Positions 1 to 64,000 of a stretch of DNA of 64,000 nucleotides are shown here, one piece after another; position 1 is the first letter of the stretch, and each line of letters starts with the position of its first letter. The notes under the pieces are model-generated. The model was not told the DNA's origin. It ran no database searches and was given only the letters and a program-made list of their open reading frames with translations. A program made the position numbers and the translations under genes. The DNA is from Actinoallomurus bryophytorum. Lineage in GTDB: Bacteria; Actinomycetota; Actinomycetes; Streptosporangiales; Streptosporangiaceae. The DNA lies in assembly GCF_006716425.1 (NCBI RefSeq), contig NZ_VFOZ01000002.1:744001-808000 (forward strand), written 5' to 3'.

Positions 1-215
1 CCGGCCATCAGCTCCTCACCGGGCCGAGCACCACCGCCGTCCCCTCCGGGCCGCACGTCATCTCGGTACACCGCACCGACCGCGTGACGACCGTGCTCGT
101 ACGGGCCGGCGCCACGGCCGGCGATCCCGTCTGGTCGGCCGGCCCGGCCGGCCTCGAAGACCTCGTCCTCGGCTACATGAGCCCGTCCGTTCCCGCCCTG
201 GAGGTGCAGCGATGA
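1..215 (+). CDS. ABC transporter ATP-binding protein, C-terminal fragment (cut by window edge)
   Basis: Reading from base 3 gives an open frame to TGA at 213-215. It ends in a segment (LEDLVLGYMS...) typical of the C-terminal tail of ABC-2-type exporter ATPases. The catalytic domain lies outside the window, so the family is inferred from this tail and from the neighbour. The stop overlaps the ATG of the permease gene (ATGA), which indicates translational coupling and one export complex. The substrate is unknown. Confidence 0.6.
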   Translation, partial: GHQLLTGPSTTAVPSGPHVISVHRTDRVTTVLVRAGATAGDPVWSAGPAGLEDLVLGYMSPSVPALEVQR

Positions 216-1213
216 TCTGGCTGACGTGGCGCCAGCTCCGTACGCAGGCCGCGGTGGTGTTCGGCCTCATCGCCGTCCTCGCCGTTCTCCTGGCGGCCAC
301 CGGCCCGCGGCTGGCCGGCCGGTACGGCACCGATTCGTTCCTGAGCGAGATCGGCGGCGCCGACACCGCGCTCTACCTGCTCGGCGCCCTCGCCCTGCTC
401 GCGCTGCCGTTCGTCATCGGCATGTTCTGGGGCGCCCCGATGATCGCCCGGGAGCTGGAGGCCGGAACCCACCGGCTCGTCTGGACCCAGGGCTCCACCC
501 GCACCCGCTGGCTCCTGACCAAGCTCGGCCTCACCGGACTGACGGCCATGGCCGCCGCCGGACTGCTCAGCCTCGCGGTGACCTGGTGGTCCGGCCCGAT
601 CGACAGGGCCATCGCGGACGCCAGTGGCGCCGGCGCGGCTCCCGGCCCGGGCCTCCTGATCTTCCCGCGCCTGTCACCCGAGATCTTCGACTCGCGCGGG
701 ATCGTGCCCCTCGGCTACGCGGCCTTCGCCTTCGTCCTCGGCGTCACCGTCGGAGTCATCGTGGCTCGCATTCTGCCGGCCATGGCCATCGTGCTCGCCC
801 TCCTGGCCGTCACCCAGATCACCATGTCCGTGGGCGTCCGGCCCCACCTCGAGACGCCCGAGCGCCTCACCACCACGATCACGGCGACGAACATCCTCCG
901 TATCGACAGGGGCGGCCACCTGACCCTGGCCATCGACAGGCCGGGCGCGTGGAGCACCGCGCAACGGACCGTCAACGCGTCCGGGCGGACGGTCCGGCCA
1001 CCGTCGTGGATGGGCGACTGCCTGCCCGGCCCGGGGCAGCGGGACCAGGGCTGCTTCGCCAGGCTCGAACGCGAGGGGTACCGGCAGGTGGTGACCTACC
1101 AGCCGGCCGGCCGCTTCTGGGCCATCCAGCGGGACGAGGCGCTGGTCTACCTCGCCCTCGCCCTCCTCCTGGCCGGACTGTGCGCCTGGTGGACCCGCCA
1201 CCGGCTCTCGTAG
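212..1213 (+). CDS. ABC-2 type transporter permease
   Basis: A 333-residue integral membrane protein that begins MIWLTWRQLRTQA, a start typical of actinobacterial ABC-2 permeases. Hydrophobic segments lie near residues 13-35, 53-72, 108-126, 165-200 and 308-326. A larger extracytoplasmic loop (about 205-300) contains two Cys (in GDCLPG and QGCFAR) that could form a disulfide. It is coupled to the upstream ATPase by a 4-bp ATGA overlap and is followed by a strong hairpin terminator, so it is the last gene of the exporter operon. The substrate cannot be read from the sequence; such pairs often serve in antibiotic or lipid export. Confidence 0.85.
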   Translation: MIWLTWRQLRTQAAVVFGLIAVLAVLLAATGPRLAGRYGTDSFLSEIGGADTALYLLGALALLALPFVIGMFWGAPMIARELEAGTHRLVWTQGSTRTRWLLTKLGLTGLTAMAAAGLLSLAVTWWSGPIDRAIADASGAGAAPGPGLLIFPRLSPEIFDSRGIVPLGYAAFAFVLGVTVGVIVARILPAMAIVLALLAVTQITMSVGVRPHLETPERLTTTITATNILRIDRGGHLTLAIDRPGAWSTAQRTVNASGRTVRPPSWMGDCLPGPGQRDQGCFARLEREGYRQVVTYQPAGRFWAIQRDEALVYLALALLLAGLCAWWTRHRLS

Positions 1214-1220
1214 CCCGTCG

Positions 1221-1257
1221 TCCCTCCCTCCACCGGTACGACCGGTGGAGGGAGGGA
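1221..1257 (+). terminator. Strong hairpin terminator after the ABC permease
   Basis: Arms 1221-1237 and 1241-1257 form a perfect 17-bp stem with a 3-nt loop (ACG), starting 8 nt after the permease stop. There is no long T tract, as is common in high-GC actinomycetes. Confidence 0.75.
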
Positions 1258-1320
1258 GGTTTCCCGGCGAGCACGTGGTGGGACGTACGGGACAACGCCG
1301 CAGCGAGAGATGGATACCGC

Positions 1321-2199
1321 GTGTCGATATCGGGCGAGATAAGGCAGCAGGTCGCCGGCGCGCTGGAGCTCTCGGCGGAGGCACGGGGCTCCGTCGAGGC
1401 GGCCGCCGAGCTCGTCGACTCGGCGGTGGGGAACCTGACCGCCGTGCTCGCGGCGTCGAACGACCCCAAAGCCGGGCAGGCCATCCAGTCGCTCATCCAG
1501 GCCGGGGAGCGGCTGGGCGAGATCGCCGGCCTGTTCGGCGTGGTCGCGGGCGAGCTGCCGGTCTTCCTCGGCCGCCTCGACCAGACCTCCGACGTCAAGG
1601 CCGAGCGTGGCTCCACCGTCTCGACGTCACACGGGAAGGGCGGGAAACAGAAGGCGTCCGTGGCGCGGCCCGAGAGCCGCGAGGATCCCGCCACCGAGGA
1701 GAAGACCTTCATGGCCTGGTGGGGCACCAAGTCACGGGAGATCGCCGACGCCGGTTCGGCGGAGAGCGCCATCGGGGAGGCCGCGGACCGCCTCTTCTCC
1801 GGCGGGGTACGCGGGGTCGCGATCCGCATCGGCAAGGGCGAGCGGGAGCAGTCGCCGCTGCGGATCTACATCGACACCACCGCGGGACGCGCCGCCGTCT
1901 CCTGGCAGGGCAGCCCCGGCGTCGAGTCCGGCGTCGACCCCGACCAGCCGCTGCTCGTCGAGGACGACCCGAAGCTGCCACCGGTGACGGTCCCGCCCGA
2001 ACGCGCCCGCGTCACACCGGCGACCGCCATCCGCGCCGCGCGAGAGTACGTCGAGACCGGACGGCGCCCGACCTGCCTGGACTGGGATCCCGACCGGACG
2101 GCCCCACCAGCCGAACGCGCGGTGGAGCCGCGTACCGGCGAGGCGGCCCGCCCGGAGCCGGCCCGCCGGCCCGGCGACGAACGCCGCCGGCGGCGCTGA
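1321..2199 (+). CDS. Helical N-terminal domain protein with Imm1-like C-terminus
   Basis: 292 residues from GTG at 1321; the open frame runs much further upstream, but only as the antisense shadow of the permease. Residues about 1-85 are Ala/Glu-rich and helical, resembling the helical N-termini of actinobacterial polymorphic-toxin proteins. Residues about 85-130 are a charged linker. The C-terminal half (AWWGTKSREI... through YVETGRRPTCLDWD) matches the pattern of Imm1-type immunity proteins, whose hallmark is a terminal tGrRPtclxW motif. An Arg/Pro-rich tail follows. Inference: an immunity or accessory protein of a contact-dependent toxin system. No toxin gene is adjacent. The start is uncertain because the ribosome-binding site is weak. 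Confidence 0.6.
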   Translation: MSISGEIRQQVAGALELSAEARGSVEAAAELVDSAVGNLTAVLAASNDPKAGQAIQSLIQAGERLGEIAGLFGVVAGELPVFLGRLDQTSDVKAERGSTVSTSHGKGGKQKASVARPESREDPATEEKTFMAWWGTKSREIADAGSAESAIGEAADRLFSGGVRGVAIRIGKGEREQSPLRIYIDTTAGRAAVSWQGSPGVESGVDPDQPLLVEDDPKLPPVTVPPERARVTPATAIRAAREYVETGRRPTCLDWDPDRTAPPAERAVEPRTGEAARPEPARRPGDERRRRR

Positions 2200-2200
2200 G

Positions 2201-2237
2201 ACCGTTCGCTCCGTACGACCGGCATCGCTCGAACGGT
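2201..2237 (+). terminator. Possible hairpin between convergent genes
   Basis: Inverted repeat ACCGTTCG (2201-2208) / CGAACGGT (2230-2237) with a 21-nt loop begins right after the Imm1-like gene's stop and lies between convergent genes. The stem is short, so the call is tentative. Confidence 0.35.
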
Positions 2238-2284
2238 TCGTCGCTGGGGGGCGCTGAGCGGCCTCGACCGCTCATCGACGCGCG

Positions 2285-4270
2285 TCAGGACGAGACGCGG
2301 TGCACGACCAGGCCTGAGGGGACGGCGATCGCGAGCAGGCCGTTCCCGAGCGGTGCACAACCGACGACCTCGTGGTGGACCGGGATGACGTGCTCACCTC
2401 GGCCGTCCGCGGGATCCCAGACGCGGACCGTACGGTCCTCCCCTCCATGCGTGACGAGCAGCGGACGGCCCTCCAGCGTCAGCACGCCGATTCCGGCGAA
2501 GCGAGTGCCCTCCTCTCCCCGCAGGACGCACTGCTCCCGGGCGGTCAGCGGGTCCCAGACGCGTAGCGTCTCCGATTCGCCGGCGGCCACCAGGGGGCGG
2601 TCCCCGAGCATGAACGCGAAGTCCGCCCCGGGTCCCGCCAGGTCCTGCCAGACCGCGTCGGCCGGATACCAGAGGCGCACCCCGCGGCCCCGGGCGTCGG
2701 CGACCAGCGCGGGACGGCCGTCCACGGTGATCCGGCCGAGCCATTCGAGGGCGGCATCGCACTCCTCTTCGTGTTCCAGCCCGCCGGTGACCGGGTCCCA
2801 GATCCTGAGGAGGGAATCGCCGGCCGCCACCAGCAGCGTCCGGCCGTCCCGGTCGAACGCGCACACGATCGTCGGCCCCTCCTCCCACCGGCGTTCCAGA
2901 CGCCTGAGCTGCCGTCCGGTGGCGGGGTCCCAGATCCGGATCCGCCCGTCGTCATAACTGGAGAACGCGCCCGCGAGCAGTTCCCGGCCGTCGGCGGTGA
3001 AGGCGTGCACGTCCTGGATGCCGAACATCGATCCTCGGATCCGGCGAAGCCGCGCTCCGGTCTCCGCGTCCCAGATCCGCAGTGACTCGTCCGCGACGCT
3101 GACGACCTTGCCCTGGAAGGCCCAGGCTCCGTAGACGTCTCCGGTATGGCCCTGGGGACGGGGCCGCGTGCCGGGCCCCAGCGGATCCCACAGCCGTACG
3201 GTCCTGAGGTGACCGTCCGCGCCGGCCAGCAGTGTCCTGCCGTCGAGGTCCACGGCGCACAGCGCGTCGAAAGGCCCCCGGCCGCGCTGGATCCGGTTGA
3301 CCGGTTCGCCGGTGGCGGTGTCCCAGACGCACAGAGAGTCCACGTACTTCTCCGGCACCGCGAGCAGCTCACGGCCCCCGGCGCGGAAGAAGCACGCCCG
3401 CTCCACCCAGCTCTCGGACGGGATGAAGACCTGGACGGACGCTCCGGTGTCCTGGTCCCAGATCCGTACGGTCTTCTGCCCGACGCTGACCAGTCGCTCC
3501 CTGCCACCCAGCTCGACGGCGCGCACGTGCGTGATGCGATCCAGGGTGGCCTCGACGATCGGCTCGTGCTCGATGACCCGTACGAGCTCGCCGGTGGCGG
3601 GATCCCACAGCCTGATCCTGCCTCCCTCCATCTCCTTGTCGTATCCCGCCGTGGCGAACAGGGGCCGCCCGCCGACGGTGATCGCGCAAAGGTCCACGGT
3701 CGTGTGACCGTCCGGCTCCGCGCTCCCGCGCGGCTCACCGGTGGTCAGGTCCCAGACGCCGACGCCCTTGCCCCCGCCCGCGGTACCGGAGGTGGCCATC
3801 ACCAGGTCCCCGCGACAGGCGATCGCCCGTCCGGTCGCGCCGGCGATGACCTGACGGGTCTGTCCCGTACGCGGATCCCACAGCCGTACCGAGTCCGGCG
3901 AGGCGCTCGCGACCAGGGTCTTCCCGCCTACCTCGACGGGGATCACCCCTTTGTGGCCGGTCAGCGTCCGCAGCCGCTCGCCCGTGACGGGATCCCAGGT
4001 CCGTACGGTCCCGTCACGGCCCGAGCTGACCAGCACGCCGTCGACCTCGACCACCGCGTCGACCGCGCCCGCGTGCCCGTGCAGGACACGGACCTGCCGC
4101 GCGGTGACGGGATCCCAGATCCGCAGCGTGCCGTCCGCGCCCGCGCTGGCCAGCAGCGTCCGGCCCTCCACCACGGTCGTGCAGAGATCCACCGCCCGTC
4201 CGGCATGCCCTTCGAGAGTGGCCAGCTCGACTCCGGGCGCGACCGACTCCCAAACCGCCTCAGAACGCAT
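2285..4270 (-). CDS. WD40 repeat protein with 14 repeats (two predicted propellers)
   Basis: 661 residues built almost entirely of WD40 units. I count 14 blade-ending motifs of the form (R/V)xWDPxTG, for example RIWDPVTARQ, RTWDPVTGER, RLWDPRTGQT and RVWDPADGRG. Fourteen is exactly two seven-bladed propellers. Many units carry a phrase like 'GRTLLASAGADG'. There is no signal peptide, membrane segment, kinase or NB-ARC domain, so it is a stand-alone cytoplasmic scaffold. ATG at 4270 lies 30 nt after the FG-GAP gene's stop, so the two may be co-transcribed. In actinomycetes such repeats often follow Ser/Thr kinase or NACHT domains; their absence here makes the partner unknown. Confidence 0.88.
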   Translation of the reverse strand: MRSEAVWESVAPGVELATLEGHAGRAVDLCTTVVEGRTLLASAGADGTLRIWDPVTARQVRVLHGHAGAVDAVVEVDGVLVSSGRDGTVRTWDPVTGERLRTLTGHKGVIPVEVGGKTLVASASPDSVRLWDPRTGQTRQVIAGATGRAIACRGDLVMATSGTAGGGKGVGVWDLTTGEPRGSAEPDGHTTVDLCAITVGGRPLFATAGYDKEMEGGRIRLWDPATGELVRVIEHEPIVEATLDRITHVRAVELGGRERLVSVGQKTVRIWDQDTGASVQVFIPSESWVERACFFRAGGRELLAVPEKYVDSLCVWDTATGEPVNRIQRGRGPFDALCAVDLDGRTLLAGADGHLRTVRLWDPLGPGTRPRPQGHTGDVYGAWAFQGKVVSVADESLRIWDAETGARLRRIRGSMFGIQDVHAFTADGRELLAGAFSSYDDGRIRIWDPATGRQLRRLERRWEEGPTIVCAFDRDGRTLLVAAGDSLLRIWDPVTGGLEHEEECDAALEWLGRITVDGRPALVADARGRGVRLWYPADAVWQDLAGPGADFAFMLGDRPLVAAGESETLRVWDPLTAREQCVLRGEEGTRFAGIGVLTLEGRPLLVTHGGEDRTVRVWDPADGRGEHVIPVHHEVVGCAPLGNGLLAIAVPSGLVVHRVSS

Positions 4271-4300
4271 TGGCCGATATTAGAAGGAAGGTCCCTCCGC

Positions 4301-5725
4301 CTAGTGACCGAGCGCCTGGCCGGACCCCTTCCGGTGTTTGCCGGTGCGATGACGAGGGTGCCCGGGGGTCAGATCGACCGTGGCCCCCCGTTCGAGGGTG
4401 GTACCGGTCAGGGTGTAACGGGTGGCACACATGCCGGCCTGCGCCCACAGTTCGACGTGCCCGGCGGCGTCGACGTCGCCGAAGACCAGCGCCGGCACGT
4501 GCCTCGGGTTCCAGGGGACGTCGATCCGGGTCCAGGTGCCGGACGTGCCGATGAGCGCCGTGGCGTTCTGGGAGGGGTTGGTGGACTCCCAGAGCTCGCC
4601 GGTGCTCTTCTTCACGGCGAAGAGGACGGTCTGCCCGGCGGGCTGGGCGGTGGTGAGGGAAAAGTCGTTCCAGTCGTCGTCCCCGTCGGGAGCCTCGGTA
4701 GGACCGGCGAGGGTCCGCGCGTAGCCGTAGCTCCCGGCCGAGCATCCGCCACAGGCGGTGTAGAGGTCGAGCTGGTAGCCGTTCGCGGCGTCGCCGGAAA
4801 TGCCGATCAGGTCGGCGATTCCCGTGTCGTCGAGGCCGGCGTTCCCCGCGGCGACCAGCCGGGTGGGATTGTCCCCGTCGCCGTTGAGCGTGTAGTCGGT
4901 GAACTGATCGGAGTGCAGCCACTCGCTGTCGCCGGAGTACGGGCTGAGAGGCAGGTCGTCGCCGTTCCCGTACTGCAGGAAGGCCTGGCCCGCGCTGTCT
5001 CCGGCCGGACGGTAGGCGAGCACGTCCTGGACGCGATCGCCGGTGAAGTCTCCGTGCAGCACCTGCGCGTCGTTCCAGTCGGCGGGCGTGTTGTTGATCC
5101 CGGTGCCGTCGGCTCCGATGTCGGTCGGGGTGGCCAGGCCGCCCGCCCCGTCGCCGCGGGCCAGCCAGAGACCGGGGTCGGCGTCCGTACCGACGAGGAG
5201 CAGGTCGGCGTGGCCGTCACCGTCGACGTCGCCGTCGGCGTACGGAGTGGCGGGGGTGGTCACGACGAAGTCGGCGGAGGCGGACTCGCTCAGGTCACCC
5301 GTGGCCGAGACGGCGAACACCGTCACCGTGTTGGGGCCGACGTGGTGCAGCGGGATCTGGACCCTCTGCACACCGCCGGTCGCGGTCAGGCTCTGCGGCG
5401 GCCCGGCGTTCAGCTGGTAGTCATAACGACCGGCGGCCTCGCCCGTGCACGCGGCCGGAGGAGTCTCCAGCGCTCCGGCACACGGGGCAAGGGTGAGGGT
5501 GGCGGTCCGGCCGAGTACACCGGCGTCCCCGGAGGCGTCCGTCGCGACCGCGACGCCCGGCGCGGGAGGCGAGGCGTCGCCGGATGCCTGGACCGGAGCG
5601 GCCACGGCGGTTCCGGCGACACCGAGCGTGGCGGCGGCGACGGCCGCCACCAGCACGCTCGTTCTTCGGCGGCGCCACCGCCGGTGCGGGAGATCGGCCT
5701 GGACGTTTCGGAGCGTTGTGACCAC
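4301..5725 (-). CDS. Secreted FG-GAP/VCBS repeat protein
   Basis: About 474 residues from GTG at 5725, chosen because AGGGAAGGG sits 8 nt upstream. The N-terminus has an RRWRRRR basic stretch, then a hydrophobic core and VAAP, a Sec- or Tat-like signal. An Ig-like module (about 60-165) follows. The rest is a string of FG-GAP/VCBS units with Ca-binding-type DxDGDGxxD loops (DGDVDGDGHADLLLVG, GDFTGDRVQDVLAY), consistent with an extracellular integrin-alpha-like beta-propeller. Its function is presumably cell-surface or matrix binding; no catalytic motif is visible. The WD40 gene follows on the same strand. Confidence 0.8.
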   Translation of the reverse strand: MVTTLRNVQADLPHRRWRRRRTSVLVAAVAAATLGVAGTAVAAPVQASGDASPPAPGVAVATDASGDAGVLGRTATLTLAPCAGALETPPAACTGEAAGRYDYQLNAGPPQSLTATGGVQRVQIPLHHVGPNTVTVFAVSATGDLSESASADFVVTTPATPYADGDVDGDGHADLLLVGTDADPGLWLARGDGAGGLATPTDIGADGTGINNTPADWNDAQVLHGDFTGDRVQDVLAYRPAGDSAGQAFLQYGNGDDLPLSPYSGDSEWLHSDQFTDYTLNGDGDNPTRLVAAGNAGLDDTGIADLIGISGDAANGYQLDLYTACGGCSAGSYGYARTLAGPTEAPDGDDDWNDFSLTTAQPAGQTVLFAVKKSTGELWESTNPSQNATALIGTSGTWTRIDVPWNPRHVPALVFGDVDAAGHVELWAQAGMCATRYTLTGTTLERGATVDLTPGHPRHRTGKHRKGSGQALGH

Positions 5726-6046
5726 GGTGGCGGCCCTTCCCTGACGAAGCCCTACGGAGTGCGCCGGACGGTGGTCGGCCGACGGCCGCCACATGGCGCA
5801 GCCGAATCACACGGCCTGCCGGGAGCCTGGGTCAATATGACCTTAATCATCCCGTTGTGTCGGAACGCTGCGCCGCCGATCATCGGGTGTGGGGACGCCT
5901 CGCAAACTTTTCTTTGCCTCTCCCCTCTATGCGGCCGGTGGAGGTTGTGCCTGCTTCCGTTGCGCCCGGTCCGTCGAGCAGCCGGGCCGTACCGATACAG
6001 GCGGCTCCGGACCTAGAGTTCAGGTGGTCTAAGAGGGGTGGGCGGG

Positions 6047-7342
6047 ATGTCCGGCAGGGCCGGGGTTTTACTGACGGCGTACGACGCACAGTTGCGTGGG
6101 CGCGTGCCCGGGTACCCGCCCGCCGGCGCGGTGGTCGAACGGGACGGGCCGCTCGTGCGGACGCATTACGGCACTCACGGCACCGTCGACCTCGACGCCG
6201 GCCCCGTTCCCGCTGACGCCGGCCTGATCCGGCGGCAGCAGGCCGTCTTCGCCGAACGCGGTGAACCGGTGGAGTGGAGGGTCCACTCCCACGACCAGGG
6301 AGCCGAGCTCGGCGAGCGCCTACGCGAGGCGGGATTCGCGGCCGGCTGGGAACGGGCCGTGCTGGTGGCCGAGATCGACGGACTCCCCGGACCCGGAGCC
6401 CTGCCTGACGGCCGCGGCGTGCGCGAACTCCTGCGCGGCGAACACGACCTTCATGAACGTATCCGCCGCATCGCAGCCGCGACGGAACCGCATCGGACCT
6501 CGCTCACCGAGATGGAGGCCGACGGCGACCTGGGCTGGAACTCAGAGCAGATCCTGATGCTGGAGTCCGGAGCGGGCCTTCTGGGCGCCGCGTGGGCCCA
6601 GCGCGTGGACGGCACCGAGTTCATCTCCATCGGCGGAATGACGGGCCCGCACGCGGAGTTCGTCCCGGCGCTGACGGACTGGGCACGGCTCCTCAGGCGC
6701 CGGTCCGATGTCCGCGAATTCGTGGCAGAGGCCGACGGAGCCCTGCGCCACACGCTCCTGAGGTCGGGGTTCTACGAGATCACACAGGTGACGACGTACC
6801 ACTGGTCCCCACCCGGACCTGTCGCGCCTGACCGGCCCGTCAAGCGGCTCATCTTCGATTCGGAGCATGACGCTCTGTGGGACCGCTTCAACGCCCGCTT
6901 CGCGTTCGAGCCCGGTATCGAGACCTACCCCGGCATCACCGAGCCCCCTGCGTCGGTCACCTGGCACCTTGCCGCCATCGACAGGACCGACGGCCCCGCC
7001 GCCGCACGACTCGAGGCCATCATCGAACGCGGCCTGCGCGCCTGCGCGAGACCCGGAGAACTCCTCTACTGGCTCGACCGGAACCACGTCGGAGCCCGCT
7101 TCGACCCCCAACGCGTCGGCGGCCCGGACCGGCCGCCCTGGCCCGGCGCCGCCTACCCGGACGGCGACTACCTCATCCATCTCACCGATGACCTGCGCCT
7201 GGGCACCTTCGGGCACCCGCGGGAAAACTCCCTCTGCGTCTTCGGCGATGAGCTCCTTCCCCACGTCGAGGAAGACCTCAACGCGCTGCTCGGCGCCCCC
7301 ATGCGCCGCGGCGGCCGTACGCGCGGCGACCTCCAGGCGTGA
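6047..7342 (+). CDS. GNAT-like N-terminal region fused to a DUF2716 domain
   Basis: 431 residues from ATG at 6047, preceded 8 nt upstream by AGAGGGG; an in-frame GTG at 6038 is the alternative. Residues about 1-245 look like an acetyltransferase of the GNAT type (RLREAGFAAGWERAVLVAEI, then a segment on 'FISIGGMTG' and a final arm 'LRHTLLRSGFYEI'). Residues about 265-420 match DUF2716 (LIFDSEHDALWDRFNARFAF..., YPDGDYLIHLTDDLRLGTFG). The eighth codon is TTA (6068-6070), a rare codon that puts translation under bldA control in streptomycete-like organisms. The substrate is unknown. The DUF2716 part is the more secure assignment. Confidence 0.72.
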   Translation: MSGRAGVLLTAYDAQLRGRVPGYPPAGAVVERDGPLVRTHYGTHGTVDLDAGPVPADAGLIRRQQAVFAERGEPVEWRVHSHDQGAELGERLREAGFAAGWERAVLVAEIDGLPGPGALPDGRGVRELLRGEHDLHERIRRIAAATEPHRTSLTEMEADGDLGWNSEQILMLESGAGLLGAAWAQRVDGTEFISIGGMTGPHAEFVPALTDWARLLRRRSDVREFVAEADGALRHTLLRSGFYEITQVTTYHWSPPGPVAPDRPVKRLIFDSEHDALWDRFNARFAFEPGIETYPGITEPPASVTWHLAAIDRTDGPAAARLEAIIERGLRACARPGELLYWLDRNHVGARFDPQRVGGPDRPPWPGAAYPDGDYLIHLTDDLRLGTFGHPRENSLCVFGDELLPHVEEDLNALLGAPMRRGGRTRGDLQA

Positions 7343-7439
7343 GCCAGAACCGGTTCCGCACGGTCTTGAGGTCGCGCCACGGCAAAGGCGGGTGCCACCC
7401 GTCGCCACTCAGTGGCACCCGGCCCGAAGGGCGTACACG

Positions 7440-8165
7440 TCACCCGACGGCGCCACCGGCGCCATCCGCCACCGTGATACCCGAGGCGAACTTCACCATG
7501 GTCGTGACGTTCCAGTTGAGCGAATGCGGCAACTGCACCATGACGTCCAGCCGGGTCATGGCGAGCTTGGGGTTACTCGGGTTCGCCTTCCCGGGTGTCC
7601 GGTCGACCGGCCGCTGCTGACCGGTCTGGAAGATCAGAGTGGCCGAGTCGTCCGCGCTCTTGTGGCTGAAGAACCAGCCCTTGGCCCCATTGACCTCGAC
7701 CGCCTGGTCCCCGGACTTCGGGAACGGGTTGAGGTCACCCTCGACGAGGATCTTGTCCTCGAAAGTGCCGCTCTTCGGGGTACCGATCTTGTGCAGGACC
7801 AGCGCCGTGTTGTCGGCGGTGGCGACCTCCCAACCCCGCGGGATGGTCTTCAGGGTGTAGCCCTTCGGCTGCGTCCCCTCGTAGGCGACCAGGGCGACAC
7901 TGATCTCCCCCGGGACCGAGGCGCCGGCCGAGGCGCCCGCGGCCGGGGCGGGCCGATCCGCCGTGCTGAGCGGACCCGTCAGCAGCAGGGCACCGGCGGC
8001 GCCGGCGGCGACCAGACCTGTCCCCCCGCCGAGGGCCAGGCGGCGGCGCCGCCTCGCCAGCAGGGCACGGCCACGGGCGATGTCGGACTCGGCGTCCGGC
8101 CAGCGGTCGGCGGTGCGGAGGTCGTCCGGGACGGCCTCCGAGAGAAGGGCACGTACGTCGTTCAT
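7440..8165 (-). CDS. Single-pass membrane protein paired with an ECF sigma factor
   Basis: 241 residues. The cytoplasmic part (1-41) ends in RRRRR, one membrane segment lies at about 43-65, and an extracytoplasmic domain of about 170 residues follows. The gene lies 64 nt downstream of a SigE-type sigma gene on the same strand, the usual place for a membrane-bound modulator. No zinc-binding anti-sigma HxxxCxxC motif is present, so anti-sigma activity is inference from position. The extracytoplasmic domain (VALVAYEGTQPKGYTL...) resembles the uncharacterised proteins commonly found beside SigE-family sigma factors in actinomycetes. Confidence 0.7.
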   Translation of the reverse strand: MNDVRALLSEAVPDDLRTADRWPDAESDIARGRALLARRRRRLALGGGTGLVAAGAAGALLLTGPLSTADRPAPAAGASAGASVPGEISVALVAYEGTQPKGYTLKTIPRGWEVATADNTALVLHKIGTPKSGTFEDKILVEGDLNPFPKSGDQAVEVNGAKGWFFSHKSADDSATLIFQTGQQRPVDRTPGKANPSNPKLAMTRLDVMVQLPHSLNWNVTTMVKFASGITVADGAGGAVG

Positions 8166-8229
8166 CGAGAATCCTTTCGGCCGGCCCGGGTCGGTACCGA
8201 GTCGGCAGGTCGACTTGAGGCAGGGCGGA

Positions 8230-8745
8230 TCAGGACGGTGCGGCGACCAGCGCGGTTCGCAGCCGGTCCAGGGCCTTGGAGTTCATGCTCTTGACCGTCC
8301 CCTTCGCACAACCCAGCGCCGAAGCGGTCTCCTCGATGCTCAGATCGAGCTCGTGGCGGAGCACGACCACCGCACGCATCCGTGGCGGCAGCTCGGCGAG
8401 CGCCCGGCGCATCGCTCCGCCGTCGAGCCGCCCGTCGATGGCGCCGAACGCGTCACCGGACACCGCGGCGTCGGGCAACTCGCCGGTCGCGCTCTCCCGC
8501 CGCCACCAGGGCCGTCGCGTCTCGTCCAGGAACGCCGAGACGATCGCCCGGCGTGCGTAGGCCTCGGTGCTGGCCCTCTCCCGTATCCGCGGCCAGGCGA
8601 CGTACACCCTGGCCAGCGCCGTCTGGACGACATCCTCGGCGAGAAACCTGTCCCCCGCCGTCAACATGCAAGCGGTGCGGAGCAGACTCACCCGGCTCGC
8701 CCCGACGAATTCCGAGAACTCACGGTCCCGGGTCGTTCGGATCAT
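8230..8745 (-). CDS. SigE-family ECF RNA polymerase sigma factor
   Basis: 171 residues from ATG at 8745, with GAGGAGG 5-6 nt upstream; the frame is open beyond this but not coding. Region 2 (about 10-75) contains LLRTACMLTAGDRFLAEDVVQ and ARVYVAWPRI. Region 4 (about 113-165) contains ELPPRMRAVVVLRHELDLS and the HTH ETASALGCAKGTVKS. Length and motifs fit the SigE-family (actinobacterial group 4) sigma factors. It probably forms an operon with the downstream membrane protein. No target promoter could be assigned. Confidence 0.9.
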   Translation of the reverse strand: MIRTTRDREFSEFVGASRVSLLRTACMLTAGDRFLAEDVVQTALARVYVAWPRIRERASTEAYARRAIVSAFLDETRRPWWRRESATGELPDAAVSGDAFGAIDGRLDGGAMRRALAELPPRMRAVVVLRHELDLSIEETASALGCAKGTVKSMNSKALDRLRTALVAAPS

Positions 8746-8831
8746 GTGTACCTCCTCACGGCCTAGACGGAACCGGCGTCGAAAAGGTTCTACGGCCGGA
8801 CCGAAGTACCCGCTCCCCCTCGGCCGGCCCT

Positions 8832-9848
8832 TCAGCGCCGGTCGGCATCCTCGCGATGGGTCGCGGTCAGGCCGAGGTGGTCCCGTAGCCGGCTGATGCC
8901 GGTGGCGAGGGCCGGGGGGATGGTGATCAGGACGGCCAGGGCGTCGCCGAGGTCGTCCTGAGCGGTCCGCAGGGTGATCCACGCGACGGCCGGAGCCAGG
9001 AAGGCCCAGGGGCGGGCTTTCGAACGGAGCAGCCAGCGCAACGTCGCCAGGCCGGCGCCGGCCAGGCCATCGACGGCTCGGTGGAGTGCGGCCGGCGCGC
9101 GGGCGTCGCACCAGATCGAGCCGCGCAGGGCGACGCACAGCCTCGGCAGCCCCCTCACGAGCTCGCGGATGAACGCCGCGCGGCGCTGGTCGGGCAGGAA
9201 CTGGAGCTCGGCGGACCACTCCTCCAGGTAACGCCTCCGGGCCGTCCGCGGCAGCAGGATCGATCCGAGCCAGAGGACGTGCCAGGGCCTCTCCACGCCA
9301 TCGACGGTGCCCGCCAGGGTGCGCAGCCGATGGCGTGCGAGCGCCTGGAGCTCATCGGCGACCACGTCGTGGCCCAGCCGCTGGGCATGGGGCACGAGCA
9401 GGTCCAGGGTGTGCCGCGATCGGAGCACCTGCTTGTCCTCGTCCAGGTACTCGATGGTCCGCATGTTGTGCAGCCGGTCCAACAGCTTCAGTGTGATCAC
9501 CCGGTCGTCCCACGGGACGGCCGCCCCGGACGCCTCTATCGCCTCGATGAGGGACACGACGTCGTCGCCGAACTCGGCGCGCAGCGGCGCCGGGTCGTAG
9601 CCGGGTTCGGACGGCAGGTCATGGAGCAGGGCCGCGCACACCAGGTGGCAGCCCAGACCCACGGTCGCGGCGAGCGTCGCGACCGCGACCGGATGCGTGA
9701 TGTACGGATCTCCGCTCTTGCGCAGCTGACCGTCGTGCCGGCGGGCCGCGACCTCGTACGCCTGCCGTACCAGGCCGAGTTCGGCACCGGAGTAGACGCC
9801 GGCCAGCCGGTCCAGCAGCGGCTCGATCAGCGAGGGGCGGTCGTCCAT
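8832..9848 (-). CDS. HD-domain (RelA/SpoT-type) hydrolase with C-terminal membrane region
   Basis: 338 residues. Residues about 20-165 form an HD phosphohydrolase domain of the (p)ppGpp-hydrolase class: ARRHDGQLRKSGDPYITHP, then ALLHDLP (metal-binding HD), then KLLDRLHNMRTI (the conserved ND-type helix). No synthetase or TGS domain follows. The rest is a helical region and a hydrophobic C-terminal segment (WAFLAPAVAWITL, VLITIPPALATGI), so it may be membrane-associated. It starts 3 nt after the PadR stop, with its ribosome-binding site (GGGAGGGTG) inside the PadR end, so it is co-transcribed and likely the PadR-regulated gene. Inference: hydrolysis of a nucleotide alarmone. Confidence 0.75.
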   Translation of the reverse strand: MDDRPSLIEPLLDRLAGVYSGAELGLVRQAYEVAARRHDGQLRKSGDPYITHPVAVATLAATVGLGCHLVCAALLHDLPSEPGYDPAPLRAEFGDDVVSLIEAIEASGAAVPWDDRVITLKLLDRLHNMRTIEYLDEDKQVLRSRHTLDLLVPHAQRLGHDVVADELQALARHRLRTLAGTVDGVERPWHVLWLGSILLPRTARRRYLEEWSAELQFLPDQRRAAFIRELVRGLPRLCVALRGSIWCDARAPAALHRAVDGLAGAGLATLRWLLRSKARPWAFLAPAVAWITLRTAQDDLGDALAVLITIPPALATGISRLRDHLGLTATHREDADRR

Positions 9849-9851
9849 GTG

Positions 9852-10139
9852 TCACCCTCCCGCCGGGCTCAGCCGGAGGGCGGGCCGGAGAACCGTACGC
9901 TCCGCGAAGGCCGCGCCGTCCCGGGTCAGCCGGTAGTGCCGGCGGCGGGGCAGGCCCTCCGCGGCCGGCGGCTCCCACGCGCTCTCCAGCAGGCCGGCCC
10001 GCTCCAGCCGGGCCACGAGCGGATACAGCGTCCCGCCGCGCAGGCCCGTCGCCTCGATCAGCTCAAGGCCGTACATCTCCCGTCCCGGGTCCGTGAGCAT
10101 CGTCCTCAGCAAGAGCTGTGACGCCGACCTGTTCGACAT
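9852..10139 (-). CDS. PadR-family transcriptional regulator
   Basis: 95 residues with a winged-helix of the PadR type: LLLRTMLTDPGREMYGLEL, the recognition segment GLRGGTLYPLVARLERAGLL, and the wing RRRHYRLTRDG. It is short (PadR proteins are often 105-190 aa) and lacks the C-terminal dimerisation extension, as in the minimal PadR-s1 class. It is the first gene of a two-gene unit with the HD hydrolase, its probable target. The start ATG has no Shine-Dalgarno sequence and lies 7 nt after a -10-like hexamer, suggesting a leaderless mRNA. Confidence 0.88.
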   Translation of the reverse strand: MSNRSASQLLLRTMLTDPGREMYGLELIEATGLRGGTLYPLVARLERAGLLESAWEPPAAEGLPRRRHYRLTRDGAAFAERTVLRPALRLSPAGG

Positions 10140-10146
10140 AACTCGT

Positions 10147-10152
10147 ACTCTA
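10147..10152 (-). promoter_or_regulatory. Putative -10 element for leaderless padR transcript
   Basis: On the minus strand TAGAGT (10152 to 10147) lies 7 nt before the padR ATG and no ribosome-binding site intervenes. This is the spacing expected when the transcript starts at the initiation codon. Confidence 0.4.
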
Positions 10153-10331
10153 CATAGCCCCCTGGAAGAACCAGAAGTGGCCGGCCTGCGACATCCGCCT
10201 TACCCCGGCCTCCCGGCGAGCGGCGGACCCGGGACACTCCCCCCGCGCCGCCGACGCCGGCGCGCTTGACCTCTTTGTCCGATACCGAGCATGCTGTCCG
10301 GCGAGTGTTGATCGGGTGGAGGGCGGGCGGC

Positions 10332-11219
10332 ATGCGTATCGGACTGCTGGGGACCGGGCCTTGGGCCGAGATCGCGTACGGGCCCGCGCTGCGTGATCAT
10401 CCCGAGGTCGAGTTCGCCGGTGTCTGGGGACGCAGGCCCGAGGCCGCGGCCGCCATCGCCGACACCTTCGGCGGCCGCCCGTACGAAGACGTGGACGCCC
10501 TCATCAAGGACACCGAGGGGATCGCGATCGCCCTGCCTCCGGCGATTCAGGCTCCGCTGGCCGAGCGCGCGGCGCTCGCCGGGCGCCATCTGCTGCTGGA
10601 CAAGCCGCTCGCGCTCAACGTCACCGACGCGAGGGCCGTCGTCGACGCGGCGGCACGGACGGGCATCTCCTCGGTGGTCTTCTTCACCACGCGTTTCACG
10701 GACGGGCGACGGCAGTGGATCGGCGAGCAGGCGCGGCATGGTGGCTGGTTCACCGGCCGCGCGGACTGGCTGGGCGCGCTGGACAGCGGCGACAACCCGT
10801 TCGCCAACTCGCCGTGGCGGCGTGAGAAGGGCGGCCTGTGGGACGTCGGGCCGCACGCCCTGTCGGTCCTGCTGCCGGTGCTCGGGGACGTCGAACGCGT
10901 CCTGGCGGCCGCGCACGGCCCCGGCGACACCGTTCATCTGATCCTGCGCCACACGAGCGGCGCGTCGAGCACGGCGACGCTCAGCCTGACCGCGCCGGGG
11001 GTCGCGGCGGGCCACGGCGCGGAGTTCCGTGGCGATTCCGGCGTCGCCACGATGCCGGCCGGCGACGACGATCCGGTCACCTGCCTCGGCCGTGCGATCG
11101 ACGCGCTGGTCGAGTCGGCGCGTACGGGTCGCGCCCACAACTGCGACGTACGTTTCGGCCTGCGCGTGGTCGAGATCCTCGCCGAGGCCGAGGGACTGCT
11201 CGAGGGCCCTACGCCCTGA
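10332..11219 (+). CDS. Gfo/Idh/MocA-family NAD(P)-dependent oxidoreductase
   Basis: 295 residues from ATG at 10332, with GGAGGG 8 nt upstream. The Rossmann fold starts at once (MRIGLLGTGPWAE). The family's ALPPxxQ...EKPxALxxxxA stretch appears as LLLDKPLALNVTDARAVV (about residues 91-108), and the C-terminal dehydrogenase-type beta sheet domain follows. The catalytic Lys of the (E/D)KP motif is present. The substrate is likely a sugar or polyol derivative but cannot be specified. The gene is monocistronic between the divergent padR unit and the convergent hrpB. Confidence 0.85.
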   Translation: MRIGLLGTGPWAEIAYGPALRDHPEVEFAGVWGRRPEAAAAIADTFGGRPYEDVDALIKDTEGIAIALPPAIQAPLAERAALAGRHLLLDKPLALNVTDARAVVDAAARTGISSVVFFTTRFTDGRRQWIGEQARHGGWFTGRADWLGALDSGDNPFANSPWRREKGGLWDVGPHALSVLLPVLGDVERVLAAAHGPGDTVHLILRHTSGASSTATLSLTAPGVAAGHGAEFRGDSGVATMPAGDDDPVTCLGRAIDALVESARTGRAHNCDVRFGLRVVEILAEAEGLLEGPTP

Positions 11220-11383
11220 CGGCGATCACATGGGTGAGTGCGGCGACACCGCGGTACGGGTCGGTGCGCCCGGCACGTTCCTCGCTGACCACTCCCCCCG
11301 GTGCGACCGTACGCGCCGGCGCGGCGAGCAGCACTCCGCCTCGCCGGCCGTGAAACCCGTGGTCATGTCCTCTCCGTCCCTGG

Positions 11384-13789
11384 TCAGCGGCGGCGGGCGT
11401 TGGTACGGCGCGTGGGCTCCGCCGAGGCCGGATCCTCCGGCCAGGGGTGGCGGGGATAGCGGCCGCGCAGCTCGGCCCGTACGCTCCGGTAGCCCTCGCG
11501 CCAGAAGGATGCCAGGTCGGCCGTTACGGCGGCCGGACGCCCGGCCGGCGAGAGCAGGTGCACGACGAGCGGCACGCCGGCGACGCGTGGCGCCTCCTGC
11601 CAGCCGAACAGCTCCTGCAGCTTGGCCGCGAGCACCGGCTGCTCGCCCGAGTAGTCGATCCGGATCCGCGAGCCGCTGGGCACCGTGACGCGTTCCGGCG
11701 CGACCTCGTCGAGCCGGGCCGCGCACTTCCACGGCAGCAGGCCGCGGAGCGCGGCGGACACGTCGAGGCGCTTCAGGTCCGCGCGCCGGCGGGCACCGCC
11801 CGAGGACAGGTCCAGCGACTCGAGCAGCGCGTCGTCGTCCATCAGCGGCCAGGGCGGCCCGAGGATCCGGTGGCAGAACGCCAGCCGCGCCCGCAGCTCC
11901 TCGGCCTCGCGGGTCCAGGTCAGCAGGCCGAGTCCTTCCCGGCGCAGCCCTTCGCGCAGGGCGGCGCGTACCCGCTCGGGGTCCGGGCGGGTCAGCGGGG
12001 TGGCGGTCAGCTCGATGGCGCCGAGGCGTTCGACCCGGCGTGCCACCACGTCGCCGTCGTGCCAGCCGACCTCGTCCTCGACGACCGCGCCCACGGCGAG
12101 CCGCGCGGTCTCCTCGTCGATCGGGACGGCCTGGCGGATCCGCGCGGACGGCGCGCCCGGCGTACGGTCCGCGACCGCGATCGCCAGCCACTCGGCGCCG
12201 CCCAGCCGCGATCCCCTCGCCGGTTCCGCGGCGGTGCCGGACGCCATCAGGTAACCGCCGTCGCGTGCCCGCGCCACGCGTTCGGGGAACGCCAGCGCGA
12301 CCACGATCCCGGCGGCGGTCTCGTCGTCGGGTACGTGGTTCGGCACCGCGCGCGGGATCGCCCTCCGCAGGCGCCGTACCTCCTCGCGAAACCGCCCGTC
12401 GCGCCGTCGCGCCCGCCACTCCGCCACGAGGTCGTCGACGGTCCGCCGGTCGTCGGAGAGCAGCGCCACGACCTCGGCGGCACGCTCGCCGACGTGGTCC
12501 GCGCCGTCGAGCAGGGCGCGGGCCAGCCTCGGATGCACACCGACGCGCGCCATTTTCCGTCCGCGCCCGGTGGCGCGGCCCTCCTCGTCCACGGCGCCGA
12601 CCGCCCGCAGAGTCTCGCGGGCGGCACGCATGGCGGCCGGGGGCGGCCGGTCCAGCAGCGCCAGCCCGGCGGCGTCCGGGTCGCCCCAGCACGCCGCCTG
12701 CAGTGCGAAGCCGGTCAGGTCGGCCAGCTCGATCTCGGGCCGCGGCCGGCCGGGCAGCCTCTCGTGCTCGGCCTCCGACCAGCAGCGGTAGACCCGGCCC
12801 GGCGCCTCACGCCCGGCACGCCCGGCCCGCTGACCGGCGGTCGCCCGCGACGAGCGCACGGTGACCAGGGTGCCGAGCCCACGGGCGTGGTCCATGCGCG
12901 GCTCGCGGGAAAGGCCGGCGTCCACCACCGCGCGTACTCCCGGCACCGTCAGCGACGACTCGGCGACCGAGGTGGCGAGCACGACCCTCGGTGGCCCGCC
13001 CTCGCGCGGCCGGAGTGCCGCCTCCTGCACCTCGGCCGGAGCCCGCCCGTGCAGTTGCAGCACGTCGAGGCCGCCGAGCGCACCGGCGACCCGCCCCAGC
13101 TCGTGTACGCCCGGCAGGAAGCACAGCACGTCGCCGTCCCCCTCGGTCAGGGCGCGCCGCACGGTCAGGGCGACGTGGTCGAGCAGCGCGGGATCCACCG
13201 ACATGCCGTGCGGCGGGCGTACGGGACGGGGCGGTGGAGCCCAGACCATCTCGACCTGATGCGCCGTCGCGCCGGCCGTGAGGACCGGGGCGCCGCCCAG
13301 CAGCCGCGACCACGGGCCGGTGTCGGCGGTGGCCGACGCGGCGACCAGGCGAAGGTCGGGCCGCAGCGTCGCGCGCACGTCGAGGAGGAAGGCGAGCGCG
13401 GTGTCGGCGTCGAGGTGACGTTCGTGGCACTCGTCGAGAATGACGACGTCCCCGCGCAGGTCGGGATCGTGCTGGAGCCGCTGCAGGAGGACGCCCGTGG
13501 TGACCACCTCGACCGCCGAGCCCGGCCGCCGCTCACCCCTGATGGCGTACCCGACGCGTTCCCCCACCGGCTCCCCGAGCATCCACGCCATTCGCCGGGC
13601 CGCGGCGCGCGCGGCCAGCCGCCGTGGCTCGGCGACGATCACGCGCCGCCCGCCCTCGGCGAGGACGAGCGGCACGAGCGTGGTCTTGCCGGTGCCGGGC
13701 GGTGCGGCCAGCACCGCGCTCCCCCCGGAGTCGAGCGCGGCGACCAGACCGGGCAGCGCCTCGGACACCGGCAGATCGAATGAACGCAC
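11384..13789 (-). CDS. hrpB: ATP-dependent RNA helicase HrpB
   Basis: 801 residues, normal for the HrpB subfamily of DEAH-box helicases. Walker A is APPGTGKTTLVP near residue 32; the DEAH-box variant is DECH (VILDECHERHLD, near 120); motif III is SATAD, and the helicase C-domain carries the TAGQRAGRAGREAPG arginine-finger motif. The HA2 domain and the HrpB-specific C-terminal domain (ending near FWREGYRSVRAELRGRYPRHPWPEDP) are both present. It is a cytoplasmic NTP-dependent nucleic-acid unwinding enzyme; its biological role is poorly defined in actinomycetes. The gene appears intact. Confidence 0.95.
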   Translation of the reverse strand: MRSFDLPVSEALPGLVAALDSGGSAVLAAPPGTGKTTLVPLVLAEGGRRVIVAEPRRLAARAAARRMAWMLGEPVGERVGYAIRGERRPGSAVEVVTTGVLLQRLQHDPDLRGDVVILDECHERHLDADTALAFLLDVRATLRPDLRLVAASATADTGPWSRLLGGAPVLTAGATAHQVEMVWAPPPRPVRPPHGMSVDPALLDHVALTVRRALTEGDGDVLCFLPGVHELGRVAGALGGLDVLQLHGRAPAEVQEAALRPREGGPPRVVLATSVAESSLTVPGVRAVVDAGLSREPRMDHARGLGTLVTVRSSRATAGQRAGRAGREAPGRVYRCWSEAEHERLPGRPRPEIELADLTGFALQAACWGDPDAAGLALLDRPPPAAMRAARETLRAVGAVDEEGRATGRGRKMARVGVHPRLARALLDGADHVGERAAEVVALLSDDRRTVDDLVAEWRARRRDGRFREEVRRLRRAIPRAVPNHVPDDETAAGIVVALAFPERVARARDGGYLMASGTAAEPARGSRLGGAEWLAIAVADRTPGAPSARIRQAVPIDEETARLAVGAVVEDEVGWHDGDVVARRVERLGAIELTATPLTRPDPERVRAALREGLRREGLGLLTWTREAEELRARLAFCHRILGPPWPLMDDDALLESLDLSSGGARRRADLKRLDVSAALRGLLPWKCAARLDEVAPERVTVPSGSRIRIDYSGEQPVLAAKLQELFGWQEAPRVAGVPLVVHLLSPAGRPAAVTADLASFWREGYRSVRAELRGRYPRHPWPEDPASAEPTRRTNARRR

Positions 13790-13834
13790 GGCCTCAGTGT
13801 CCCGGACGCGCTCGCGTGCCCGGAACCGCCGGGC

Positions 13835-14287
13835 TCAGCAGCTCACGTGGCCGGGGCTGTTGTGCTTCCACTGGCAGGTGTCCACCGTGGTCCCGGCGGA
13901 CGTGCGCAGGGAGACCTTGTCGGCGGTGTTGTTCCAGACGTACCAGCCGCGGTTCTGGTAGACGTTCGTGCTCGTGTCGGTGCCGCGGCCGGTGTGGATG
14001 TAGACGTACTTACCGGCCTTGATGGAGAACGAACCGAACGTATAGACGTGCTTCTTCGTGTCGCGGACCGTCCAGCCGGCCAGTTTGACGGTCTTCTTGC
14101 CGCCGTTCTTCAGCACCACGTACTCCCGGTCGATCTGGGAGTTGGCGTGCGTGTCCGTGCCCGACGGGTCGTAGACCACCTTGTACAGCTTGACCGTCGA
14201 CGACGCGGCGCTCGCCGGCTCCGCCGCCATCACGGTGAGAGCCGCCGCCCCCGCGAGACCGGCCACTACGGTGCGAGTCATCCCCAT
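13835..14287 (-). CDS. Secreted lamin-tail-domain (LTD) protein
   Basis: 150 residues from ATG at 14287, preceded by GGGGAGAAATAC. The signal peptide spans about 1-29, with cleavage after ASAAS. The mature protein is a single immunoglobulin-like lamin-tail domain: DREYVVLKNGGKKTVKLAGWTVRD, then HVYTFGSFSIKAGKYVYIHTGRG and the NRGWYVWNNTADKV strand. The stand-alone form is common in actinomycetes and is presumed to act extracellularly as a binding module. Two Cys near the C-terminus (DTCQW, HVSC) may form a disulfide. Confidence 0.87.
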   Translation of the reverse strand: MGMTRTVVAGLAGAAALTVMAAEPASAASSTVKLYKVVYDPSGTDTHANSQIDREYVVLKNGGKKTVKLAGWTVRDTKKHVYTFGSFSIKAGKYVYIHTGRGTDTSTNVYQNRGWYVWNNTADKVSLRTSAGTTVDTCQWKHNSPGHVSC

Positions 14288-14467
14288 GTATTTCTCCCCG
14301 TGCACTACGCCCCGAAATCACATGACATAGCGATAGACGCGGGGAAGGCCGCGTACGCCTACGGAGGTGTGGTCACCGTTGCGTAACGCACGGTCAGGTC
14401 CGGCGGGGCCGCCGCGCCGAGTCCGGCCGCCGCTCACCCCGGGTGGGTACCCCCGTCGGCCTCTCGC

Positions 14468-15085
14468 TCAGCCGGACGCGGCAGTGCTCCGAGCCTTCCG
14501 CCGCCGGCGGAACAGCATCACCGAGGCCGCCAGCAGCGCGCCGGCACCCGCGACCGCGCACCAGACGACCCAATCGGGAACCACGCCGGCGACCCGGCTC
14601 CCGGAACTCTCGGTCGCGGTGGTCCGCAGCAGGTCCAGGTGGCTGGCGCAGACGATCGGCCGCCGGTCGGCCTTGGCCGAGGCACAGGCGACGGCCGCCA
14701 GCCGCTGCGGCCGCCCCGTGAGCCGGCCCACCTCCACCGTGACGCTGAACTGATCCGTCTCGCCGGTCGGCAGCGCTCTGGTCCAGGTGATCCGATCCCC
14801 GGAGCGCGCGCCCTTCGGGGTCGAGGAGATCAGCTCAAGGCCCGGAACCAGCGTCTGCGTCAGCAGCAGATCGGGGGTCCTGACGGCCCCGGTGTTACTG
14901 ACCTTGGTGACATACGTGAGCCGGTCCCCCGCCCGCACACTCTTGCGCCCGTCGTCGATCCCGATGCGCAGTGCGTAGGTCTGCTTGGGCTTCGCGACGG
15001 CACCCGCCGTCGCGGACCCTGCCGCGGTGAATGCGACGGCCAGCACCACCGGAAAGATCCGCGGACGAATTCGCCGAAAAAGCAT
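14468..15085 (-). CDS. Membrane-anchored single DUF11-domain surface protein
   Basis: 205 residues. A signal peptide (1-30, cleaved near AGAVA) is followed by one DUF11/CARDB-like beta-sandwich (about 38-125, LTYVTKVSNTGAVRTPDLLLT) and a linker with two Cys. A C-terminal transmembrane helix (about 170-192) and a basic tail RRRRKAR face the cytoplasm. No LPXTG motif is present, so it is a type I membrane protein. It is the last gene of the surface locus on this strand, 113 nt after the WxL-like gene and past a probable terminator. It may act as a membrane base or partner for the DUF11 stalk protein (inference). Confidence 0.72.
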   Translation of the reverse strand: MLFRRIRPRIFPVVLAVAFTAAGSATAGAVAKPKQTYALRIGIDDGRKSVRAGDRLTYVTKVSNTGAVRTPDLLLTQTLVPGLELISSTPKGARSGDRITWTRALPTGETDQFSVTVEVGRLTGRPQRLAAVACASAKADRRPIVCASHLDLLRTTATESSGSRVAGVVPDWVVWCAVAGAGALLAASVMLFRRRRKARSTAASG

Positions 15086-15130
15086 AAATCAATACCTCTG
15101 ACGTCAGAGAAGTGGACTCTGCGCAAAGAA

Positions 15131-15163
15131 TAGGGGCCGGCGGGCCACTTTCCACCGGCCCTA
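15131..15163 (-). terminator. Probable terminator of the surface-protein operon
   Basis: Imperfect hairpin, arms 15131-15143 and 15152-15163 (TAGGGGCCGG paired with CCGGCCCTA with one bulged G, plus two further pairs), about 36 nt after the WxL-like gene's stop on the minus strand. Confidence 0.5.
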
Positions 15164-15198
15164 CTCACGACACGCGGCAGCCTCTCAATAGAGCGTTG

Positions 15199-15741
15199 TC
15201 ACAGAGTCGTCGCCACGTAGTTGAGCGTTCCGGTGTAGGTGTCCGGCCGGACGAACGGGATCGTAATACGGTAATTGTTGGTGATGAGGTCACCGCCCGG
15301 CGCGGACGCCGATGCCTTGGTGGCGACGACGAGCGGCGTGGGATAGGTCAGGTGGGCGTACGCGCCACCCTGGGCGGGCCCGTCGACCTCGAGGGTGTTG
15401 GCCGGGATGACGTCGCCGTTCCCCGGGATGGCCCCGATGAGGTTCAGCGCGGCCGGGACGACAGTGACGTTGTAGCCCGCGAAGTTGTTGGTCGTCACGG
15501 TCATGGTGACCGGACTGCCGCCGGTGGTCGGAGTGGTGCCGGCCACCCCCGTCAGGGTGAACGCGTCGGTGAGACCGGTCAGGGTGATGGCCCCACTGAC
15601 CTGAACGTTGGCGATCGTGGAATCCGAGGCCGTGTCCGCCACGGCCGGCCCGGTCTGGTAGCCGAGCGCGGTGAGGGCGGTGGCCGCCCCGACGAACGCC
15701 AGACCGAGCTGCGCCGCGCGCCATTTCGGTGAAGCTGACAT
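15199..15741 (-). CDS. Small secreted WxL-like surface protein
   Basis: 180 residues from ATG at 15741, with AGGGGGA 8-9 nt upstream. The signal peptide is about 1-36 (cleaved near AVADT). The mature part is one beta-rich domain that closely resembles the last 125 residues of the giant protein just upstream: FTLTGVAGTTPTTG, VTMTVTTNNFAGYNVTV, IPANTLEVDG, NNYRITIPFV and a terminal YTGTLNYVATTL. Layout and operon partners suggest a relative of WxL domains, but the W-x-L motif itself is absent. It lies 37 nt after the giant gene's stop, so it is co-transcribed. Presumed to bind the cell wall (inference). Confidence 0.7.
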   Translation of the reverse strand: MSASPKWRAAQLGLAFVGAATALTALGYQTGPAVADTASDSTIANVQVSGAITLTGLTDAFTLTGVAGTTPTTGGSPVTMTVTTNNFAGYNVTVVPAALNLIGAIPGNGDVIPANTLEVDGPAQGGAYAHLTYPTPLVVATKASASAPGGDLITNNYRITIPFVRPDTYTGTLNYVATTL

Positions 15742-15778
15742 GTATGCATCCCCCTATATCCTGTTTATCAATAAGCCG

Positions 15779-18700
15779 CTATTGAGCGGTGGCTATGTAA
15801 TCGAGGGTCCCGGAATACCGACCGGTGGGGACAAAGGGGATATCAACCTGATAGTCGTTGCTGAGGGAGTCTCCGTTCAGCGCCGACGGCGTGGTCTGGG
15901 TGTGGGTGGTGACGGGAGTGGTCGCGGACAGGGAGCGGAAGATGAAGGCACCGGTCTCACGCACGCGCACGTTCGCGATCGGGATGGCCGCGCCCGTCTG
16001 CGGTGAGGTCAGGCTGGGGGTCGCGGCCTGGACGGTGACGTTGTAGCCGCTGGGACTGTTGGTCGCGACGGTCATGGTCACGGCGCCGTTGCGCGTCGGA
16101 GTGGTGTGCGGGATCCCGGTGAGGGTGAAGGCCGGGGTGAGCTCGGACAGCACGATGCTCCGCGCGGTGACGGCGACGGTGGCCGTGCAGCGGTCGTCGA
16201 GTCCGCCGCTCGGGCAGTTGCTGCCGTCCACGGACGAGACCGCGGTGTTGTCGAGGCTGTGATCGCCCGTGCCGGGGTTGGCGGTGGTGACCGAGTAGGT
16301 GATGGTCGCGGTCGCCGCGAGGGCGAGGTCACCGATCCAGGACAACGTGGGTGCCGCGTAGGTGACGCTGCCCGAGGTGGCGGAGGCGTCGTTGTTGTAG
16401 GCGGCGTCGTCCAGCACTCCGGCCAGTGAGTCGGTGAGCGTGGCTCCGGTGTACGGGGTCTGGCCGGTGTTGGCGATGGTGATCGTGTAGTGGACGGTGC
16501 CGCCCGCGACGACCTCGGGTGTGTCGGCGGTCTTGGTGATCGTCAGCTTCGGCACCAGGACCGTCGCCCGTGCCGTACAGGCGGGGTCGGTGCCACCCGG
16601 CGGGCAGTTGCTGCCCAGCTCGGTCGAGGCGGCGATGTTGACCAGCTGCCGGTCGCCCGGGTCGGGGTTCTTCACCCTGATCGAATAGGTGACGGTCGCG
16701 CTCGTCCCGGGCGCCAGGTCACCGGTCCAGGTCAGGGTCGGGTTGCTGTAGGACACGGTGCCGGAGGTCGATGTCGCGTCGCCGGCGTAGTCGGCGTCGG
16801 GCAGCACCCCGGACAGGGAGTCGGTGACGGTCGCTCCGGTGTAGGCAGTGGGTCCGGTGTCGGCGATGGTGATCGTGTAGTTGACGACACCGCCGGGTGC
16901 GACGGTGGCGGTGTCGGCGGTCTTGGCGATGCTCAGGGCCGGGATCTGAATGGTGACGGTGGTGGTGCAGGCCGGGTCCGACCCTCCGGCCGGGCAGTTG
17001 TTGCCAGGGGTGGTGGAGGTGATCGAGCTGGTCATCGTGGGGCCGCCGGTAGGCGGGTTGTTGACCGTGACCGAGGCCGTCAGCGTCGCCGACGCGCCCA
17101 CGGCCAGGTCACCGGTCCAGGTGACCGACCCGTCGAGGTTGAAGTTGAGGTTTCCGGAGGTGGTGGTGGCGTCGTTGTCGTACGTCGCGTTGTCCAGGGC
17201 GCCGGCGAGGGAGAAGGTGAAGCTCGCTCCCAGGTACGGCGTCTGGCCGGTGTTGGTGACCACGACGGTGTAGCGGACCACTCCGGTCGGGACCGTGGTG
17301 GAGACGTCCGTGGCCGAGGTGATGTTCAGGACCGAGGCCCGCACGGTGGTCGTGCACCGCGGGTCGGCGCCGCCGGTCGGGCAGTTGCTGCCGGGGGTGG
17401 CCGAGGTGAGCCGGTTGCTCAGGGTCTTGTCGCCGTTGTCGGGCCGGCCGACGGTGACCGAGTAGGTGATGGTCGCGCTCGCGCCCGGGTTCAGGGCGCC
17501 GGTCCAGGTCAGGTTCGGTGCGGCGTAGCCGACCGTACCGGTGCTGGCCGAGGCGTCGTTGTCGTACGCCGCGTCGTCCAGCACACCGGTCAGCGTGTCG
17601 GTGAACGTCGCGGCGGCGTACGGCGTCTGGCCGCTGTTGGTGGCGGTGACGGTGTAGTGCACGGTTGAGCCGGGCGTGGTCGTCGCGGTGTCCGTGGTCT
17701 TGGTGAGGGTGAGCGCGGGGGTCAGAATCGCGACGAGCGCGGTGCAGGCGGCGGTGCTGCCGGATGGTGCGCAGGTGCTGCCCTCCGCGGTGGAGGAGAC
17801 GGTGTTGGCGAGGAGTTTCCCGCCGGTGGCCGGGTTGGCGACGGTGACCGAGTAGGTAATGGTCACGGTCGCGCCGACCGCGACGTCACCGGTCCAGGTC
17901 AGGTTCGGGGCCGTGTAGGAGACGACACCGGCGGACGCTGCCCCGTCGTTGTCGTACGCGGCCTCGTCGATCACACCGGACAGCGGGTCCAGAACCGAGA
18001 CTCCGGTGTAGGGGGTCTGCCCGGTGTTGTGGACCGTGATCGTGTAACCGACCGTGCCACCGGGCACCGTCGCGGACGCGCTCGCGGTCTTGAGGATGGT
18101 CAGGGCGGGGACCAGCACGTCGACGACGGCGCTGCAACGCGAATCGCCGCTCCCGGTCGGGCAGTTGCTGCCGGGGGCGTTGGAGATGCTCGTCGTCACG
18201 ATGTGGCGGCTGCCCGTGTCGGGATTGTTGACGGTGAAGGAGGAGGTCACGGTGACGGTGCTCCCGACCGGGACGTTCCCAGTCCAGGTCAGTCCCCCGG
18301 CCCCGATCGACAGCACGCCTGAGGTGGCGCTCTGGTCCCCGTTGGGCGTGGCGTCGGCGGGCAGAGTGGGGGCGCTGAACACGACACTGATGCCGTTGTA
18401 GGCGGTCTTGCCGGTGTTGGTGATGGTCGTGCTCAGATGCACCACCCCGCCCGGCGTGGTGGTCGCCACGTCGGGAGCGCTGACGATGGTCAGGCTGGAG
18501 ACCGTGACGGTCGCGGTGCAGCGCGGGTCGGTGCCGCCGGCCGGGCAGTTGCCTCCGGTGGAGGGCGAGGACAGCGTGTTGACCAGGCGGTCGTCGCCGG
18601 TCGCCGAGCCGTGCACGGTGACCGAGTAGGTGACGGTGACCGAGCCGGTGGCGGGCACGTTCCCGGTCCAGGTCAGGTTCGGTGCGGTGTAGCCGACCGT

Positions 18701-21700
18701 ACCGGCGGTCGCGGACGCGTCGTTGTTGTAGGTGGCGTCGTCCAGCACCCCGGTCAGCGGGTCGGTGAACGTCGCCCCCAGATACGGGCTCGCGCCCGCG
18801 TTGGCGATCGTGACCGTGTAGGAGACCACTCCGCCTCGGGTGGTCGAGGGCCCTCCGGCGAGCTTGGTGAACGTCAACTGGCTGGAGGCGGTCACCGGGA
18901 TGGTCACGGCACATCGCGTGTCGGAGGACCCCGACAGGCAGTTACTGCCGACGTTGGCGGAGGTGATGGTGTTGACCAGGCTCTGGTCACCGGTGCTGGG
19001 GTTGGCGACCGTGACCGAATAGGTGATCGTCGCACTCGCCCCGACCGCCAGGCTCCCGCTCCAGGTCAGGTTCGGACTGGCGTACGCGACGGTGCCGCTG
19101 GTCGCGGAGGCGTCGTTGTCGTACGTCGCGTCGTCGAGCACTCCGGACAGGCCGTCGCTGAAGGCCGCACGGGTGTAGGCGGTCTGCCCTGTGTTGGTGA
19201 CGGTGATCGTGTACGTGACGGCCGAACCCGCCGTCCCGAACGGCACACTCGCGGTCTTGGCGATGGTCAGCCCCGGCGTCAGCACGGCCACCAACACGTT
19301 GCAGGCCGCATTGCCGCTGCTGGGCGGGCAGGTACTGCCCACGTCGGTGGAGACGACGCTGTTGGTCAGCGTTCTGTTGCCGGTGTCGGGCCGGTTGACG
19401 GTGACCGAGTAGGTGATCGTCGCACTCGCCCCGACCGCGAGGTTCCCGGTCCAGGTCAGCGTCGGGCTGGTGTAGGACAGGGTTCCGCTCGTGGCGGAGG
19501 CGTCACTGTTGTAGGTCGCGTCGTCCAGGACCCCGGCCAGGCTGTCGGTCGCCGTGGCGCCGGCGTACGGAGTCTGCCCGGTGTTGTTGATCACGATCGT
19601 GTAGTTGACGACGCCACCGGCGGTCTGGGTGGTCACATCGGCGGTCTTGGTGAGCGACAGGGCCGGCAGCAGCACGTTGGAGGTGGCGGTGCACCGCGGG
19701 TCCGTCCCCCCGGCCGGACAGTTGTTGCCCGGCGCCGAGGACACGAGTGTTCCGACGAGGACCTTGTTACCGGGGTCGGGGTTACGGACGGTCAGGGTGC
19801 CGGTGATCGTGACGACCCCGCCGACGGGAATGTCCCCGGTCCAGGTGATCCCGGTGGAGTTCAGCAGCACCGTGCCCGAGGACGCGACCTGGTCTCCGTT
19901 GGGGATGGCGTCATCGACGACATCGGTGCTGCCGGCGAAGACGCTGATTCCCACGTACGGGGTCTGGCCGGTGTTGGTGAACGTCGCGGTCAGATGCACC
20001 ACCGACCCAGGCGTCGTACTCGACTCGGCGAAGCTCTGTTGCAGGAGCAGCTGGGAGACCCGGACCGTGGCCGCGCACCGCGGGTCGGTGCCGCCCGCCG
20101 GGCAGTTGCTTCCCACGATGCTCGAGACGGCGGTGTTGGCCAGGATGCCGTTACCGGTGTCGGGGCTGTGCACGGTGACGGAATAGCTGATGGTGGCGGT
20201 GGCGCCGACCGCGAGGTTCCCCGACCACGACAGGGTGGGGGCGGTGTAGGAGACGGTGCCCGAAGAGGCCGAGGCGTTGTTGCCGTAAGTCGCGTCGTCA
20301 AGCACCGCGGACAGGTCGTCGGTGAACGCCGCTCCCGTGTACACGGTCTCCCCGGTGTTGGCCACCGTCACCGTGTAGGAGACGGTTCCGCCCGCCACCG
20401 TCGTGGGGTTGGCAGCGGTCTTGGTGATGGTCAGCTGTGGCACCAGCACGGTCACCCGCGAAGTGCACGCCGCGTCGCTGCCGCCCGCCGGGCAGTTGTT
20501 GCCGAGCGTCGCCGAGGTGACGGTGTTGACCAGGTGCTTGTCGCCCGGGTCGGGATTCTTGATCGTCACCGTGTAGGTGATGGTCGCGGTCACCCCGACC
20601 GGCAGGTCGCCGGTCCAGGACAGAGTCGGGGCCGTGTAGGACACCGAGCCCGTACTGGCCGTTGCGTCGTTGTTGTAGTTCGCGTCGGTCAGGACGCCCG
20701 ACAGCGAGTCGCTGAACGCCGCCCCCGTGTAGGGAGTCGGACCGGTGTTGGCGGCCGTCACCGTGTACGTGATGGTCCCGCCCGGCGTGATCGTCGCGAC
20801 ATTCGCGGTCTTGGTGATGCTCAGCTGCGGAATCTGGATCGTGACGGTCGTGGAGCACGCCGGATCGGTTCCCCCGGCCGGGCAGTTGTTGCCCGGAGTC
20901 GTGGAGGTGATCGCGGAAGTCATCGTCGGCCCGCCGGTCGGCGGGTTGTTGACCGTCACCGACGCCGTCAACGTCGCCGACGCCCCGATCGGCAGGTCAC
21001 CGGTCCAGGTCACCGACCCGTCGACGTTGAATACCAGGACCCCTGACGTAGTGGTGGCGTCGTTGTTGTACGTCGCGTTGTCCAGCGCCCCCGCCAGCGA
21101 GAAGTTGAAGTTCGCTCCCAGGTACGGGGTCTGGCCGGTGTTGGTGACCACCACCGTGTAACGCACCACCCCGGTCGGCACCGTCGTGGACACATTCGCC
21201 GAACTCGTGATCGTCAACTTGGGGATCAGCGCGGTGACCGTGGCCGTGCAGCGGGGGTCGGATCCGCCGGCCGGGCAGTTGCTGCCCGCGGTCGCCGAGG
21301 ACACCGTGTTGGTCAGGGTCTTGTCTCCCGCGTCCGGGGACTTCACGGTCACCGAGTAGGTGATGATCGCCACGCCGCCCGCAGCCAGGTTCCCGCTCCA
21401 GCTCAGCGTCGGCGCCGTGTAGGAGACCCCGCCGGAGGTCGCCGAGGCGTCGGCGTTGTACGTCGCGTCGTCCAGCACCCCTGACAACCCGTCGGTGAAC
21501 GCCGCGCCCGTGTAGGCCGCCTGACCGCTGTTGGTGACCTTCACCGTGTAATGCACCGTGTCACCCGGCGTGGCGGTGGCCACATCGGCCGTCTTCGTGA
21601 TCGTCAGCGCCAGCAGGTCCACTGACGCCTGACAGCGCACGTCGGTGCCGCCCGAAGCGCAGTTGGCACCCAGCGTCGCTGAGGTGACCGTGTTGGACAT

Positions 21701-24700
21701 GATCCCGTCACCGGACCCCACCGGTCGGACCGTCACCGAGTACGTGATCGTCGCCACCGCGCCCGCCGCGAGGTTCCCGCTCCAGGTGATGTTCGGGCTG
21801 GTAAAGCCCGCTGACCCCGAGGTCGCGGCGACGTTGTTGTCATAGGCGGCGTCATCGAGCACGTTCGTCAGCGGGTCGGTGAGGCTCGCTCCGGTGAACG
21901 CGTTCGTCCCGGTGTTGCGGACGGTGATCGTGTAGTGGATCACCGATCCGGGCGCGGCGGCGGTGGTGTCGGCGGTCTTGGTGATCACCACCGGCCCGAC
22001 GCCCACCACCAGCGTGACGGCCCGGGTGTCGCTCTGGTTGTTGGCGTCGACCACCTTGACGGTGAAGGGGTAGCTCCCGCCCGTGGTCGGGATGCCCGAC
22101 AGCAGTCCCGTCGCGGCGTTCAGCGTCAGGCCGGGCGGCAGACTCCCCGCGCTGACCGACCACACGTACGGCCCCGTACCACCGGAGACCGTCAACTGAT
22201 CGCTGTAGGCGACGCCGACCTGTCCGGCAGGCGGGGGCGGGAAGTCCAGCGTCGGCGATGCGGCGATCACCACGGTGGCGGCCCGGGTGTCGCTCTGGTT
22301 GCTCGCGTCGACCACCTTGACGGTGAAGGGATAGCTCCCGCCCGTGGTCGGCGTACCCGACAGCAGTCCCGTCGAGGCGTTCAGCGTCAGGCCCGGGGGC
22401 AGACTCCCCGCGCTGACCGACCACACGTACGGCCCCGTACCACCGGAGACCGTCAACTGATCGCTGTAGGCGATTCCGGCCTGCCCGGCGGGCGGCGGGC
22501 CGAACGTCAGCGTCGGTGAGACGTTCGGAGTGACCGCCGCCGAGCGCGCCGACGGCGGACCAGGACCGGCGAGGTTCTGTGCCGTCACGGTGAAGGTGTA
22601 GGCGGTTCCCGGGGTCAGGCCGGTCGCGGTCTGTGTCGTCCCGGTGCCGGAGAACGTCTGTGGTGCCTGCGCCACCGCGCCGATGAAGGGCGTGATGGTG
22701 TACCCCGTGATCGCGCTCCCGCCGTTGGACGGAGCCGTCCAGGTCAGCGTCGCCGACGAGTCACCAGCGGTGGCCGCGGTGATCACCGGCTGCCCAGGGA
22801 CGGTGTACGGGATCACCGCGTTCGACTGCGGGCTCGCCGAACTGGTGCCGAGCGCGTTCACCGCCGCCACCGTGAACGTGTACGACGCTCCGGCCGACAG
22901 CCCGGTCAGCGTCCGCGTCGTCGTGGAGGCGTCGAAGGACTGGGGTGTCTGGGCGACGCCGGCACGGAACGGCGTCACGATGTACCCGGTGATCGGACTC
23001 CCGTTGCTCGCCGGCGCCACCCAGGTCACCGTCGCGCTCGTGACCCCCGCCGTCGCCGTCGGAGCCACCGGTGTCGCGGGTTTGTCGGTGTAGACATAGG
23101 CCGCCGATCCGGCGACGCCCGAGGTCACTACCGTCACGGTCACCGCCGCCGCCGATGTACGGGCCGGCATCGAGGAGATGCTCAGGGTGCCGTCGGGGTT
23201 GACGGTGAAGCAACCCGTGGCCGGCCCCGACGCGCAGGGCAGCAGCACGACGGGCGTGCCCGCCTGCTGTTCCGCGGGGGTTCCGATCTCGATGGCGGTC
23301 GCCCCGGTGAGGTTGCCTCCGCCGACCGTCACCGCGATCCCACCGGCGATCGTGCTGCCGGCCGGGCTGACGGTGATCCCCGACGGGGCGGCCGGGATCG
23401 TGCCCGCGGTCGTCGTCGTGGCGATACCGGGATTGGCGTCGACCGATGAGGCCGTGACGGTGGAGGACGTCTGGATCAGGGTCGGCGTGACGCTGCCTCC
23501 GGTGACGATGCCGACGACAGTGATCTTGGACAGATTCGTCCCTCCGGCGAACGGCGTATTGCTGTTCGTACAGGTGATCCTTTGTCCCGAGGGGGCACCG
23601 CAGACCCAGCCCGTTCCGAATGCCCCGACCGGCACCACGCCGGCGGGCACCGTCTCCGTCACCGAGACCGGAGAGGTCTCGTCAGTGCCCGCCGAGACGC
23701 TCGGCGTCACCGAGTACGTCACCGGATCGCCCGGCTGCGGCGACGAGCCGTTGAAACTGGTCTGCACGACGTTCAGGTCCGGAACCGGGTTGAGACTCAG
23801 GACCTTGGCGTTGTCGATCTCGTGGAAGTCGGTCACGGACCCGGTGGACCCCACCCAGCCGAAGGCGAGCTGACGGGGGATGCCACCTGCGTTCAGCCAG
23901 GTCGACGACGGATACAACGTCGGCGAGACCACCGGCAGGGTCCCCTGCAGCGTTCTCGGCGTCCCGGCCACGGGTGTGAACACCACCTTGTAGGTACCGG
24001 CCGCCACGGTGATGCCGGACGCCGTCACGAGACTCACGGCCGTCGGGTTGAGGACCACCTCCATTGGCACCAGAGAGTTCGCCCGCGTCGTTCCGTGCAT
24101 CGGGACCACAGGGGACGTCGTCGTGCTGGCGGTGCTGTTGATCGCGCAGTATCCGGTGATGCCCGTTCCCGGACCGCGGATGACCACCTGCCCGGCGACC
24201 TTTCCCCCGTTGGTGCTGATGTACGGCGGATCGGTACAGCCACTTCCCTCATAGACGCTGTTGCTGAAGTTCCCGAATACGTCCATCCCGACGCCGAGAT
24301 AGCCGTTCGCCAGCCCGGGGAGGTTCCCCTGTTTGCTGGAGGAGTAGCCGAGCGCGCCACCCGGCTGACCGATGTTCGCCGGGGGCAGCGGGTTGGCCGG
24401 GTCCACCGCCGCCGCCACGAAGGTCATGCCGTCGGCGTTGTTTCCGCCGTACTGATAGCTGTTGAACGTCACGTCCAGTCCCTGCGACGTCGGCGCACTG
24501 GTGGCGCCGAAAAGGCCGCCCTCCTGGAACGACGAGGTGTTCGTCAGGCGCAGCGTCCCGAGTCCGGGGGCATCGGTGTTGGCCGGACAACTGTGCAGAC
24601 CGGTACCGCTGGGATTGCCGGAGGCGGAAAGGCATGCGGTGTTGGTCCCCGTCGCCGCGGCCGGCAGCGCGGGCAGGTTCACCGGGTAGGCGGGATCTGG

Positions 24701-24898
24701 CGTGTTGTTCTTGAAAGGCTGGTTGAACAGCGTGCTGCCCACCGCGAACGCCGGCCGGGGCGCCAGACCGGTCACCGGTACGCTCAGCGCGGCGCCGAGC
24801 AGACCGGCCAGCACCATCCGCGCGACCCGCCGGCGGACCGCGGGCGTCCAGCACAGCGTCGGAAACGCACCTGTACCGGGAAGGGAACGCCTAGACAC
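15779..24898 (-). CDS. Giant surface adhesin: L-type lectin, IPT, FN3, He_PIG, 15 DUF11 repeats, WxL-like C-terminus
   Basis: 3039 residues from GTG at 24898, overlapping the DUF916 gene's stop (GTGTCTAG). Order: signal peptide (~1-52); legume/L-type lectin-like domain (~55-375, with NNADGMTFV and GYLGVGMDVFGNF); a DUF11-like module (~376-495); an IPT/TIG-like module (~498-605); two FN3 domains (~606-790); two near-identical He_PIG Ig domains (~795-965); fifteen DUF11 repeats of about 129 aa (~970-2912); and a terminal WxL-like domain (~2915-3039) homologous to the next gene's product. There is no membrane anchor or LPXTG motif, so retention must come from the last domain. It looks like a long stalk presenting a glycan-binding head. 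The reading frame is intact over 9.1 kb despite the repeats, so it is under selection. Confidence 0.85.
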   Translation of the reverse strand: MSRRSLPGTGAFPTLCWTPAVRRRVARMVLAGLLGAALSVPVTGLAPRPAFAVGSTLFNQPFKNNTPDPAYPVNLPALPAAATGTNTACLSASGNPSGTGLHSCPANTDAPGLGTLRLTNTSSFQEGGLFGATSAPTSQGLDVTFNSYQYGGNNADGMTFVAAAVDPANPLPPANIGQPGGALGYSSSKQGNLPGLANGYLGVGMDVFGNFSNSVYEGSGCTDPPYISTNGGKVAGQVVIRGPGTGITGYCAINSTASTTTSPVVPMHGTTRANSLVPMEVVLNPTAVSLVTASGITVAAGTYKVVFTPVAGTPRTLQGTLPVVSPTLYPSSTWLNAGGIPRQLAFGWVGSTGSVTDFHEIDNAKVLSLNPVPDLNVVQTSFNGSSPQPGDPVTYSVTPSVSAGTDETSPVSVTETVPAGVVPVGAFGTGWVCGAPSGQRITCTNSNTPFAGGTNLSKITVVGIVTGGSVTPTLIQTSSTVTASSVDANPGIATTTTAGTIPAAPSGITVSPAGSTIAGGIAVTVGGGNLTGATAIEIGTPAEQQAGTPVVLLPCASGPATGCFTVNPDGTLSISSMPARTSAAAVTVTVVTSGVAGSAAYVYTDKPATPVAPTATAGVTSATVTWVAPASNGSPITGYIVTPFRAGVAQTPQSFDASTTTRTLTGLSAGASYTFTVAAVNALGTSSASPQSNAVIPYTVPGQPVITAATAGDSSATLTWTAPSNGGSAITGYTITPFIGAVAQAPQTFSGTGTTQTATGLTPGTAYTFTVTAQNLAGPGPPSARSAAVTPNVSPTLTFGPPPAGQAGIAYSDQLTVSGGTGPYVWSVSAGSLPPGLTLNASTGLLSGTPTTGGSYPFTVKVVDASNQSDTRAATVVIAASPTLDFPPPPAGQVGVAYSDQLTVSGGTGPYVWSVSAGSLPPGLTLNAATGLLSGIPTTGGSYPFTVKVVDANNQSDTRAVTLVVGVGPVVITKTADTTAAAPGSVIHYTITVRNTGTNAFTGASLTDPLTNVLDDAAYDNNVAATSGSAGFTSPNITWSGNLAAGAVATITYSVTVRPVGSGDGIMSNTVTSATLGANCASGGTDVRCQASVDLLALTITKTADVATATPGDTVHYTVKVTNSGQAAYTGAAFTDGLSGVLDDATYNADASATSGGVSYTAPTLSWSGNLAAGGVAIITYSVTVKSPDAGDKTLTNTVSSATAGSNCPAGGSDPRCTATVTALIPKLTITSSANVSTTVPTGVVRYTVVVTNTGQTPYLGANFNFSLAGALDNATYNNDATTTSGVLVFNVDGSVTWTGDLPIGASATLTASVTVNNPPTGGPTMTSAITSTTPGNNCPAGGTDPACSTTVTIQIPQLSITKTANVATITPGGTITYTVTAANTGPTPYTGAAFSDSLSGVLTDANYNNDATASTGSVSYTAPTLSWTGDLPVGVTATITYTVTIKNPDPGDKHLVNTVTSATLGNNCPAGGSDAACTSRVTVLVPQLTITKTAANPTTVAGGTVSYTVTVANTGETVYTGAAFTDDLSAVLDDATYGNNASASSGTVSYTAPTLSWSGNLAVGATATISYSVTVHSPDTGNGILANTAVSSIVGSNCPAGGTDPRCAATVRVSQLLLQQSFAESSTTPGSVVHLTATFTNTGQTPYVGISVFAGSTDVVDDAIPNGDQVASSGTVLLNSTGITWTGDIPVGGVVTITGTLTVRNPDPGNKVLVGTLVSSAPGNNCPAGGTDPRCTATSNVLLPALSLTKTADVTTQTAGGVVNYTIVINNTGQTPYAGATATDSLAGVLDDATYNSDASATSGTLSYTSPTLTWTGNLAVGASATITYSVTVNRPDTGNRTLTNSVVSTDVGSTCPPSSGNAACNVLVAVLTPGLTIAKTASVPFGTAGSAVTYTITVTNTGQTAYTRAAFSDGLSGVLDDATYDNDASATSGTVAYASPNLTWSGSLAVGASATITYSVTVANPSTGDQSLVNTITSANVGSNCLSGSSDTRCAVTIPVTASSQLTFTKLAGGPSTTRGGVVSYTVTIANAGASPYLGATFTDPLTGVLDDATYNNDASATAGTVGYTAPNLTWTGNVPATGSVTVTYSVTVHGSATGDDRLVNTLSSPSTGGNCPAGGTDPRCTATVTVSSLTIVSAPDVATTTPGGVVHLSTTITNTGKTAYNGISVVFSAPTLPADATPNGDQSATSGVLSIGAGGLTWTGNVPVGSTVTVTSSFTVNNPDTGSRHIVTTSISNAPGSNCPTGSGDSRCSAVVDVLVPALTILKTASASATVPGGTVGYTITVHNTGQTPYTGVSVLDPLSGVIDEAAYDNDGAASAGVVSYTAPNLTWTGDVAVGATVTITYSVTVANPATGGKLLANTVSSTAEGSTCAPSGSTAACTALVAILTPALTLTKTTDTATTTPGSTVHYTVTATNSGQTPYAAATFTDTLTGVLDDAAYDNDASASTGTVGYAAPNLTWTGALNPGASATITYSVTVGRPDNGDKTLSNRLTSATPGSNCPTGGADPRCTTTVRASVLNITSATDVSTTVPTGVVRYTVVVTNTGQTPYLGASFTFSLAGALDNATYDNDATTTSGNLNFNLDGSVTWTGDLAVGASATLTASVTVNNPPTGGPTMTSSITSTTPGNNCPAGGSDPACTTTVTIQIPALSIAKTADTATVAPGGVVNYTITIADTGPTAYTGATVTDSLSGVLPDADYAGDATSTSGTVSYSNPTLTWTGDLAPGTSATVTYSIRVKNPDPGDRQLVNIAASTELGSNCPPGGTDPACTARATVLVPKLTITKTADTPEVVAGGTVHYTITIANTGQTPYTGATLTDSLAGVLDDAAYNNDASATSGSVTYAAPTLSWIGDLALAATATITYSVTTANPGTGDHSLDNTAVSSVDGSNCPSGGLDDRCTATVAVTARSIVLSELTPAFTLTGIPHTTPTRNGAVTMTVATNSPSGYNVTVQAATPSLTSPQTGAAIPIANVRVRETGAFIFRSLSATTPVTTHTQTTPSALNGDSLSNDYQVDIPFVPTGRYSGTLDYIATAQ
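16164..21991. repeat. Array of fifteen DUF11-coding repeats (~390 bp each)
   Basis: Fifteen consecutive units, each encoding about 129 residues. Each opens with (L/I)TITKTA..., continues YTVTVxNTGQTPYTGA and LDDATYNNDA, then LTWTGxLAVGASATITYSVTV, and closes with NCPAGGTDPRC. All 15 contain a Cys-x8-Cys pair in the last loop. The units are diverged rather than identical. The strongest pair is units 3 and 13, which share the unusual NNPPTGGPTM segment. Confidence 0.9.
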
Positions 24899-25841
24899 CT
24901 TGGTCGTCTTCGTTCGCGGCCTGCTCCGCGTGGAGGACTGAGGCGGCGGCGAGCACCTTGGCCCGGTAACGGCGTCGCGCGAACCAGCCCAGCAGCAACA
25001 GCGCCAGCAGCCCGCCGAGCAGGATCGCCAGCAGGTGCAGCGGGAAGATGATGATCCGGACGGCCGCGCTCGTCCTCCCGCCGGAACCTGGCACCGACAC
25101 GGTGGCGTGGCAGACGCACATCAGCGGCGGACTCCAGCGGGCGGTGATCTCACGAGTCGAATCACGCAGCACGGTGAAGTCGGGAAACGCCACTCTGTCT
25201 CCACCGACATCGACGTGCAGCTTTCCCTTACCGCGGAAGTCGCGATGCACCGTGCCGCTGTCGTGAACCGTGGTGCTGAGGAGTATCGGCCCGTGCAGTG
25301 CGAAGCCGGGTGCCCGCACACGCGAGACCTCGACCGACCTGCTGACCGGGCCTGGGACGGTGATGAACACCGGAGTGGCGATTCCGCGGTTGATCCTGAT
25401 GTTGGCCGCGTTCCGGCCGGCCGGGACCTTGAAGATCAGGGCGAGTTGGTGATCGCCGGGTTCCGCCCCGGCCGGCATGCTGACGCGAAATGTCACGTTC
25501 GCCGTCGTGCCGGGCGCCACGACAAAATGCGTCGGAGTGACCTGAACCCAGTTCGCCGCCGCATAAGGGGCATCGGGCTTGAAACTAAGAGCACCGTTCG
25601 CACTCGCCGTGAAGTCGGACTTCTGAACAGTAACCGTAAATGGCTTTCGTCCTCCATTGATTACCTGGAACCTCCGGGCCGCCGCGCTCGCACCGGGCGG
25701 AACGACCAGCCGAGTTGGAGCCACCTCGAGCGAGAAGACGGGTGAGGGAGCAGAAGTGGCGACAGCAGTCGGAATATGCGCCGATAGGAGGCAGATGATA
25801 CCCAAAATGGCGCCGATCTCACGACGGGCTCGATCGGTCAT
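24891..25841 (-). CDS. DUF916/DUF3324-type membrane protein (WxL-interacting-protein-like)
   Basis: 316 residues from ATG at 25841, where a good signal peptide begins; ATG at 25886 and a start at 25913 are in-frame alternatives. After the signal (1-30) comes a DUF916-like beta-sandwich (about 35-140: FSLEVAPTRLVVPPG, then VTFRVSMPAGAEPGDHQLAL), a second beta domain in the DUF3324 position (about 145-262), one membrane helix (about 265-287), and a basic cytoplasmic tail. This is the layout of the proteins encoded beside WxL proteins in Firmicutes, thought to hold WxL proteins and peptidoglycan together. The stop overlaps the start of the giant gene by 8 nt, so translation is coupled. Homology is inferred from pattern and context. 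Confidence 0.7.
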   Translation of the reverse strand: MTDRARREIGAILGIICLLSAHIPTAVATSAPSPVFSLEVAPTRLVVPPGASAAARRFQVINGGRKPFTVTVQKSDFTASANGALSFKPDAPYAAANWVQVTPTHFVVAPGTTANVTFRVSMPAGAEPGDHQLALIFKVPAGRNAANIRINRGIATPVFITVPGPVSRSVEVSRVRAPGFALHGPILLSTTVHDSGTVHRDFRGKGKLHVDVGGDRVAFPDFTVLRDSTREITARWSPPLMCVCHATVSVPGSGGRTSAAVRIIIFPLHLLAILLGGLLALLLLGWFARRRYRAKVLAAASVLHAEQAANEDDQGV

Positions 25842-26139
25842 GGATCCTGTCAAAGCATCGCACTGATACTGGAAGATTTCCGACATGCTAAACCGCCCAC
25901 CCCGGATGATCACGGCGAGTATTTATCCGATCACCACGACGATCAAACGCCATCTTCCGGCTATCTCCTACGGGCACTTCTTTCGGACGCCGGACGCAGG
26001 TTAATTGCACCTGAATAGCGTTCTATCGGCCGCCGCCGGCCGAGGTGCGACCACGCACGAAGTGGGTAAATCGGAGTTAGCCGGAGGACGACGGAATCCC
26101 ATTCGGGATGCAAGTTTTACTCTTTGAAGGGGGTACACG

Positions 26140-26763
26140 ATGCGCTGCCATCGCCTGTCGATCCTGCTCGTCCTGTGTGCGGGAACGCTGACGTTGGCCG
26201 CGCCGAGCGCGGCGGCCGCCGCCGGCGGGCACCACCGAGAGGCGCATGACCACGCGTCCGCGCACAAGCGGGAGTCCTTCCAGGCTTCCACCTCGGTGGG
26301 GATACATGTCCTTCCCGCAACGGCCAATCCCGGGGGCCCGGGCTCGGGACCGAACGGCCCGGGTGGAGCCCCGTCCGCCGGATCAGGCGACGGCACCTCC
26401 GCCGGAGCGCACTCCGGGTCGGACAACGGCATCTCCGCCGAAGTGGAGTCCGGCGGTGAGTACGACGCTTCGTCCCACTTCGGCTCTGGCGATCAGAGTC
26501 GCGGCAACCCGCGGTTCGCCCGCCCGCCCCGCCGGGCACGCGGCGCGCTCCGCGGCCGGGCGCATGGAGCATCCCACTCCCGCAGGCACGGTGCTCCCCA
26601 TCACGGCTACCTGCCGTTCACGGGCTACAGCGTCATGACCATCGCGCTGAGCGGAACGGCGGCAGTACTCGCCGGCTCCGCACTGCTGTGGGCATCGGTC
26701 AGGCGACGGAAGCGGGCAGGCCGGTGCCCTGTCCCGGAAGTCGCCGCCGGACCTCCCGGATAG
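26140..26763 (+). CDS. LPXTG sortase-anchored low-complexity surface protein
   Basis: 207 residues; GAAGGGGG precedes the ATG. The signal peptide is about 1-28. The middle (about 55-125) is a Gly/Ser/Pro-rich low-complexity spacer followed by a basic Arg/His-rich stretch. The C-terminus is a complete sortase signal: LPFTG at 158-162, a hydrophobic helix at about 165-186, then RRRKR. The protein should therefore be covalently attached to peptidoglycan by a sortase; no sortase gene is in the window. It is divergent from the DUF916 gene, sharing a 298-bp intergenic region relatively AT-rich for this genome. A small LPXTG protein is also a standard member of Firmicutes WxL operons. Confidence 0.82.
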   Translation: MRCHRLSILLVLCAGTLTLAAPSAAAAAGGHHREAHDHASAHKRESFQASTSVGIHVLPATANPGGPGSGPNGPGGAPSAGSGDGTSAGAHSGSDNGISAEVESGGEYDASSHFGSGDQSRGNPRFARPPRRARGALRGRAHGASHSRRHGAPHHGYLPFTGYSVMTIALSGTAAVLAGSALLWASVRRRKRAGRCPVPEVAAGPPG

Positions 26764-26804
26764 ACGGCCGCCGTTGGATGACAGCGGTGGAGCCCCGTCG
26801 TTAC

Positions 26805-28199
26805 TCAGGTTCGCCGCGGTGGCGGCGTCGCGGGTGCGGGGCCGAGAGACTGCAGCGCGACGTCCGCGTACACCCTCGCTAACGCGTCATCGCGGCGGCA
26901 CGCGGCGTTCCTGACCGCGAGGGCGGCGTTCCGCAGCCGGCGGGTGCTCCACTCCCGGTCGAAGAGCGGCGCGACGGTGAGGAGCAGCTCCGCGGCCCGG
27001 GTCAAAGGGCCGCCCGGCTCTCTCGCCGCGTTCTCGATGGCGGTGAGGACGGCGTCCTGTTCCACGAAGAGCCAGGTGCGAGCCGCCTCGACCGTGACCG
27101 ACCGCTCGCCGGGACAGGGGCCGGGCGAAGCCTCCGTCACCGGCCGGGAGCCGGCCGGGAGCGGCTCGCCCAGCGCCTTCGCCACGCCGCGGGCCGCCGT
27201 GAGGTAGTGGTCGAGCAGTCTCCGGAGGGCGCGTACCCGCTCGCCCTGCCGGCCGGTCCGGTTCAGGGCGAACACGCGCAGCAGGTCGTGGAAGCGGTAG
27301 CGGTTCGGGGCGTGGCACTCGAGGAGGCTCAGGTCGGCCAGGGTCTCGAGGAGTTCGTCCGCGCACTGGCGGCGCAGGCCGAGTGTGGCGCCCGCCGCGC
27401 CGGTCGAGAAGCCGGGCCCGTCGGCCAGCGCCAGCAGGCGGAACGCCCTCGCCTCATCGCTTCCCAGCTGCTCGTAGCCGGGACGGAAACACGCGACGGC
27501 CGCGGGCAGCTCCTCCACGCGTCCGTGCGCCAGCCGGCGTGCCAGCACGCCGACCGGGGACGCGGGACGCGCGGCCAGCCACGTACCGGCGGAGCGGATC
27601 GCCAGCGGCAGGAAACCGCAGGCCGCGACCAGGTCCAGGGCCGCGCCGCGTTCGGCCGCGACGCGGTCCGCGCCGGCGACGCTCGTGAGCAGCGTCATGG
27701 CCTCGTCCGGTTCGAGCACGTCGAGGTCCAGCCCGCTCACACCGGGCAGGCCTGCCATCGTGGTGCGGCTCGTCACCAGGACCGCGCATCCCGGCGCACC
27801 GGGCAGCAGCGGCGCCACCTGCGCCGGGCACCGGGCGTCGTCCAGGACCACCAGCATGCGCCGCCCGGTCAGCTCCGAGCGGTACAGCGCCGAGCGTTCC
27901 TCCAGCGTCTCGGGTACGTCACGCCGGCCGAGAGCGTGCAGCAGGCCGCCGAGCACCGCGTACGGCTCGGCGGGGTGGCCGGTCATCCCGCGCAGGTCCG
28001 CGTAGAGGCGTCCACCGCGGAAGCGCGTACCTGCGGCATGCGCGACGTGGACGGCCAGGGCGGTCTTGCCGACGCCGCCCATGCCGTTCACGGCGGCGAC
28101 CGGCACCGACCGGCCGGGCACCAGCACATCGGCCAGGTCGGCGACGGCGCCGCTACGGCCGGTGAAGTCTCCGATGTCCGGCGGCAGCCCGTACGGCAT
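26805..28199 (-). CDS. NB-ARC (AP/STAND) ATPase lacking SARP and TPR domains
   Basis: 464 residues from ATG at 28199, which has GGAGGAGGAG just upstream. Walker A GMGGVGKTALAVH (about 39-51), Walker B MLVVLDDARCPAQ, the sensor VLVTSRTTM and the GxP motif region CGFLPLAIRSAG are all present. A winged-helix follows (LGSDEARAFRLLALADGPGFS, ...YRFHDLLRVFALNR). AfsR-like relatives have an N-terminal SARP DNA-binding domain and a C-terminal TPR array; both are missing, and the protein stops about 100 residues after the winged helix. It may be a stand-alone signalling switch or the remaining core of a larger regulator. A strong hairpin lies 35 nt upstream of the start. Confidence 0.82.
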   Translation of the reverse strand: MPYGLPPDIGDFTGRSGAVADLADVLVPGRSVPVAAVNGMGGVGKTALAVHVAHAAGTRFRGGRLYADLRGMTGHPAEPYAVLGGLLHALGRRDVPETLEERSALYRSELTGRRMLVVLDDARCPAQVAPLLPGAPGCAVLVTSRTTMAGLPGVSGLDLDVLEPDEAMTLLTSVAGADRVAAERGAALDLVAACGFLPLAIRSAGTWLAARPASPVGVLARRLAHGRVEELPAAVACFRPGYEQLGSDEARAFRLLALADGPGFSTGAAGATLGLRRQCADELLETLADLSLLECHAPNRYRFHDLLRVFALNRTGRQGERVRALRRLLDHYLTAARGVAKALGEPLPAGSRPVTEASPGPCPGERSVTVEAARTWLFVEQDAVLTAIENAAREPGGPLTRAAELLLTVAPLFDREWSTRRLRNAALAVRNAACRRDDALARVYADVALQSLGPAPATPPPRRT

Positions 28200-28233
28200 C
28201 GAGCTCCTCCTCCGGGCGAGGTTCCGAATGACA

Positions 28234-28271
28234 GAGCCCTGCACCGGTCCGTCACCTCCGGTGCAGGGCTC
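28234..28271 (-). terminator. Strong hairpin upstream of the NB-ARC gene
   Basis: A perfect 14-bp stem, arms 28234-28247 and 28258-28271, with a 10-nt loop. It lies 196 nt after the AAA-ATPase stop and 35 nt before the NB-ARC start on the same strand. It could end the upstream transcript or act as a leader attenuator for the NB-ARC gene. Confidence 0.6.
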
Positions 28272-28466
28272 CTAGGCACCCGGCCACAGCCAGGCGACCT
28301 TCCCCCGTCATCGCCCGGCAACGCAGCGGCATTGGCCTCCGGGCGAATGTCCGGGCCTTTACCCCCTCGGCCCGTCCACAAGATGAATTCTGCGGGACGG
28401 CGTTCAACGTCTGATCAACGTCTGATCAACGCCCACGACAACCGCGTTTCCCCAGGTGGAAGCGGA

Positions 28467-29558
28467 CTATAGGTAGAAGCCGGTGTCGGAGATCGGCGGC
28501 GGCGTGGCCGTGGTGCGGCCGTCTCGGCGGGCGTACAGCTCGGCGAGTGTCGCGCCGTGCGGGACCGTCTCGGCGGTGCCCAGCCAGGCGGCGGCCTCGG
28601 CGGGCGACATCCGGCCGACCTCGATCTGTGCGAGGCAGCGGCCCGGCCGTACGACCGCGGGGTGCAGAGCGGTGAGCGGCTCGTTCGTCGTGATGGCGAC
28701 GAGCACGTCGCGGCCCTGGCCGAGCAGGCCGTCGGTCAGGTTGAGCAGCCGGGACAGTGCCTGGCCGGTGGCGTTCTTGGCATCGCTGGAGATCAGCTCG
28801 TCACAGTCCTCGACCACGAGCAGCCGCCAGCGGCGGTCGTCGTCGTCCTCGCCGACCGCGACCTCCATGAGGTACGCGGGGTTGCTGAACAGCTGCTCCG
28901 GATCCAGCACGCAGTCGAACTGGGCCCACTTCGACCACTCGCGGGCGAGAGCGCGCAGGGCGGTGGTCTTGCCCGTACCCGGCGGTCCGTGCAGGAGCAC
29001 CAGCCGGCCGCTGATGTCGTCCGGCGTCACGTCGGTGAGCCGGTCGATGGCGGTCGCGGCGGTCGCGGGGTAGTTGTCGCGGATCTCCGGCCAGGTCGCC
29101 GCCGTGATGGACCGCTGGCTACGGGACGCGCCGTGCGCGCCCAGGTGCCAGAAGCCCATGTCGACCCGGTCCTCCTCCGGGGGTGGCGGCTCGGCGGCGT
29201 CGCGGAGCGCTTCGTCCAGTACCGACGAGCACAGCTCGTCGCTGATGGCGGTCACCTCGACCATGCCCGACCCGCCGCGCCAGCGCACGGATCGCAGCGT
29301 CCACCCGTCACCGCGCGCCAGGACCTGCTCGCGGTTCTCCTCGCGCGACATGCGCATGACCTGGGCGCCGGCCGGCCGCAACGGCGCGTCGGGCCGGATG
29401 CGCTCCATGCGCCGGGACCGGGCGTACGGCTCCCGCCCGGCGGCGAACGCCTCCAGGGCCAGGACGTCGATCACGTCGCCGACCGTGTCGGTGGCGTCGA
29501 CCGAGAACGCCACGGCAGGCTCCGGCTCGGCTCCGTCGATCGGCATGAAATCGGACAT
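28467..29558 (-). CDS. DUF5925 and AAA-ATPase domain protein
   Basis: 363 residues. The N-terminal DUF5925-like domain is at about 10-130. A single AAA module follows: Walker A LLHGPPGTGKTTALRAL (about 186-202), Walker B LLVVEDCDELI (about 247-257), sensor 1 VLVAITTNEPL, and an arginine-finger region HPAVVRPGRCLA. The domain looks catalytically complete. A conserved actinobacterial family of unknown role, probably a cytoplasmic remodelling ATPase. Its start lies 11 nt after the stop of a frameshifted small gene on the same strand, and no Shine-Dalgarno sequence is visible, so translation may be coupled. Confidence 0.85.
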   Translation of the reverse strand: MSDFMPIDGAEPEPAVAFSVDATDTVGDVIDVLALEAFAAGREPYARSRRMERIRPDAPLRPAGAQVMRMSREENREQVLARGDGWTLRSVRWRGGSGMVEVTAISDELCSSVLDEALRDAAEPPPPEEDRVDMGFWHLGAHGASRSQRSITAATWPEIRDNYPATAATAIDRLTDVTPDDISGRLVLLHGPPGTGKTTALRALAREWSKWAQFDCVLDPEQLFSNPAYLMEVAVGEDDDDRRWRLLVVEDCDELISSDAKNATGQALSRLLNLTDGLLGQGRDVLVAITTNEPLTALHPAVVRPGRCLAQIEVGRMSPAEAAAWLGTAETVPHGATLAELYARRDGRTTATPPPISDTGFYL

Positions 29559-29569
29559 GTCGTTAATGA

Positions 29570-29802
29570 TCAGGTCACCCTCGCGTCCGCGTCCACTCGA
29601 TTACCCGTCAGGAACTCCCCCAGCAGGGCACATGCACGATCCGGGTCCTCGCAGAAGAAGCGGACACGCGCGTACGCCTCGCGGATCTCACCGTCCCAGT
29701 GGCGCCGTGCGATCCCGCGCGCCTCAACGCCCCGAGCCCTTCCATGACGTCGAGTCTCTCACCGATGTCGCCCGGCGTGACGCCGTCGTCCGGCTGAGAC
29801 AT
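29570..29802 (-). pseudogene. Small hypothetical gene broken by a frameshift, upstream of the AAA ATPase
   Basis: From ATG at 29802 one frame reads MSQPDDGVTPGDIGERLDV and then MEGLG before losing character. From about 29733 a different frame reads EARGIARRHWDGEIREAYAR, then VRFFCEDPDRACALLGEFLTG, and stops at 29570-29572. The second part is protein-like and has no start codon of its own after the previous in-frame stop. The two halves join sensibly if two bases are surplus (or one lost) near 29735-29745. It is therefore a frameshifted gene of about 75 codons, or less likely a programmed shift. Function unknown. Confidence 0.5.
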
Positions 29803-29916
29803 CAGGCCCGGCCGGTCGGGGGTGCTCCCCGGCTGGCTCGGGCAACAAGAAGGGCGACCTCTGACCGCCATTTCCCGGCTAGAAGACAGCGCCGGCGGGA
29901 GAGGACGGTGACTCGG

Positions 29917-31443
29917 TTATTTCCAGTACTCGTCCTTGAGGAGACGCTTGTAGAGCTTGCCCGTCGGGTGCCGGGGCAGTTCGGCGCGGAAGTCGATCGA
30001 GCGCGGGCACTTGTAGTGCGCCAGGTGTTCGCGGCAGTGCTCGATGAGCTCACGCTCCAGCTCGGGCCCGGCGTCCTCCGGGGTCGTCGGCTGGACGACG
30101 GCCTTGACCGCCTCCCCCATCTCGGCGTCCGGGACGCCGATCACGGCCACGTCGGCGACCTTCGGGTGGACGGCCAGGAGGTTCTCGGCCTCCTGCGGGT
30201 AGATGTTCACGCCGCCGCTGATGATCATGTACGACAGGCGGTCGGTGAGGTAGAGGAAGCCCTCCTCGTCCACGTACCCCACGTCGCCGAGGGTGGTCCA
30301 GCCGCGGCCGAGCGGGTCACGTGAGGAGGCCGTCTTGTCCGGGTCGTCGTGGTAGATGAACTCCGGCCCGCCGGCGAAGTACAGGGTGCCCGTACGGCCC
30401 GGCGGCAGTTCGTTGCCCTCCTCGTCGCAGACGTGGATCTCACCGACCAGCGGGCGGCCGACAGTGCCCGGATGCGCCAGCCAGGCCGGCGAGTCGGCGT
30501 AGACGAAGCAGTTGCCCTCGGTGCCCGCGTAGTACTCGTGCAGCACCGGCCCCCACCAGCTGATCATGCGTTCCTTGACCTCGACCGGGCAGGGTGCGGC
30601 GGCGTGCACGGCGTACCGCAGGCTCGACAGGTCGTGCGCGGCCCGCGTCTCGTCCGGCAGCTTGAGCATCCGGATGAACATGGTCGGCACCCACTGGCTG
30701 TGCGTCACGCGGTAACGCTCGATCGCCCGCAACGCCTCCTCCGGATCGAACCGCTCCATGACGACGACCGTCGAGCCGAACCGGTGGAAGGTCAGGCAGT
30801 ACCGCAGCGGCGCGGCGTGGTACAGCGGCGCCGGGGACAGGTACACCGACGCTTCGTCCGGCTGGAACAGGAACGACACAAGCTGGTAGAGCACGCCCGG
30901 CGTGCCCATGGGCGCCTGGGACAGAGCGGGTTTTACGCCCTTGGGCCGCCCGGTCGTGCCCGAGGAGTAGAGCATGTCCACGCCCTCGCACTCGTCCTCG
31001 ATGGGCGTGGGCGGGTACGCGGCGATGCGCGCCTCGTAGGACTCGAAGCCGGGGGCGGTGCCATCGAGCATCAGCCGCAGCTTGACGCCGGGTGTCCGGT
31101 CGGCGACCGCCACCGCGACCTCCTCGAGCCGGGTCGAGGAGATGAAGACGCGCGCGCCACAGTTGCCGATGATGTACGCGAGCTCGTCCGGCTGCAGACG
31201 TGAGCTGATCGCGGTGTAGTAGAGCCCCGACCGCTGCGCCGCCCAGGCGATCGCCAGGAACGACCGGTGGTTCTCCAGCATGAACGCCACGTGGTCGCCG
31301 GGGCGCAGCCCCTCGGCACGCAGCAACTGGGCGAGCCGGTTCGACTCCTCATCCAGCTCCCGGAAGGTGATGACCTCGCCGGAGCCGGCCATGATCACTG
31401 CTGGTTTGTCCGGCGTCAGTGCCGCGATCTGTCCCAGATGCAC
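29917..31443 (-). CDS. Acyl-CoA synthetase / AMP-dependent ligase
   Basis: 508 residues from GTG at 31443. An ANL-superfamily adenylate-forming enzyme: the P-loop-like A3 motif is YSSGTTGRPKGVK, A5 is YYAGTEGN, A7 is TLGDVGYVDEEGFLYLTDR, A8 is MIISGGVNIYPQEAEN, and the catalytic Lys motif is PRHPTGKLYKRLLKDEYW at the C-terminus. It should activate a carboxylic acid to acyl-AMP and then acyl-CoA. It strongly resembles the ligase at 33098-34639 (the final motif is nearly identical), so the two are paralogues. The carboxylate is unknown; the surrounding esterase, carrier and ligase suggest catabolism of an imported acid or ester. Confidence 0.92.
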   Translation of the reverse strand: MHLGQIAALTPDKPAVIMAGSGEVITFRELDEESNRLAQLLRAEGLRPGDHVAFMLENHRSFLAIAWAAQRSGLYYTAISSRLQPDELAYIIGNCGARVFISSTRLEEVAVAVADRTPGVKLRLMLDGTAPGFESYEARIAAYPPTPIEDECEGVDMLYSSGTTGRPKGVKPALSQAPMGTPGVLYQLVSFLFQPDEASVYLSPAPLYHAAPLRYCLTFHRFGSTVVVMERFDPEEALRAIERYRVTHSQWVPTMFIRMLKLPDETRAAHDLSSLRYAVHAAAPCPVEVKERMISWWGPVLHEYYAGTEGNCFVYADSPAWLAHPGTVGRPLVGEIHVCDEEGNELPPGRTGTLYFAGGPEFIYHDDPDKTASSRDPLGRGWTTLGDVGYVDEEGFLYLTDRLSYMIISGGVNIYPQEAENLLAVHPKVADVAVIGVPDAEMGEAVKAVVQPTTPEDAGPELERELIEHCREHLAHYKCPRSIDFRAELPRHPTGKLYKRLLKDEYWK

Positions 31444-31493
31444 GAAACCGAACGCTACTCGGTTTGGCTCACGGGCAAAAGCCGTACGGCGGC

Positions 31494-31949
31494 TCAGCCG
31501 GGAACGATCCAGTCTCCGTCGCGCATGAGGTCACGCCCCTTGATCTCGTTGGACTCCCGCCAGGCCTGCACCCGGTGCGGGCGCACGCGGAAGTAGGCGT
31601 AGCCGTCCAGGGCGCGCGGGTCGAACCCGACCCGGGAGGCGAAGGCGTCACCGATCTCGGCGGGCATCTCGTCCGTCTCGGACACCTCCGCACTCCCCTC
31701 GACCATGACCAGGTCCCGGCTCGGGCCGATCGCGAGACGCACCCGGCCGTTGGGCCGGAGGTTCCGCACCGTCGGCGAGGAGGACACCGTGCCGAACAGG
31801 AAGGTGTCGCCGTCCCAGAGGAAGGACAACGGCACCAGATAGGGGGTCGCGCCGTCGCCCGTCGCCACCCACGCGTCCTCGTCGTGTTCGAACCGGTGCA
31901 GCGTGTCCCGCCTGCGCTGTTCGGCCGTACGGGCGGGTGGGCGCACCAT
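31494..31949 (-). CDS. Pyridoxamine 5'-phosphate oxidase-family (PPOX/F420-type) flavin-binding protein
   Basis: 151 residues from ATG at 31949, placed 7 nt after a strong AAGGAGA; the frame continues to an ATG at 31970, but that one lacks a ribosome-binding site. A split beta-barrel fold is suggested by WVATGDGATPYLVPLSFLWDG, FLFGTVSSSPTVRNLRPNGRVRLAIG and VMVEGSAEV, as in F420/FMN-binding PPOX proteins. The typical lysine/arginine cofactor contacts are not conserved clearly enough to choose between FMN and F420. It lies 50 nt upstream of the acyl-CoA ligase start and probably shares its transcript. Confidence 0.75.
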   Translation of the reverse strand: MVRPPARTAEQRRRDTLHRFEHDEDAWVATGDGATPYLVPLSFLWDGDTFLFGTVSSSPTVRNLRPNGRVRLAIGPSRDLVMVEGSAEVSETDEMPAEIGDAFASRVGFDPRALDGYAYFRVRPHRVQAWRESNEIKGRDLMRDGDWIVPG

Positions 31950-32154
31950 CGCGACATCTCCTTGCTCCATCCGATCACGCTACGGCAGTCAGGTGCGACG
32001 CGCTTCTTCGGTCCTGACCGATCGGGCCGTCTATTCCGGCCCGGCGCCGGCACCGCGCTTCGCCGTGGTTGCATGGTCAGGCCGTCCACCGATGGAAACA
32101 CGCCGTACGGCGGCGAGGTCACGCAGTCAGGCGATCGGATTGGAAGTACCCAGC

Positions 32155-33081
32155 ATGCCATTGCACCCCCAGGCGGCCCGGTTCGTCGAAATGGTCGCCG
32201 GCGCCCCGCCGGTGGAGGCCGTCCCGGTGGAGGCCTCCCGGCAATCCGCCCTTGACACCATCCCCCTGACCGGCGAGGTCACGGAGCTGGCAGCGGTCGA
32301 GGACCAAAAGGTCAAGACGGAGAACGGGCTGGTGCCGGTCCGGATCTACCGGCCGAGCCTCGCCGGCGGTCTGCCGGTCACCGCCTTCTTCCACGGTGGG
32401 GGCTGGATCATCGGAGACCTGGACACGCACGACCGTGTCGCACGCGACCTCGCCGCCTTCTCCGGTGCCGTCGTGGTGGCGGTCGACTACCGGCGGGCAC
32501 CCGAGGACCCGTTCCCCGCCGCCTACGACGACTGCCTCGGAGTGATCCGCCGGCTGCTCGAGGACGGCGCGGGTCTGGATGTCGACAGGACTCGTGTCGC
32601 GGTCGCCGGAGACAGCGCGGGAGGCAACCTGGCGGCCGTCGCCTGCCAGCAGCTGCGCGGCGTGGGCAGCGGCATCGTCCACCAGGTTCTGGTCTTCCCG
32701 GTGACCGACGCCACCGCGGTGGGTGAGACCGCCAGTTACCGGGAGTTCGGCGAAGGGCACTTCATCACCACCCGGGACATGGCGCACTTCGTCCGGTGTT
32801 ACTCCGGCGACACCGACCCGGCCGACGTCAGGATCTCGCCGCTCCGTGCGGCGGACCTGTCCGGGTTGCCGCCGGCCACCGTGCTGACCGCCGAATGCGA
32901 CCCCCTTCGCGACGAGGGCGAGGCCTACGCGAGCCGCCTGGAGCAGGCCGGCGTCGAGGTCACGACGCGCCGCTTCGACGGGCAGGTCCACCCGTTCATC
33001 CTGCTCGGCGGCATCATCGACGACGCCAACGTGGCCCGCTCCTGGCTCGGTGAGCGCCTGCGCGCGGCTTTCACCGCGTGA
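32155..33081 (+). CDS. Alpha/beta-hydrolase, hormone-sensitive-lipase-type esterase
   Basis: 308 residues from ATG at 32155, with GGAAG upstream. It has the HSL (family IV) oxyanion-hole motif HGGGW, the nucleophile elbow GDSAGG, the catalytic Asp in ECDPLRDEG and the His in GQVHPF, so the triad is complete. Typical substrates are short or medium acyl esters. It is convergent with the acyl-CoA ligase at 33098 and divergent from the PPOX gene. The released acid could feed the neighbouring ligases (inference). Confidence 0.92.
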   Translation: MPLHPQAARFVEMVAGAPPVEAVPVEASRQSALDTIPLTGEVTELAAVEDQKVKTENGLVPVRIYRPSLAGGLPVTAFFHGGGWIIGDLDTHDRVARDLAAFSGAVVVAVDYRRAPEDPFPAAYDDCLGVIRRLLEDGAGLDVDRTRVAVAGDSAGGNLAAVACQQLRGVGSGIVHQVLVFPVTDATAVGETASYREFGEGHFITTRDMAHFVRCYSGDTDPADVRISPLRAADLSGLPPATVLTAECDPLRDEGEAYASRLEQAGVEVTTRRFDGQVHPFILLGGIIDDANVARSWLGERLRAAFTA

Positions 33082-33097
33082 CGCCGGCCCGCGCCGG

Positions 33098-34639
33098 TCA
33101 GATCGTCGTGTCCCGGTCGGCCCAGTACGGCTCACGGAGCAGACGCTTGTAGAGCTTGCCCGTAGGCGTGCGCGGCAGTGTGGTCACGAAGTCGATCGAC
33201 CGTGGTGCCTTGTAGCCGGCCAGCTTCTGGCGGGAGAAGGCGATCAGGTCCTCGGTCAGGGCGTCCGTGGGCTCGTTGCCCTCCTCGAGCTCGACCGCGG
33301 CCTTGACCTGCTCGCCGTACTCCGCGTCCGGCACGCCGAAGACCGCGACGTCGCGTACGGCCGGGTGGGTGATGAGCACACCCTCGATCTCGGCGGGATA
33401 GATGTTGACGCCGGCGCTGATGATCATGTCGATGGCCCGGTCGGCGAGGAACAGGTAACCGTCGGCGTCGAGGTAGCCGATGTCCCCGGTGGTGAACAGG
33501 CCGTCCTCGCGGTGCATGCCGGCGGTCTTCTTCGGGTCGCGCCAGTACTCGATGTCGTCGCCGTTGGTGTAGCGGAACCACAGCTGCCCACGCTCGTCCG
33601 GATCGGCCTCCGAACCGTCCTCGCGCAGGACGTGCACCTCGGAGATCGGCAGGGGGCGGCCGACCGTGCCGGGCTTCTTCAGCCACTCCTCGGAGGAGAC
33701 CACGGTGTTCACCGACGCCTCGGTCGAACCGTAGTACTCGTTGACGACCGGCCCGAACCAGTCGATCATCTGCCGCTTGATCTCGGGCGGGCACGGGGCC
33801 GCGCCGTGCCAGACGGCGACCAGGCTCGACAGGTCGTGGGCCTGCCGGGTCGCCTCGTCGAGCCGCAGGAGGCGTACGAACTGGGTCGGCACCAGGTGGA
33901 TGTTCGTGATCCGGTATTCCTCGATCAGCCGGAGCGTCTCCTCGGCGTCGAACCTGGACCGCATGACGACCGAGCGCCCCGCGCACAGCAGGCCGTACGA
34001 CCAGAGCCACTGCGCGGAGTGGTAGACCGGCCCGACCAGCAGCGACCGCCCGCCCTCGGGGATGCTCAGGATCTGCGCGAAACCCGCGGTGATGTTCTTC
34101 AGGGTCTCGATCGGCAGGCCGGTCGCCATGGACTTTCGGCGTACGCCCTTGGGCCGCCCCGTCGTGCCCGACGTGTAGATCATCGACGAGCCCAGGACCT
34201 GGTCCGCGGGCTCTCCGTCCGGTCCGCCGGCCAGGAAGTCCTCGTACGGCGTGAAGCCCGGCACCTCGCCGATGCCGACGCGGATCGGCGTGTCGACGGC
34301 CGCCTCGGCCGCCTCGGCGGCGAACCGGTCCTCCGAGAAGATCGCCTTCGCGCCGGAGTCGTCCAGGACGTACCTCAGCTCGTCGGCCGTCCAGTGCCAG
34401 TTGACCAGGACGTAACGCAACCCGATGTGCGTCGCCGCGGTCATCAGCTCGAAGTACTCCCGGCGGTTCGCCGAGTGGATCGCGATGGTGTCCGACTCGA
34501 CCAGGCCGGCGCCGCGCAGCGCACCCGCGAGCCGGTCGACGCGGGCGTTGAACTCACTCCAGGTCAGGCTGCCGCGCTCGTCGGTCACGGCGGGCTCGTC
34601 CGGGCGTGCCTGGACGTACGGACGGAGCAGTTCGGCCAT
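33098..34639 (-). CDS. Acyl-CoA synthetase / AMP-dependent ligase
   Basis: 513 residues from ATG at 34639, with GGAGG 6 nt upstream. ANL motifs: MIYTSGTTGRPKGVRRKS, EYYGSTEASVN, FTTGDIGYLDADGYLFLADR, MIISAGVNIYPAEIE and the C-terminal PRTPTGKLYKRLLREPYW with the adenylation Lys. It is a paralogue of the 29917-31443 ligase. It sits 19 nt upstream of nothing else on its strand and 18 nt after the TetR stop, so it is co-transcribed with, and probably regulated by, that TetR protein. Confidence 0.92.
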   Translation of the reverse strand: MAELLRPYVQARPDEPAVTDERGSLTWSEFNARVDRLAGALRGAGLVESDTIAIHSANRREYFELMTAATHIGLRYVLVNWHWTADELRYVLDDSGAKAIFSEDRFAAEAAEAAVDTPIRVGIGEVPGFTPYEDFLAGGPDGEPADQVLGSSMIYTSGTTGRPKGVRRKSMATGLPIETLKNITAGFAQILSIPEGGRSLLVGPVYHSAQWLWSYGLLCAGRSVVMRSRFDAEETLRLIEEYRITNIHLVPTQFVRLLRLDEATRQAHDLSSLVAVWHGAAPCPPEIKRQMIDWFGPVVNEYYGSTEASVNTVVSSEEWLKKPGTVGRPLPISEVHVLREDGSEADPDERGQLWFRYTNGDDIEYWRDPKKTAGMHREDGLFTTGDIGYLDADGYLFLADRAIDMIISAGVNIYPAEIEGVLITHPAVRDVAVFGVPDAEYGEQVKAAVELEEGNEPTDALTEDLIAFSRQKLAGYKAPRSIDFVTTLPRTPTGKLYKRLLREPYWADRDTTI

Positions 34640-34657
34640 GGCGACCTCCAGGTCGTG

Positions 34658-35281
34658 TCATTCGGTCCGTGCCCCGGCCATCCGCAGCGCGAGGCCGATG
34701 TAACGGGCCTCGAGGTCGGCATGGCTGAGGGGTCGATGCTCATGAAACCACTCGCTGATATGGACGCACATGTCCAAAATGGGGAGGGCTGTGAGCACGG
34801 CCGCCGCCCGGCCCTCGCCGCCGATCAGGTGGAACACCTGTTTTTTCTGGCCCTCTAGCAGGACGTCGACCACGCCGTCGCGCAGGCGCCGCCGGATGGC
34901 GACGATCTCGTCGTAGCGCTCCCCGGTCAGCAGGGGGAACTCCCGGTTGGCCACGCGCGCGGTCTCCTGATGGTCGGAGTGCCGTGCGACGTAGACCTTC
35001 ACCACCGCGCTGAGCTCCGCGACCGGATCACCCGCGACGGCCGCCCGTGCGGCGCTCAGCACGCTCTCGAGCCGCAGGTGGATGTCGCGGATCACGACGT
35101 AGAGCAACTGCTCCTTGGACTCGAAGTGGTTGTACAGCGCGCCGGGAGTGAGGCCGCACGCCTCGGTGATCTGCCGGACCGACGTCGAGAGCGCGCCCTG
35201 CCGGTAGAACAGCTCCACCGCGGCGGCGGCCAGTCGCTGCTGAAGTGGGGAACCCTCGATGGGCAGACCCGCCTCGGTCAC
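34658..35281 (-). CDS. TetR-family transcriptional regulator
   Basis: 207 residues from GTG at 35281, with AGAGAGGGG 8 nt upstream; a longer GTG start at 35308 lacks a ribosome-binding site. The N-terminal HTH is clear: LAAAAVELFYRQGALSTSV, ITEACGLTPGALYNHFESKEQLL. The ligand-binding half is typical of TetR proteins next to acyl-CoA genes. It is the first gene of a unit with the acyl-CoA ligase and is divergent from the MFS carrier across a 168-bp gap, so it probably represses both in response to an acid or its CoA thioester. Confidence 0.9.
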   Translation of the reverse strand: MTEAGLPIEGSPLQQRLAAAAVELFYRQGALSTSVRQITEACGLTPGALYNHFESKEQLLYVVIRDIHLRLESVLSAARAAVAGDPVAELSAVVKVYVARHSDHQETARVANREFPLLTGERYDEIVAIRRRLRDGVVDVLLEGQKKQVFHLIGGEGRAAAVLTALPILDMCVHISEWFHEHRPLSHADLEARYIGLALRMAGARTE

Positions 35282-35449
35282 CGGCGCGCCCCTCTCTTGA
35301 CACGTCACTTAAGTCGAGCGTACTAATATTTCCAACGTGTGAATGAACGCTTATTTACCTATGATCGCACAGGTCATCCGGCACATCAGCCTCGGGGGCG
35401 GGGCGTCTACCGGCGCTCTGGCAGTCCGCCTCGAGAAAAAAGAGGACCG

Positions 35450-36970
35450 ATGGCTCCTTCGAACCCGACGGCCGCCCCCACACAAGGTTTCGCACTGGAC
35501 AGGCTCTGGCACCGGGGTCTCGACCGCTACCCCAGCACGGGATCTCGCTACTGGTATCTCGCCGTGGCGGTATTCGTCACGATCATCTTGTATTACGAGC
35601 TCTACGTCGGCGGCGGCGTCGCCCCGCTGGTGCTCGAGCACTTCAAGATGTCGTTCGCCTACTACGTCAACATCCTCGTCTTCGCGAACCTCGTCGGCGC
35701 GTTCGGCTCTCTGGCCGCCGGGCTCGCCGACCGCTGGGGCCGCGCCAACCTGGTGACGTACGGCCTGCTCATCACCGGGGTGCTCGCGCTGATCACCCCG
35801 CTCGCGCCGAACAAGTTCGTCTTCGGCCTGTTCGCCGTGCTGGGCGGCGTCGTCGAGGGCATGTGCCTGGTCGCGACCCCGGCCCTCGTACGCGACTTCT
35901 CACCCCAGATCGGCCGCGCGTCCGCGATGGGCTTCTGGACGCTCGGGCCGGTCGTCGGCAGCCTGATCGTCAGCTTCGTGGCCAACCGGACGCTGCCGCA
36001 CTTCGACAACTCCTGGTCCAGCCAGTTCTACATCGTCGGCGTGGTCGGGCTCGTCGCGTTCGCGATCGCGCTGTTCGGGCTGCGGGAGCTCAAGCCGGGA
36101 CTCCGCGACCAGGTGATGGTCAGCGCCGCCGACCGCGAGCTCGTCGAGTCGCGCGCCGACACCGCCGAGCAGCAGGTCAACCTCGCGAACCCGTGGCGGC
36201 AGATGCTGCACCTGGACATCCTGGCGCCCGCGCTCGGGGTCAGCATCCTTCTGTTGATCTACTACACCGCGGTCGGGTTCTTCACCGTCTACCTGACCTC
36301 CAACTTCGGGTTCACGACCTCGAAGGCGAACGGCATCAACAGCTGGTACTGGGGGATCAACGCGATCAGCCTGGTGGTCGTGGGCGTCCTGTCGGACCGC
36401 CTCCGGGTACGCAAGCCCTTCATGGTCGTCGGCACCGTGCTGGCGGTCGTGATGACGTTCATCTTCATGACGCGGACCACGCACGCGGACACGAGCTCGA
36501 CCACCCTGATCGTGATCATCGCGCTGCTCTCGCTCGGCCTGGCCACCGCGTACGCCCCCTGGATGGCCGCGTTCACCGAGACCATCGAGAGGCGCAACCC
36601 GGCACTGACCGCCACCGGCCTGGCGATCTGGGGCTGGATCCTGCGCATCGTCGTCTGCGTGGCGTTCTTCATCCTGCCGCACGTCGTCACCGCGATGAAC
36701 AAACTGGTCGAGGCCCCGGCGGTGCTCGCCCAGGTCAAGGCGGCAGGCGCCAACCCGCCGCCCGCCCTCCTGGCGGAGGTCGCCAAGATCAAGACCGCGG
36801 CGGCCGACGGGCCGCACCAGTGGCAGACCTGGTGGTGGATCTGCATCGTCGCCGAGGTCCTGTTCCTCGGGCTCATGCTGCCGCTGATCGGCCGCTGGAG
36901 CCCGAAGGCGGCCAAGGCCGACGCCGAGGAGCACGAGCGCGAGGTCGCCCGGCTCACCTCCTCGTCCTGA
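35450..36970 (+). CDS. MFS transporter (metabolite:H+ symporter type)
   Basis: 506 residues from ATG at 35450, preceded by AAAGAGGA; the frame is open for 111 nt upstream without coding features. About 12 membrane helices are visible. The MFS loop 2-3 signature appears as AAGLADRWGRANLVTY (about residues 87-102), and its partner after helix 8 as GVLSDRLRVRKPFM. A hydrophilic loop splits the two halves (about 220-250). It is divergent from the TetR gene and 32 nt upstream of the ADP-ribosylglycohydrolase. It probably imports the acid handled by the neighbouring acyl-CoA ligases (inference). Confidence 0.9.
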   Translation: MAPSNPTAAPTQGFALDRLWHRGLDRYPSTGSRYWYLAVAVFVTIILYYELYVGGGVAPLVLEHFKMSFAYYVNILVFANLVGAFGSLAAGLADRWGRANLVTYGLLITGVLALITPLAPNKFVFGLFAVLGGVVEGMCLVATPALVRDFSPQIGRASAMGFWTLGPVVGSLIVSFVANRTLPHFDNSWSSQFYIVGVVGLVAFAIALFGLRELKPGLRDQVMVSAADRELVESRADTAEQQVNLANPWRQMLHLDILAPALGVSILLLIYYTAVGFFTVYLTSNFGFTTSKANGINSWYWGINAISLVVVGVLSDRLRVRKPFMVVGTVLAVVMTFIFMTRTTHADTSSTTLIVIIALLSLGLATAYAPWMAAFTETIERRNPALTATGLAIWGWILRIVVCVAFFILPHVVTAMNKLVEAPAVLAQVKAAGANPPPALLAEVAKIKTAAADGPHQWQTWWWICIVAEVLFLGLMLPLIGRWSPKAAKADAEEHEREVARLTSSS

Positions 36971-37002
36971 CGGAACCTCCCCGGCCGCCCGGTCGTCGCA
37001 CA

Positions 37003-37944
37003 GTGGTGATCCTTACCACTGAACAGCGCGACCGGGCGGCCGGTGTGCTGCTCGGCGCGGCCTGTGGGGACGCGCTCGGCGTGCCGTACGAGTTCGCCGC
37101 CCGGCTGCCCGAGACCACGACGCCGGAGATGATCGGCGGCGGGCTCGGCCCGTACGAGCCGGGCGAGTACAGCGACGACACCCAGATGCAGGCGTGCGTG
37201 GCCGAGGTGGCGGCGCGCGGCCACGGCCTGCGTTCGGAGTTCGCGCTGGACGGCGTCGCGGTGCGGTTCATGCGCTGGTACCGCGAGGGCGCGAGCGACA
37301 TCGGGGCCCAGACCCGCCAGGTGTTCGCCGCGGTCGAAAGGACCGGCGGGACGTCGTCGGCGATGCGCCGGGCCGCCGCCGCGCTGCACGCCAGAACGGG
37401 CCGCAGCGCGGGCAACGGCTCGCTGATGCGCACCGGGATCGTCGCGCTCCCGTATCTGGACGATCCCGCCGCGATGGCCGAGGCGGCGCGGCTCGTCAGC
37501 GAGCTGACCCACTTCGACGACCTGGCCGGCGACGCCTGCGTGCTGTGGTGCTCCGGCGTACGCCGTGCGGTGCTGGACGCGACGTTCGACGGGGTACGTG
37601 AAGGGCTCGCGTACGTGCCGCCCGACCGGCGCGACCGGTGGGCGGCGTGGCTGGACGAGGCCGAGGCCGCTCCCCCGCACCACTTCAGCCCGAACGGCTT
37701 CGTCGTGCCGGCGCTGCAGGCCGCCTGGTCGGCGATCGGCCGCACCTCGACGCTGCCGGACGGACTGACCGCGGCGGTGCGCGCGGGCGATGACACCGAC
37801 ACGGTCGCCGCCATCGCCGGCGCGCTGCTCGGCGCCTGGCACGGCGCCTCGGCCGTACCCGCCGCGTGGCGGGCGGCCGTACACGGCTGGCCGGGCCTGA
37901 CCGCCGACGACCTCGTCGAGCTGGCCGTACGCGCCGCCGCCTAG
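37003..37944 (+). CDS. ADP-ribosylglycohydrolase family protein
   Basis: 313 residues from GTG at 37003 (a second GTG follows at once at 37006). Metal-binding motifs of the DraG/ARH fold are present: GAACGDALGVPYEF, then the SDDTQMQ triad (S-D-D-T) and the C-terminal GDDTDTVAAIAGALLGA, where Asp-Asp-Thr-Asp coordinate the two Mg ions. It therefore probably removes ADP-ribose from a protein, nucleic acid or small molecule. It may be co-transcribed with the MFS gene but has no obvious functional link. No ADP-ribosyltransferase is nearby. Confidence 0.93.
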   Translation: MVILTTEQRDRAAGVLLGAACGDALGVPYEFAARLPETTTPEMIGGGLGPYEPGEYSDDTQMQACVAEVAARGHGLRSEFALDGVAVRFMRWYREGASDIGAQTRQVFAAVERTGGTSSAMRRAAAALHARTGRSAGNGSLMRTGIVALPYLDDPAAMAEAARLVSELTHFDDLAGDACVLWCSGVRRAVLDATFDGVREGLAYVPPDRRDRWAAWLDEAEAAPPHHFSPNGFVVPALQAAWSAIGRTSTLPDGLTAAVRAGDDTDTVAAIAGALLGAWHGASAVPAAWRAAVHGWPGLTADDLVELAVRAAA

Positions 37945-38165
37945 TCCTGGTCGTCCACCATCCGGCGGCGCGCCGGATCCGGTTGGTGGGAGTCGTCGTG
38001 ACGATGGGCGATGCGCACGGCGTACTCCCGCGGCGACACTCCCAGTTGCCAGGAGCAGACCGAACAGCTCAAATGATCATGGGTGGTCTGCTCGTCGTGC
38101 TCGACCTCGACCACCCCTATCCGCAGGTTCTCCACGTGGCGAAACCGTACACGGAGCGTAGCCAC
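37941..38165 (-). CDS. Small hypothetical protein with a CxxC pair
   Basis: 74 residues from GTG at 38165 (GGAG 8 nt upstream); the open frame starts slightly earlier at 38174. It contains DHLSCSVCSWQLG and several His residues (HDEQTTHDH, RIAHRHDDSH), suggesting a small metal-binding protein. The 3' end overlaps the convergent ADP-ribosylglycohydrolase stop by 4 bp. No family is recognised; the protein-like composition supports a real gene. Confidence 0.5.
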   Translation of the reverse strand: MATLRVRFRHVENLRIGVVEVEHDEQTTHDHLSCSVCSWQLGVSPREYAVRIAHRHDDSHQPDPARRRMVDDQD

Positions 38166-38218
38166 GACCTCCACTCCTGTGACGAGCGTGTTGAGAGGCG
38201 GCCACGACCGCCGCCGGG

Positions 38219-38908
38219 TCAGGCGTGGACCGAGCCCGTGTAGGCGCCGGTCAGCAGCTCATCCAGCGCCCGGAGACCGCGCCACGCCTTCGTCATGCCG
38301 AACTGGGCACTGAACCGCACGACCGCCCGTACGTCCGCGGGGCCGGCGCCGGCGCCGAGCGCGCGCGTCACGTGCACCCGGAGGCTCTCGTCCAGCGTCT
38401 GGTAGAGCACGTCGACGGTGATCGTCGCGAACGCCCGCTCGCGCACGCTGAGGAGTTCCATGCCGGCCCGCATCCGGGACTGCAGGTCCATGTAGCCGCC
38501 GAAATGGCCGTCGAGGCCGTGCACCGCTCCGCGCACCGGCGCGGGGATGGGGCTCCCCGTGCCGTCGGCGTTCACCTCGTGGCGCCGCCCGGTCGGCCCC
38601 GGCAGGCCGCGCTCGTGCTCGATCTCGGTCAGCCGCTCCAGCGCCGCGAGCGCCGCCGGATAGCCGCTGTCGTAGGAGATGAAGCGGAGCATCTCCCGCA
38701 GGTCGTCGGCGTCCACGCCGTGTTCGCGCCCCATCGTCACATGAAGCTCGAACGGCAGTCCGAGCGTCTGCTGACAGACGTCGGCGACGACGCACAGCAG
38801 GACCTTCTCCCGCGCCGTCAGCTCCGGGATCTCGGCCCAGACGTTGCGGTTGGTCGCGGCACTCATCTCCGCGAACACCGGGTCCAGCTTGCTCACCATG
38901 GTCTCCAT
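38219..38908 (-). CDS. Carboxymuconolactone decarboxylase (AhpD-like) family protein
   Basis: 229 residues from ATG at 38908, with GAGGGAG just upstream. Two helical AhpD/CMD-like halves are seen: residues about 25-95 (LTAREKVLLCVVADVCQQTL, FELHVTMGREHGVDADDLREML) and about 150-225 (LSVRERAFATITVDVLYQTL, LRVHVTRALGAGAGPADVR). The duplicated layout matches the 'carboxymuconolactone decarboxylase family' pairs. The CxxC of peroxidase-active AhpD is not present, so thiol peroxidase activity is unlikely. Substrate unknown. Confidence 0.82.
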   Translation of the reverse strand: METMVSKLDPVFAEMSAATNRNVWAEIPELTAREKVLLCVVADVCQQTLGLPFELHVTMGREHGVDADDLREMLRFISYDSGYPAALAALERLTEIEHERGLPGPTGRRHEVNADGTGSPIPAPVRGAVHGLDGHFGGYMDLQSRMRAGMELLSVRERAFATITVDVLYQTLDESLRVHVTRALGAGAGPADVRAVVRFSAQFGMTKAWRGLRALDELLTGAYTGSVHA

Positions 38909-39080
38909 GACACTCCCTCTGGCTGAACACCTGTTGTGCTACGACCGTAGTGCAACGCCCGTTCGCTGACAATGACTCGTCATGAATCCGCCCCCTGGCC
39001 CGGGGCCGCAGCCCGCGCGGCGCTGGAGGGCCGAGGTCGAGGTGTGGTCGGCGCGACACAGCCGATCGGCGGTCAGTCGA

Positions 39081-39677
39081 TCAGCGCTTCACCGCGTAGT
39101 GCAGGTGCAGCACACGGTCGCCCTGGACCACCTGGTCGGGATCGTCGAGGAGCACCGTGTCGGCGTGACCGCCGAAGAAACGCACCCCTTCGCCCAGGAC
39201 CACCGGGGCGACGTCCATCGCGATCTCGTCGACCAACCCCGCCGAGAACGCCTGACCGCCGAGGTCGCCGGCGGTCACGCAGACGAGACCGTCGCCCGCG
39301 AGGTCCTTGGCGAGCGCGATGCCCGCCTCGACGGAATCGGCGGTGTGAAACGGCGCGTCCGGGTGGTCGGCGAGCCACCCCTCCGGCAGCGGCCGGTGGG
39401 TGACGACGACGAGTTCGTCCCCGGCGGCCGGCTTGCCGTCCCAGCCGTTCGTGGTGTCGAACAGATGCCGGCCGATCACCGTGACCTTGACGGCGTCCCA
39501 GAAGGGCTGAACGTAGTCCGCGGACGTCCGCGAGACACGGAAGGTCCAGCCACTCGTGCCGGCGGTCACCTCGGTGTCGCCGTTGAAGTACCAGTCGAAC
39601 AGCGGCCCGACCGAGTCATCGGGACGGGCGATAAAGCCGTCCACCGACACGACCGCCTGCATGACAACCCTGGCCAT
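39081..39677 (-). CDS. Dihydrofolate reductase / RibD C-terminal-type reductase
   Basis: 198 residues from ATG at 39677, preceded by GAGGAG. The pattern is that of DHFR-like RibD_C proteins: AVVSVDGFIARPDDSVGPLFDW, VTVIGRHLFDTTNGW, VVTHRPLPEGW and the NADPH-binding GDGLVCVTAGDLGGQAF, ending with LLDDPDQVVQGDRVLHLHYAV. Probably an NADPH-dependent reductase; relatives are not true folate reductases. It is 9 nt downstream of the PPOX gene and 31 nt beyond the epimerase, so three small redox genes form one unit. Confidence 0.88.
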   Translation of the reverse strand: MARVVMQAVVSVDGFIARPDDSVGPLFDWYFNGDTEVTAGTSGWTFRVSRTSADYVQPFWDAVKVTVIGRHLFDTTNGWDGKPAAGDELVVVTHRPLPEGWLADHPDAPFHTADSVEAGIALAKDLAGDGLVCVTAGDLGGQAFSAGLVDEIAMDVAPVVLGEGVRFFGGHADTVLLDDPDQVVQGDRVLHLHYAVKR

Positions 39678-39686
39678 CTCTGCTCC

Positions 39687-40079
39687 TCAGCCGAACGTCG
39701 GGACGATCACATGGGTCGGTTCGACGAGGAACGCTTCGCGCTCCTCGCCCCGCGGGTACGGGCCGCCGGTGTACTTGGCGAAGATGCGATCGACGATCTC
39801 CCAGCCCGCGTCGCCGCCGACACGTCGCACGACACGGCCGCGTACGAGCGCGCTGCGGACGAGGTTCTCCCGGTCGGTCACCGAGATCGCGACGCGATCG
39901 TCCGCCGCCAGGTTACGGCCCTTGCGCGAACGGGGCGACGTGAAGAACGCCAGGTGGGCGCCCTCGATGTCGACCATCACGGGAACCGAGTGCGGCCCGC
40001 CGTCGGGCAGGAGCGTGGCGATGTGGGCGATGTTCGGTCCGGCGAAGAGAGCACGGGCCTCGGCGTCGAGTGGGGTCAT
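39687..40079 (-). CDS. PPOX-class F420-dependent enzyme
   Basis: 130 residues from ATG at 40079, with GGGAGGA upstream. Split beta-barrel with NIAHIATLLPDGGPHSVPVMVDIEG, LAFFTSPRSRKGRNLAADDRVAISV and the Y-x-G-G-P-Y motif near the C-terminus, characteristic of F420-binding PPOX proteins of actinobacteria. It likely reduces or oxidises a small organic substrate with F420H2. It lies between the epimerase and the DHFR-like gene in a tight operon. Confidence 0.87.
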   Translation of the reverse strand: MTPLDAEARALFAGPNIAHIATLLPDGGPHSVPVMVDIEGAHLAFFTSPRSRKGRNLAADDRVAISVTDRENLVRSALVRGRVVRRVGGDAGWEIVDRIFAKYTGGPYPRGEEREAFLVEPTHVIVPTFG

Positions 40080-40110
40080 GTTGAGTCCTCCCGAGTGGTT
40101 TCTGGACGGG

Positions 40111-41061
40111 CTAGCGATCGTGTCCCCGCAGCCAGTCGGCGTAGTCCGGCACGGCGCGCTCGACGTCGTACTCCGGCCGGAAACCGGTGTCCTCTCGCAG
40201 CCGGCCGATGTCGAGGTGGTTGTCGGCAGGCCGATCGGGATTGCGGCCTGCCGGGAGGACGATGCCGGCTCCCGGCACCGTCGCGTTGATCGCGGCGACC
40301 ACCTCGCCGTACGGGACCAACCGCCCGGACGAGACGTTGTAGACGCGGTGATTCAGGTGCTCCGCGAGCATCAGCAGCGCGATCGCCCGACCACAGTCCT
40401 TCACGTAGCAAAGGTCCGTGGCGTCCTCGGCGTACGCGGGCGGCCGAGGTGGAGTGAGGTCGGCGTCCTCGCCCCAGACCGCCGCGCTGAGCAGGCGGGG
40501 AAGCGCGAAGAACGGATTGTCGGGCAACCCCAGGGGTCCCCAGATGGTGCCGAGCCGCAGACTCACCGTCTCGAACCCGGCACTGTCGCCGGCCAGCGCC
40601 GCGAACAGTTCCGCGGTCCTCTTGAACACCGCGATCTGATGCGGTGCCACCACCGGCAGCGCGGCGTCCTCTCGCCACGGGACCTCGTCCACCCCCGCGT
40701 ACACGGCGATCGTGCTCGCGACCGCGCACCGCCGTACACCCCACGCGCGCGCCGCCTCGAGGATGTTCAGCAGACCGGAGGTGTCGGCGCGCAGGTACTC
40801 GATCGGATCGGGCAGATCGTGGCGCGCGGCCGCGAGGTGCACAATGCCGGTGATCTCATGCCGCTCGCCGATGTCGAGGACGGCATCCCGGTCCGTGGTG
40901 TCCAGCGGCTCGACCACGATCCGGCCGCCAGGCTCCCCGGCGAGGTACTCCGGCAGTTCGCTCGACCGATGCGCGGTGACCACGACGGATTCGCCCAGAT
41001 CGAGCAGCGCCCGCGCGGTGTGCGACCCGATCGACCCCAGACCGCCGATGACGAGTATCAC
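40111..41061 (-). CDS. NAD-dependent epimerase/dehydratase (extended SDR)
   Basis: 316 residues from GTG at 41061, with GGGAGG 7 nt upstream. The Rossmann motif is [18 protein letters not shown] (GxxGxxG). [10 protein letters not shown] and the S...Y-xxx-K region are variant: in the catalytic segment the expected YxxxK reads HQIAVFK, so the Tyr is not obvious. The family is secure; catalytic competence is less so. First gene of the epimerase-PPOX-DHFR-like unit. A role in modifying a nucleotide sugar or isoprenoid-type substrate would be a guess. Confidence 0.82.
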
Positions 41062-41172
41062 GCCGAGCCTCCCACCGTACGGTGAGGACCGCCGTGCCCG
41101 ACTCGCGTCGGCTCAGGGCCGATGTCGGGACCGGTATGGGGACGCTGTGTGATCGGATGCATGACCGCGACG

Positions 41173-42006
41173 CTATGCCGGGACCGGCCGTCCCTCTTGT
41201 ACGAAACGGCCATCTTGGATCATCGGGAGGTAGGACGCGGCGTGGTCGTGCCCGCAGGCGCACGCGGAGCCGTACTGCGCCAGCAGCTCGCCAGGCGTCG
41301 CGCCCGCGAGCCGGCGGCACTCACGGCTGAGATGTGCCTGGTCGTGGTACCCGGTCTCGATCGCCCACCGTGCGAGATCGACGTCAGACCGCTCGTCCAC
41401 CGAGGCCTGGACGCGGGCGACGAAGCCCTGGAAACGCAGGATGCGGTGCAACTCCTTGGGGCCGACGCCGACCGCGGCCCGGCAGCGGCGTCGCAGCTGG
41501 CGTTCGGAGATCGACAGCAGCGCCGGCAAGGTGCCGGTTCCACGGCCGGCCGCCGGCATGAGATGCACGACGGCCTCGTTCACCACCGGGTCCGGTTCAC
41601 CGGCGGACCGTACGAGGAACGACTGGAGAGCCGCGAGCGCGGCCTGTGGCGTGGCTTCCCCGAGAACCTCCGTCAGGCGAGCCAGGTCGCGCCAGATGTC
41701 GGTTCCCGAGACGTTCTGATCGACGAGCTCATCGGCCGGCATACCGACCAGGCCACCGAGCACCCCTGGACGCAGCCGTATCCCGACAACCGTGCCTCCT
41801 GCCGGTATGTCGTGATACATCGACGTGGTCAGGGGCCCGAGCAGCCGGGGCGTTTCACCGAGGACACACCGCACTTCGGCGCCGCCGTGAGGCACGTGCC
41901 GCTGCGCCACGGCCCGGTCGCCGACCTGCTGGACCCAGACAGATGAGGCGAGCGGGGCCAGCACGGGCATCGGCGCGCGCTCCACGTAGGACGATTCTCC
42001 GGCCAC
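41173..42006 (-). CDS. AraC-family transcriptional regulator
   Basis: 277 residues from GTG at 42006. The N-terminal ligand or effector domain (about 1-150, of the DUF6597 kind) includes SVWVQQVGDRAVAQRHVPHG and IPAGGTVVGIRLRPGVL. The C-terminal double HTH spans about 160-260: LLSISERQLRRRCRAAVGVG, then ARWAIETGYHDQAHLSRECRR and a PGELLAQY ending. It is 111 nt upstream of the epimerase operon on the same strand and is a candidate regulator of it. Confidence 0.9.
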   Translation of the reverse strand: MAGESSYVERAPMPVLAPLASSVWVQQVGDRAVAQRHVPHGGAEVRCVLGETPRLLGPLTTSMYHDIPAGGTVVGIRLRPGVLGGLVGMPADELVDQNVSGTDIWRDLARLTEVLGEATPQAALAALQSFLVRSAGEPDPVVNEAVVHLMPAAGRGTGTLPALLSISERQLRRRCRAAVGVGPKELHRILRFQGFVARVQASVDERSDVDLARWAIETGYHDQAHLSRECRRLAGATPGELLAQYGSACACGHDHAASYLPMIQDGRFVQEGRPVPA

Positions 42007-42104
42007 CGCCCCATCCTGCCAGTGCCCACTACCGCAGTCCGGTGGCGGCCTTGTAGTCGCGTCCGGGATTTCCTGCGGAAGATCGCACGGAAAAACCCTT
42101 GCGC

Positions 42105-42128
42105 AATGGTCAATGATCGTTGACCATT
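42105..42128. promoter_or_regulatory. Perfect palindromic operator at the ArsR-type gene
   Basis: AATGGTCAA (42105-42113) and TTGACCATT (42120-42128) form a perfect 9-bp inverted repeat with a 6-nt spacer. It ends 6 nt before the ATG of the winged-helix regulator and overlaps an alternative TTG start. Size, symmetry and position fit an autoregulatory ArsR-class operator. Confidence 0.65.
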
Positions 42129-42134
42129 GAGCAC

Positions 42135-42674
42135 ATGCCTGCCGATGATCTTCCCGAGACGTTCCACGTCACTACTGACGAGCAGCTACGCGCCGTCTCC
42201 AACCTCACGCGCCACCGGATCATGGCCGTGCTGCGCTTCGAGCCCGCGACGATCACGCAGATCGCCACGCGAGTGGGCCTCGCGAAGGGAAGTTCGAGCT
42301 ACCACGTACGGCTGCTCGAACGGGCCGGCCTGGTGAAGGTGGTACGAACGCGGAAGGTCCGTGGGGTCACCGAGCGGTACTACGCGATGGCCGCGCGGTC
42401 CATTGAGCTGCCGGATCCGGGCGAGGGCGGCCCCGATGTGCTGATGCGGCATGCGGTGGCAGATCTGGAGGCCGCGCCGGCGGACGGCGAGCGGCACGTA
42501 CGGATGGCGCATCTGCGGCTCACCGAGGAGCAGTTCGCGGAGCTGGGTGCGCGGTTGCAGGCCCTGGCGGACGAATACCGGGAGCTGTCCGATGCCTCGC
42601 TGCCGGACGTGTCACTCGTCTTCGCGCTGTTCCGGCCGGCGCAGCCTGAGCGGGCCGAAGGGGACGCGAAATGA
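42135..42674 (+). CDS. ArsR-like winged-helix regulator of the adjacent MFS gene
   Basis: 179 residues from ATG at 42135; TTG at 42120 is an in-frame alternative but lies within the palindrome. HTH: LRAVSNLTRHRIMAVLRFE, ITQIATRVGLAKGSSSYHVR, LLERAGLVKVVRTRKVRGV (winged helix), then a C-terminal helical domain with QFAELGARLQALADEYREL. The arrangement matches HTH_20/ArsR regulators fused to a sensing domain. Its stop overlaps the MFS start (ATGA), so it is translationally coupled to the efflux carrier it likely regulates. No Shine-Dalgarno sequence precedes either start. Confidence 0.85.
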   Translation: MPADDLPETFHVTTDEQLRAVSNLTRHRIMAVLRFEPATITQIATRVGLAKGSSSYHVRLLERAGLVKVVRTRKVRGVTERYYAMAARSIELPDPGEGGPDVLMRHAVADLEAAPADGERHVRMAHLRLTEEQFAELGARLQALADEYRELSDASLPDVSLVFALFRPAQPERAEGDAK

Positions 42675-43966
42675 CCTCGGACGCTAGGAAGTTCCCGACC
42701 GGGTTCGGACGGCTGTGGACCGCGCAGACGATCTCCTCGCTCGGTGACGGGGTGACGCGTGCCGCGCTGCCGCTGCTCGCGTTGACGTTGACACGGAATC
42801 CGATGGGGCTTGCCGTTGTCACGGCCGCCGGGACGCTGCCGTGGCTGCTGTTCGGGGTGCTCGGCGGTGCGCTGGTGGACCGCTGGGACCGTCGGCGCAC
42901 GATGTGGGTCACGGACGCGGCGCGTACGGTGCTGCTGGCGATAACGGCGGCGGCGGCCGCGCTCGGCGTGCTGAGCATTCCGCTGCTCGCGGCCGTCGCC
43001 TTCCTGCTCGGCCTCGGCGGACTCTTCTTCGACACGTCCGCCACGGCCTATCTGCCGGATCTGCTCGGCCGCGACTCCGCGCTGCTGGAGCGCGCCAACG
43101 CCCGTCTGCGCGGCACCCAGACCGCCGCGTCCGGCTTCGCGGGGCCGCCTGCGGGCAGTGCCCTGCTCGCGATCGGGCGGGCGGTTCCGCTGCTCGCCGA
43201 CGCGGTGTCGTTCGCACTCTCCGCGCTGCTCGTACGGTCGCTGCCCGCCACGTCACGGCCCGTATCGCAGGCCCGTGAGTCGCTGCTGTCGCAGGCGCGG
43301 GCCGGTGCCTCGTACGTCTTCCGGGACCGGCTGCTACTCGGACTCGCGCTGCGGCCGGCGGTCGGGAACATCGCCTTCGTCGCCGTGGAGACCGTACTCG
43401 CGCTCTTCGCGCACGACCGTCTCGGCCTCGCCACCTTCGGCTTCGGCCTGCTCCTCACGGCGGAGGCCACCGGCGGTCTGCTCGGCGCGGGCATCGCTTC
43501 CTTCCTCGGCCGGCGACTCGGCACCGGGACCGCGCTGGCCTGCACGGCCGCGGTCGAAGGGCTTGCCATCCTCGGACTGGCCGCCGCCCCGAATCCGTAC
43601 GTCGCCGGCGTCGCGCTCGCCGTCTGCGGAGCGGGCATGGGCGCCACAATGGTGCTCGCCCCCTCCCTCCGGCAGGCGATCGTCCCCGCACACCTGATGG
43701 GCCGGGTCACCTCCACCTCCCGCATGCTCGCCATGTGCGCCGCCCCGTTCGGCGCCTTCCTCGGCGGCTGGCTGGCCTCCACGTTCGACGTGCGCACCCC
43801 GCTTTACGCCGCCTCCGGCCTCCTGCTCACCATGACCGCCGTCACGACGACCATGACCAGCAACCGCCGGGTCGAGGCGGCGCTGCGCGGCGCTGCCTCG
43901 ACCGGCGATCCAGCCCGCCCGGAGTCCGGCGATCCCGTTCGGCAGGATGCAGGCGAATTGTTGTGA
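42671..43966 (+). CDS. MFS drug-efflux-type transporter
   Basis: 431 residues with about 12 hydrophobic helices. It begins FGRLWTAQTISSLGDGVTRAA, typical of the enterobactin-exporter/macrolide-efflux (EntS/Mef-like) MFS group. The loop 2-3 motif is GGALVDRWDRRRTMWV. It overlaps the ArsR-like gene by 4 bp. The last 35 residues (RGAASTGDPARPESGDPVRQDAGELL) look unlike a carrier tail and run into the truncated MBL gene, so the C-terminus may have been altered by a deletion junction. Confidence 0.88.
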   Translation: MTSDARKFPTGFGRLWTAQTISSLGDGVTRAALPLLALTLTRNPMGLAVVTAAGTLPWLLFGVLGGALVDRWDRRRTMWVTDAARTVLLAITAAAAALGVLSIPLLAAVAFLLGLGGLFFDTSATAYLPDLLGRDSALLERANARLRGTQTAASGFAGPPAGSALLAIGRAVPLLADAVSFALSALLVRSLPATSRPVSQARESLLSQARAGASYVFRDRLLLGLALRPAVGNIAFVAVETVLALFAHDRLGLATFGFGLLLTAEATGGLLGAGIASFLGRRLGTGTALACTAAVEGLAILGLAAAPNPYVAGVALAVCGAGMGATMVLAPSLRQAIVPAHLMGRVTSTSRMLAMCAAPFGAFLGGWLASTFDVRTPLYAASGLLLTMTAVTTTMTSNRRVEAALRGAASTGDPARPESGDPVRQDAGELL

Positions 43967-44619
43967 CACTTTCGCGGACGGACACTTCAACCGGACGGTC
44001 GGTATCAACGCCTCGGCCCGCCGCTCCCGCGGACGTCGTCGTCAACACCCACATCCACTACGACCACGTCGGCTGGAACACCCGGCTAAGCGACGACGAG
44101 TGGGTGCCGACGTTCCCGAACGCCACCTACCTGATCCCGCACGCTGACCAGGTGTACTTCGACCCCCGCAACGCCCACCTCCGCCCCGCCGCCCGCGACG
44201 AACACGAGCAACGCCGTCAGGACGGCAGCCGCATCGTCTACGCCGACAGCATCGCGCCGGTGCTGGACCGTGCCGTGCTGTGGGAGAACGGCTACCGCAT
44301 CGACGGCAACCTGACCCTGGAGCCCGCCCCGGGTCACACTCCCGGCTCCTCGATCGTGCGCCTGTCGTCAGGCTCCGACCGGGCCGTGTTCGTCGGCGAC
44401 CTGCTGCACAGCCCGGTACAAATCCTCGGCCCGCGCTACAGCAGCCGCTTCTGCGAGAATCCCGCGCAAGCGGCGTCCACCCGCCGCAGCGTGCTCGAAC
44501 GTGCCGCCGACACGAGGGAGCTCGTCCTACCGGCCCATTTCGCCGGCGCCGGCGCAGCCGAGATCAGACGCGACGGTGGCCACTTGACCATCTCGCGATG
44601 GGCGCCACTCCTCAACTGA
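43963..44619 (+). pseudogene. MBL-fold metallohydrolase, N-terminally truncated
   Basis: 218 residues if read from GTG at 43963, which overlaps the MFS stop (GTGA). The zinc motif THIHYDHVGW (HxHxDH) appears about 30 residues in, whereas MBL hydrolases of this quorum-quenching-lactonase-like group normally have about 80-100 residues before it. The remaining motifs are present: PGHTPGSSIV, FVGDLLHSP and the last His in LPAHFAGAG. The missing strands form part of the alphabeta/betaalpha core, so the product is probably inactive. A deletion that fused the MFS 3' end to the inside of the MBL gene explains both ends. Confidence 0.6.
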
Positions 44620-44680
44620 GAGCGGTCGATATCCGCTCATGCCGCTGATCGGGCGCCGGCCCTGGGTTGTCACCCGGTGA

Positions 44681-44980
44681 TTAAAAGTCGATGAGCTCGA
44701 CGGTTACGGTCGCGATGTCACCTGCGTCGAGAGCTTCGGCTGTGCGGACAGCGCGTTTGATGGGCAGTACGTAGCTGCCACGCGAGCTGTCCGGGAAGAT
44801 CGAGGTCTTCCAGGTGCTCACGCCGACCGTGACCCGCACCCGCAGCGAACCGAAGCCGCGGCGGGCTCCGCCGGCCAGGTCCCGGATCTCCTCGGAAGCC
44901 TCGGTAGGCAGGCTCACGAAGGTCCAAGTGTCGGCGCGCCGGGCGTCCCATATCCACAGCTCGCCATCGAAAACGACCAT
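44681..44980 (-). CDS. DUF1905-domain protein
   Basis: 99 residues from ATG at 44980; the upstream open frame lacks a better start. It matches the compact DUF1905 fold: FDGELWIWDARRADTWTFVSLP, GSLRVRVTVGVSTWKTSIFP and YVLPIKRAVRTAEALDAGD. Small cytoplasmic domain of unknown role, sometimes fused to YdeI-like proteins. It is complete here, although both neighbours are relics. Confidence 0.8.
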   Translation of the reverse strand: MVVFDGELWIWDARRADTWTFVSLPTEASEEIRDLAGGARRGFGSLRVRVTVGVSTWKTSIFPDSSRGSYVLPIKRAVRTAEALDAGDIATVTVELIDF

Positions 44981-44993
44981 GAGTTCATCATGA

Positions 44994-45629
44994 CGCTGGA
45001 GTCCGACAGTCCCTGGGCTGCGCGGCCTGTGGGGACGCACGCCTGCCGCGCTCTACCGCAGGGCCCTGGCCACTGACGCGGCGGCGGGCCGGGTCCGTGC
45101 GTTGGTCGCTGGGTTGGGCGAATGCGGCGCCCACGGCGACCTGGATGTACTGCTGCCTTTCCTGCGGCACGAGAGTCCAAGAGTGCGGGCGGAAGCGGTA
45201 CGCGCCGTGCGTCGCCTGGGTGGATCTCTCACCCAGATCGTGGGGATGCTCGCCGACCCCGCCCCGGTGGTCGTCCGTGCGGTCAACGCGGCGCTGCGTA
45301 CGGAGCCTTCCGCTGTGCCGGTCGCTCAACTATGGGAGTTGCTGGCCGCCGATTCGCCCGCTCACGTACGGCTGGGAGCCTACGAGCGGCTGCGCACAAG
45401 CGACACCTGGACCCGTGTTCACGTCGACCTCCACCTCCTGGCCGCCCATGACGTGGAACTCGGCCACCGGGCGCACGCCGACCTGACCGCCTGGCTTCAG
45501 GGCGGAGCTGCGACCACCTACCGCAAGCCCTCGCCCGAGGCGCTGTAACGAATCAGCCCCCTGATAGACGGAACCGCGCACCTACTCGACGCCCAACACA
45601 CCCGCCAACTGCGCTGGCACCTGCCGCGG
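44994..45629 (+). pseudogene. HEAT-repeat protein relic (5'-truncated, with premature stop)
   Basis: Coding character begins upstream of any start codon: from about 44994 the frame reads through LYRRALATDAAAGRVRALVAG without ATG, GTG or TTG before TTG at 45102. HEAT units follow (HGDLDVLLPFLRHESPRVRA, LTQIVGMLADPAPVVVRAVN). TAA at 45546-45548 ends the frame, but the same frame continues sensibly as RISPLIDGTAHLLDAQHTRQ, then LRWHLPR, so the stop is probably a CAA-to-TAA nonsense change. The 5' part of the gene is missing. The frame from 45102 to 45548 could still give 148 residues. Confidence 0.6.
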
Positions 45630-45717
45630 AGCGGGCCATCACTCCTGATCTCGACGACGGCGCTCATCTGCCGATACGCGGATTCGTCGCACTCGCTAAA
45701 TCGGCGTGCTCGTACGG

Positions 45718-46128
45718 TCAGTGGATCGCCTGTCCCAGGGCCAGGAGGTTGCCCTCGCTGTCGCGGAAGAACGCGCCGCGCTCACCGTTTCCTTTGCTCG
45801 GGTAGTTGCCGGGGACGGTCACGACGTCGCCCTCGGCCGTGAAGTGGGGGACATCGACCTTTTCAAGGAGAAGTCCGCGTGCGCGTAGCTCGGCCACGAC
45901 CCGGTCGAGGTCGTCCACCTCGAATCCGATCTGCGTCGAGGTGCCCGAAGCGGCTCCAGAGGAGAGAAAGAGGTGGAACTCCGTCGTCCCGCACACGTAG
46001 CGCAGTCCGCCCTCGCGTTCCTCGACGGCCTCGAGGCCGAGACGATCCCGGTAGAACCGCCGCGCCCGATCCAGATCCTGCACGGGAAGCTTGGTAACGG
46101 CATGCGCGGAATCCAGCGGCCCGGCCAT
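45718..46128 (-). CDS. VOC-family (glyoxalase/bleomycin-resistance-like) protein
   Basis: 136 residues from ATG at 46128, with GAGGAG 7 nt upstream; the longer open frame is not coding. Vicinal-oxygen-chelate fold with paired beta-alpha-beta-beta-beta modules: KLPVQDLDRARRFYRDRLGL and TQIGFEVDDLDRVVAELRARG, ending in RDSEGNLLALGQAI. Metal-binding candidates are the His/Glu residues at strand ends (TEFHLFL, SEGNLL). Function could be detoxification or antibiotic sequestration; the substrate is not determinable. Confidence 0.87.
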   Translation of the reverse strand: MAGPLDSAHAVTKLPVQDLDRARRFYRDRLGLEAVEEREGGLRYVCGTTEFHLFLSSGAASGTSTQIGFEVDDLDRVVAELRARGLLLEKVDVPHFTAEGDVVTVPGNYPSKGNGERGAFFRDSEGNLLALGQAIH

Positions 46129-46203
46129 GGCATGTCTCCTCATCGCGGCGATCAGCGAGCACCATGGAGATCGTAGCCAGCACCGACGGTGTAGAAGGAT
46201 CCA

Positions 46204-46827
46204 GTGAACTCCTGCGAGCGAGAACCCGCCACCGTGATCTTGTTCCATTCGATGTTCGGCCTGCGGCTCGTGGAGCTGAGCGCGGCCAGGCGCCTGCGCG
46301 AGTCCGGCCACCGGGTCGTCACCCCCGACCTGTTCGCCGGCGCCGTCGCGGGCGAACAGGGTGCGACACCAGTACTGGAGGACGGCTTCGCGCTCATGGA
46401 ACGCATCGGCTGGGACACGATCGTCACACGCGCCCGCGCCGCCGTCCGCGACCTGCCCGCCGACGCGGTTCTCGGCGGGTTCTCGATGGGAGTGGGCGTG
46501 ATCGGCAGCTTATGGCCCGGCCGGCCGAGGGCCGCCGGCGTGTTCTGCCTCCACGCGACCACCACCGTGCCCGAGAACATCCCCTCCGGCACACCGGTAC
46601 AGACCCACGCCGCCATCGACGACCCGTTCGCCCCACCCGGCCAGCTGGCCGCGTTCCAGACCAGCGCGGCACACGCCGGAGCCGACGCCACCCTGCACAC
46701 CTACCCCGGCGCCGGCCACTTCTACACCGACCCCAGCCTGCCGGACCACGACCCCACCGCCACCGATCGCACCTGGCAACACGTCGACACGCTCCTCCAC
46801 AACGCCCGTCAACGCACATCGCACTGA
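46204..46827 (+). CDS. Dienelactone hydrolase-family alpha/beta-hydrolase
   Basis: 207 residues from GTG at 46204, with GAAGGAT 4-5 nt upstream. ILFHSMFGLR, then the nucleophile elbow GGFSMGV carries Ser where true dienelactone hydrolases have Cys. The Asp (AIDDPFAPP) and His (PGAGHFY) are in the right order. Catalysis is therefore probably by a Ser triad. A TTA leucine codon at 46510-46512 suggests bldA-dependent translation. It is divergent from the VOC gene across 75 bp. Confidence 0.85.
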   Translation: MNSCEREPATVILFHSMFGLRLVELSAARRLRESGHRVVTPDLFAGAVAGEQGATPVLEDGFALMERIGWDTIVTRARAAVRDLPADAVLGGFSMGVGVIGSLWPGRPRAAGVFCLHATTTVPENIPSGTPVQTHAAIDDPFAPPGQLAAFQTSAAHAGADATLHTYPGAGHFYTDPSLPDHDPTATDRTWQHVDTLLHNARQRTSH

Positions 46828-46886
46828 CCCGGCACTCCGCCACCCGCAAGAAGCCGCTGCGAAACGACCCCGCGATGAAGGTCGCC

Positions 46887-47239
46887 TTATCCCGCCGGGG
46901 CCGGGGACAGGGCCCGTGGCGGGGTTCGGTCATGCCAAGCCCGCAGGACGGCTTCGGTGAGTGTGGTCGAGACGCCCGCTGTCGTGTCCACCTCCAGGTC
47001 GTACGGTCCGAAGGTGTGGTCTGGGTCCACCAGGCGAACGACCCCGAGCCGTCTCGGCGGTCGGGCAGCATGCCGGCGGCCACGAACTGGTCGGAGGACA
47101 CGTGCAGGAACGGCTCGTCGAGCGCGCGCTGCAGCGCTTTGGCCAGCGTCGACTTGCCTGAACTGGAGGCGCCGTTGAGGAGGATCACCCGGCCGGGACC
47201 ACGGAGAGAAGGACTGGGCTCCACCTCCCCAGCATGCAC
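46887..47239 (-). pseudogene. Chloramphenicol phosphotransferase-like gene with internal deletion and frameshift
   Basis: From GTG at 47239 one frame gives the N-terminus of a CPT-like kinase: GRVILLNGASSSGKSTLAKA (P-loop GASSSGKS) and HVSSDQFVAAGMLPDRR. After about 47045 the coding switches frame to DHTFGPYDLEVDTTAG, then VSTTLTEAVLRAWHDRTP, the family's normal C-terminus, with stop at 46887. About 90 residues between these parts are missing and the frames do not match, so the gene is dead. The family phosphorylates small hydroxylated compounds such as chloramphenicol. Confidence 0.75.
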
Positions 47240-47386
47240 GAAGGCTGCACGCTCATGCCCGCACAGAGCCGTACGTGCGTGCTTGCCGTCACGCCGGTGT
47301 CGAGGACCGGATCAATAGAGCCGCGATCGCGCTGCGGGCGGCTTCGAGGGACCGTCTGAGGCGCACGCGCTTGCGCCGCGCTGTCC

Positions 47387-48058
47387 TCAGGGGGTTCCGG
47401 CGGGTCGTCCCCCCGGGCCGACGCGATCGCGTTCGGCGGCCAGGCGCAGCGTCTGCGGGGACAACGGGGCGAGCAGGACGGCGGAGACCAGGTCGATGAG
47501 GTGGCTGACGAACAGCCGGTCGTCGGCGTGCGGGCCGGACTGGGCGCGGCGGGCCAGTTCGGTCACCGTGAACCGGACGGCGACGAACCTTCGGTGCAGG
47601 CGCGTCGCGTCCTCCTCCAGCAGCGGTGCGGTCAGCGACCGCCAGCGGAACGTGCTGTCCGCCGGGTCGCTCACGCTCGCCCGGGCGATCACCGGCTCGG
47701 GGCGGTTGACCAGCTCGCCGAGGATCTGGAGGTAGGCCCGGCCGGCGGGGTCGGCGAGCTTGGCGGCCAGGGGGCGTACGAGGGCGGCGGACAGGGTCGG
47801 GACCTCGCCCTCGTTACCGGCCTCGTACGTGTCGAGCAGCGCGTGCCGGGCGATCTCGACGTCGCGCTGGTGCCGCTCGAGGACGGCGCGCAGCAGGCCG
47901 CGGCGGTCGCCGAAGTGATACTGCAGAGCGGTAACGTTTTTAGCGCCGGAGGCGCGCACGATCTCCCGCAGACTGACGCCGTTGACGCCTTCGGAGGCGA
48001 AGAGGCGCTCCGCCGTGTCGATGAGGCGATCCCGCGTCTCGCGCCCGGCCGTGCCCAC
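47387..48058 (-). CDS. TetR-family transcriptional regulator
   Basis: 223 residues from GTG at 48058. N-terminal HTH: RLIDTAERLFASEGVNGVSL, REIVRASGAKNVTALQYHFG, with the typical TetR DRRGLLRAVLERH continuation. The C-terminal half resembles the TetR_C_23-like ligand domain. It is divergent from the phosphotransferase/acyl-CoA dehydrogenase/ligase genes across 71 bp, so it is the likely repressor of that catabolic unit, with an acyl-CoA ligand (inference). Confidence 0.9.
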   Translation of the reverse strand: MGTAGRETRDRLIDTAERLFASEGVNGVSLREIVRASGAKNVTALQYHFGDRRGLLRAVLERHQRDVEIARHALLDTYEAGNEGEVPTLSAALVRPLAAKLADPAGRAYLQILGELVNRPEPVIARASVSDPADSTFRWRSLTAPLLEEDATRLHRRFVAVRFTVTELARRAQSGPHADDRLFVSHLIDLVSAVLLAPLSPQTLRLAAERDRVGPGGRPAGTP

Positions 48059-48129
48059 GTTTCAATTCAACCACATTGACCTTTAATGCAGGTGAATCAT
48101 AAGCTCACTGTCGCGGAGGTTCCCCCTGA

Positions 48130-49176
48130 ATGCAGCATGACCCTATCGACCCGAGCCTGGTCGACTTCGATGTTCTCTCGGACTGGATGGACGGCCAGGC
48201 CCTGCCGGGTGGCGCGTTCGAGGAGGTCGAGCGGCTCGGCGGCGGCACGCAGAACATCCTGGTCCGCTTCCGCCGCGGAGACCGCGAGTACGTCCTGCGC
48301 CGGCCGCCGGCGCACCTGCGGCCCAAGAGCAACGACGCGCTGCGGCGCGAGGCACGGGTGCTGGCCGCGCTCGACGGCACCGGCGTACGCGCCCCGCGCC
48401 TGATCGCGGCCTGTACCGACGAGGACGTCATGGGCGGCGCCGTCTTCTACCTCATGGAGTCGGTGCGCGGTTTCAACCCCACGACCACGCTGCCCGAGCT
48501 CCACGCGGGCGACCCCGCCGTACGGCACCGGATGGGCCTGTCGGCCGCCGCCGCCCTCGCCGAGCTCGGCGCGGTCGACCACGTGGCCGTCGGCCTGGGC
48601 GACCTCGGGCGGCCGGAGGGGTTCCTCGAACGCCAGGTCGGCCGGTGGCTGTCGGAGCTGGAGTCCTACAACGCGCTGGCCGGCTATCCGGGGCCGGACA
48701 TCCCGGGGCTGATGGACGTCGCCTCCTGGCTGGAGGCCGGACGGCCGCGCGACTGGCGGCCGGGGATCATGCACGGCGACTTCCACCTGGCCAACCTGCT
48801 GTACTCCTTCGACGGCCCCGAGGTCGCCGCGATCGTCGACTGGGAGATGTGCACGATCGGCGACCCGCTGCTCGACCTGGGCTGGCTGGTCGCGACCTGG
48901 CCGGATGGGGAGAACGCGCGAACGTCGGGGACGATCGGGGCGGCGGGTGGCCTGCCCTCCACCGCCGAGCTGGCGGAGGTCTACGCCGCCGGCTCGAACC
49001 GCGACCTGTCGGCACTGACCTGGTACGCCGTGCTCGCCTGCTTCAAGCTCGGCATCGTGCTGGAGGGCACGCACGCCCGCGCGTTCGCCGGCAAGGCATC
49101 CAAGGACGTCGGCGACCTGCTGCACGCGATGACGCTCGGGCTCTTCGCCCGTGCCCACACCTTCATGGAGGCGTGA
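48130..49176 (+). CDS. Phosphotransferase-family (APH/ACAD10-like) kinase
   Basis: 348 residues from ATG at 48130, with GGAGG 9 nt upstream. Aminoglycoside-phosphotransferase fold: GGGTQNILVRFRRGDREYVL (nucleotide loop), the Brenner motif MHGDFHLANLL (catalytic Asp, Asn) and the metal-binding VDWEMCTIGDPLLDLGW. It is coupled to an acyl-CoA dehydrogenase by a 1-nt overlap (TGATG), the same pairing as in the ACAD10/11 two-domain proteins, where the kinase domain phosphorylates a hydroxyacyl-CoA before elimination by the dehydrogenase. This gives a specific role: 4-hydroxyacid degradation. That role is inference from the family. Confidence 0.88.
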   Translation: MQHDPIDPSLVDFDVLSDWMDGQALPGGAFEEVERLGGGTQNILVRFRRGDREYVLRRPPAHLRPKSNDALRREARVLAALDGTGVRAPRLIAACTDEDVMGGAVFYLMESVRGFNPTTTLPELHAGDPAVRHRMGLSAAAALAELGAVDHVAVGLGDLGRPEGFLERQVGRWLSELESYNALAGYPGPDIPGLMDVASWLEAGRPRDWRPGIMHGDFHLANLLYSFDGPEVAAIVDWEMCTIGDPLLDLGWLVATWPDGENARTSGTIGAAGGLPSTAELAEVYAAGSNRDLSALTWYAVLACFKLGIVLEGTHARAFAGKASKDVGDLLHAMTLGLFARAHTFMEA

Positions 49177-50444
49177 TGTGGGACTTTTCCACCGAGCCCG
49201 AGTTCCAGGCGAAACTGGACTGGATGGACGCGTTCATCCGTGACGAGGTCGAGCCGCTCGATCTGGTGTACGGCGGCAAGGCGTACATGCCGCTGGACGA
49301 CGAGACACGCCCGATCGTCGAGCCGCTGAAGGCCCAGGTGCGCGAACAGGGCCTCTGGGCCTGCCACCTGGGCCCTGACCTGGGTGGCCAGGGGTACGGT
49401 CAGCTCAAGCTCGCTTTGATGAATGAGCTGATCGGGCGGTCCCCGTGGGCATCGGTGATCTTCGGCTGCCAGGCGCCGGACACCGGGAACGCCGAGATCA
49501 TCGCGATGTACGGCACCGAGGAGCAGAAGGCCCGCTACCTCAAGCCACTGCTGGACGGCGAGTGCTTCTCGGGCTTTTCGATGACGGAGCCGCACGCCGG
49601 CTCGGACCCTCGCCTGTTCCGTACGCGCGCGGTCCGCGACGGCGACGGCTGGGTGATCAGCGGAGAGAAGTACTTCACCTCCAACGCGGCCAACGCGGCG
49701 TTCCTCATCGTGATGGCGGTGACCGACCCGGACGCGCACCCGTACCAGCGGATGTCGATGTTCCTGGTGCCCACCGACACCCCGGGCGTCGAGATCGTGC
49801 GCAACATCTCGACGATGGGCCACCGCGGCGACGGCGGTCACGCCCACATCCGCTACAACGACGCGGCCGTCGGCCCGGAGTCACTGCTCGGCGAGGCCGG
49901 CGGGGCGTTCGCGATCTCCCAGGCGCGCCTCGGCGGCGGCCGGATCCACCACGCGATGCGTACGGTCGCCGCGGTGAAGAAGGCCTTCGACATGATGTGC
50001 GAGCGTGCGCTGTCGCGGGAGACCCACGACGGCAACCTCGCCGGCAAGCAGCTCGTGCAGGCCGCCATCGCCGACTCCTACATCGAGATCCAGCAGTTCC
50101 GGCTGCTGATCCTGCACACGGCCTGGCTGATCGACCAGTCCTCCACCAAGGAGGCACGGACCCAGATCGCCGCCTGCAAGGTGGCCGCCGCGCGCGTCTT
50201 CCACGACGTCGTCTACCGGGCGATGCACATCCACGGCGCGCTCGGGGTCTCCAGCGACACTCCCCTGGCGCGGCTCTGGCAGTCCGCGCCGCTGATGGGC
50301 ATCATGGACGGCCCCACCGAGGTCCACCAGTCCTCCATCGCACGCCGGGTGCTCCGGCAGTACGAGCCCGCCACGGGCCCCTGGCCCACCGAGTACCTGC
50401 CGGACAAGATCGCCGCCGCCCGCGAAAAATTCGGAGTGGATTGA
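49176..50444 (+). CDS. Acyl-CoA dehydrogenase (ACAD10/11-like)
   Basis: 422 residues from ATG at 49176, which shares one base with the preceding stop. FAD-binding acyl-CoA dehydrogenase fold: GFSMTEPHAGSDPRLFRTRA, WVISGEKYFTSNAANAAFLI, GGGRIHHAMRTVAAVKKAFDM, and a C-terminal QIAACKVAAARVFHDVVYRAMHIHG region. The tail DGPTEVHQSSIARRVL is typical. Together with the upstream kinase it reproduces the ACAD10/11 pair as two polypeptides. An IS element sits immediately downstream, separating it from the next catabolic gene. Confidence 0.92.
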   Translation: MWDFSTEPEFQAKLDWMDAFIRDEVEPLDLVYGGKAYMPLDDETRPIVEPLKAQVREQGLWACHLGPDLGGQGYGQLKLALMNELIGRSPWASVIFGCQAPDTGNAEIIAMYGTEEQKARYLKPLLDGECFSGFSMTEPHAGSDPRLFRTRAVRDGDGWVISGEKYFTSNAANAAFLIVMAVTDPDAHPYQRMSMFLVPTDTPGVEIVRNISTMGHRGDGGHAHIRYNDAAVGPESLLGEAGGAFAISQARLGGGRIHHAMRTVAAVKKAFDMMCERALSRETHDGNLAGKQLVQAAIADSYIEIQQFRLLILHTAWLIDQSSTKEARTQIAACKVAAARVFHDVVYRAMHIHGALGVSSDTPLARLWQSAPLMGIMDGPTEVHQSSIARRVLRQYEPATGPWPTEYLPDKIAAAREKFGVD

Positions 50445-50445
50445 C

Positions 50446-51778
50446 GTCCTCCCCTGCCTGAAGGGCGGGGATTTCAACCCATTCCTATCCCGGAAGGAGG
50501 AGGAGTTGAGGTTCGCGGTTCGCAGGCTCAGGCAATCCCGAGCCTCCCCGCGCAGCAACCGCCCGCCCGGCGGCCGAATCGGCGATGTTGCGTGCCGCGT
50601 TGACGTCGGCGTTGGCCGCATGCCCGCAGGCAACGCACCGGAAGAAGGCTTGGCTCTCGCGACTCTCCGCGGCGGTGTGGCTGCAGGTGTTGCAGGTCTG
50701 CGACGTGTAACGCGGACTGACCTTGACCACCCGTCCAGGTGCTTTGTGTTCCAGCCGGGCCACCAGCCGCCCCCACCCACTGGCCAGGATGCCGCGGTTC
50801 AACCCACGCTTTTGAGCGACATTCCTGCCAGGCTCAGCGAGGGTACCCCTGGCCGAGCGGGTCATCGCCACGATCTTCAGGTCCTCGACACCGATCACGT
50901 CGAACCGGCGCGCCAGATCGGTGCTGGTCTTCTCCACCCAGTCCTTACGCCGATCGAATTCGCGGGCCTTCAGCCGGGCGATCGCCGCCGACAGGTTCGC
51001 CCTGCGGTTGGACCCGCGTCGCGCTTTCGCGCGTCTGCGCTGCAGCCGCAAACGCCGTTCCGCCTCTGTTTTACGCAGGCCGGGTGCGGACAGCAGTTGC
51101 CCCGTGGACAAGGCCGCACTGACCCTCACACCCCGGTCCACGCCCACGACGTCACCATTCCCTGGTCCGGGGATCGGTTCAGGGATCGCGGCGAACGCGA
51201 CATGCCAACGGCCCGCCCGGTCACAGGTCACCCGGAACGATTTGACGGCTTCGGGGACGGCACGGGACCGGCGGAACCGCACCCACCCCACCTTCGGGAT
51301 CCTCACCTCACCGACATGCCGGGACAGACGCCGCACGTCACCGAGTTTGACCGCGACGATCCGGAACCCCTCGCCCCGCCCACGCACACGCCACGTCGGC
51401 CGCCGATGGGTCCCGGCGAAGAAGTTCGCCATCGCCTGGGCGAAGTCTCTAAGCGCTTGTTGCTGCACCACAACCGACCCGGCGGCCAACCACCCGAACT
51501 CCGCGCGGGCTTCGGTCAACTGACGGCCCTGCTCAGCGAACCCAGGCGCGGACCTCAGCCCGGAACGCCAATGGGCATGCTGCTCAACCGCCAAATTCCA
51601 CACGAACCGGGCGTGCCCGCAATGCTCGGTCAGCACGGCCTCCTAGGCAGGCGAGGGCTGAAGACGGAAGCGGGACACGGCCACCAAATTAACGACCCCC
51701 ACCGACAAAACCTGGAGAACACCATGACCGACCACGCCGCGTTCCCTCCCCGGCCTCAAGGACGGGATCTCCACGCTG
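50446..51778 (-). mobile_element. IS200/IS605-type (IS1341-like) element carrying tnpB only
   Basis: One tnpB gene is flanked by related subterminal hairpins: CCCCTGCCTGAAGGGCGGGG at about 50454-50473 and CCCCGGCCTCAAGGACGGG at about 51747-51766. These resemble the imperfect hairpin ends of this superfamily. There are no terminal inverted repeats or target duplications, as expected. tnpA is absent, so movement would need a TnpA in trans. The element lies exactly between the acyl-CoA dehydrogenase stop and the acyl-CoA ligase start. Exact ends are approximate. Confidence 0.7.
50485..51636 (-). CDS. tnpB: TnpB / OrfB RNA-guided nuclease-type protein with an upstream amber codon
   Basis: 383 residues from GTG at 51636. 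The RuvC-like centre is complete: GVDRGVRVSA (first Asp), GVEDLKIVAM (Glu) and ADVNAARNIA (last Asp). The zinc finger has two CxxC pairs (CNTC and CVAC). The same frame continues 5' of this start as VAVSRFRLQPSP, but TAG at 51643-51645 interrupts it where relatives have a Gln (CAG to TAG). The usual N-terminal beta strand is thus cut off: full-length TnpB would begin near 51684. The shortened protein may be inactive. Family members cleave DNA guided by an RNA from the element's right end. Confidence 0.85.
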   Translation of the reverse strand: MLTEHCGHARFVWNLAVEQHAHWRSGLRSAPGFAEQGRQLTEARAEFGWLAAGSVVVQQQALRDFAQAMANFFAGTHRRPTWRVRGRGEGFRIVAVKLGDVRRLSRHVGEVRIPKVGWVRFRRSRAVPEAVKSFRVTCDRAGRWHVAFAAIPEPIPGPGNGDVVGVDRGVRVSAALSTGQLLSAPGLRKTEAERRLRLQRRRAKARRGSNRRANLSAAIARLKAREFDRRKDWVEKTSTDLARRFDVIGVEDLKIVAMTRSARGTLAEPGRNVAQKRGLNRGILASGWGRLVARLEHKAPGRVVKVSPRYTSQTCNTCSHTAAESRESQAFFRCVACGHAANADVNAARNIADSAAGRAVAARGGSGLPEPANREPQLLLLPG

Positions 51779-51791
51779 TAGGTGCCTGGTG

Positions 51792-53468
51792 ATGCAGAGC
51801 CTCAAAGAGGTCAGCGCCCTGGTGACCGCGCCAGGACAGTTGTTCGAGATGGACGAGGTCGAGATCCGCGGCACGCGTACCCGGGTCTGGAAGCACGCCC
51901 CGCCCTCGCTCCGGTCGATCCTGGAGATCAGCCGGCTCCACGGGGACAAGACGTTCCTGGTCTACGAGGACGACCGGCTGACCTTCGAGGAGCACTTCCG
52001 GCACGCGGCGACGTTCGCGCACCGGCTCGCCTCGCGTCACGGCGTGCGTAAGGGCGACCGGGTGGCGATCGCGATGCGCAACTTCCCCGAATGGTCGGTC
52101 GCCTTCTGGGGGGCCGCGGCCATCGGCGCGGTGGTCGTCCCGCTCAACGCCTGGTGGACCGCGCCGGAGCTGGAGTACGGCCTGCGCGACAGCGGCGCGA
52201 AGGTCCTCGTCGCCGACGAGGAGCGTGCCGAACGGCTCGCCGGCCTGCTGCCGGAGCTCGGCATGCCGGCGGTCGTCGTACGGGGTTCCGGCGAGCCGCC
52301 CGAGGGCGCGGAGACCTACGACTCCTTCGTCGGTGACCTGGTCGGCGAGCTGCCCGAGGCCGCCATCGACCCGGACGACGACGCGACGATCTTCTATACG
52401 TCGGGGACGACCGGCCGCCCCAAGGGCGCGCTCGGCACCCAGCGCAACATCACCACGAACCCGGTGAGCCTCGCGTACGCGATGGCCGTGGCCGGTGTAC
52501 GCGGGGGCGGCGAGCTGGACGAGGTGGTCGCGCCCCGGCCCCGCGTGTCACTGCTGAGCGTGCCGCTGTTCCACGCGACGGGCTGCCACTCGGTGCTCGT
52601 CGCCAGCGCCCTGGCCGGCAGCACGATCGTGCTGATGCACAAGTGGAACCCCTCCCGCGCCCTCGAACTCATCGAGCGCGAGGGCGTCACGATGTTCGGC
52701 GGCGTACCCACGATGGCCTGGCAGGTGCTGACGTCGCCGGACTTCGGCAAGTACGACACCTCGAGCCTGACCTCGGTCTCGTACGGCGGCGCCCCCGCGG
52801 CCCCGACCCTGGTCGAAAAGATCAAGGAGCTGCTGCCGGAGCGCATCCCCGGCAACGGCTACGGCCTGACCGAGACCTCGTCGGTGACGACGTACAACGG
52901 CGGGATCAACTACCTGACCCACCCGGACAGCGTCGGCCCGCCGGTCGCGGTCTGCGACGTGAAGGTCGTCGACCCCGCGGGTTCGGAGCTGCCGGTCGGA
53001 GAGGTCGGTGAGCTGGTCATCAGGGGCCCGAACATCATCAAGGGCTACTGGAACCGCCCCGAGGCCACCGAAGGGGCCTTCATCGGCGGCTGGTTCCACA
53101 GTGGCGACCTGGCACGCGTCGACGAGGAGGGCTTCGTCTACATCGTCGACCGGGCCAAGGACATGCTCATCCGCGGTGGCGAGAACGTCTACTGCGCCGA
53201 GGTCGAGGCCGCGATCTATGAGAACCCGGCGGTCGCCGACGCGGCCGTCATCGGCGTCCCGCACGAGGTGCTCGGCGAGGAGGTCGGCGCGGTGGTCTGC
53301 CTGCGGCCGGGCGCCTCGCTGACATCGGACGACCTGCGAGCCTTCCTGCGGGAGCGGATCGCGGCGTTCAAGGTGCCGGTCCACGTCTGGTTCCGCGAGG
53401 GCGAGCTTCCCCGCAATCCGGGCGGCAAGATCCTCAAGACCCGCCTGCGCCAGGAGATTCTCAGCTGA
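51792..53468 (+). CDS. Class I adenylate-forming acyl-CoA ligase
   Basis: 558 residues from ATG at 51792 (GTG at 51789 also possible). ANL motifs: IFYTSGTTGRPKGALGTQRN (A3), NGYGLTETSSV (A5), FHSGDLARVDEEGFVYIVDR (A7), MLIRGGENVYCAEVE (A8) and PRNPGGKILKTRLRQEIL with the C-terminal catalytic Lys. It belongs to a different subgroup from the other two ligases in the window. It probably belonged to one operon with the phosphotransferase and acyl-CoA dehydrogenase before the IS element inserted in front of it; the insertion leaves only a poor ribosome-binding site (AGG). Confidence 0.92.
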   Translation: MQSLKEVSALVTAPGQLFEMDEVEIRGTRTRVWKHAPPSLRSILEISRLHGDKTFLVYEDDRLTFEEHFRHAATFAHRLASRHGVRKGDRVAIAMRNFPEWSVAFWGAAAIGAVVVPLNAWWTAPELEYGLRDSGAKVLVADEERAERLAGLLPELGMPAVVVRGSGEPPEGAETYDSFVGDLVGELPEAAIDPDDDATIFYTSGTTGRPKGALGTQRNITTNPVSLAYAMAVAGVRGGGELDEVVAPRPRVSLLSVPLFHATGCHSVLVASALAGSTIVLMHKWNPSRALELIEREGVTMFGGVPTMAWQVLTSPDFGKYDTSSLTSVSYGGAPAAPTLVEKIKELLPERIPGNGYGLTETSSVTTYNGGINYLTHPDSVGPPVAVCDVKVVDPAGSELPVGEVGELVIRGPNIIKGYWNRPEATEGAFIGGWFHSGDLARVDEEGFVYIVDRAKDMLIRGGENVYCAEVEAAIYENPAVADAAVIGVPHEVLGEEVGAVVCLRPGASLTSDDLRAFLRERIAAFKVPVHVWFREGELPRNPGGKILKTRLRQEILS

Positions 53469-53520
53469 GGTGCTCCGAGCGGCCGGCGTGGTCACCCCGG
53501 CCGCGCCGGCCTCGCCGGCC

Positions 53521-54414
53521 TCAGGACACCTTCACCGCCTGCGGAGGAGCGTAGGCACGCAGCGTCGCCTCCAGCGTCTCGAGGTCGACCCGCGCTCGCG
53601 GCAGACGTCGCGTCATCGTCCGGCCGGACGACGTGGTGACCTCGATCTCGACCCGTTCGCCGAGATCCCGTACGTCGACAGAGGTGACGGCCGACCATCC
53701 GGTGCCCCAGGGGTCCCAGCGCCGTACGCGCAGGCCGTGCGGCCCGATCTCCAGCGCCGGCGTCCCCAGGGTCACCGCGACGCCCGCGAGGATGATGAAG
53801 AGGGCTCCGGCGTTGAGGCCGTAGTGGTCGCCGGTGATGGCGGCGGCCGCCGCGGCACATCCGGCGGCGAATCCCCCCAACCGCCCCCGCACTTGGGGGG
53901 CCCGGAGGGTGTACGGCCTCTGGGTACGCGTCAGCAGCTCGGCGAGCGTCATCTCGTGGACGGGAACGTGCGGGGCGGCCTGCCCGATGGCGTCCAGCAG
54001 CAGGCCGTGGTCATACCCCGGCGGCAGCTCCACTCCCACCGCGTCCAGGCGGGCCTCGGGGAAGAGCGCCCGCGGCGGCCTCACCCAGCGCCCCACGACC
54101 AGCGTGGCGGCGCCCTCTCGCGATGCCACGAACATCTCGTGGACGTCACGCCAGTCGATTCTGGCGAGGGAGACACGCCTCCGCCGTGCGGACAGCTCCG
54201 CCGTACGCAGGCGGAGCTCGCCTGAGGAGACGACGAGGACCCGTATCGGAAACCAGAGGAACGCCAGGGCGAGGAGCAGGACGACACTCCCGACGAGCGC
54301 GCCGAGGGCGCTGCTCGTGACGAGGCTACCGGCGGTGGCCGCGCCGGTGACCAGGCCTAACGCGTACCAGTAGTGACTCTCCACGAGGGCGCGCGATGTG
54401 AAGATCCGATACAT
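53521..54414 (-). CDS. Membrane protein with PH-like domains, function unknown
   Basis: 297 residues from ATG at 54414, with GAGGGAG upstream. Two hydrophobic hairpins (about 16-58 and 180-215) each precede a soluble segment of beta-strand character; the last one (ALEIGPHGLRVRRWDPWGTG, WSAVTSVDVRDLGERVEIEV) resembles bacterial PH-like domains. No catalytic motif is visible. It is transcribed toward the acyl-CoA ligase (convergent). No specific family is recognised. Confidence 0.55.
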   Translation of the reverse strand: MYRIFTSRALVESHYWYALGLVTGAATAGSLVTSSALGALVGSVVLLLALAFLWFPIRVLVVSSGELRLRTAELSARRRRVSLARIDWRDVHEMFVASREGAATLVVGRWVRPPRALFPEARLDAVGVELPPGYDHGLLLDAIGQAAPHVPVHEMTLAELLTRTQRPYTLRAPQVRGRLGGFAAGCAAAAAAITGDHYGLNAGALFIILAGVAVTLGTPALEIGPHGLRVRRWDPWGTGWSAVTSVDVRDLGERVEIEVTTSSGRTMTRRLPRARVDLETLEATLRAYAPPQAVKVS

Positions 54415-54501
54415 GGTCCCGACTCCCTCGACGAACGCGGCGTCTCATCTCGCATCGTCAGTAGGACGCACGCTCGTGCCCGCCGGTTGCTCTCCCGCCC
54501 G

Positions 54502-55614
54502 TTATGCCGTGAGCCCTTCGTAGGCGGCCATCACAAGGAGGAAGGCCCGCTGGCCGGCGTCCGAGGCCGGATCGGCCATCCGGTTCATCACGCACGAGAC
54601 CGTCATGCGGGCGTCGAGGTCGACCACGACCAGCGAACCGCCCCAGCCGCCCCAGAAGCACGACCGCGGGTTGGGAAGCCAGCCGCCGTTCAGCCCGTAG
54701 CCGATGCCGTAGCGCATCGGCACACCGAGGATCTGGTCGGTGCCGCGGAACTGTTCCTCGAACACCCGCTCACAGCCCTCCGGCGACAGCAGCCGCACGC
54801 CCCGTGCCGTCCCCCCGCCCGCCAGTACCGACTGCACGGCACCGATCGAGCGTGCGTTGCCGTGGCCGTTCGCCGCCGGGATCTCGGCTCGCCGCCACGC
54901 GAGGGTGTTGGCGATCGCGGGCGGTACCGGCGGATTGCCGGGCCGGTTACGCGGGTCGTCCGCCTCCGGGCTCGGTGCGGCCGGCGGAGGGATGATCGGG
55001 ACGACGCGGTGGTCGTGCTCGGCGGGCAGCCCGATGTGGAAGTCGGCACCCAGCGGCCCGGCGACCTCCTCGGCGAAGAATCGGCCCAGGCTACGGCCGG
55101 TGACCCGGCGGACCACCTCGCCCACCAGGTACCCCTGGGTGACCGCGTGGTAGCCGGCACGGGTCCCGGGCTCCCAGCGGGGGGCCTGCGCGGCCAGCCG
55201 TGATGTCGCGATCTCCCAGTCGTAGAGATCCTCGGTGGCCATGGGTTCGTCCCAGGTGGGCAGGCCCGCGGTGTGCGAGAGCAGATGACGCACGAGCACG
55301 CCGCCCTTGCCCGCCGCCGCGAACTCGGGCCAGTACTCGGCGACCGGAGCGTCCAGGTCCAGGTCGCCGCGGTCGGCGAGGATCAGCGCGCACAGCGCCG
55401 TCATCGTCTTGGTGATGGACCAGACGTTGGTGATGGAGTCGCGCTCCCACGCGACGGTGCGCGCCGCGTCGGCGTACCCGCCCCAGAGGTCGACGACAGG
55501 CTCGCCGTCGACGTACACGGCCGCCGCGGCACCCACGTCGTCACCCTCCAGCAGGGTCGCGAGCGTCTCGCGCACCGCACCGAACCGGTCCTCGCAGATC
55601 CCCTGGATCGTCAT
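54502..55614 (-). CDS. Beta-lactamase-fold serine hydrolase (EstB/class C-like)
   Basis: 370 residues from ATG at 55614; the frame continues upstream to 55713 without coding pattern. Penicillin-binding-protein/class C motifs: S66-x-x-K69 (SITK in NVWSITKTMTAL), a YHA/YxN-position motif (GTRAGYHAVTQGYLVGEVV) and a late WGGWGG in place of KTG, as in family VIII carboxylesterases. It has no signal peptide, so it is a cytoplasmic esterase or peptidase rather than a resistance beta-lactamase. Confidence 0.9.
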   Translation of the reverse strand: MTIQGICEDRFGAVRETLATLLEGDDVGAAAAVYVDGEPVVDLWGGYADAARTVAWERDSITNVWSITKTMTALCALILADRGDLDLDAPVAEYWPEFAAAGKGGVLVRHLLSHTAGLPTWDEPMATEDLYDWEIATSRLAAQAPRWEPGTRAGYHAVTQGYLVGEVVRRVTGRSLGRFFAEEVAGPLGADFHIGLPAEHDHRVVPIIPPPAAPSPEADDPRNRPGNPPVPPAIANTLAWRRAEIPAANGHGNARSIGAVQSVLAGGGTARGVRLLSPEGCERVFEEQFRGTDQILGVPMRYGIGYGLNGGWLPNPRSCFWGGWGGSLVVVDLDARMTVSCVMNRMADPASDAGQRAFLLVMAAYEGLTA

Positions 55615-56292
55615 GGGGGCGAATCTAAGCCGCCGCACCCCGGCGAAGCCACCGATTAAACGGCGACGCTCCTTCCTTCTGTTCTGCTCGAGCGGAAAAG
55701 CAGGTGACCCCATTCCATCTGAAACACCCCGGCGTCCGAATGGCTCATGCGACCGGTGCTCAGGGAAGCACCGGGATCATCAGAAGGAAGCAGCGACATG
55801 CGAAGACTCACCCTGGCCCGTACGCGGGCCGCGCTGCCGGCCGTGGGCGTCACTCTGGTCGGCGGCGGGCCTCCTCAGCCGGACACCACACACTGATCAC
55901 CGGCGGCGCACTGTGCGGCTCGCGCCGACGGTGGCCGTGCCATGATCCCGGCCCTGCCCGGCCGCCCACGTAACCGCTCTGACGACGATCAACGGGATCC
56001 CGGGAGCCGATGCCGCCCCGAGCGCGTCGAATATCGGTGCACACAGTACGATCACCCACGTACTAGTGCGATAGTAGCCATCTGCACCGGCGACACAGGG
56101 GAGGCGATACTCATGTCATTCCCCACCCTTGCCGACCGGCGCGCATGAATCGACCGACCTGATTCCCGGTGAGACCGGGCCTCTGGCGTCGCCGGCCATT
56201 GATGACACGCATCATGAGCGACGCACGTACGTGACCACGGACCGCGGCCGGCCTATAGACGGTGTGGCTCCACAGAGAAAGGATGATGCGCG
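55615..56292. other. 678-bp stretch with no intact gene; two short translated-looking remnants
   Basis: No conserved protein is seen here. A short ORF with a ribosome-binding site lies at 55798-55896 (separate entry). ATG at 56113 has GGGGAGG 7-8 nt upstream but stops after 11 codons (MSFPTLADRRA). The rest shows no recognisable repeat or RNA. The stretch looks like decayed coding DNA plus the promoter region of the 56293 gene. Confidence 0.5.
55798..55896 (+). pseudogene. Short ORF, probable signal-peptide relic
   Basis: 32 codons from ATG at 55798 with AAGGAAG upstream. It reads MRRLTLARTRAALPAVGVTL, like the start of a secreted protein, and then ends after VGGGPPQPDTTH. One base over, the frame gives GLLSRTPHTDH. 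It looks like a secreted-protein gene that lost its body and shifted frame. Confidence 0.3.
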
Positions 56293-56565
56293 ATGAGTGA
56301 TTCTGTGGATCCGACCGAGGAGTCGCGCCGCCAGTGCCTGGCGAGGCTCGCCGACGAGGCGCGGACCCGCGGCCTGCAGTGCACCCTGACGGGACCGAAC
56401 GGCGCACTGCTCCACGTGTCCAGGCCCAACGGGCACAACACGATGGTCTTCGCCATGCCGTCCTCCGCGGACGCCTGGTCGTACCTGTGGAGCGGCGGGG
56501 GTTCCGCCAGCGCCAACGATCCCGCACAGGCCGCCGACCTGCTCGCCGCGTCCCTCGACCACTAG
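56293..56565 (+). CDS. Small conserved hypothetical protein
   Basis: 90 residues from ATG at 56293, with AAAGGATG about 8 nt upstream. Acidic, soluble: ARLADEARTRGLQCTLTGPN, LLHVSRPNGHNTMVFAMPS, DAWSYLWSGGGSA. It resembles small actinobacterial proteins of unknown function; no domain or metal motif is recognised. Stand-alone, 135 bp upstream of the histidine kinase. Confidence 0.65.
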   Translation: MSDSVDPTEESRRQCLARLADEARTRGLQCTLTGPNGALLHVSRPNGHNTMVFAMPSSADAWSYLWSGGGSASANDPAQAADLLAASLDH

Positions 56566-56685
56566 GGCGGCGCTCCACCGGCTCCGGCCTTACGACCTCC
56601 GACGCGGCCCGTCGGGGCGGGAACCCTGCCCCACCGCGGGGTCTCGGAGGCATCGTCCTCCCGGGACGGACATCCACGTGCGGAG

Positions 56686-56691
56686 TAGACT
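56686..56691 (+). promoter_or_regulatory. Putative -10 element, leaderless histidine-kinase transcript
   Basis: TAGACT ends 9 nt before the ATG at 56701 with no Shine-Dalgarno sequence between, suggesting transcription starts at or very near the initiation codon. Confidence 0.4.
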
Positions 56692-56700
56692 AAAAGCGCT

Positions 56701-58578
56701 ATGAGCTTGCGTCTGCTAGCAATGCTGCGACGCGAGACGCCCCCACCTTTCGGCATGGGGATCCTGGTGGCGCTCTTGTGCGTCACTGCCGAAACCCTCC
56801 TGGCCGAACTCCTCAGACCCATCGCCCCGCTCCACTCCCTGGACCTGGTGTACCTGCCCGGCATCGTGGCGATCGCGTCCCTGTGGGGTCTGGGATTCGG
56901 CGTGGCCACCGCGGTGGCCAGCACCCTCACCTTCAACTACTTCCTCATCCCGCCGACCTGGAGTCTGGTCGCCAAGCGCGAGGACTGGGCCGCGTTCGCG
57001 CTCTTCGTGTTCATCGCCGCCCTGACCTGTTCGATCTTCAAGCTGGCCCACGCACTGGCCGTCGAGGTCAGTGCGCATGCCGAGGCCGACCTCGCGGCCG
57101 GACTGGCGCGCACCCTGCTGCGGGCGCCGGACCTGGACACCGCGCTGCCGGCGGCCACCCGGCACCTGGCGCGGGCCCTCAAGCTTCCCTCCGCGACGAT
57201 CGAACCCGGTACGCGCGCCGAGGACGAACGGCATGTGACGTTCCCGCTGCGGCAGGAGACGCTGCGGCTGTGGACGCTGGTCGTCCCCACCGGCCTGCCG
57301 AAGCCGGCGCTCCGGCGCCTCGAGGAACAGGTCGTGCCCTCGTTGGAGGTGCTGCTGCAGGCCGCGCGGGAGCGCGAGACCGTCGCCGACGCGCTCAAGG
57401 CCGGCCGCGACGAGCTCCGCCGGATCGCCGACGAACAGGCCGCGCTGCGGCGCCTCGCGACGCTCGTCGCCCACGGCGTCCGCTCGGACGAGGTCTTCAA
57501 CGCGGTGGCCCGCGAGGTCGGGCAGATCCTGGGTGCACGGCACACCCAGGTGTTCCGCTACGAACCGGACGGCGCCATAACCGCGGTCGGCAGCTGGAAC
57601 GCCGAGGGGCCCGTGGCCACGATGCCGCTCGGCTCCCGCTGGCGACCCGCCAAAGGGACCGTCTCGGAACTCATGGCACGGACCGGGGTACCGGGCAGGA
57701 TCGAGTCCTACGCGGGTGACGGCGACCTGATCTCCGTCGCGAAGGCGCTGGGGAACATGTCGGCCGTGGGATGCCCCATCACGGTCGGCGGACGTCTGTG
57801 GGGGGCGATGGTCGCCTCTTCGAGCACGGCGGAGTCGCTGCCCGAGGGCACCGAGGAACGCATGCGGGACTTCACCGACCTCGTCGCCGTCGCCATCGCG
57901 AACGCCCAGAGCCACGCCGAGCTGACCGCGTCCCGCGCCCGTGCCGTCACCGCCGCGGACCAGACCCGAAGCCGCATCGAACACGAGCTGGACAGCCGGA
58001 TACGGCAGTATCTCGTCACGCTCGAGCTCGAACTGGGCACGATCGCGGCCGAGGCTCCGCCCGAGCTCAAAGGACAGGTGTCTCGCGCCGGTGGAATCCT
58101 GCGGCACGCCGGCGACGGACTGCGGGAGATCTCACGCGACCTCAATCCGGCGGTCCTCGCACGCGGCGGACTCCAGCCCGCGCTCAAGACGCTCGCGCGC
58201 CGCTCCCCCATCCCCGTCGAACTCACCATCGACGCCGACCGGCGCCTGCCCGAGCGCTACGAACTGGCCGCCTATCACATCGTCGCGGAGGCACTGGCGA
58301 ACACGACCGCACACGCCCACGCGTCCAGGGCGCACGTCGAGCTCACCGTGAAGGAGACCGCCGTCCGGCTCTCGATCCGCGACGACGGGACAGGAGGAGC
58401 CTCCCCGGCCGGAGGGTCGGGCCTCATCGGCCTCACCGACCGCGCCGAGGCGCTCGGCGGCAGGATCGAGATCATCAGTCCGCCGGGAGGCGGAACCTCG
58501 ATCCTCGTCGAGATCCCGGTCGACGAGGACCGAGCCCCGTCGGCGGCCGGCGCCATCAGGCCGGGGCCTCGCCGTTAG
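56701..58578 (+). CDS. DUF4118/GAF sensor histidine kinase with a degenerate H-box
   Basis: 625 residues. The KdpD-like four-helix membrane domain (DUF4118, about 20-115) is followed by a soluble linker, a GAF domain (about 235-405: LVAHGVRSDEVFNAVAREVG) and a NarL-class kinase core. The ATPase domain is intact: N-box AEALANTTAHAHAS, G1 RDDGTGG, G2 GSGLIGLTDRAEALGG. In the dimerisation helix the expected RIERDLHDG reads RIEHELDSR: Asp431 occupies the phospho-acceptor His place and the only nearby His is 428. No response regulator gene is adjacent. It may be inactive as an autokinase or use His428. Confidence 0.88.
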   Translation: MSLRLLAMLRRETPPPFGMGILVALLCVTAETLLAELLRPIAPLHSLDLVYLPGIVAIASLWGLGFGVATAVASTLTFNYFLIPPTWSLVAKREDWAAFALFVFIAALTCSIFKLAHALAVEVSAHAEADLAAGLARTLLRAPDLDTALPAATRHLARALKLPSATIEPGTRAEDERHVTFPLRQETLRLWTLVVPTGLPKPALRRLEEQVVPSLEVLLQAARERETVADALKAGRDELRRIADEQAALRRLATLVAHGVRSDEVFNAVAREVGQILGARHTQVFRYEPDGAITAVGSWNAEGPVATMPLGSRWRPAKGTVSELMARTGVPGRIESYAGDGDLISVAKALGNMSAVGCPITVGGRLWGAMVASSSTAESLPEGTEERMRDFTDLVAVAIANAQSHAELTASRARAVTAADQTRSRIEHELDSRIRQYLVTLELELGTIAAEAPPELKGQVSRAGGILRHAGDGLREISRDLNPAVLARGGLQPALKTLARRSPIPVELTIDADRRLPERYELAAYHIVAEALANTTAHAHASRAHVELTVKETAVRLSIRDDGTGGASPAGGSGLIGLTDRAEALGGRIEIISPPGGGTSILVEIPVDEDRAPSAAGAIRPGPRR

Positions 58579-58668
58579 CCGACCTTGGCATACGCAGGCT
58601 CTCGCCGTAGCGCTCGAGCGCGACCATGGCCAGCGCCTCTTTGCTGTCGAAGTGGTTGTAGAACGACG
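58556..58668 (-). pseudogene. TetR-family regulator fragment
   Basis: On the minus strand a short frame reads SSFYNHFDSKEALAMVALER followed by YGESL, the unmistakable end of a TetR HTH and the following helix. It then ends at a TGA (58556-58558) inside the histidine-kinase 3' end. Nothing upstream encodes the first HTH helices: the frame joins the alcohol-dehydrogenase relic at about 58668. It is a leftover of a deleted divergent TetR-dehydrogenase pair. Confidence 0.65.
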
Positions 58669-59355
58669 ATCGACGTCGAAAGCTGCGGTGTCTGTCACTC
58701 CGACGCCCTCGCCGTCGAGGGGTTTCGCGGGCTCGTGCGCGTTCCGGAGCGTCTGAGCTCGGTCGAGGCGGCGCCGCTGCTGTGCGCCGGTCTCACCACG
58801 TACAAGGCGCTGACGCGGATCGGCGCCCACCCGGGTGCGCTGGTGGCCGTACAGGGCATCGGCGGTCTGGGCCATCTCGCCCTGCAGTACGCCGGCAAGC
58901 TCGGCTACCGCGTGGCGGCCGTCGCCCGTGGCACCGGCAAGGCGGAACTGGCGGCCGGGCTGGGGGCGGACCACTACGTCGACAGCTCCGCCGACGACCC
59001 GGGCACCGCCCTGCGCGACCTCGGCGGCGCCGCCGCGATCATCGCCACGGCCGCGAGCGGAGCATCGATGTCGGCTCTGCTCCCCGGCCTCGCGCCGGGC
59101 GGCCACATGGTGGTCGTCGGTGCCGCGCCCGATCCCCTGACGGTGAACACCGCCGATCTGATCTTCGGCACCCGTACGCTCGGCGGGAGTCTCACCGGCA
59201 CCCCGATCGAGAACGAGGACAACCTGGCCTTCAGCGTCCAGCGGGGCATTCGCTCGATGAACGAGGTCGTGCCGCTGACCGAGGCCCCGAAGGCGTACGA
59301 ACGCATGATGGCCGGCGAGGCCCGCTTCCGGATGGTCCTCGACGTGACCGCCTGA
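58669..59355 (+). pseudogene. Zinc-type alcohol dehydrogenase relic with two deletions
   Basis: The frame begins in mid-domain with IDVESCGVCHSDALAVEG, the first catalytic zinc segment, so about 30 N-terminal residues are missing. It then jumps directly to VRVPERLSSVEAAPLLCAG; relatives have about 90 residues here, including the second zinc ligand and the structural zinc lobe. The cofactor half is intact: GIGGLGHLALQYAGKLGYRV, VVVGAAPDPL and the normal C-terminus. The open frame formally starts at ATG 58585, but that part is antisense to the TetR fragment. The protein cannot bind zinc normally. Confidence 0.7.
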
Positions 59356-59508
59356 GCCCCGCCGGCGGGGCGGCCCGAGGCTTCACTGCCGGGCTACGGG
59401 ACGGCAAGCGGATCCGCCACGGCGAAGTTCGCATTTGCGACAACCACCTCGCACCACCCGGCGTCTGAGGAGAGACGCTACGGGCTTCCTGACGGGTGGA
59501 GGGCTTGG

Positions 59509-60222
59509 ATGAACGGTGCGCCACACCCGCGGGCGGCCGCCGGAGCCCTCGCCGCGGCGATCGTCGTCGTGGGTGCGGTGGCCGTCGCCGGGAGGAACGG
59601 GCACACCGGTACGGCGAACCCGCCCCCGCTCACCGCCGCGGTGGCCCCGGTCGAACCGGCGGAGCCCCCGGCACCCTCCCCCAGGCGTCCCGCGGGCCCG
59701 CCCGGCGCGTACCGGCTGAGGATCAAGGGGCAGTACCAGTGGACGAGCTACTACTGCGAACCCGCCTCGGCCTCGATGAGCCTGGCCACCTTCGGCATCA
59801 AGGTGGATCAGAACACTCTGGCCAGGAAGATGAGGACGAGGAGAGTGGGGGGCACCCAGGGTGACGACGCGGCGGACGTCCTGGAGCACTACATCCACAC
59901 CCGGCACTACAGCGACACCGTCGTGACCGACGTGGCCGGCCACCCGAAGGCCCTGATGTCGAAGATCGTGTACGACGTCGGAACGCTCCACCGCGCGCCG
60001 GTCCTCCAGGTGTACATGGAACGTCTGCCCTGGAACGGCGGCAGGGGCTACGGCCGCAGGGCAGCGCACGCGATCGTCGCGTACGGCTACCGCAGGTCCA
60101 ACGGCACCATCACCGTGTACGACCCGTGGCGGCCGACCGGCGGGACCCACACACTCTCGGTCAAGGCCCTGGCGAAGACCCTCCAGCCCGCGGGCGGGAT
60201 GCACTACATCGAGCGGTACTGA
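59509..60222 (+). CDS. Secreted C39-like peptidase family protein
   Basis: 237 residues from ATG at 59509, with GGAGGG 6 nt upstream. The signal/anchor helix is at about 10-28, followed by a Pro-rich linker (about 37-67). The C39_2 papain-like domain has the catalytic Cys in YYCEPASASMSLATFG (about residue 84), the His in RAAHAIVAYGYR (about 186) and the Asp in VYDPWRPTGG (about 204). Probably an extracellular Cys peptidase or transglutaminase-like enzyme. No bacteriocin or ABC transporter is adjacent, so a leader-peptidase role is not supported. Confidence 0.85.
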   Translation: MNGAPHPRAAAGALAAAIVVVGAVAVAGRNGHTGTANPPPLTAAVAPVEPAEPPAPSPRRPAGPPGAYRLRIKGQYQWTSYYCEPASASMSLATFGIKVDQNTLARKMRTRRVGGTQGDDAADVLEHYIHTRHYSDTVVTDVAGHPKALMSKIVYDVGTLHRAPVLQVYMERLPWNGGRGYGRRAAHAIVAYGYRRSNGTITVYDPWRPTGGTHTLSVKALAKTLQPAGGMHYIERY

Positions 60223-60238
60223 GCGTGCCGGAACCGGC

Positions 60239-60913
60239 TCACGCGGGCTTCGGCGACAGCTCGGCGATGCCCGCGCGGGCGAAGGCGAGCACGCCGTCGA
60301 CGAGGTCGAACAGCTCGCTCGTCGCGGCGCCGGTCTTCTCCTGAGCCTCGCGGGTGGCGTAGATCTCGCGGAGCCCGCCGACGACCGTCGAGGCGGCCAG
60401 CCGGGGAAGGAGCGCGTCGGCGGCCTGGCCCACGTCCTCGCCGATGCCGGCCGCCACCAGCTGCTCGAGGTCGCGGTAGCCGGCGCGGGCACGGCCACGC
60501 AGGTCGTCGTCGTCCATGAGCAGGCGGGATCGAAGGGCCCTGCGCTGCCACACCCGGCCCAGATCCTGGGGCTCCTCCGCGTCACTCGCGTCGAGGGAAC
60601 GCATCGTCGCGTGCATCCAGTCTCGTAGCACCTCGAGCGTGCCCTCCTTCGGACCGCGCGACCGGAGCCGTAGCCCGAGCGACTCGGGCGTGAAGGGGTC
60701 GTCGGCGAAGAGCAGGTCCTCCTTGGCGGGGAAGTGCAGGGTGACGGTGCGGGTCGCGACGTCGGCGTGGTCGGCGATCGCGGCGATCGTCGTGTCGCGG
60801 TACCCCCGCGTCGCGAACAACTCCAGCGCGGCGTCCTGGATCCGTGTCCGGGTCTGACGCTTCTTGCGCTCCCGTCGTCCGTCCGCCCCAGCCACAGGCA
60901 TGCGCTCGCTCAT
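60239..60913 (-). CDS. TetR-family transcriptional regulator
   Basis: 224 residues. HTH: RIQDAALELFATRGYRDTTI, AAIADHADVATRTVTLHFPA, then KEDLLFADDPFTPESL. The rest is a TetR_C-type ligand domain. Divergent from the SDR gene across 103 bp holding inverted repeats (60924-60955), so it probably represses the SDR gene and itself. No Shine-Dalgarno sequence precedes the ATG. Confidence 0.9.
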   Translation of the reverse strand: MSERMPVAGADGRRERKKRQTRTRIQDAALELFATRGYRDTTIAAIADHADVATRTVTLHFPAKEDLLFADDPFTPESLGLRLRSRGPKEGTLEVLRDWMHATMRSLDASDAEEPQDLGRVWQRRALRSRLLMDDDDLRGRARAGYRDLEQLVAAGIGEDVGQAADALLPRLAASTVVGGLREIYATREAQEKTGAATSELFDLVDGVLAFARAGIAELSPKPA

Positions 60914-60923
60914 GCAGTCACAA

Positions 60924-60955
60924 TAGCATGTAGCGTATTAATGCATCCCATGCTA
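60924..60955. promoter_or_regulatory. Inverted repeat between divergent TetR and SDR genes
   Basis: TAGCATG (60924-60930) and CATGCTA (60949-60955) form a perfect 7-bp inverted repeat, 11 bp upstream of the TetR start. A second, overlapping pair GTAGC/GCTAC (60930-60934 and 60952-60956) is also present. Position and symmetry fit a TetR operator. Confidence 0.45.
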
Positions 60956-61016
60956 CTTTTATGTTGCAACGTAACGAGGTGCCGTCGAGCACCGGCCGTG
61001 AGGGAAAGGACGCGAC

Positions 61017-61826
61017 ATGTCGAAGACGTGGTTCATCACCGGAACCTCCAAGGGATTCGGACGCGAGTGGGCCGAAGCAGCGCTCGAGCGCGGCGACCGC
61101 GTGGCGGCCACCGCGCGCAGCCTCGAGCCGCTACAGCCGCTGGTCGAGCGCTACGGTGACGCGGTGCTGCCGCTGCGGCTCGACGTCACCGACCGCACCG
61201 CGGCATTCGCCGCGGTGCGGCAGGCGGCGGACCACCTGGGCTCGCTGGACGTCCTGGTCAACAACGCCGGCTACGGCCACTTCGGCATGGTCGAGGAGCT
61301 CAGCGAGGCCGAGGTACGCGCCGAGCTCGACACCAACTTCTTCGGCACCCTGTGGCTCACGCAGGCGGTCCTGCCGATCATGCGCAAACAGGGGCACGGC
61401 CGGATCATCCAGGTCACCAGCGAGGGCGGCGTCCGCGCGTTCCCGGGCATCGGCGCCTACCACGCCTCCAAATGGGCGGTCGAGGGACTGTCGCAGTCAC
61501 TGCTCCAGGAGGTCGAGGCCTTCGGGATCCACGTGATCTGCCTGGAGCCGGGCCCCTACGCCACCGACTTCGGCGGGGGAAGCGTCCGGACCAGCCAGGC
61601 CGACCCCGACTACGACGGGGTGCGTGATGCCACCCGGATCGAGTGGGAGACCGGCGACCCCCGCGCCACACGGGCACCCCTCTTGCAACTCGCCGACACC
61701 GACGACCCCCCGCAGCGGATCTTCTTCGGCAAGTCGTTCGAGCCGGTCGAGGCCGAGTACACGGAACGGCTGGAGACCTGGCGGAAGTGGCAGCCCGTCG
61801 CACTCGCGGCATTCGGCGACCGGTGA
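61017..61826 (+). CDS. Short-chain dehydrogenase/reductase
   Basis: 269 residues from ATG at 61017, with AAAGGA 6 nt upstream. Classical SDR: TGTSKGFG (TGxxxGxG), NNAGYG, the catalytic Ser in QVTSEGG, and Y-x-x-x-K as YHASKWAVEGLSQSLLQE. C-terminus as in SDRs acting on broad carbonyl/alcohol substrates. Probably controlled by the divergent TetR protein. Confidence 0.93.
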   Translation: MSKTWFITGTSKGFGREWAEAALERGDRVAATARSLEPLQPLVERYGDAVLPLRLDVTDRTAAFAAVRQAADHLGSLDVLVNNAGYGHFGMVEELSEAEVRAELDTNFFGTLWLTQAVLPIMRKQGHGRIIQVTSEGGVRAFPGIGAYHASKWAVEGLSQSLLQEVEAFGIHVICLEPGPYATDFGGGSVRTSQADPDYDGVRDATRIEWETGDPRATRAPLLQLADTDDPPQRIFFGKSFEPVEAEYTERLETWRKWQPVALAAFGDR

Positions 61827-61878
61827 GGGTGCCGGTGGAACGCGGCGGTCAGGAAGGCGCCTCCGCCGGGCGGGGCGC

Positions 61879-62631
61879 TCATGAGCGCCCCGCCCGGCCC
61901 GGCCAGTCGCCGTACCGGATCTCGCCGAGAACCGCGTCATCGCCCGGTACGAGGGACAGGTCGCTCAGCTCGGTGCCGAAGTAGCGCGCGTGGGGGTCCG
62001 TGACCACCTCGCGCGGATCGCTCCGTGCGGCCAGAGCGTCGCGGAAGAACTCATCCATCCTGAACCGCTCCGGCCCACCGGCCTCCACCCTGCCGTTGAC
62101 CGGCGCCCCCACCACGACCTTGCCGACCACCCGGGCCACGTCGTCACCCGCGATGGGCTGGAAGGACACCGGCGCCATTCGTACCGTGCCGCCGTCGGTG
62201 CCCGCGTCGGCGATGGCGGGGACGAACTCGAAGAACTGCGTCGCATGCACGATCGAGAAGGGGATCGGCGCACCCTGGATCAAGTTCTCCTGCGCGGCCT
62301 TCGCCCGGAGGTAGCCGCTGTCGGGCAGCCGCCCGGTCCCCACGACCGAAAGTGCGACGTGGTGCCCGACGCCGGCCGCCGCCTCCGCGGCCAGCAGGTT
62401 ACGGGTGGAGGTCTGGAAGAACTCCAGCACCGCGGCGTCCTCGAACGACGGGGAGTTCGCCACGTCGACCACCACGGACGCGCCGGCCATGACGCCGGCG
62501 AGACCCTCACCGGTGAGAGTGTCGACGCCGGTACTCGGCGCCGCCGCCACGGCCTCGTGGCCGTGCTCGCGCAGATTCGTCACGAGTCTTGACCCGATGA
62601 GGCCGGTGCCGCCGATGACCACGATCTTCAT
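61879..62631 (-). CDS. NmrA/atypical SDR NAD(P)-binding protein
   Basis: 250 residues from ATG at 62631, placed 6 nt after AGGAAGG; the longer frame to 62658 is unlikely. MKIVVIGGTGLIGSRLV (GxxGxxG), then LAAEAAAGVGHHVALSVVG and GYLRAKAAQENLIQGAPIPF, as in NmrA-like and UDP-glucose-epimerase-type reductases. It is divergent from the SigJ-type sigma gene, and a near-consensus ECF41 promoter lies about 55 nt upstream. In the ECF41 literature such oxidoreductases are the typical neighbouring targets ('COE' genes). Confidence 0.85.
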   Translation of the reverse strand: MKIVVIGGTGLIGSRLVTNLREHGHEAVAAAPSTGVDTLTGEGLAGVMAGASVVVDVANSPSFEDAAVLEFFQTSTRNLLAAEAAAGVGHHVALSVVGTGRLPDSGYLRAKAAQENLIQGAPIPFSIVHATQFFEFVPAIADAGTDGGTVRMAPVSFQPIAGDDVARVVGKVVVGAPVNGRVEAGGPERFRMDEFFRDALAARSDPREVVTDPHARYFGTELSDLSLVPGDDAVLGEIRYGDWPGRAGRS

Positions 62632-62683
62632 GCCATGCCTTCCTGTACGCCGGGACATCGCCTGCCGCCCGGTCGCCAGCTAA

Positions 62684-62710
62684 GACAGGACAGCCCCGCG
62701 ATGTGTGACG
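62684..62710 (-). promoter_or_regulatory. Putative ECF41-type promoter for the NmrA-like gene
   Basis: On the minus strand: CGTCACA (62710-62704), exactly 16 nt, then TGTC (62687-62684). The ECF41 consensus, recalled from the literature, is TGTCACA-N16-CGTC: one mismatch in each element, correct spacing, 53 nt before the start codon. Confidence 0.5.
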
Positions 62711-62745
62711 GCCCCGGCGAGGCGAGTTCCCGGCCCGCCCGGTGC

Positions 62746-62772
62746 TGTCACAAATGCGGGCACCGCCTGGTC
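62746..62772 (+). promoter_or_regulatory. Putative ECF41-type promoter facing the sigma gene
   Basis: TGTCACA (62746-62752, a perfect match to the recalled ECF41 -35) is followed after exactly 16 nt by GGTC (62769-62772; consensus CGTC). It points toward the sigma gene, leaving an untranslated leader of about 280 nt. Confidence 0.5.
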
Positions 62773-63060
62773 CTAGCTGCGACGGCCCGTCGCGGCCGTC
62801 CACGCTGAGTTGACCGGCCGGACCCATCCTCCGGCTCGAAGCCGGGCGTGCACCCCTGGTGCACGCCCTCCCGGGCGGGTCGCGGCAATGCCCCTGCCGC
62901 GTCCTGCCAGGCGCGCACGCCGGATCGTCATCCGTGCGCGCCACCTCCGGCAGGCCGCGGCGCCGACCCCCCGGGCCCCCCGCCGCGGCCTGCCTCATGC
63001 CCTGCCCATGCCCCCGATAAGCTGGAAGACCAGCGACGGACGGCATCGAGCGGACGGTGT
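62773..63060. other. Long leader upstream of the SigJ-type sigma gene
   Basis: About 290 bp with no convincing gene. It contains one strong hairpin (62844-62868) and very GC-rich sequence. The sigma gene's open frame extends back to 62848, but that part is a Pro/Arg-rich shadow. It may be a 5' untranslated region with an attenuator. Confidence 0.45.
62844..62868 (+). terminator. Strong hairpin in the sigma-gene leader
   Basis: Perfect 11-bp stem GGGCGTGCACC / GGTGCACGCCC with a 3-nt loop. No gene ends just before it on either strand, so it is more likely an attenuator or leader structure than an ordinary terminator. Confidence 0.5.
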
Positions 63061-63978
63061 ATGCGCGCGGAACAGCCAGGAACCGGCAGCGGGCTCGACC
63101 AGGCCGCCTCCGCGTTCCTGGAGCTGCGCCCACGGCTGTTCGGCATCGCCTACCGCATCCTCGGGAGCGTGGCCGAGGCCGAGGACATCCTCCAGGAGGT
63201 CTGGCTGCGCTGGCAGAAGACCGACCGCACCGTCGTGGTCGAGCCCCCGGCCTTCCTCGCGCGGACCACCACCCACCTGGCCATCAACGTCGCCCAGTCC
63301 GCCAGGGCACGACGTGAGACGTACGTCGGGCCCTGGCTCCCCGAGCCCGTCGACACGAGCGTCGACCCCGCGGTGGGGGCCGAACGCGCGGAGGCGCTGG
63401 AGTTCGCCGTTCTGCTCCTGCTCGAAAAGCTCAGCCCCACCGAACGCGCGGCGTACATCCTCCGTGAGGCCTTCGACTATCCGTACGGCGAGATCGCGGA
63501 CATCCTGCGGCTCAGTGCCGTCAACACCCGCCAGATCGTCAGCCGTGCCCGCAAACGCGTGTCCGCCGAGCGGCGCGAGCCCGTCGACAAGGCCGAGCAC
63601 CGGCGGCTCCTGGAGGTGTTCCTCGCCGCCGCGCGGGCGGGCGACGTCGCCGCCCTCGAGGACCTCTTCGCCACGGACGTCGTCAGCTACGCCGACGGCG
63701 GCGGGATCAAGGGTGCCGCGAGGTTCCCCGTGGCCGGCCACACCCGCGTGGCGAAGTTCGTCGCCGCCTTTGCGCCCCGGTTCTGGCCGGGCACGGACCT
63801 CGAATGGGTGGAGGCGAACGGACGCCCCGGCGTTCTGATCTCCCGCGACGGCACCGATGTCGCCCTGCTGACCATCGAGGCCCTGCCGCGGCGCGTCCAC
63901 ACGCTCCTGTGGGTGATGAATCCCGTGAAGCTCGAGGCATTCGCACGCTCGCGTGGACGGGCGGACGCCGGCCTCTGA
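63061..63978 (+). CDS. sigJ: ECF41-type (SigJ-like) RNA polymerase sigma factor with SnoaL-like extension
   Basis: 305 residues from ATG at 63061. Region 2 (about 20-90) contains LRPRLFGIAYRILGSVAEAE and DILQEVWLRWQ; WLPEPV (92-97) links it to region 4 (about 110-170: LEKLSPTERAAYILREAFDY, LRLSAVNTRQIVSRARKRV). The C-terminal NTF2/SnoaL-like domain (180-305) carries DGGGIK (212-217) and NPVKL (287-291), close to the DGGGK and NPDKL signatures of ECF41 sigma factors. In that group the extension replaces an anti-sigma factor and senses a ligand. The divergent NmrA-like gene is its likely target, and the factor likely activates its own promoter. Confidence 0.88.
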   Translation: MRAEQPGTGSGLDQAASAFLELRPRLFGIAYRILGSVAEAEDILQEVWLRWQKTDRTVVVEPPAFLARTTTHLAINVAQSARARRETYVGPWLPEPVDTSVDPAVGAERAEALEFAVLLLLEKLSPTERAAYILREAFDYPYGEIADILRLSAVNTRQIVSRARKRVSAERREPVDKAEHRRLLEVFLAAARAGDVAALEDLFATDVVSYADGGGIKGAARFPVAGHTRVAKFVAAFAPRFWPGTDLEWVEANGRPGVLISRDGTDVALLTIEALPRRVHTLLWVMNPVKLEAFARSRGRADAGL

Positions 63979-64000
63979 GGGACCCCCGGTCGTGACCGGC

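Follow-up and report, generated by a model that had tools for sequence, protein, structure and literature searches.

The window analysed here is a stretch of 64,000 nucleotides from the soil actinomycete Actinoallomurus bryophytorum. A cluster of five genes for secreted or surface-bound proteins had been predicted in it, and an ORF check verified that all five open reading frames are present in the predicted order and at the predicted places, including the divergent LPFTG gene. The genes and the features of their products are as follows.

26140-26763, forward strand: small LPFTG sortase substrate, 207 aa, divergent from the other genes
24891-25913, reverse strand: DUF916-family protein, here called WLIP, 340 aa (ORF, transmembrane helix by hydropathy, WLIP HMM)
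15779-24898, reverse strand: giant surface protein, 3039 aa (ORF); the start of its gene and the end of the WLIP gene have 8 nt in common, as had been predicted
23789..24748, reverse strand: L-type-lectin-like head of the giant, about residues 51-370 (PF18483 in relatives, PDB matches)
16178..21985, reverse strand: stalk of the giant with 15 DUF11/DUF7927 repeats (domain matches, repeat count)
15785..16177, reverse strand: shared domain (SD) at the C-terminus of the giant, WxL-like, in which Tyr takes the place of both Trp
15199-15741, reverse strand: small secreted protein, 180 aa, consisting of a signal peptide and one SD
14468-15085, reverse strand: secreted single-DUF11 protein with a C-terminal transmembrane (TM) helix, 205 aa

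The WLIP is built from a signal peptide, an Ig-like PGBD (about residues 55-190), a second domain of Ig size and a C-terminal TM helix starting near residue 281, and its true start may be Met26 (25838). The giant additionally contains fn3 and PKD-like domains, and the host genome has six matches to sortase domains.

Lectin head and repeat stalk of the giant

The lectin-like head and the 15 DUF11 repeats that had been predicted for the giant were both recovered. PF18483 was found in 23 of the 26 members of the lectin-head family (E up to 1, best E 3.7e-10), and the window member itself matched with an E-value of 4.4e-4 and 20.6 bits, under the cut-off of 78.3. In the PDB the head yielded six matches with E-values of 0.34-0.48, all of them to ERGIC-53, an L-type lectin.

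The window giant has exactly 15 DUF11/DUF7927 repeats. The repeat number was counted in 33 complete giants, and it was exactly 15 (20 giants) or exactly 21 (13 giants). Set apart from this count were giants truncated at the end of a contig or locus (among others L066, L069, L076, L084, L272 and the second L267 copy), the short copy of A. corrugata (L083), the fragment L086, L276, which is broken, and the lectins L273-L275, which have no stalk. With an excerpt of PMC12617251 as the reference for DUF11 stalks, the Lys/Asp/Asn isopeptide triad was identified in 11 of the 15 window repeats, while repeats 3, 6, 10 and 13 have none of the three residues; two Cys are present in each window repeat. 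Over 306 repeats of 20 giants, all three residues were present in 136 repeats (about 57 expected), none in 102 (about 23 expected) and some in 68. The full triad was far rarer in some relatives, with 2 to 11 repeats per giant, and six Herbidospora giants of one type have it in 3 of 15 repeats; a fully stapled rod is therefore not a general feature. A comparison with four relatives, repeat by repeat, placed the best match on the diagonal for 9, 9, 6 and 1 of the 15 repeats, the last value belonging to Frankia, and thus repeat-by-repeat orthology can be claimed for the closer relatives only.

The membrane protein and the shared domain

The membrane protein had been assigned to a DUF916/DUF3324 type, and the first half of this assignment stood while the second did not. 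The window WLIP alone scored 14.5 bits against PF06030, below the cut-off of 27.3. The WLIP family profile matched a set of actinobacterial DUF916-like proteins (hhalign 99.2%, 1.7e-19, 203 columns), of which 7 of 10 scanned passed the PF06030 cut-off, and it also matched the WxLIP of Bacilli (hhalign 88%, 3e-6, 84 columns). Membership of WLIP in the DUF916 family is supported by this transitive profile evidence via actinobacterial intermediates. PF11797 (DUF3324) had no match in the window WLIP and was not among the matches listed for 36 WLIP relatives (25 of 44 families); the positive control L221 matched at 9.3e-28. The second domain gave 0.08% against the WxLIP of Bacilli (hhalign) and is not DUF3324-like. 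The C-terminal TM helix was identified with a hydropathy heuristic, and a C-x-C motif is invariant in the WLIP family. Searches of the PDB with the single sequences of WLIP, the small protein and a stretch of the stalk returned nothing useful, and three weak matches of the WLIP family profile to a transhydrogenase (E >= 0.38) were discarded. The SD family profile had no matches in the PDB, and NCBIfam gave nothing convincing for SD, WLIP and lectin.

It was verified that the small protein and the giant share a C-terminal domain (E 6e-22, with 44% of 142 aligned positions identical), and that W-x-L is absent from both copies. Tyr78 and Tyr163 are invariant in 54 of 54 SDs and correspond to the two Trp positions of WxL, the first according to the hhalign alignment and the second by motif, as the local alignment stops just before it. 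A tentative tie of this domain to the actinobacterial WxL domains came only from profile-profile comparison, in which the SD profile aligned with a score of 32.2 over 107 collinear columns; none of 240 column shuffles reached this score, the highest being 31.8. The hhalign value was 23%, and it was 60% after column trimming and 16% for the giant-borne SDs alone. The actinobacterial set comprised 41 rows, equal to 35 distinct sequences, and 7 of the 33 loci contributed none. As 26 of the rows had been chosen by a pattern that requires Trp, the Trp was rechecked on HMM-aligned hits, which covered 32 of the 33 loci. A first control of SD against DUF11 had given 57.9%, an artefact of DUF11 ends in the SD alignment, and after trimming the value was 1.1%.

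The Pfam WxL family (PF13731) matched 0 of 54 SDs. This miss is weak evidence, because only two of four large proteins from WxL clusters of Bacilli passed the cut-off, one being below it and one having no match. The tie to the WxL domains of Bacilli (16 sequences, including one 49-aa fragment) was weak, with hhalign values of 1.8% and 2.6%; in the latter run 7 of 240 shuffles reached the score, none with as many columns. HMM searches between the two families failed in both directions, and the actinobacterial WxL HMM matched one SD in 54, no more than among the controls (1 of 54). An Asp-x-Arg-Gly before the first W-x-L motif is given as a feature of the WxL domain in an excerpt of PMC1534035; it is not found in the SD, the consensus of which reads TTNNxAGY at this place.

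A natural anchor swap was found in L273_8, which carries the same lectin head (E 8.4e-132) on a WxL-type C-terminus (8.2e-16 to the actinobacterial and 1.3e-5 to the Bacilli WxL HMM). Throughout, the SD stands at the C-terminus with a DUF916 gene in the cluster, the exception being giants of the Streptosporangium group that have no adjacent intact WLIP gene. The distances of SD and WLIP correlate with r 0.83 over 37 loci, a set without the two loci L089 and L095 and the weak or broken L182 and L183, and this correlation is largely what shared descent would give.

Could the SD be an unrelated secreted beta-sandwich, e.g., DUF4402-like or from another Ig-like group, that converged on or was recruited to a DUF916 partner, so that the system works in a WxL-like manner with a non-homologous anchor? 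DUF4402 was matched by 3 of 54 SDs (best E 0.001), in contrast to none for WxL, and the weak tie to Bacilli and the failing HMM searches fit as well. However, the collinear match over 107 columns was out of reach of all shuffles, gene orders and the C-terminal position are the same as for WxL, and the DUF916 partner is homologous, so that an unrelated origin of the SD seems rather unlikely. The tentative relation of SD to WxL is based on the profile-profile shuffles, the gene context and the natural anchor swap.

Recurrence of the gene set and a model for its function

A survey of gene neighbourhoods, which the original prediction had called for, verified that the set recurs. In Actinomycetota 49 distinct loci with a DUF916-like WLIP were tabulated, 41 of which have an SD in the cluster and 32 a lectin giant; in four loci (L174, L177, L178, L179) an SD was not found. 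In the host order, 29 genomes have a strong WLIP and 25 of these also a lectin head, compared with about 2.7 expected by chance (29 x 28 / 297). The same genes occur together across many genera, and hence the view that they are chance neighbours and form no system, for which no support was found, is hardly credible. WLIP-giant junctions are tight, 26 of 31 measured pairs overlapping, 14 of them by exactly 8 nt. In the host family, WxL-type domains adjoin distant DUF916 genes.

It had been claimed that the WxL-operon set recurs, and this was supported for the component set and the gene orders of Bacilli clusters. The LPFTG partner is not core everywhere, because its gene lies upstream on the opposite strand in no more than 14 of the 32 loci with a giant; the count among the 49 WLIP loci is likewise 14, the locus in the window included. 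One further upstream motif, LPYSG, was seen in L078, and an LPFTG gene was not found in Frankia and other loci with the order small-WLIP-giant. The claim also failed for six Streptosporangium-group loci, in which the giant has no intact WLIP gene alongside; genomes of this group have the giant at one locus and the SD-WLIP pair at another. In other loci, relatives of the DUF11-TM gene follow either the giant or the small SD gene. Taken together, the observation behind the original prediction was confirmed, and its interpretation is partly supported.

The cluster is probably an actinobacterial counterpart of the Csc/WxL systems of Bacilli, in which WLIP would hold the SD proteins non-covalently at the wall and the giant would project its lectin head. 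All proteins of the set are secreted, and WLIP would be kept in the membrane by its C-terminal helix. Its DUF916-type Ig domain may receive the SDs of the small protein and the giant, fixing them at the wall. The L-type lectin head would be pushed beyond the wall on a rod formed by the 15 Ig-like repeats. In the window protein, an intramolecular Lys-Asn isopeptide bond could staple 11 repeats; a Cys pair is present in all, and the four putatively un-stapled repeats are at set positions. The small SD protein might be a separate unit bound to the wall or to WLIP, and the LPFTG protein, where present, the covalent wall partner. The likely role is the binding of a surface or environmental polysaccharide, for adhesion or substrate capture.

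An alternative is that WLIP is a membrane-bound assembly or folding factor that passes SD proteins to the wall, and that the giant is held otherwise, e.g., via the DUF11-TM protein. The separate loci in Streptosporangium-group genomes are consistent with such a factor, as is the DUF11-TM gene that in several clusters comes after either the giant or the small SD gene. The tight junctions elsewhere, and the published model that WxLIP binds and stabilises WxL (excerpt of PMC10599100), argue against it and make it improbable.

Retention by WLIP could also be part of a bolder picture, the chances of which fall somewhat short of even. The SD would be a third WxL class, with both core Trp changed to invariant Tyr, that anchors a fibrillar lectin across Actinomycetota. 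Selection would keep this lectin at a length of exactly 15 or exactly 21 Ig units, with isopeptide staples in many of them and un-stapled hinges at fixed places, and the lectin would act as a molecular ruler that clears the wall while a membrane receptor holds it non-covalently.

Comparison with known systems

An excerpt of PMC9772566 puts the share of Firmicutes among WxL sequences at over 91%. In titles and abstract openings, the coverage of which was not exhaustive, no description of this system in actinomycetes was met. The host has a conserved surface-gene set with a layout like that of the WxL systems of lactic acid bacteria and a strongly changed anchor domain, and judged from sequence this set seems to keep a sugar-binding stalk of great length, putatively stapled by chemical bonds, in place at the cell wall.

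According to an excerpt of Siezen 2006 (PMC1534035), Csc clusters of Bacilli consist of cscA (DUF916), cscB (small WxL), cscC (large WxL) and cscD (small LPxTG), and some cscC proteins have an N-terminal ConA-like lectin domain. The actinomycete set resembles them in that a DUF916 protein of the membrane occurs together with a small protein that has a single copy of the domain, a large protein that ends in it and, in some loci, a small LPxTG protein, and the lectin-like head of the giant parallels the ConA-like domain. The trio of DUF916, small and large domain proteins stays together in actinomycete loci, with SD replacing WxL. Gene orders are also shared with Bacilli, where small-WxLIP-large (L219, L221), WxLIP-small-large (L218) and the pair only (L214, L215, L217) occur. 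In contrast, the set lies in Actinomycetota, lacks W-x-L, DxRG and DUF3324, has a large protein of about 3,000-3,900 aa (about 500-1,000 aa in Bacilli) and an extra DUF11-TM gene, and its LPxTG gene is divergent and often not found.

The WxLIP described in an excerpt of Hassan 2023 (PMC10599100) shares with WLIP the signal peptide, the DUF916-type Ig domain, the second domain of Ig size, the C-terminal TM helix and a length of about 340 aa; the window WLIP differs in staying under the PF06030 cut-off, in its second domain, which is not DUF3324-like, and in the invariant C-x-C. Actinobacterial WxL-type domains resemble the SD as C-terminal anchor-type domains that adjoin a DUF916 gene in the host family. 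The first Trp is retained in them, in 34 of 34 distinct hits aligned with an HMM that was built from Trp-bearing rows, and the residue at the second position is mostly aliphatic, whereas the SD has Tyr at both. With the CLIPPER/DUF11 fibrillar adhesins, as they appear in excerpts of PMC12617251 and PMC9210967, the giant has in common the tandem DUF11 stalk, the isopeptide triads and a head of adhesive type. In contrast to them it ends in an SD and not in a sortase motif, and it has either 15 or 21 repeats in all 33 complete giants.

Gene set of the locus and its recurrence

An ORF and domain analysis of the window confirmed the five predicted genes in the 9.47 Mb host genome, and it was verified that the membrane protein gene (WLIP) and the giant gene overlap by 8 nt:

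14468-15085 (-): DUF11 membrane protein (DUF11-TM), after the small-protein gene
15199-15741 (-): small protein, 180 aa, a signal peptide and a single small domain (SD) with 44% identity to the giant's end
15779-24898 (-): giant, 3039 aa, in the order signal peptide, L-type-lectin-like head, fn3 and PKD-like domains, 15 DUF11/DUF7927 repeats, SD
24891-25913 (-): WLIP, 340 aa, DUF916-like membrane protein
26140-26763 (+): small LPFTG sortase substrate, upstream and divergent

Directly adjoining the cluster, 13835-14305 (-) encodes a secreted lamin-tail-domain protein (PF00932, 2.3e-24), and genes for an NB-ARC ATPase and a DUF5925 AAA ATPase lie beside the LPFTG gene at 26805-29558 (-).

A profile scan of genome contigs with a seven-row WLIP alignment as query yielded 38 named loci. 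These belong to genera of the Streptosporangiales, to Frankia, Actinokineospora, Actinophytocola, Subtercola and Microlunatus, and to MAGs named Jatrophihabitans and Acidimicrobiaceae. Three layouts recurred, i.e., WLIP-giant-small(-DUF11-TM), small-WLIP-giant(-DUF11-TM), and small-WLIP alone. In a table of 49 WLIP loci, from which same-genome duplicates were removed and L093 (WLIP split over two frames) was left out, the lectin giant was present in 32 and the SD in 41. The SD count comprises 41 loci from gene calling, minus L182 (weak partial match) and plus L095 (six-frame find). Loci without a counted SD were L066 (contig edge), L083 (SD remnant kept), L182 (its WLIP-like gene broken over frames), L183 (a Pfam-WxL-type gene in place of the SD), and L174, L177, L178 and L179, in which six-frame translation revealed no SD. 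The L083/L034 locus of Acrocarpospora corrugata encodes a short giant of 807 aa with the SD remnant downstream, which is either an assembly repeat collapse or a decayed gene. The LPFTG gene was found upstream on the opposite strand in 14/49 loci, every one giant-bearing. WLIP and giant genes overlapped at 26 of 31 measured junctions, at 14 of them by exactly 8 nt; ORFs were called with the longest possible start, and bigger overlaps may be artefacts of start choice.

Co-occurrence was also determined by genome. Of 297 genomes drawn from the order, 29 had a strong WLIP (E below 1e-100), and a strong lectin head was present in 28 genomes of what is apparently the same draw. Both were found together in 25 genomes, compared with about 2.7 expected by chance; the genomes are related, and therefore no formal probability is attached. 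WLIP occurred without the lectin head in G772, G802, G842 and G856 (giant broken in G856), and the head without WLIP in G878, G839 and G821, where the called proteins had 726-935 aa and lacked the stalk. In Streptosporangium-group genomes the giant sits away from the SD-WLIP pair, which is a complication for a simple one-locus complex. These distant giants (L266-L271) have 21 repeats, and short WLIP-like fragments persist next to the giant in L266 and L276. Across 396 genomes of the phylum, the SD was found only in the host genome, in one more clear case and in one weak case, and thus the system is patchy in the phylum.

Relationship to the WxL and WxLIP families of Bacilli

The window WLIP alone scored 14.5 bits against PF06030 (DUF916), under the cut-off of 27.3, and 17/36 relatives had a match with E no higher than 1, the lowest being 3.9e-4. 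Among ten further DUF916-like proteins seven were above the cut-off, two were below, and the divergent WLIP L175 had no PF06030 match. In profile-profile comparisons WLIP matched a distant actinobacterial DUF916-like set with 99.2% over 203 columns, this set matched Bacilli WxLIP with 97.4% over 239 columns, and the direct WLIP-WxLIP match was 88% over 84 columns. An Ig-like DUF11 control matched WLIP with 42% (66 columns) and the distant set with 68% (73 columns), and general Ig likeness thus accounts for part of the signal. Of the original DUF916/DUF3324 assignment the first part was thus supported by the profiles, while DUF3324 was found neither by Pfam nor by profile comparison. On these sequence comparisons WLIP is accepted as DUF916 kin, though not as a full WxLIP member. 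Residues 266 and 268 of WLIP form a C-x-C motif that is invariant in 36/36 aligned proteins; it may bind a metal or form a disulfide between molecules. Distant DUF916-like genes (L037-L050) are widespread in the host family; directly upstream of many of them lie actinobacterial WxL-type genes, and together they make up a broad actinobacterial WxL/WxLIP family.

Many actinobacterial WxL-type domains adjoin DUF916 genes. They matched Bacilli WxL with 98% over 143 columns (profile-profile), and judged by sequence they are clearly homologous to it. The first Trp was kept in 34/34 distinct HMM-aligned hits from 32/33 loci, a conservation partly built in, as 26/41 rows of the model were chosen by Trp pattern. 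The second Trp position is aliphatic in 33/41 rows, and F, H or T otherwise.

The SD, which had been described as WxL-like, aligned collinearly with the actinobacterial WxL profile (score 32.2, 107 columns); 0/240 column shuffles reached this score, the highest being 31.8. Against Bacilli WxL it scored 19.7 over 83 columns, which was reached by 7/240 shuffles, none with as many columns. In contrast to the profile match, the Pfam WxL HMM matched 0/54 SDs; its calibration is poor, since of four large proteins from Bacilli WxL clusters one had no match and one was below the cut-off. The Bacilli WxL HMM also matched none of the 54 SDs, and the actinobacterial HMM matched 1/54, equal to 1/54 controls. 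Tyr78 and Tyr163 are invariant in 54/54 SDs; Tyr78 corresponds to the first Trp position in the profile alignment, and Tyr163 to the second by motif reading (YxGTLxYxA versus YxTTLTWxL). Independent support came from L273_8, a gene product that combines the same lectin head (E 8.4e-132) with a WxL-type C-terminus (8.2e-16, HMM; Pfam WxL was not among its listed matches). Homology of the SD and the WxL domain is likely but unproven.

Lectin-like head and stalk

Of 26 relatives, 23 matched PF18483 with the head (lowest E 3.7e-10), and the window member scored under the cut-off. A PDB search with the head gave six matches, all weak and all to ERGIC-53. The L-type-lectin assignment is based on these two results. 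In L273, positions 5890-8697 encode the same head joined to a CBM35-like module and ending in a WxL-type domain; this protein has no DUF11 stalk.

Complete giants (n=33) had either exactly 15 repeats (20 giants) or exactly 21 (13). The numbers with 15 and 21 repeats in three batches were 19 and 1 (n=20), 1 and 6, and 0 and 6; L211 is the same giant as L070. However striking the sharpness of this split, the giants are related, and thus few independent events lie behind it. Isopeptide domains are reported to include DUF11 and DUF7927 (PMC12617251). In the 306 repeats of the 20 giants of the first batch, Lys, acid and Asn were all present at the isopeptide positions in 136, none in 102 and some in 68; Lys was never found without the acid, and both cysteines were invariant in 306/306. 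Full triads ranged from 2 to 11 per giant (3/15 in six Herbidospora giants), showing that stapling is far more variable than length. The window giant has the triad in 11 repeats, and its triad-score string is identical in four other giants (L059, L063, L064, L067). Its repeats without any triad residue (3, 6, 10 and 13; stalk 16178-21985) are nearly regularly spaced, a hint of a higher-order unit comprising three or four repeats. If 4-5 nm per domain is assumed, a stalk would reach roughly 60-100 nm.

The likely working scheme is that WLIP would be the receptor for the SDs, which are predicted to attach as anchors at the wall, while the giant would form a rod partly stapled by putative isopeptide bonds, with a predicted lectin at its tip.

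Comparison with Csc/WxL clusters of Bacilli

Eleven stretches were taken from Bacilli plasmids, and both gene types were annotated in seven. L219 and L221 have the layout small-WxLIP-large; in L221 the WxLIP and large genes overlap by 14 nt, and the large protein, named MucBP, is just under the WxL cut-off. L212 has the same layout as read from its sequences, L218 has WxLIP-small-large, L214, L215 and L217 have the pair only, and L220 is a variant with LPXTG and sortase. In L216 an annotated DUF916/DUF3324 gene follows a WxL match, and L213 and L222 are bare of annotation. Csc clusters are described to comprise cscA (DUF916), cscB (small WxL), cscC (large WxL) and cscD (small LPxTG); ten cscC proteins carry a ConA-like lectin domain, and the clusters have a proposed role in carbon source acquisition (PMC1534035). 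The small-WxLIP-large order of L219 and L221 parallels the small-WLIP-giant layout, and the pair-only L214, L215 and L217 parallel small-WLIP alone.
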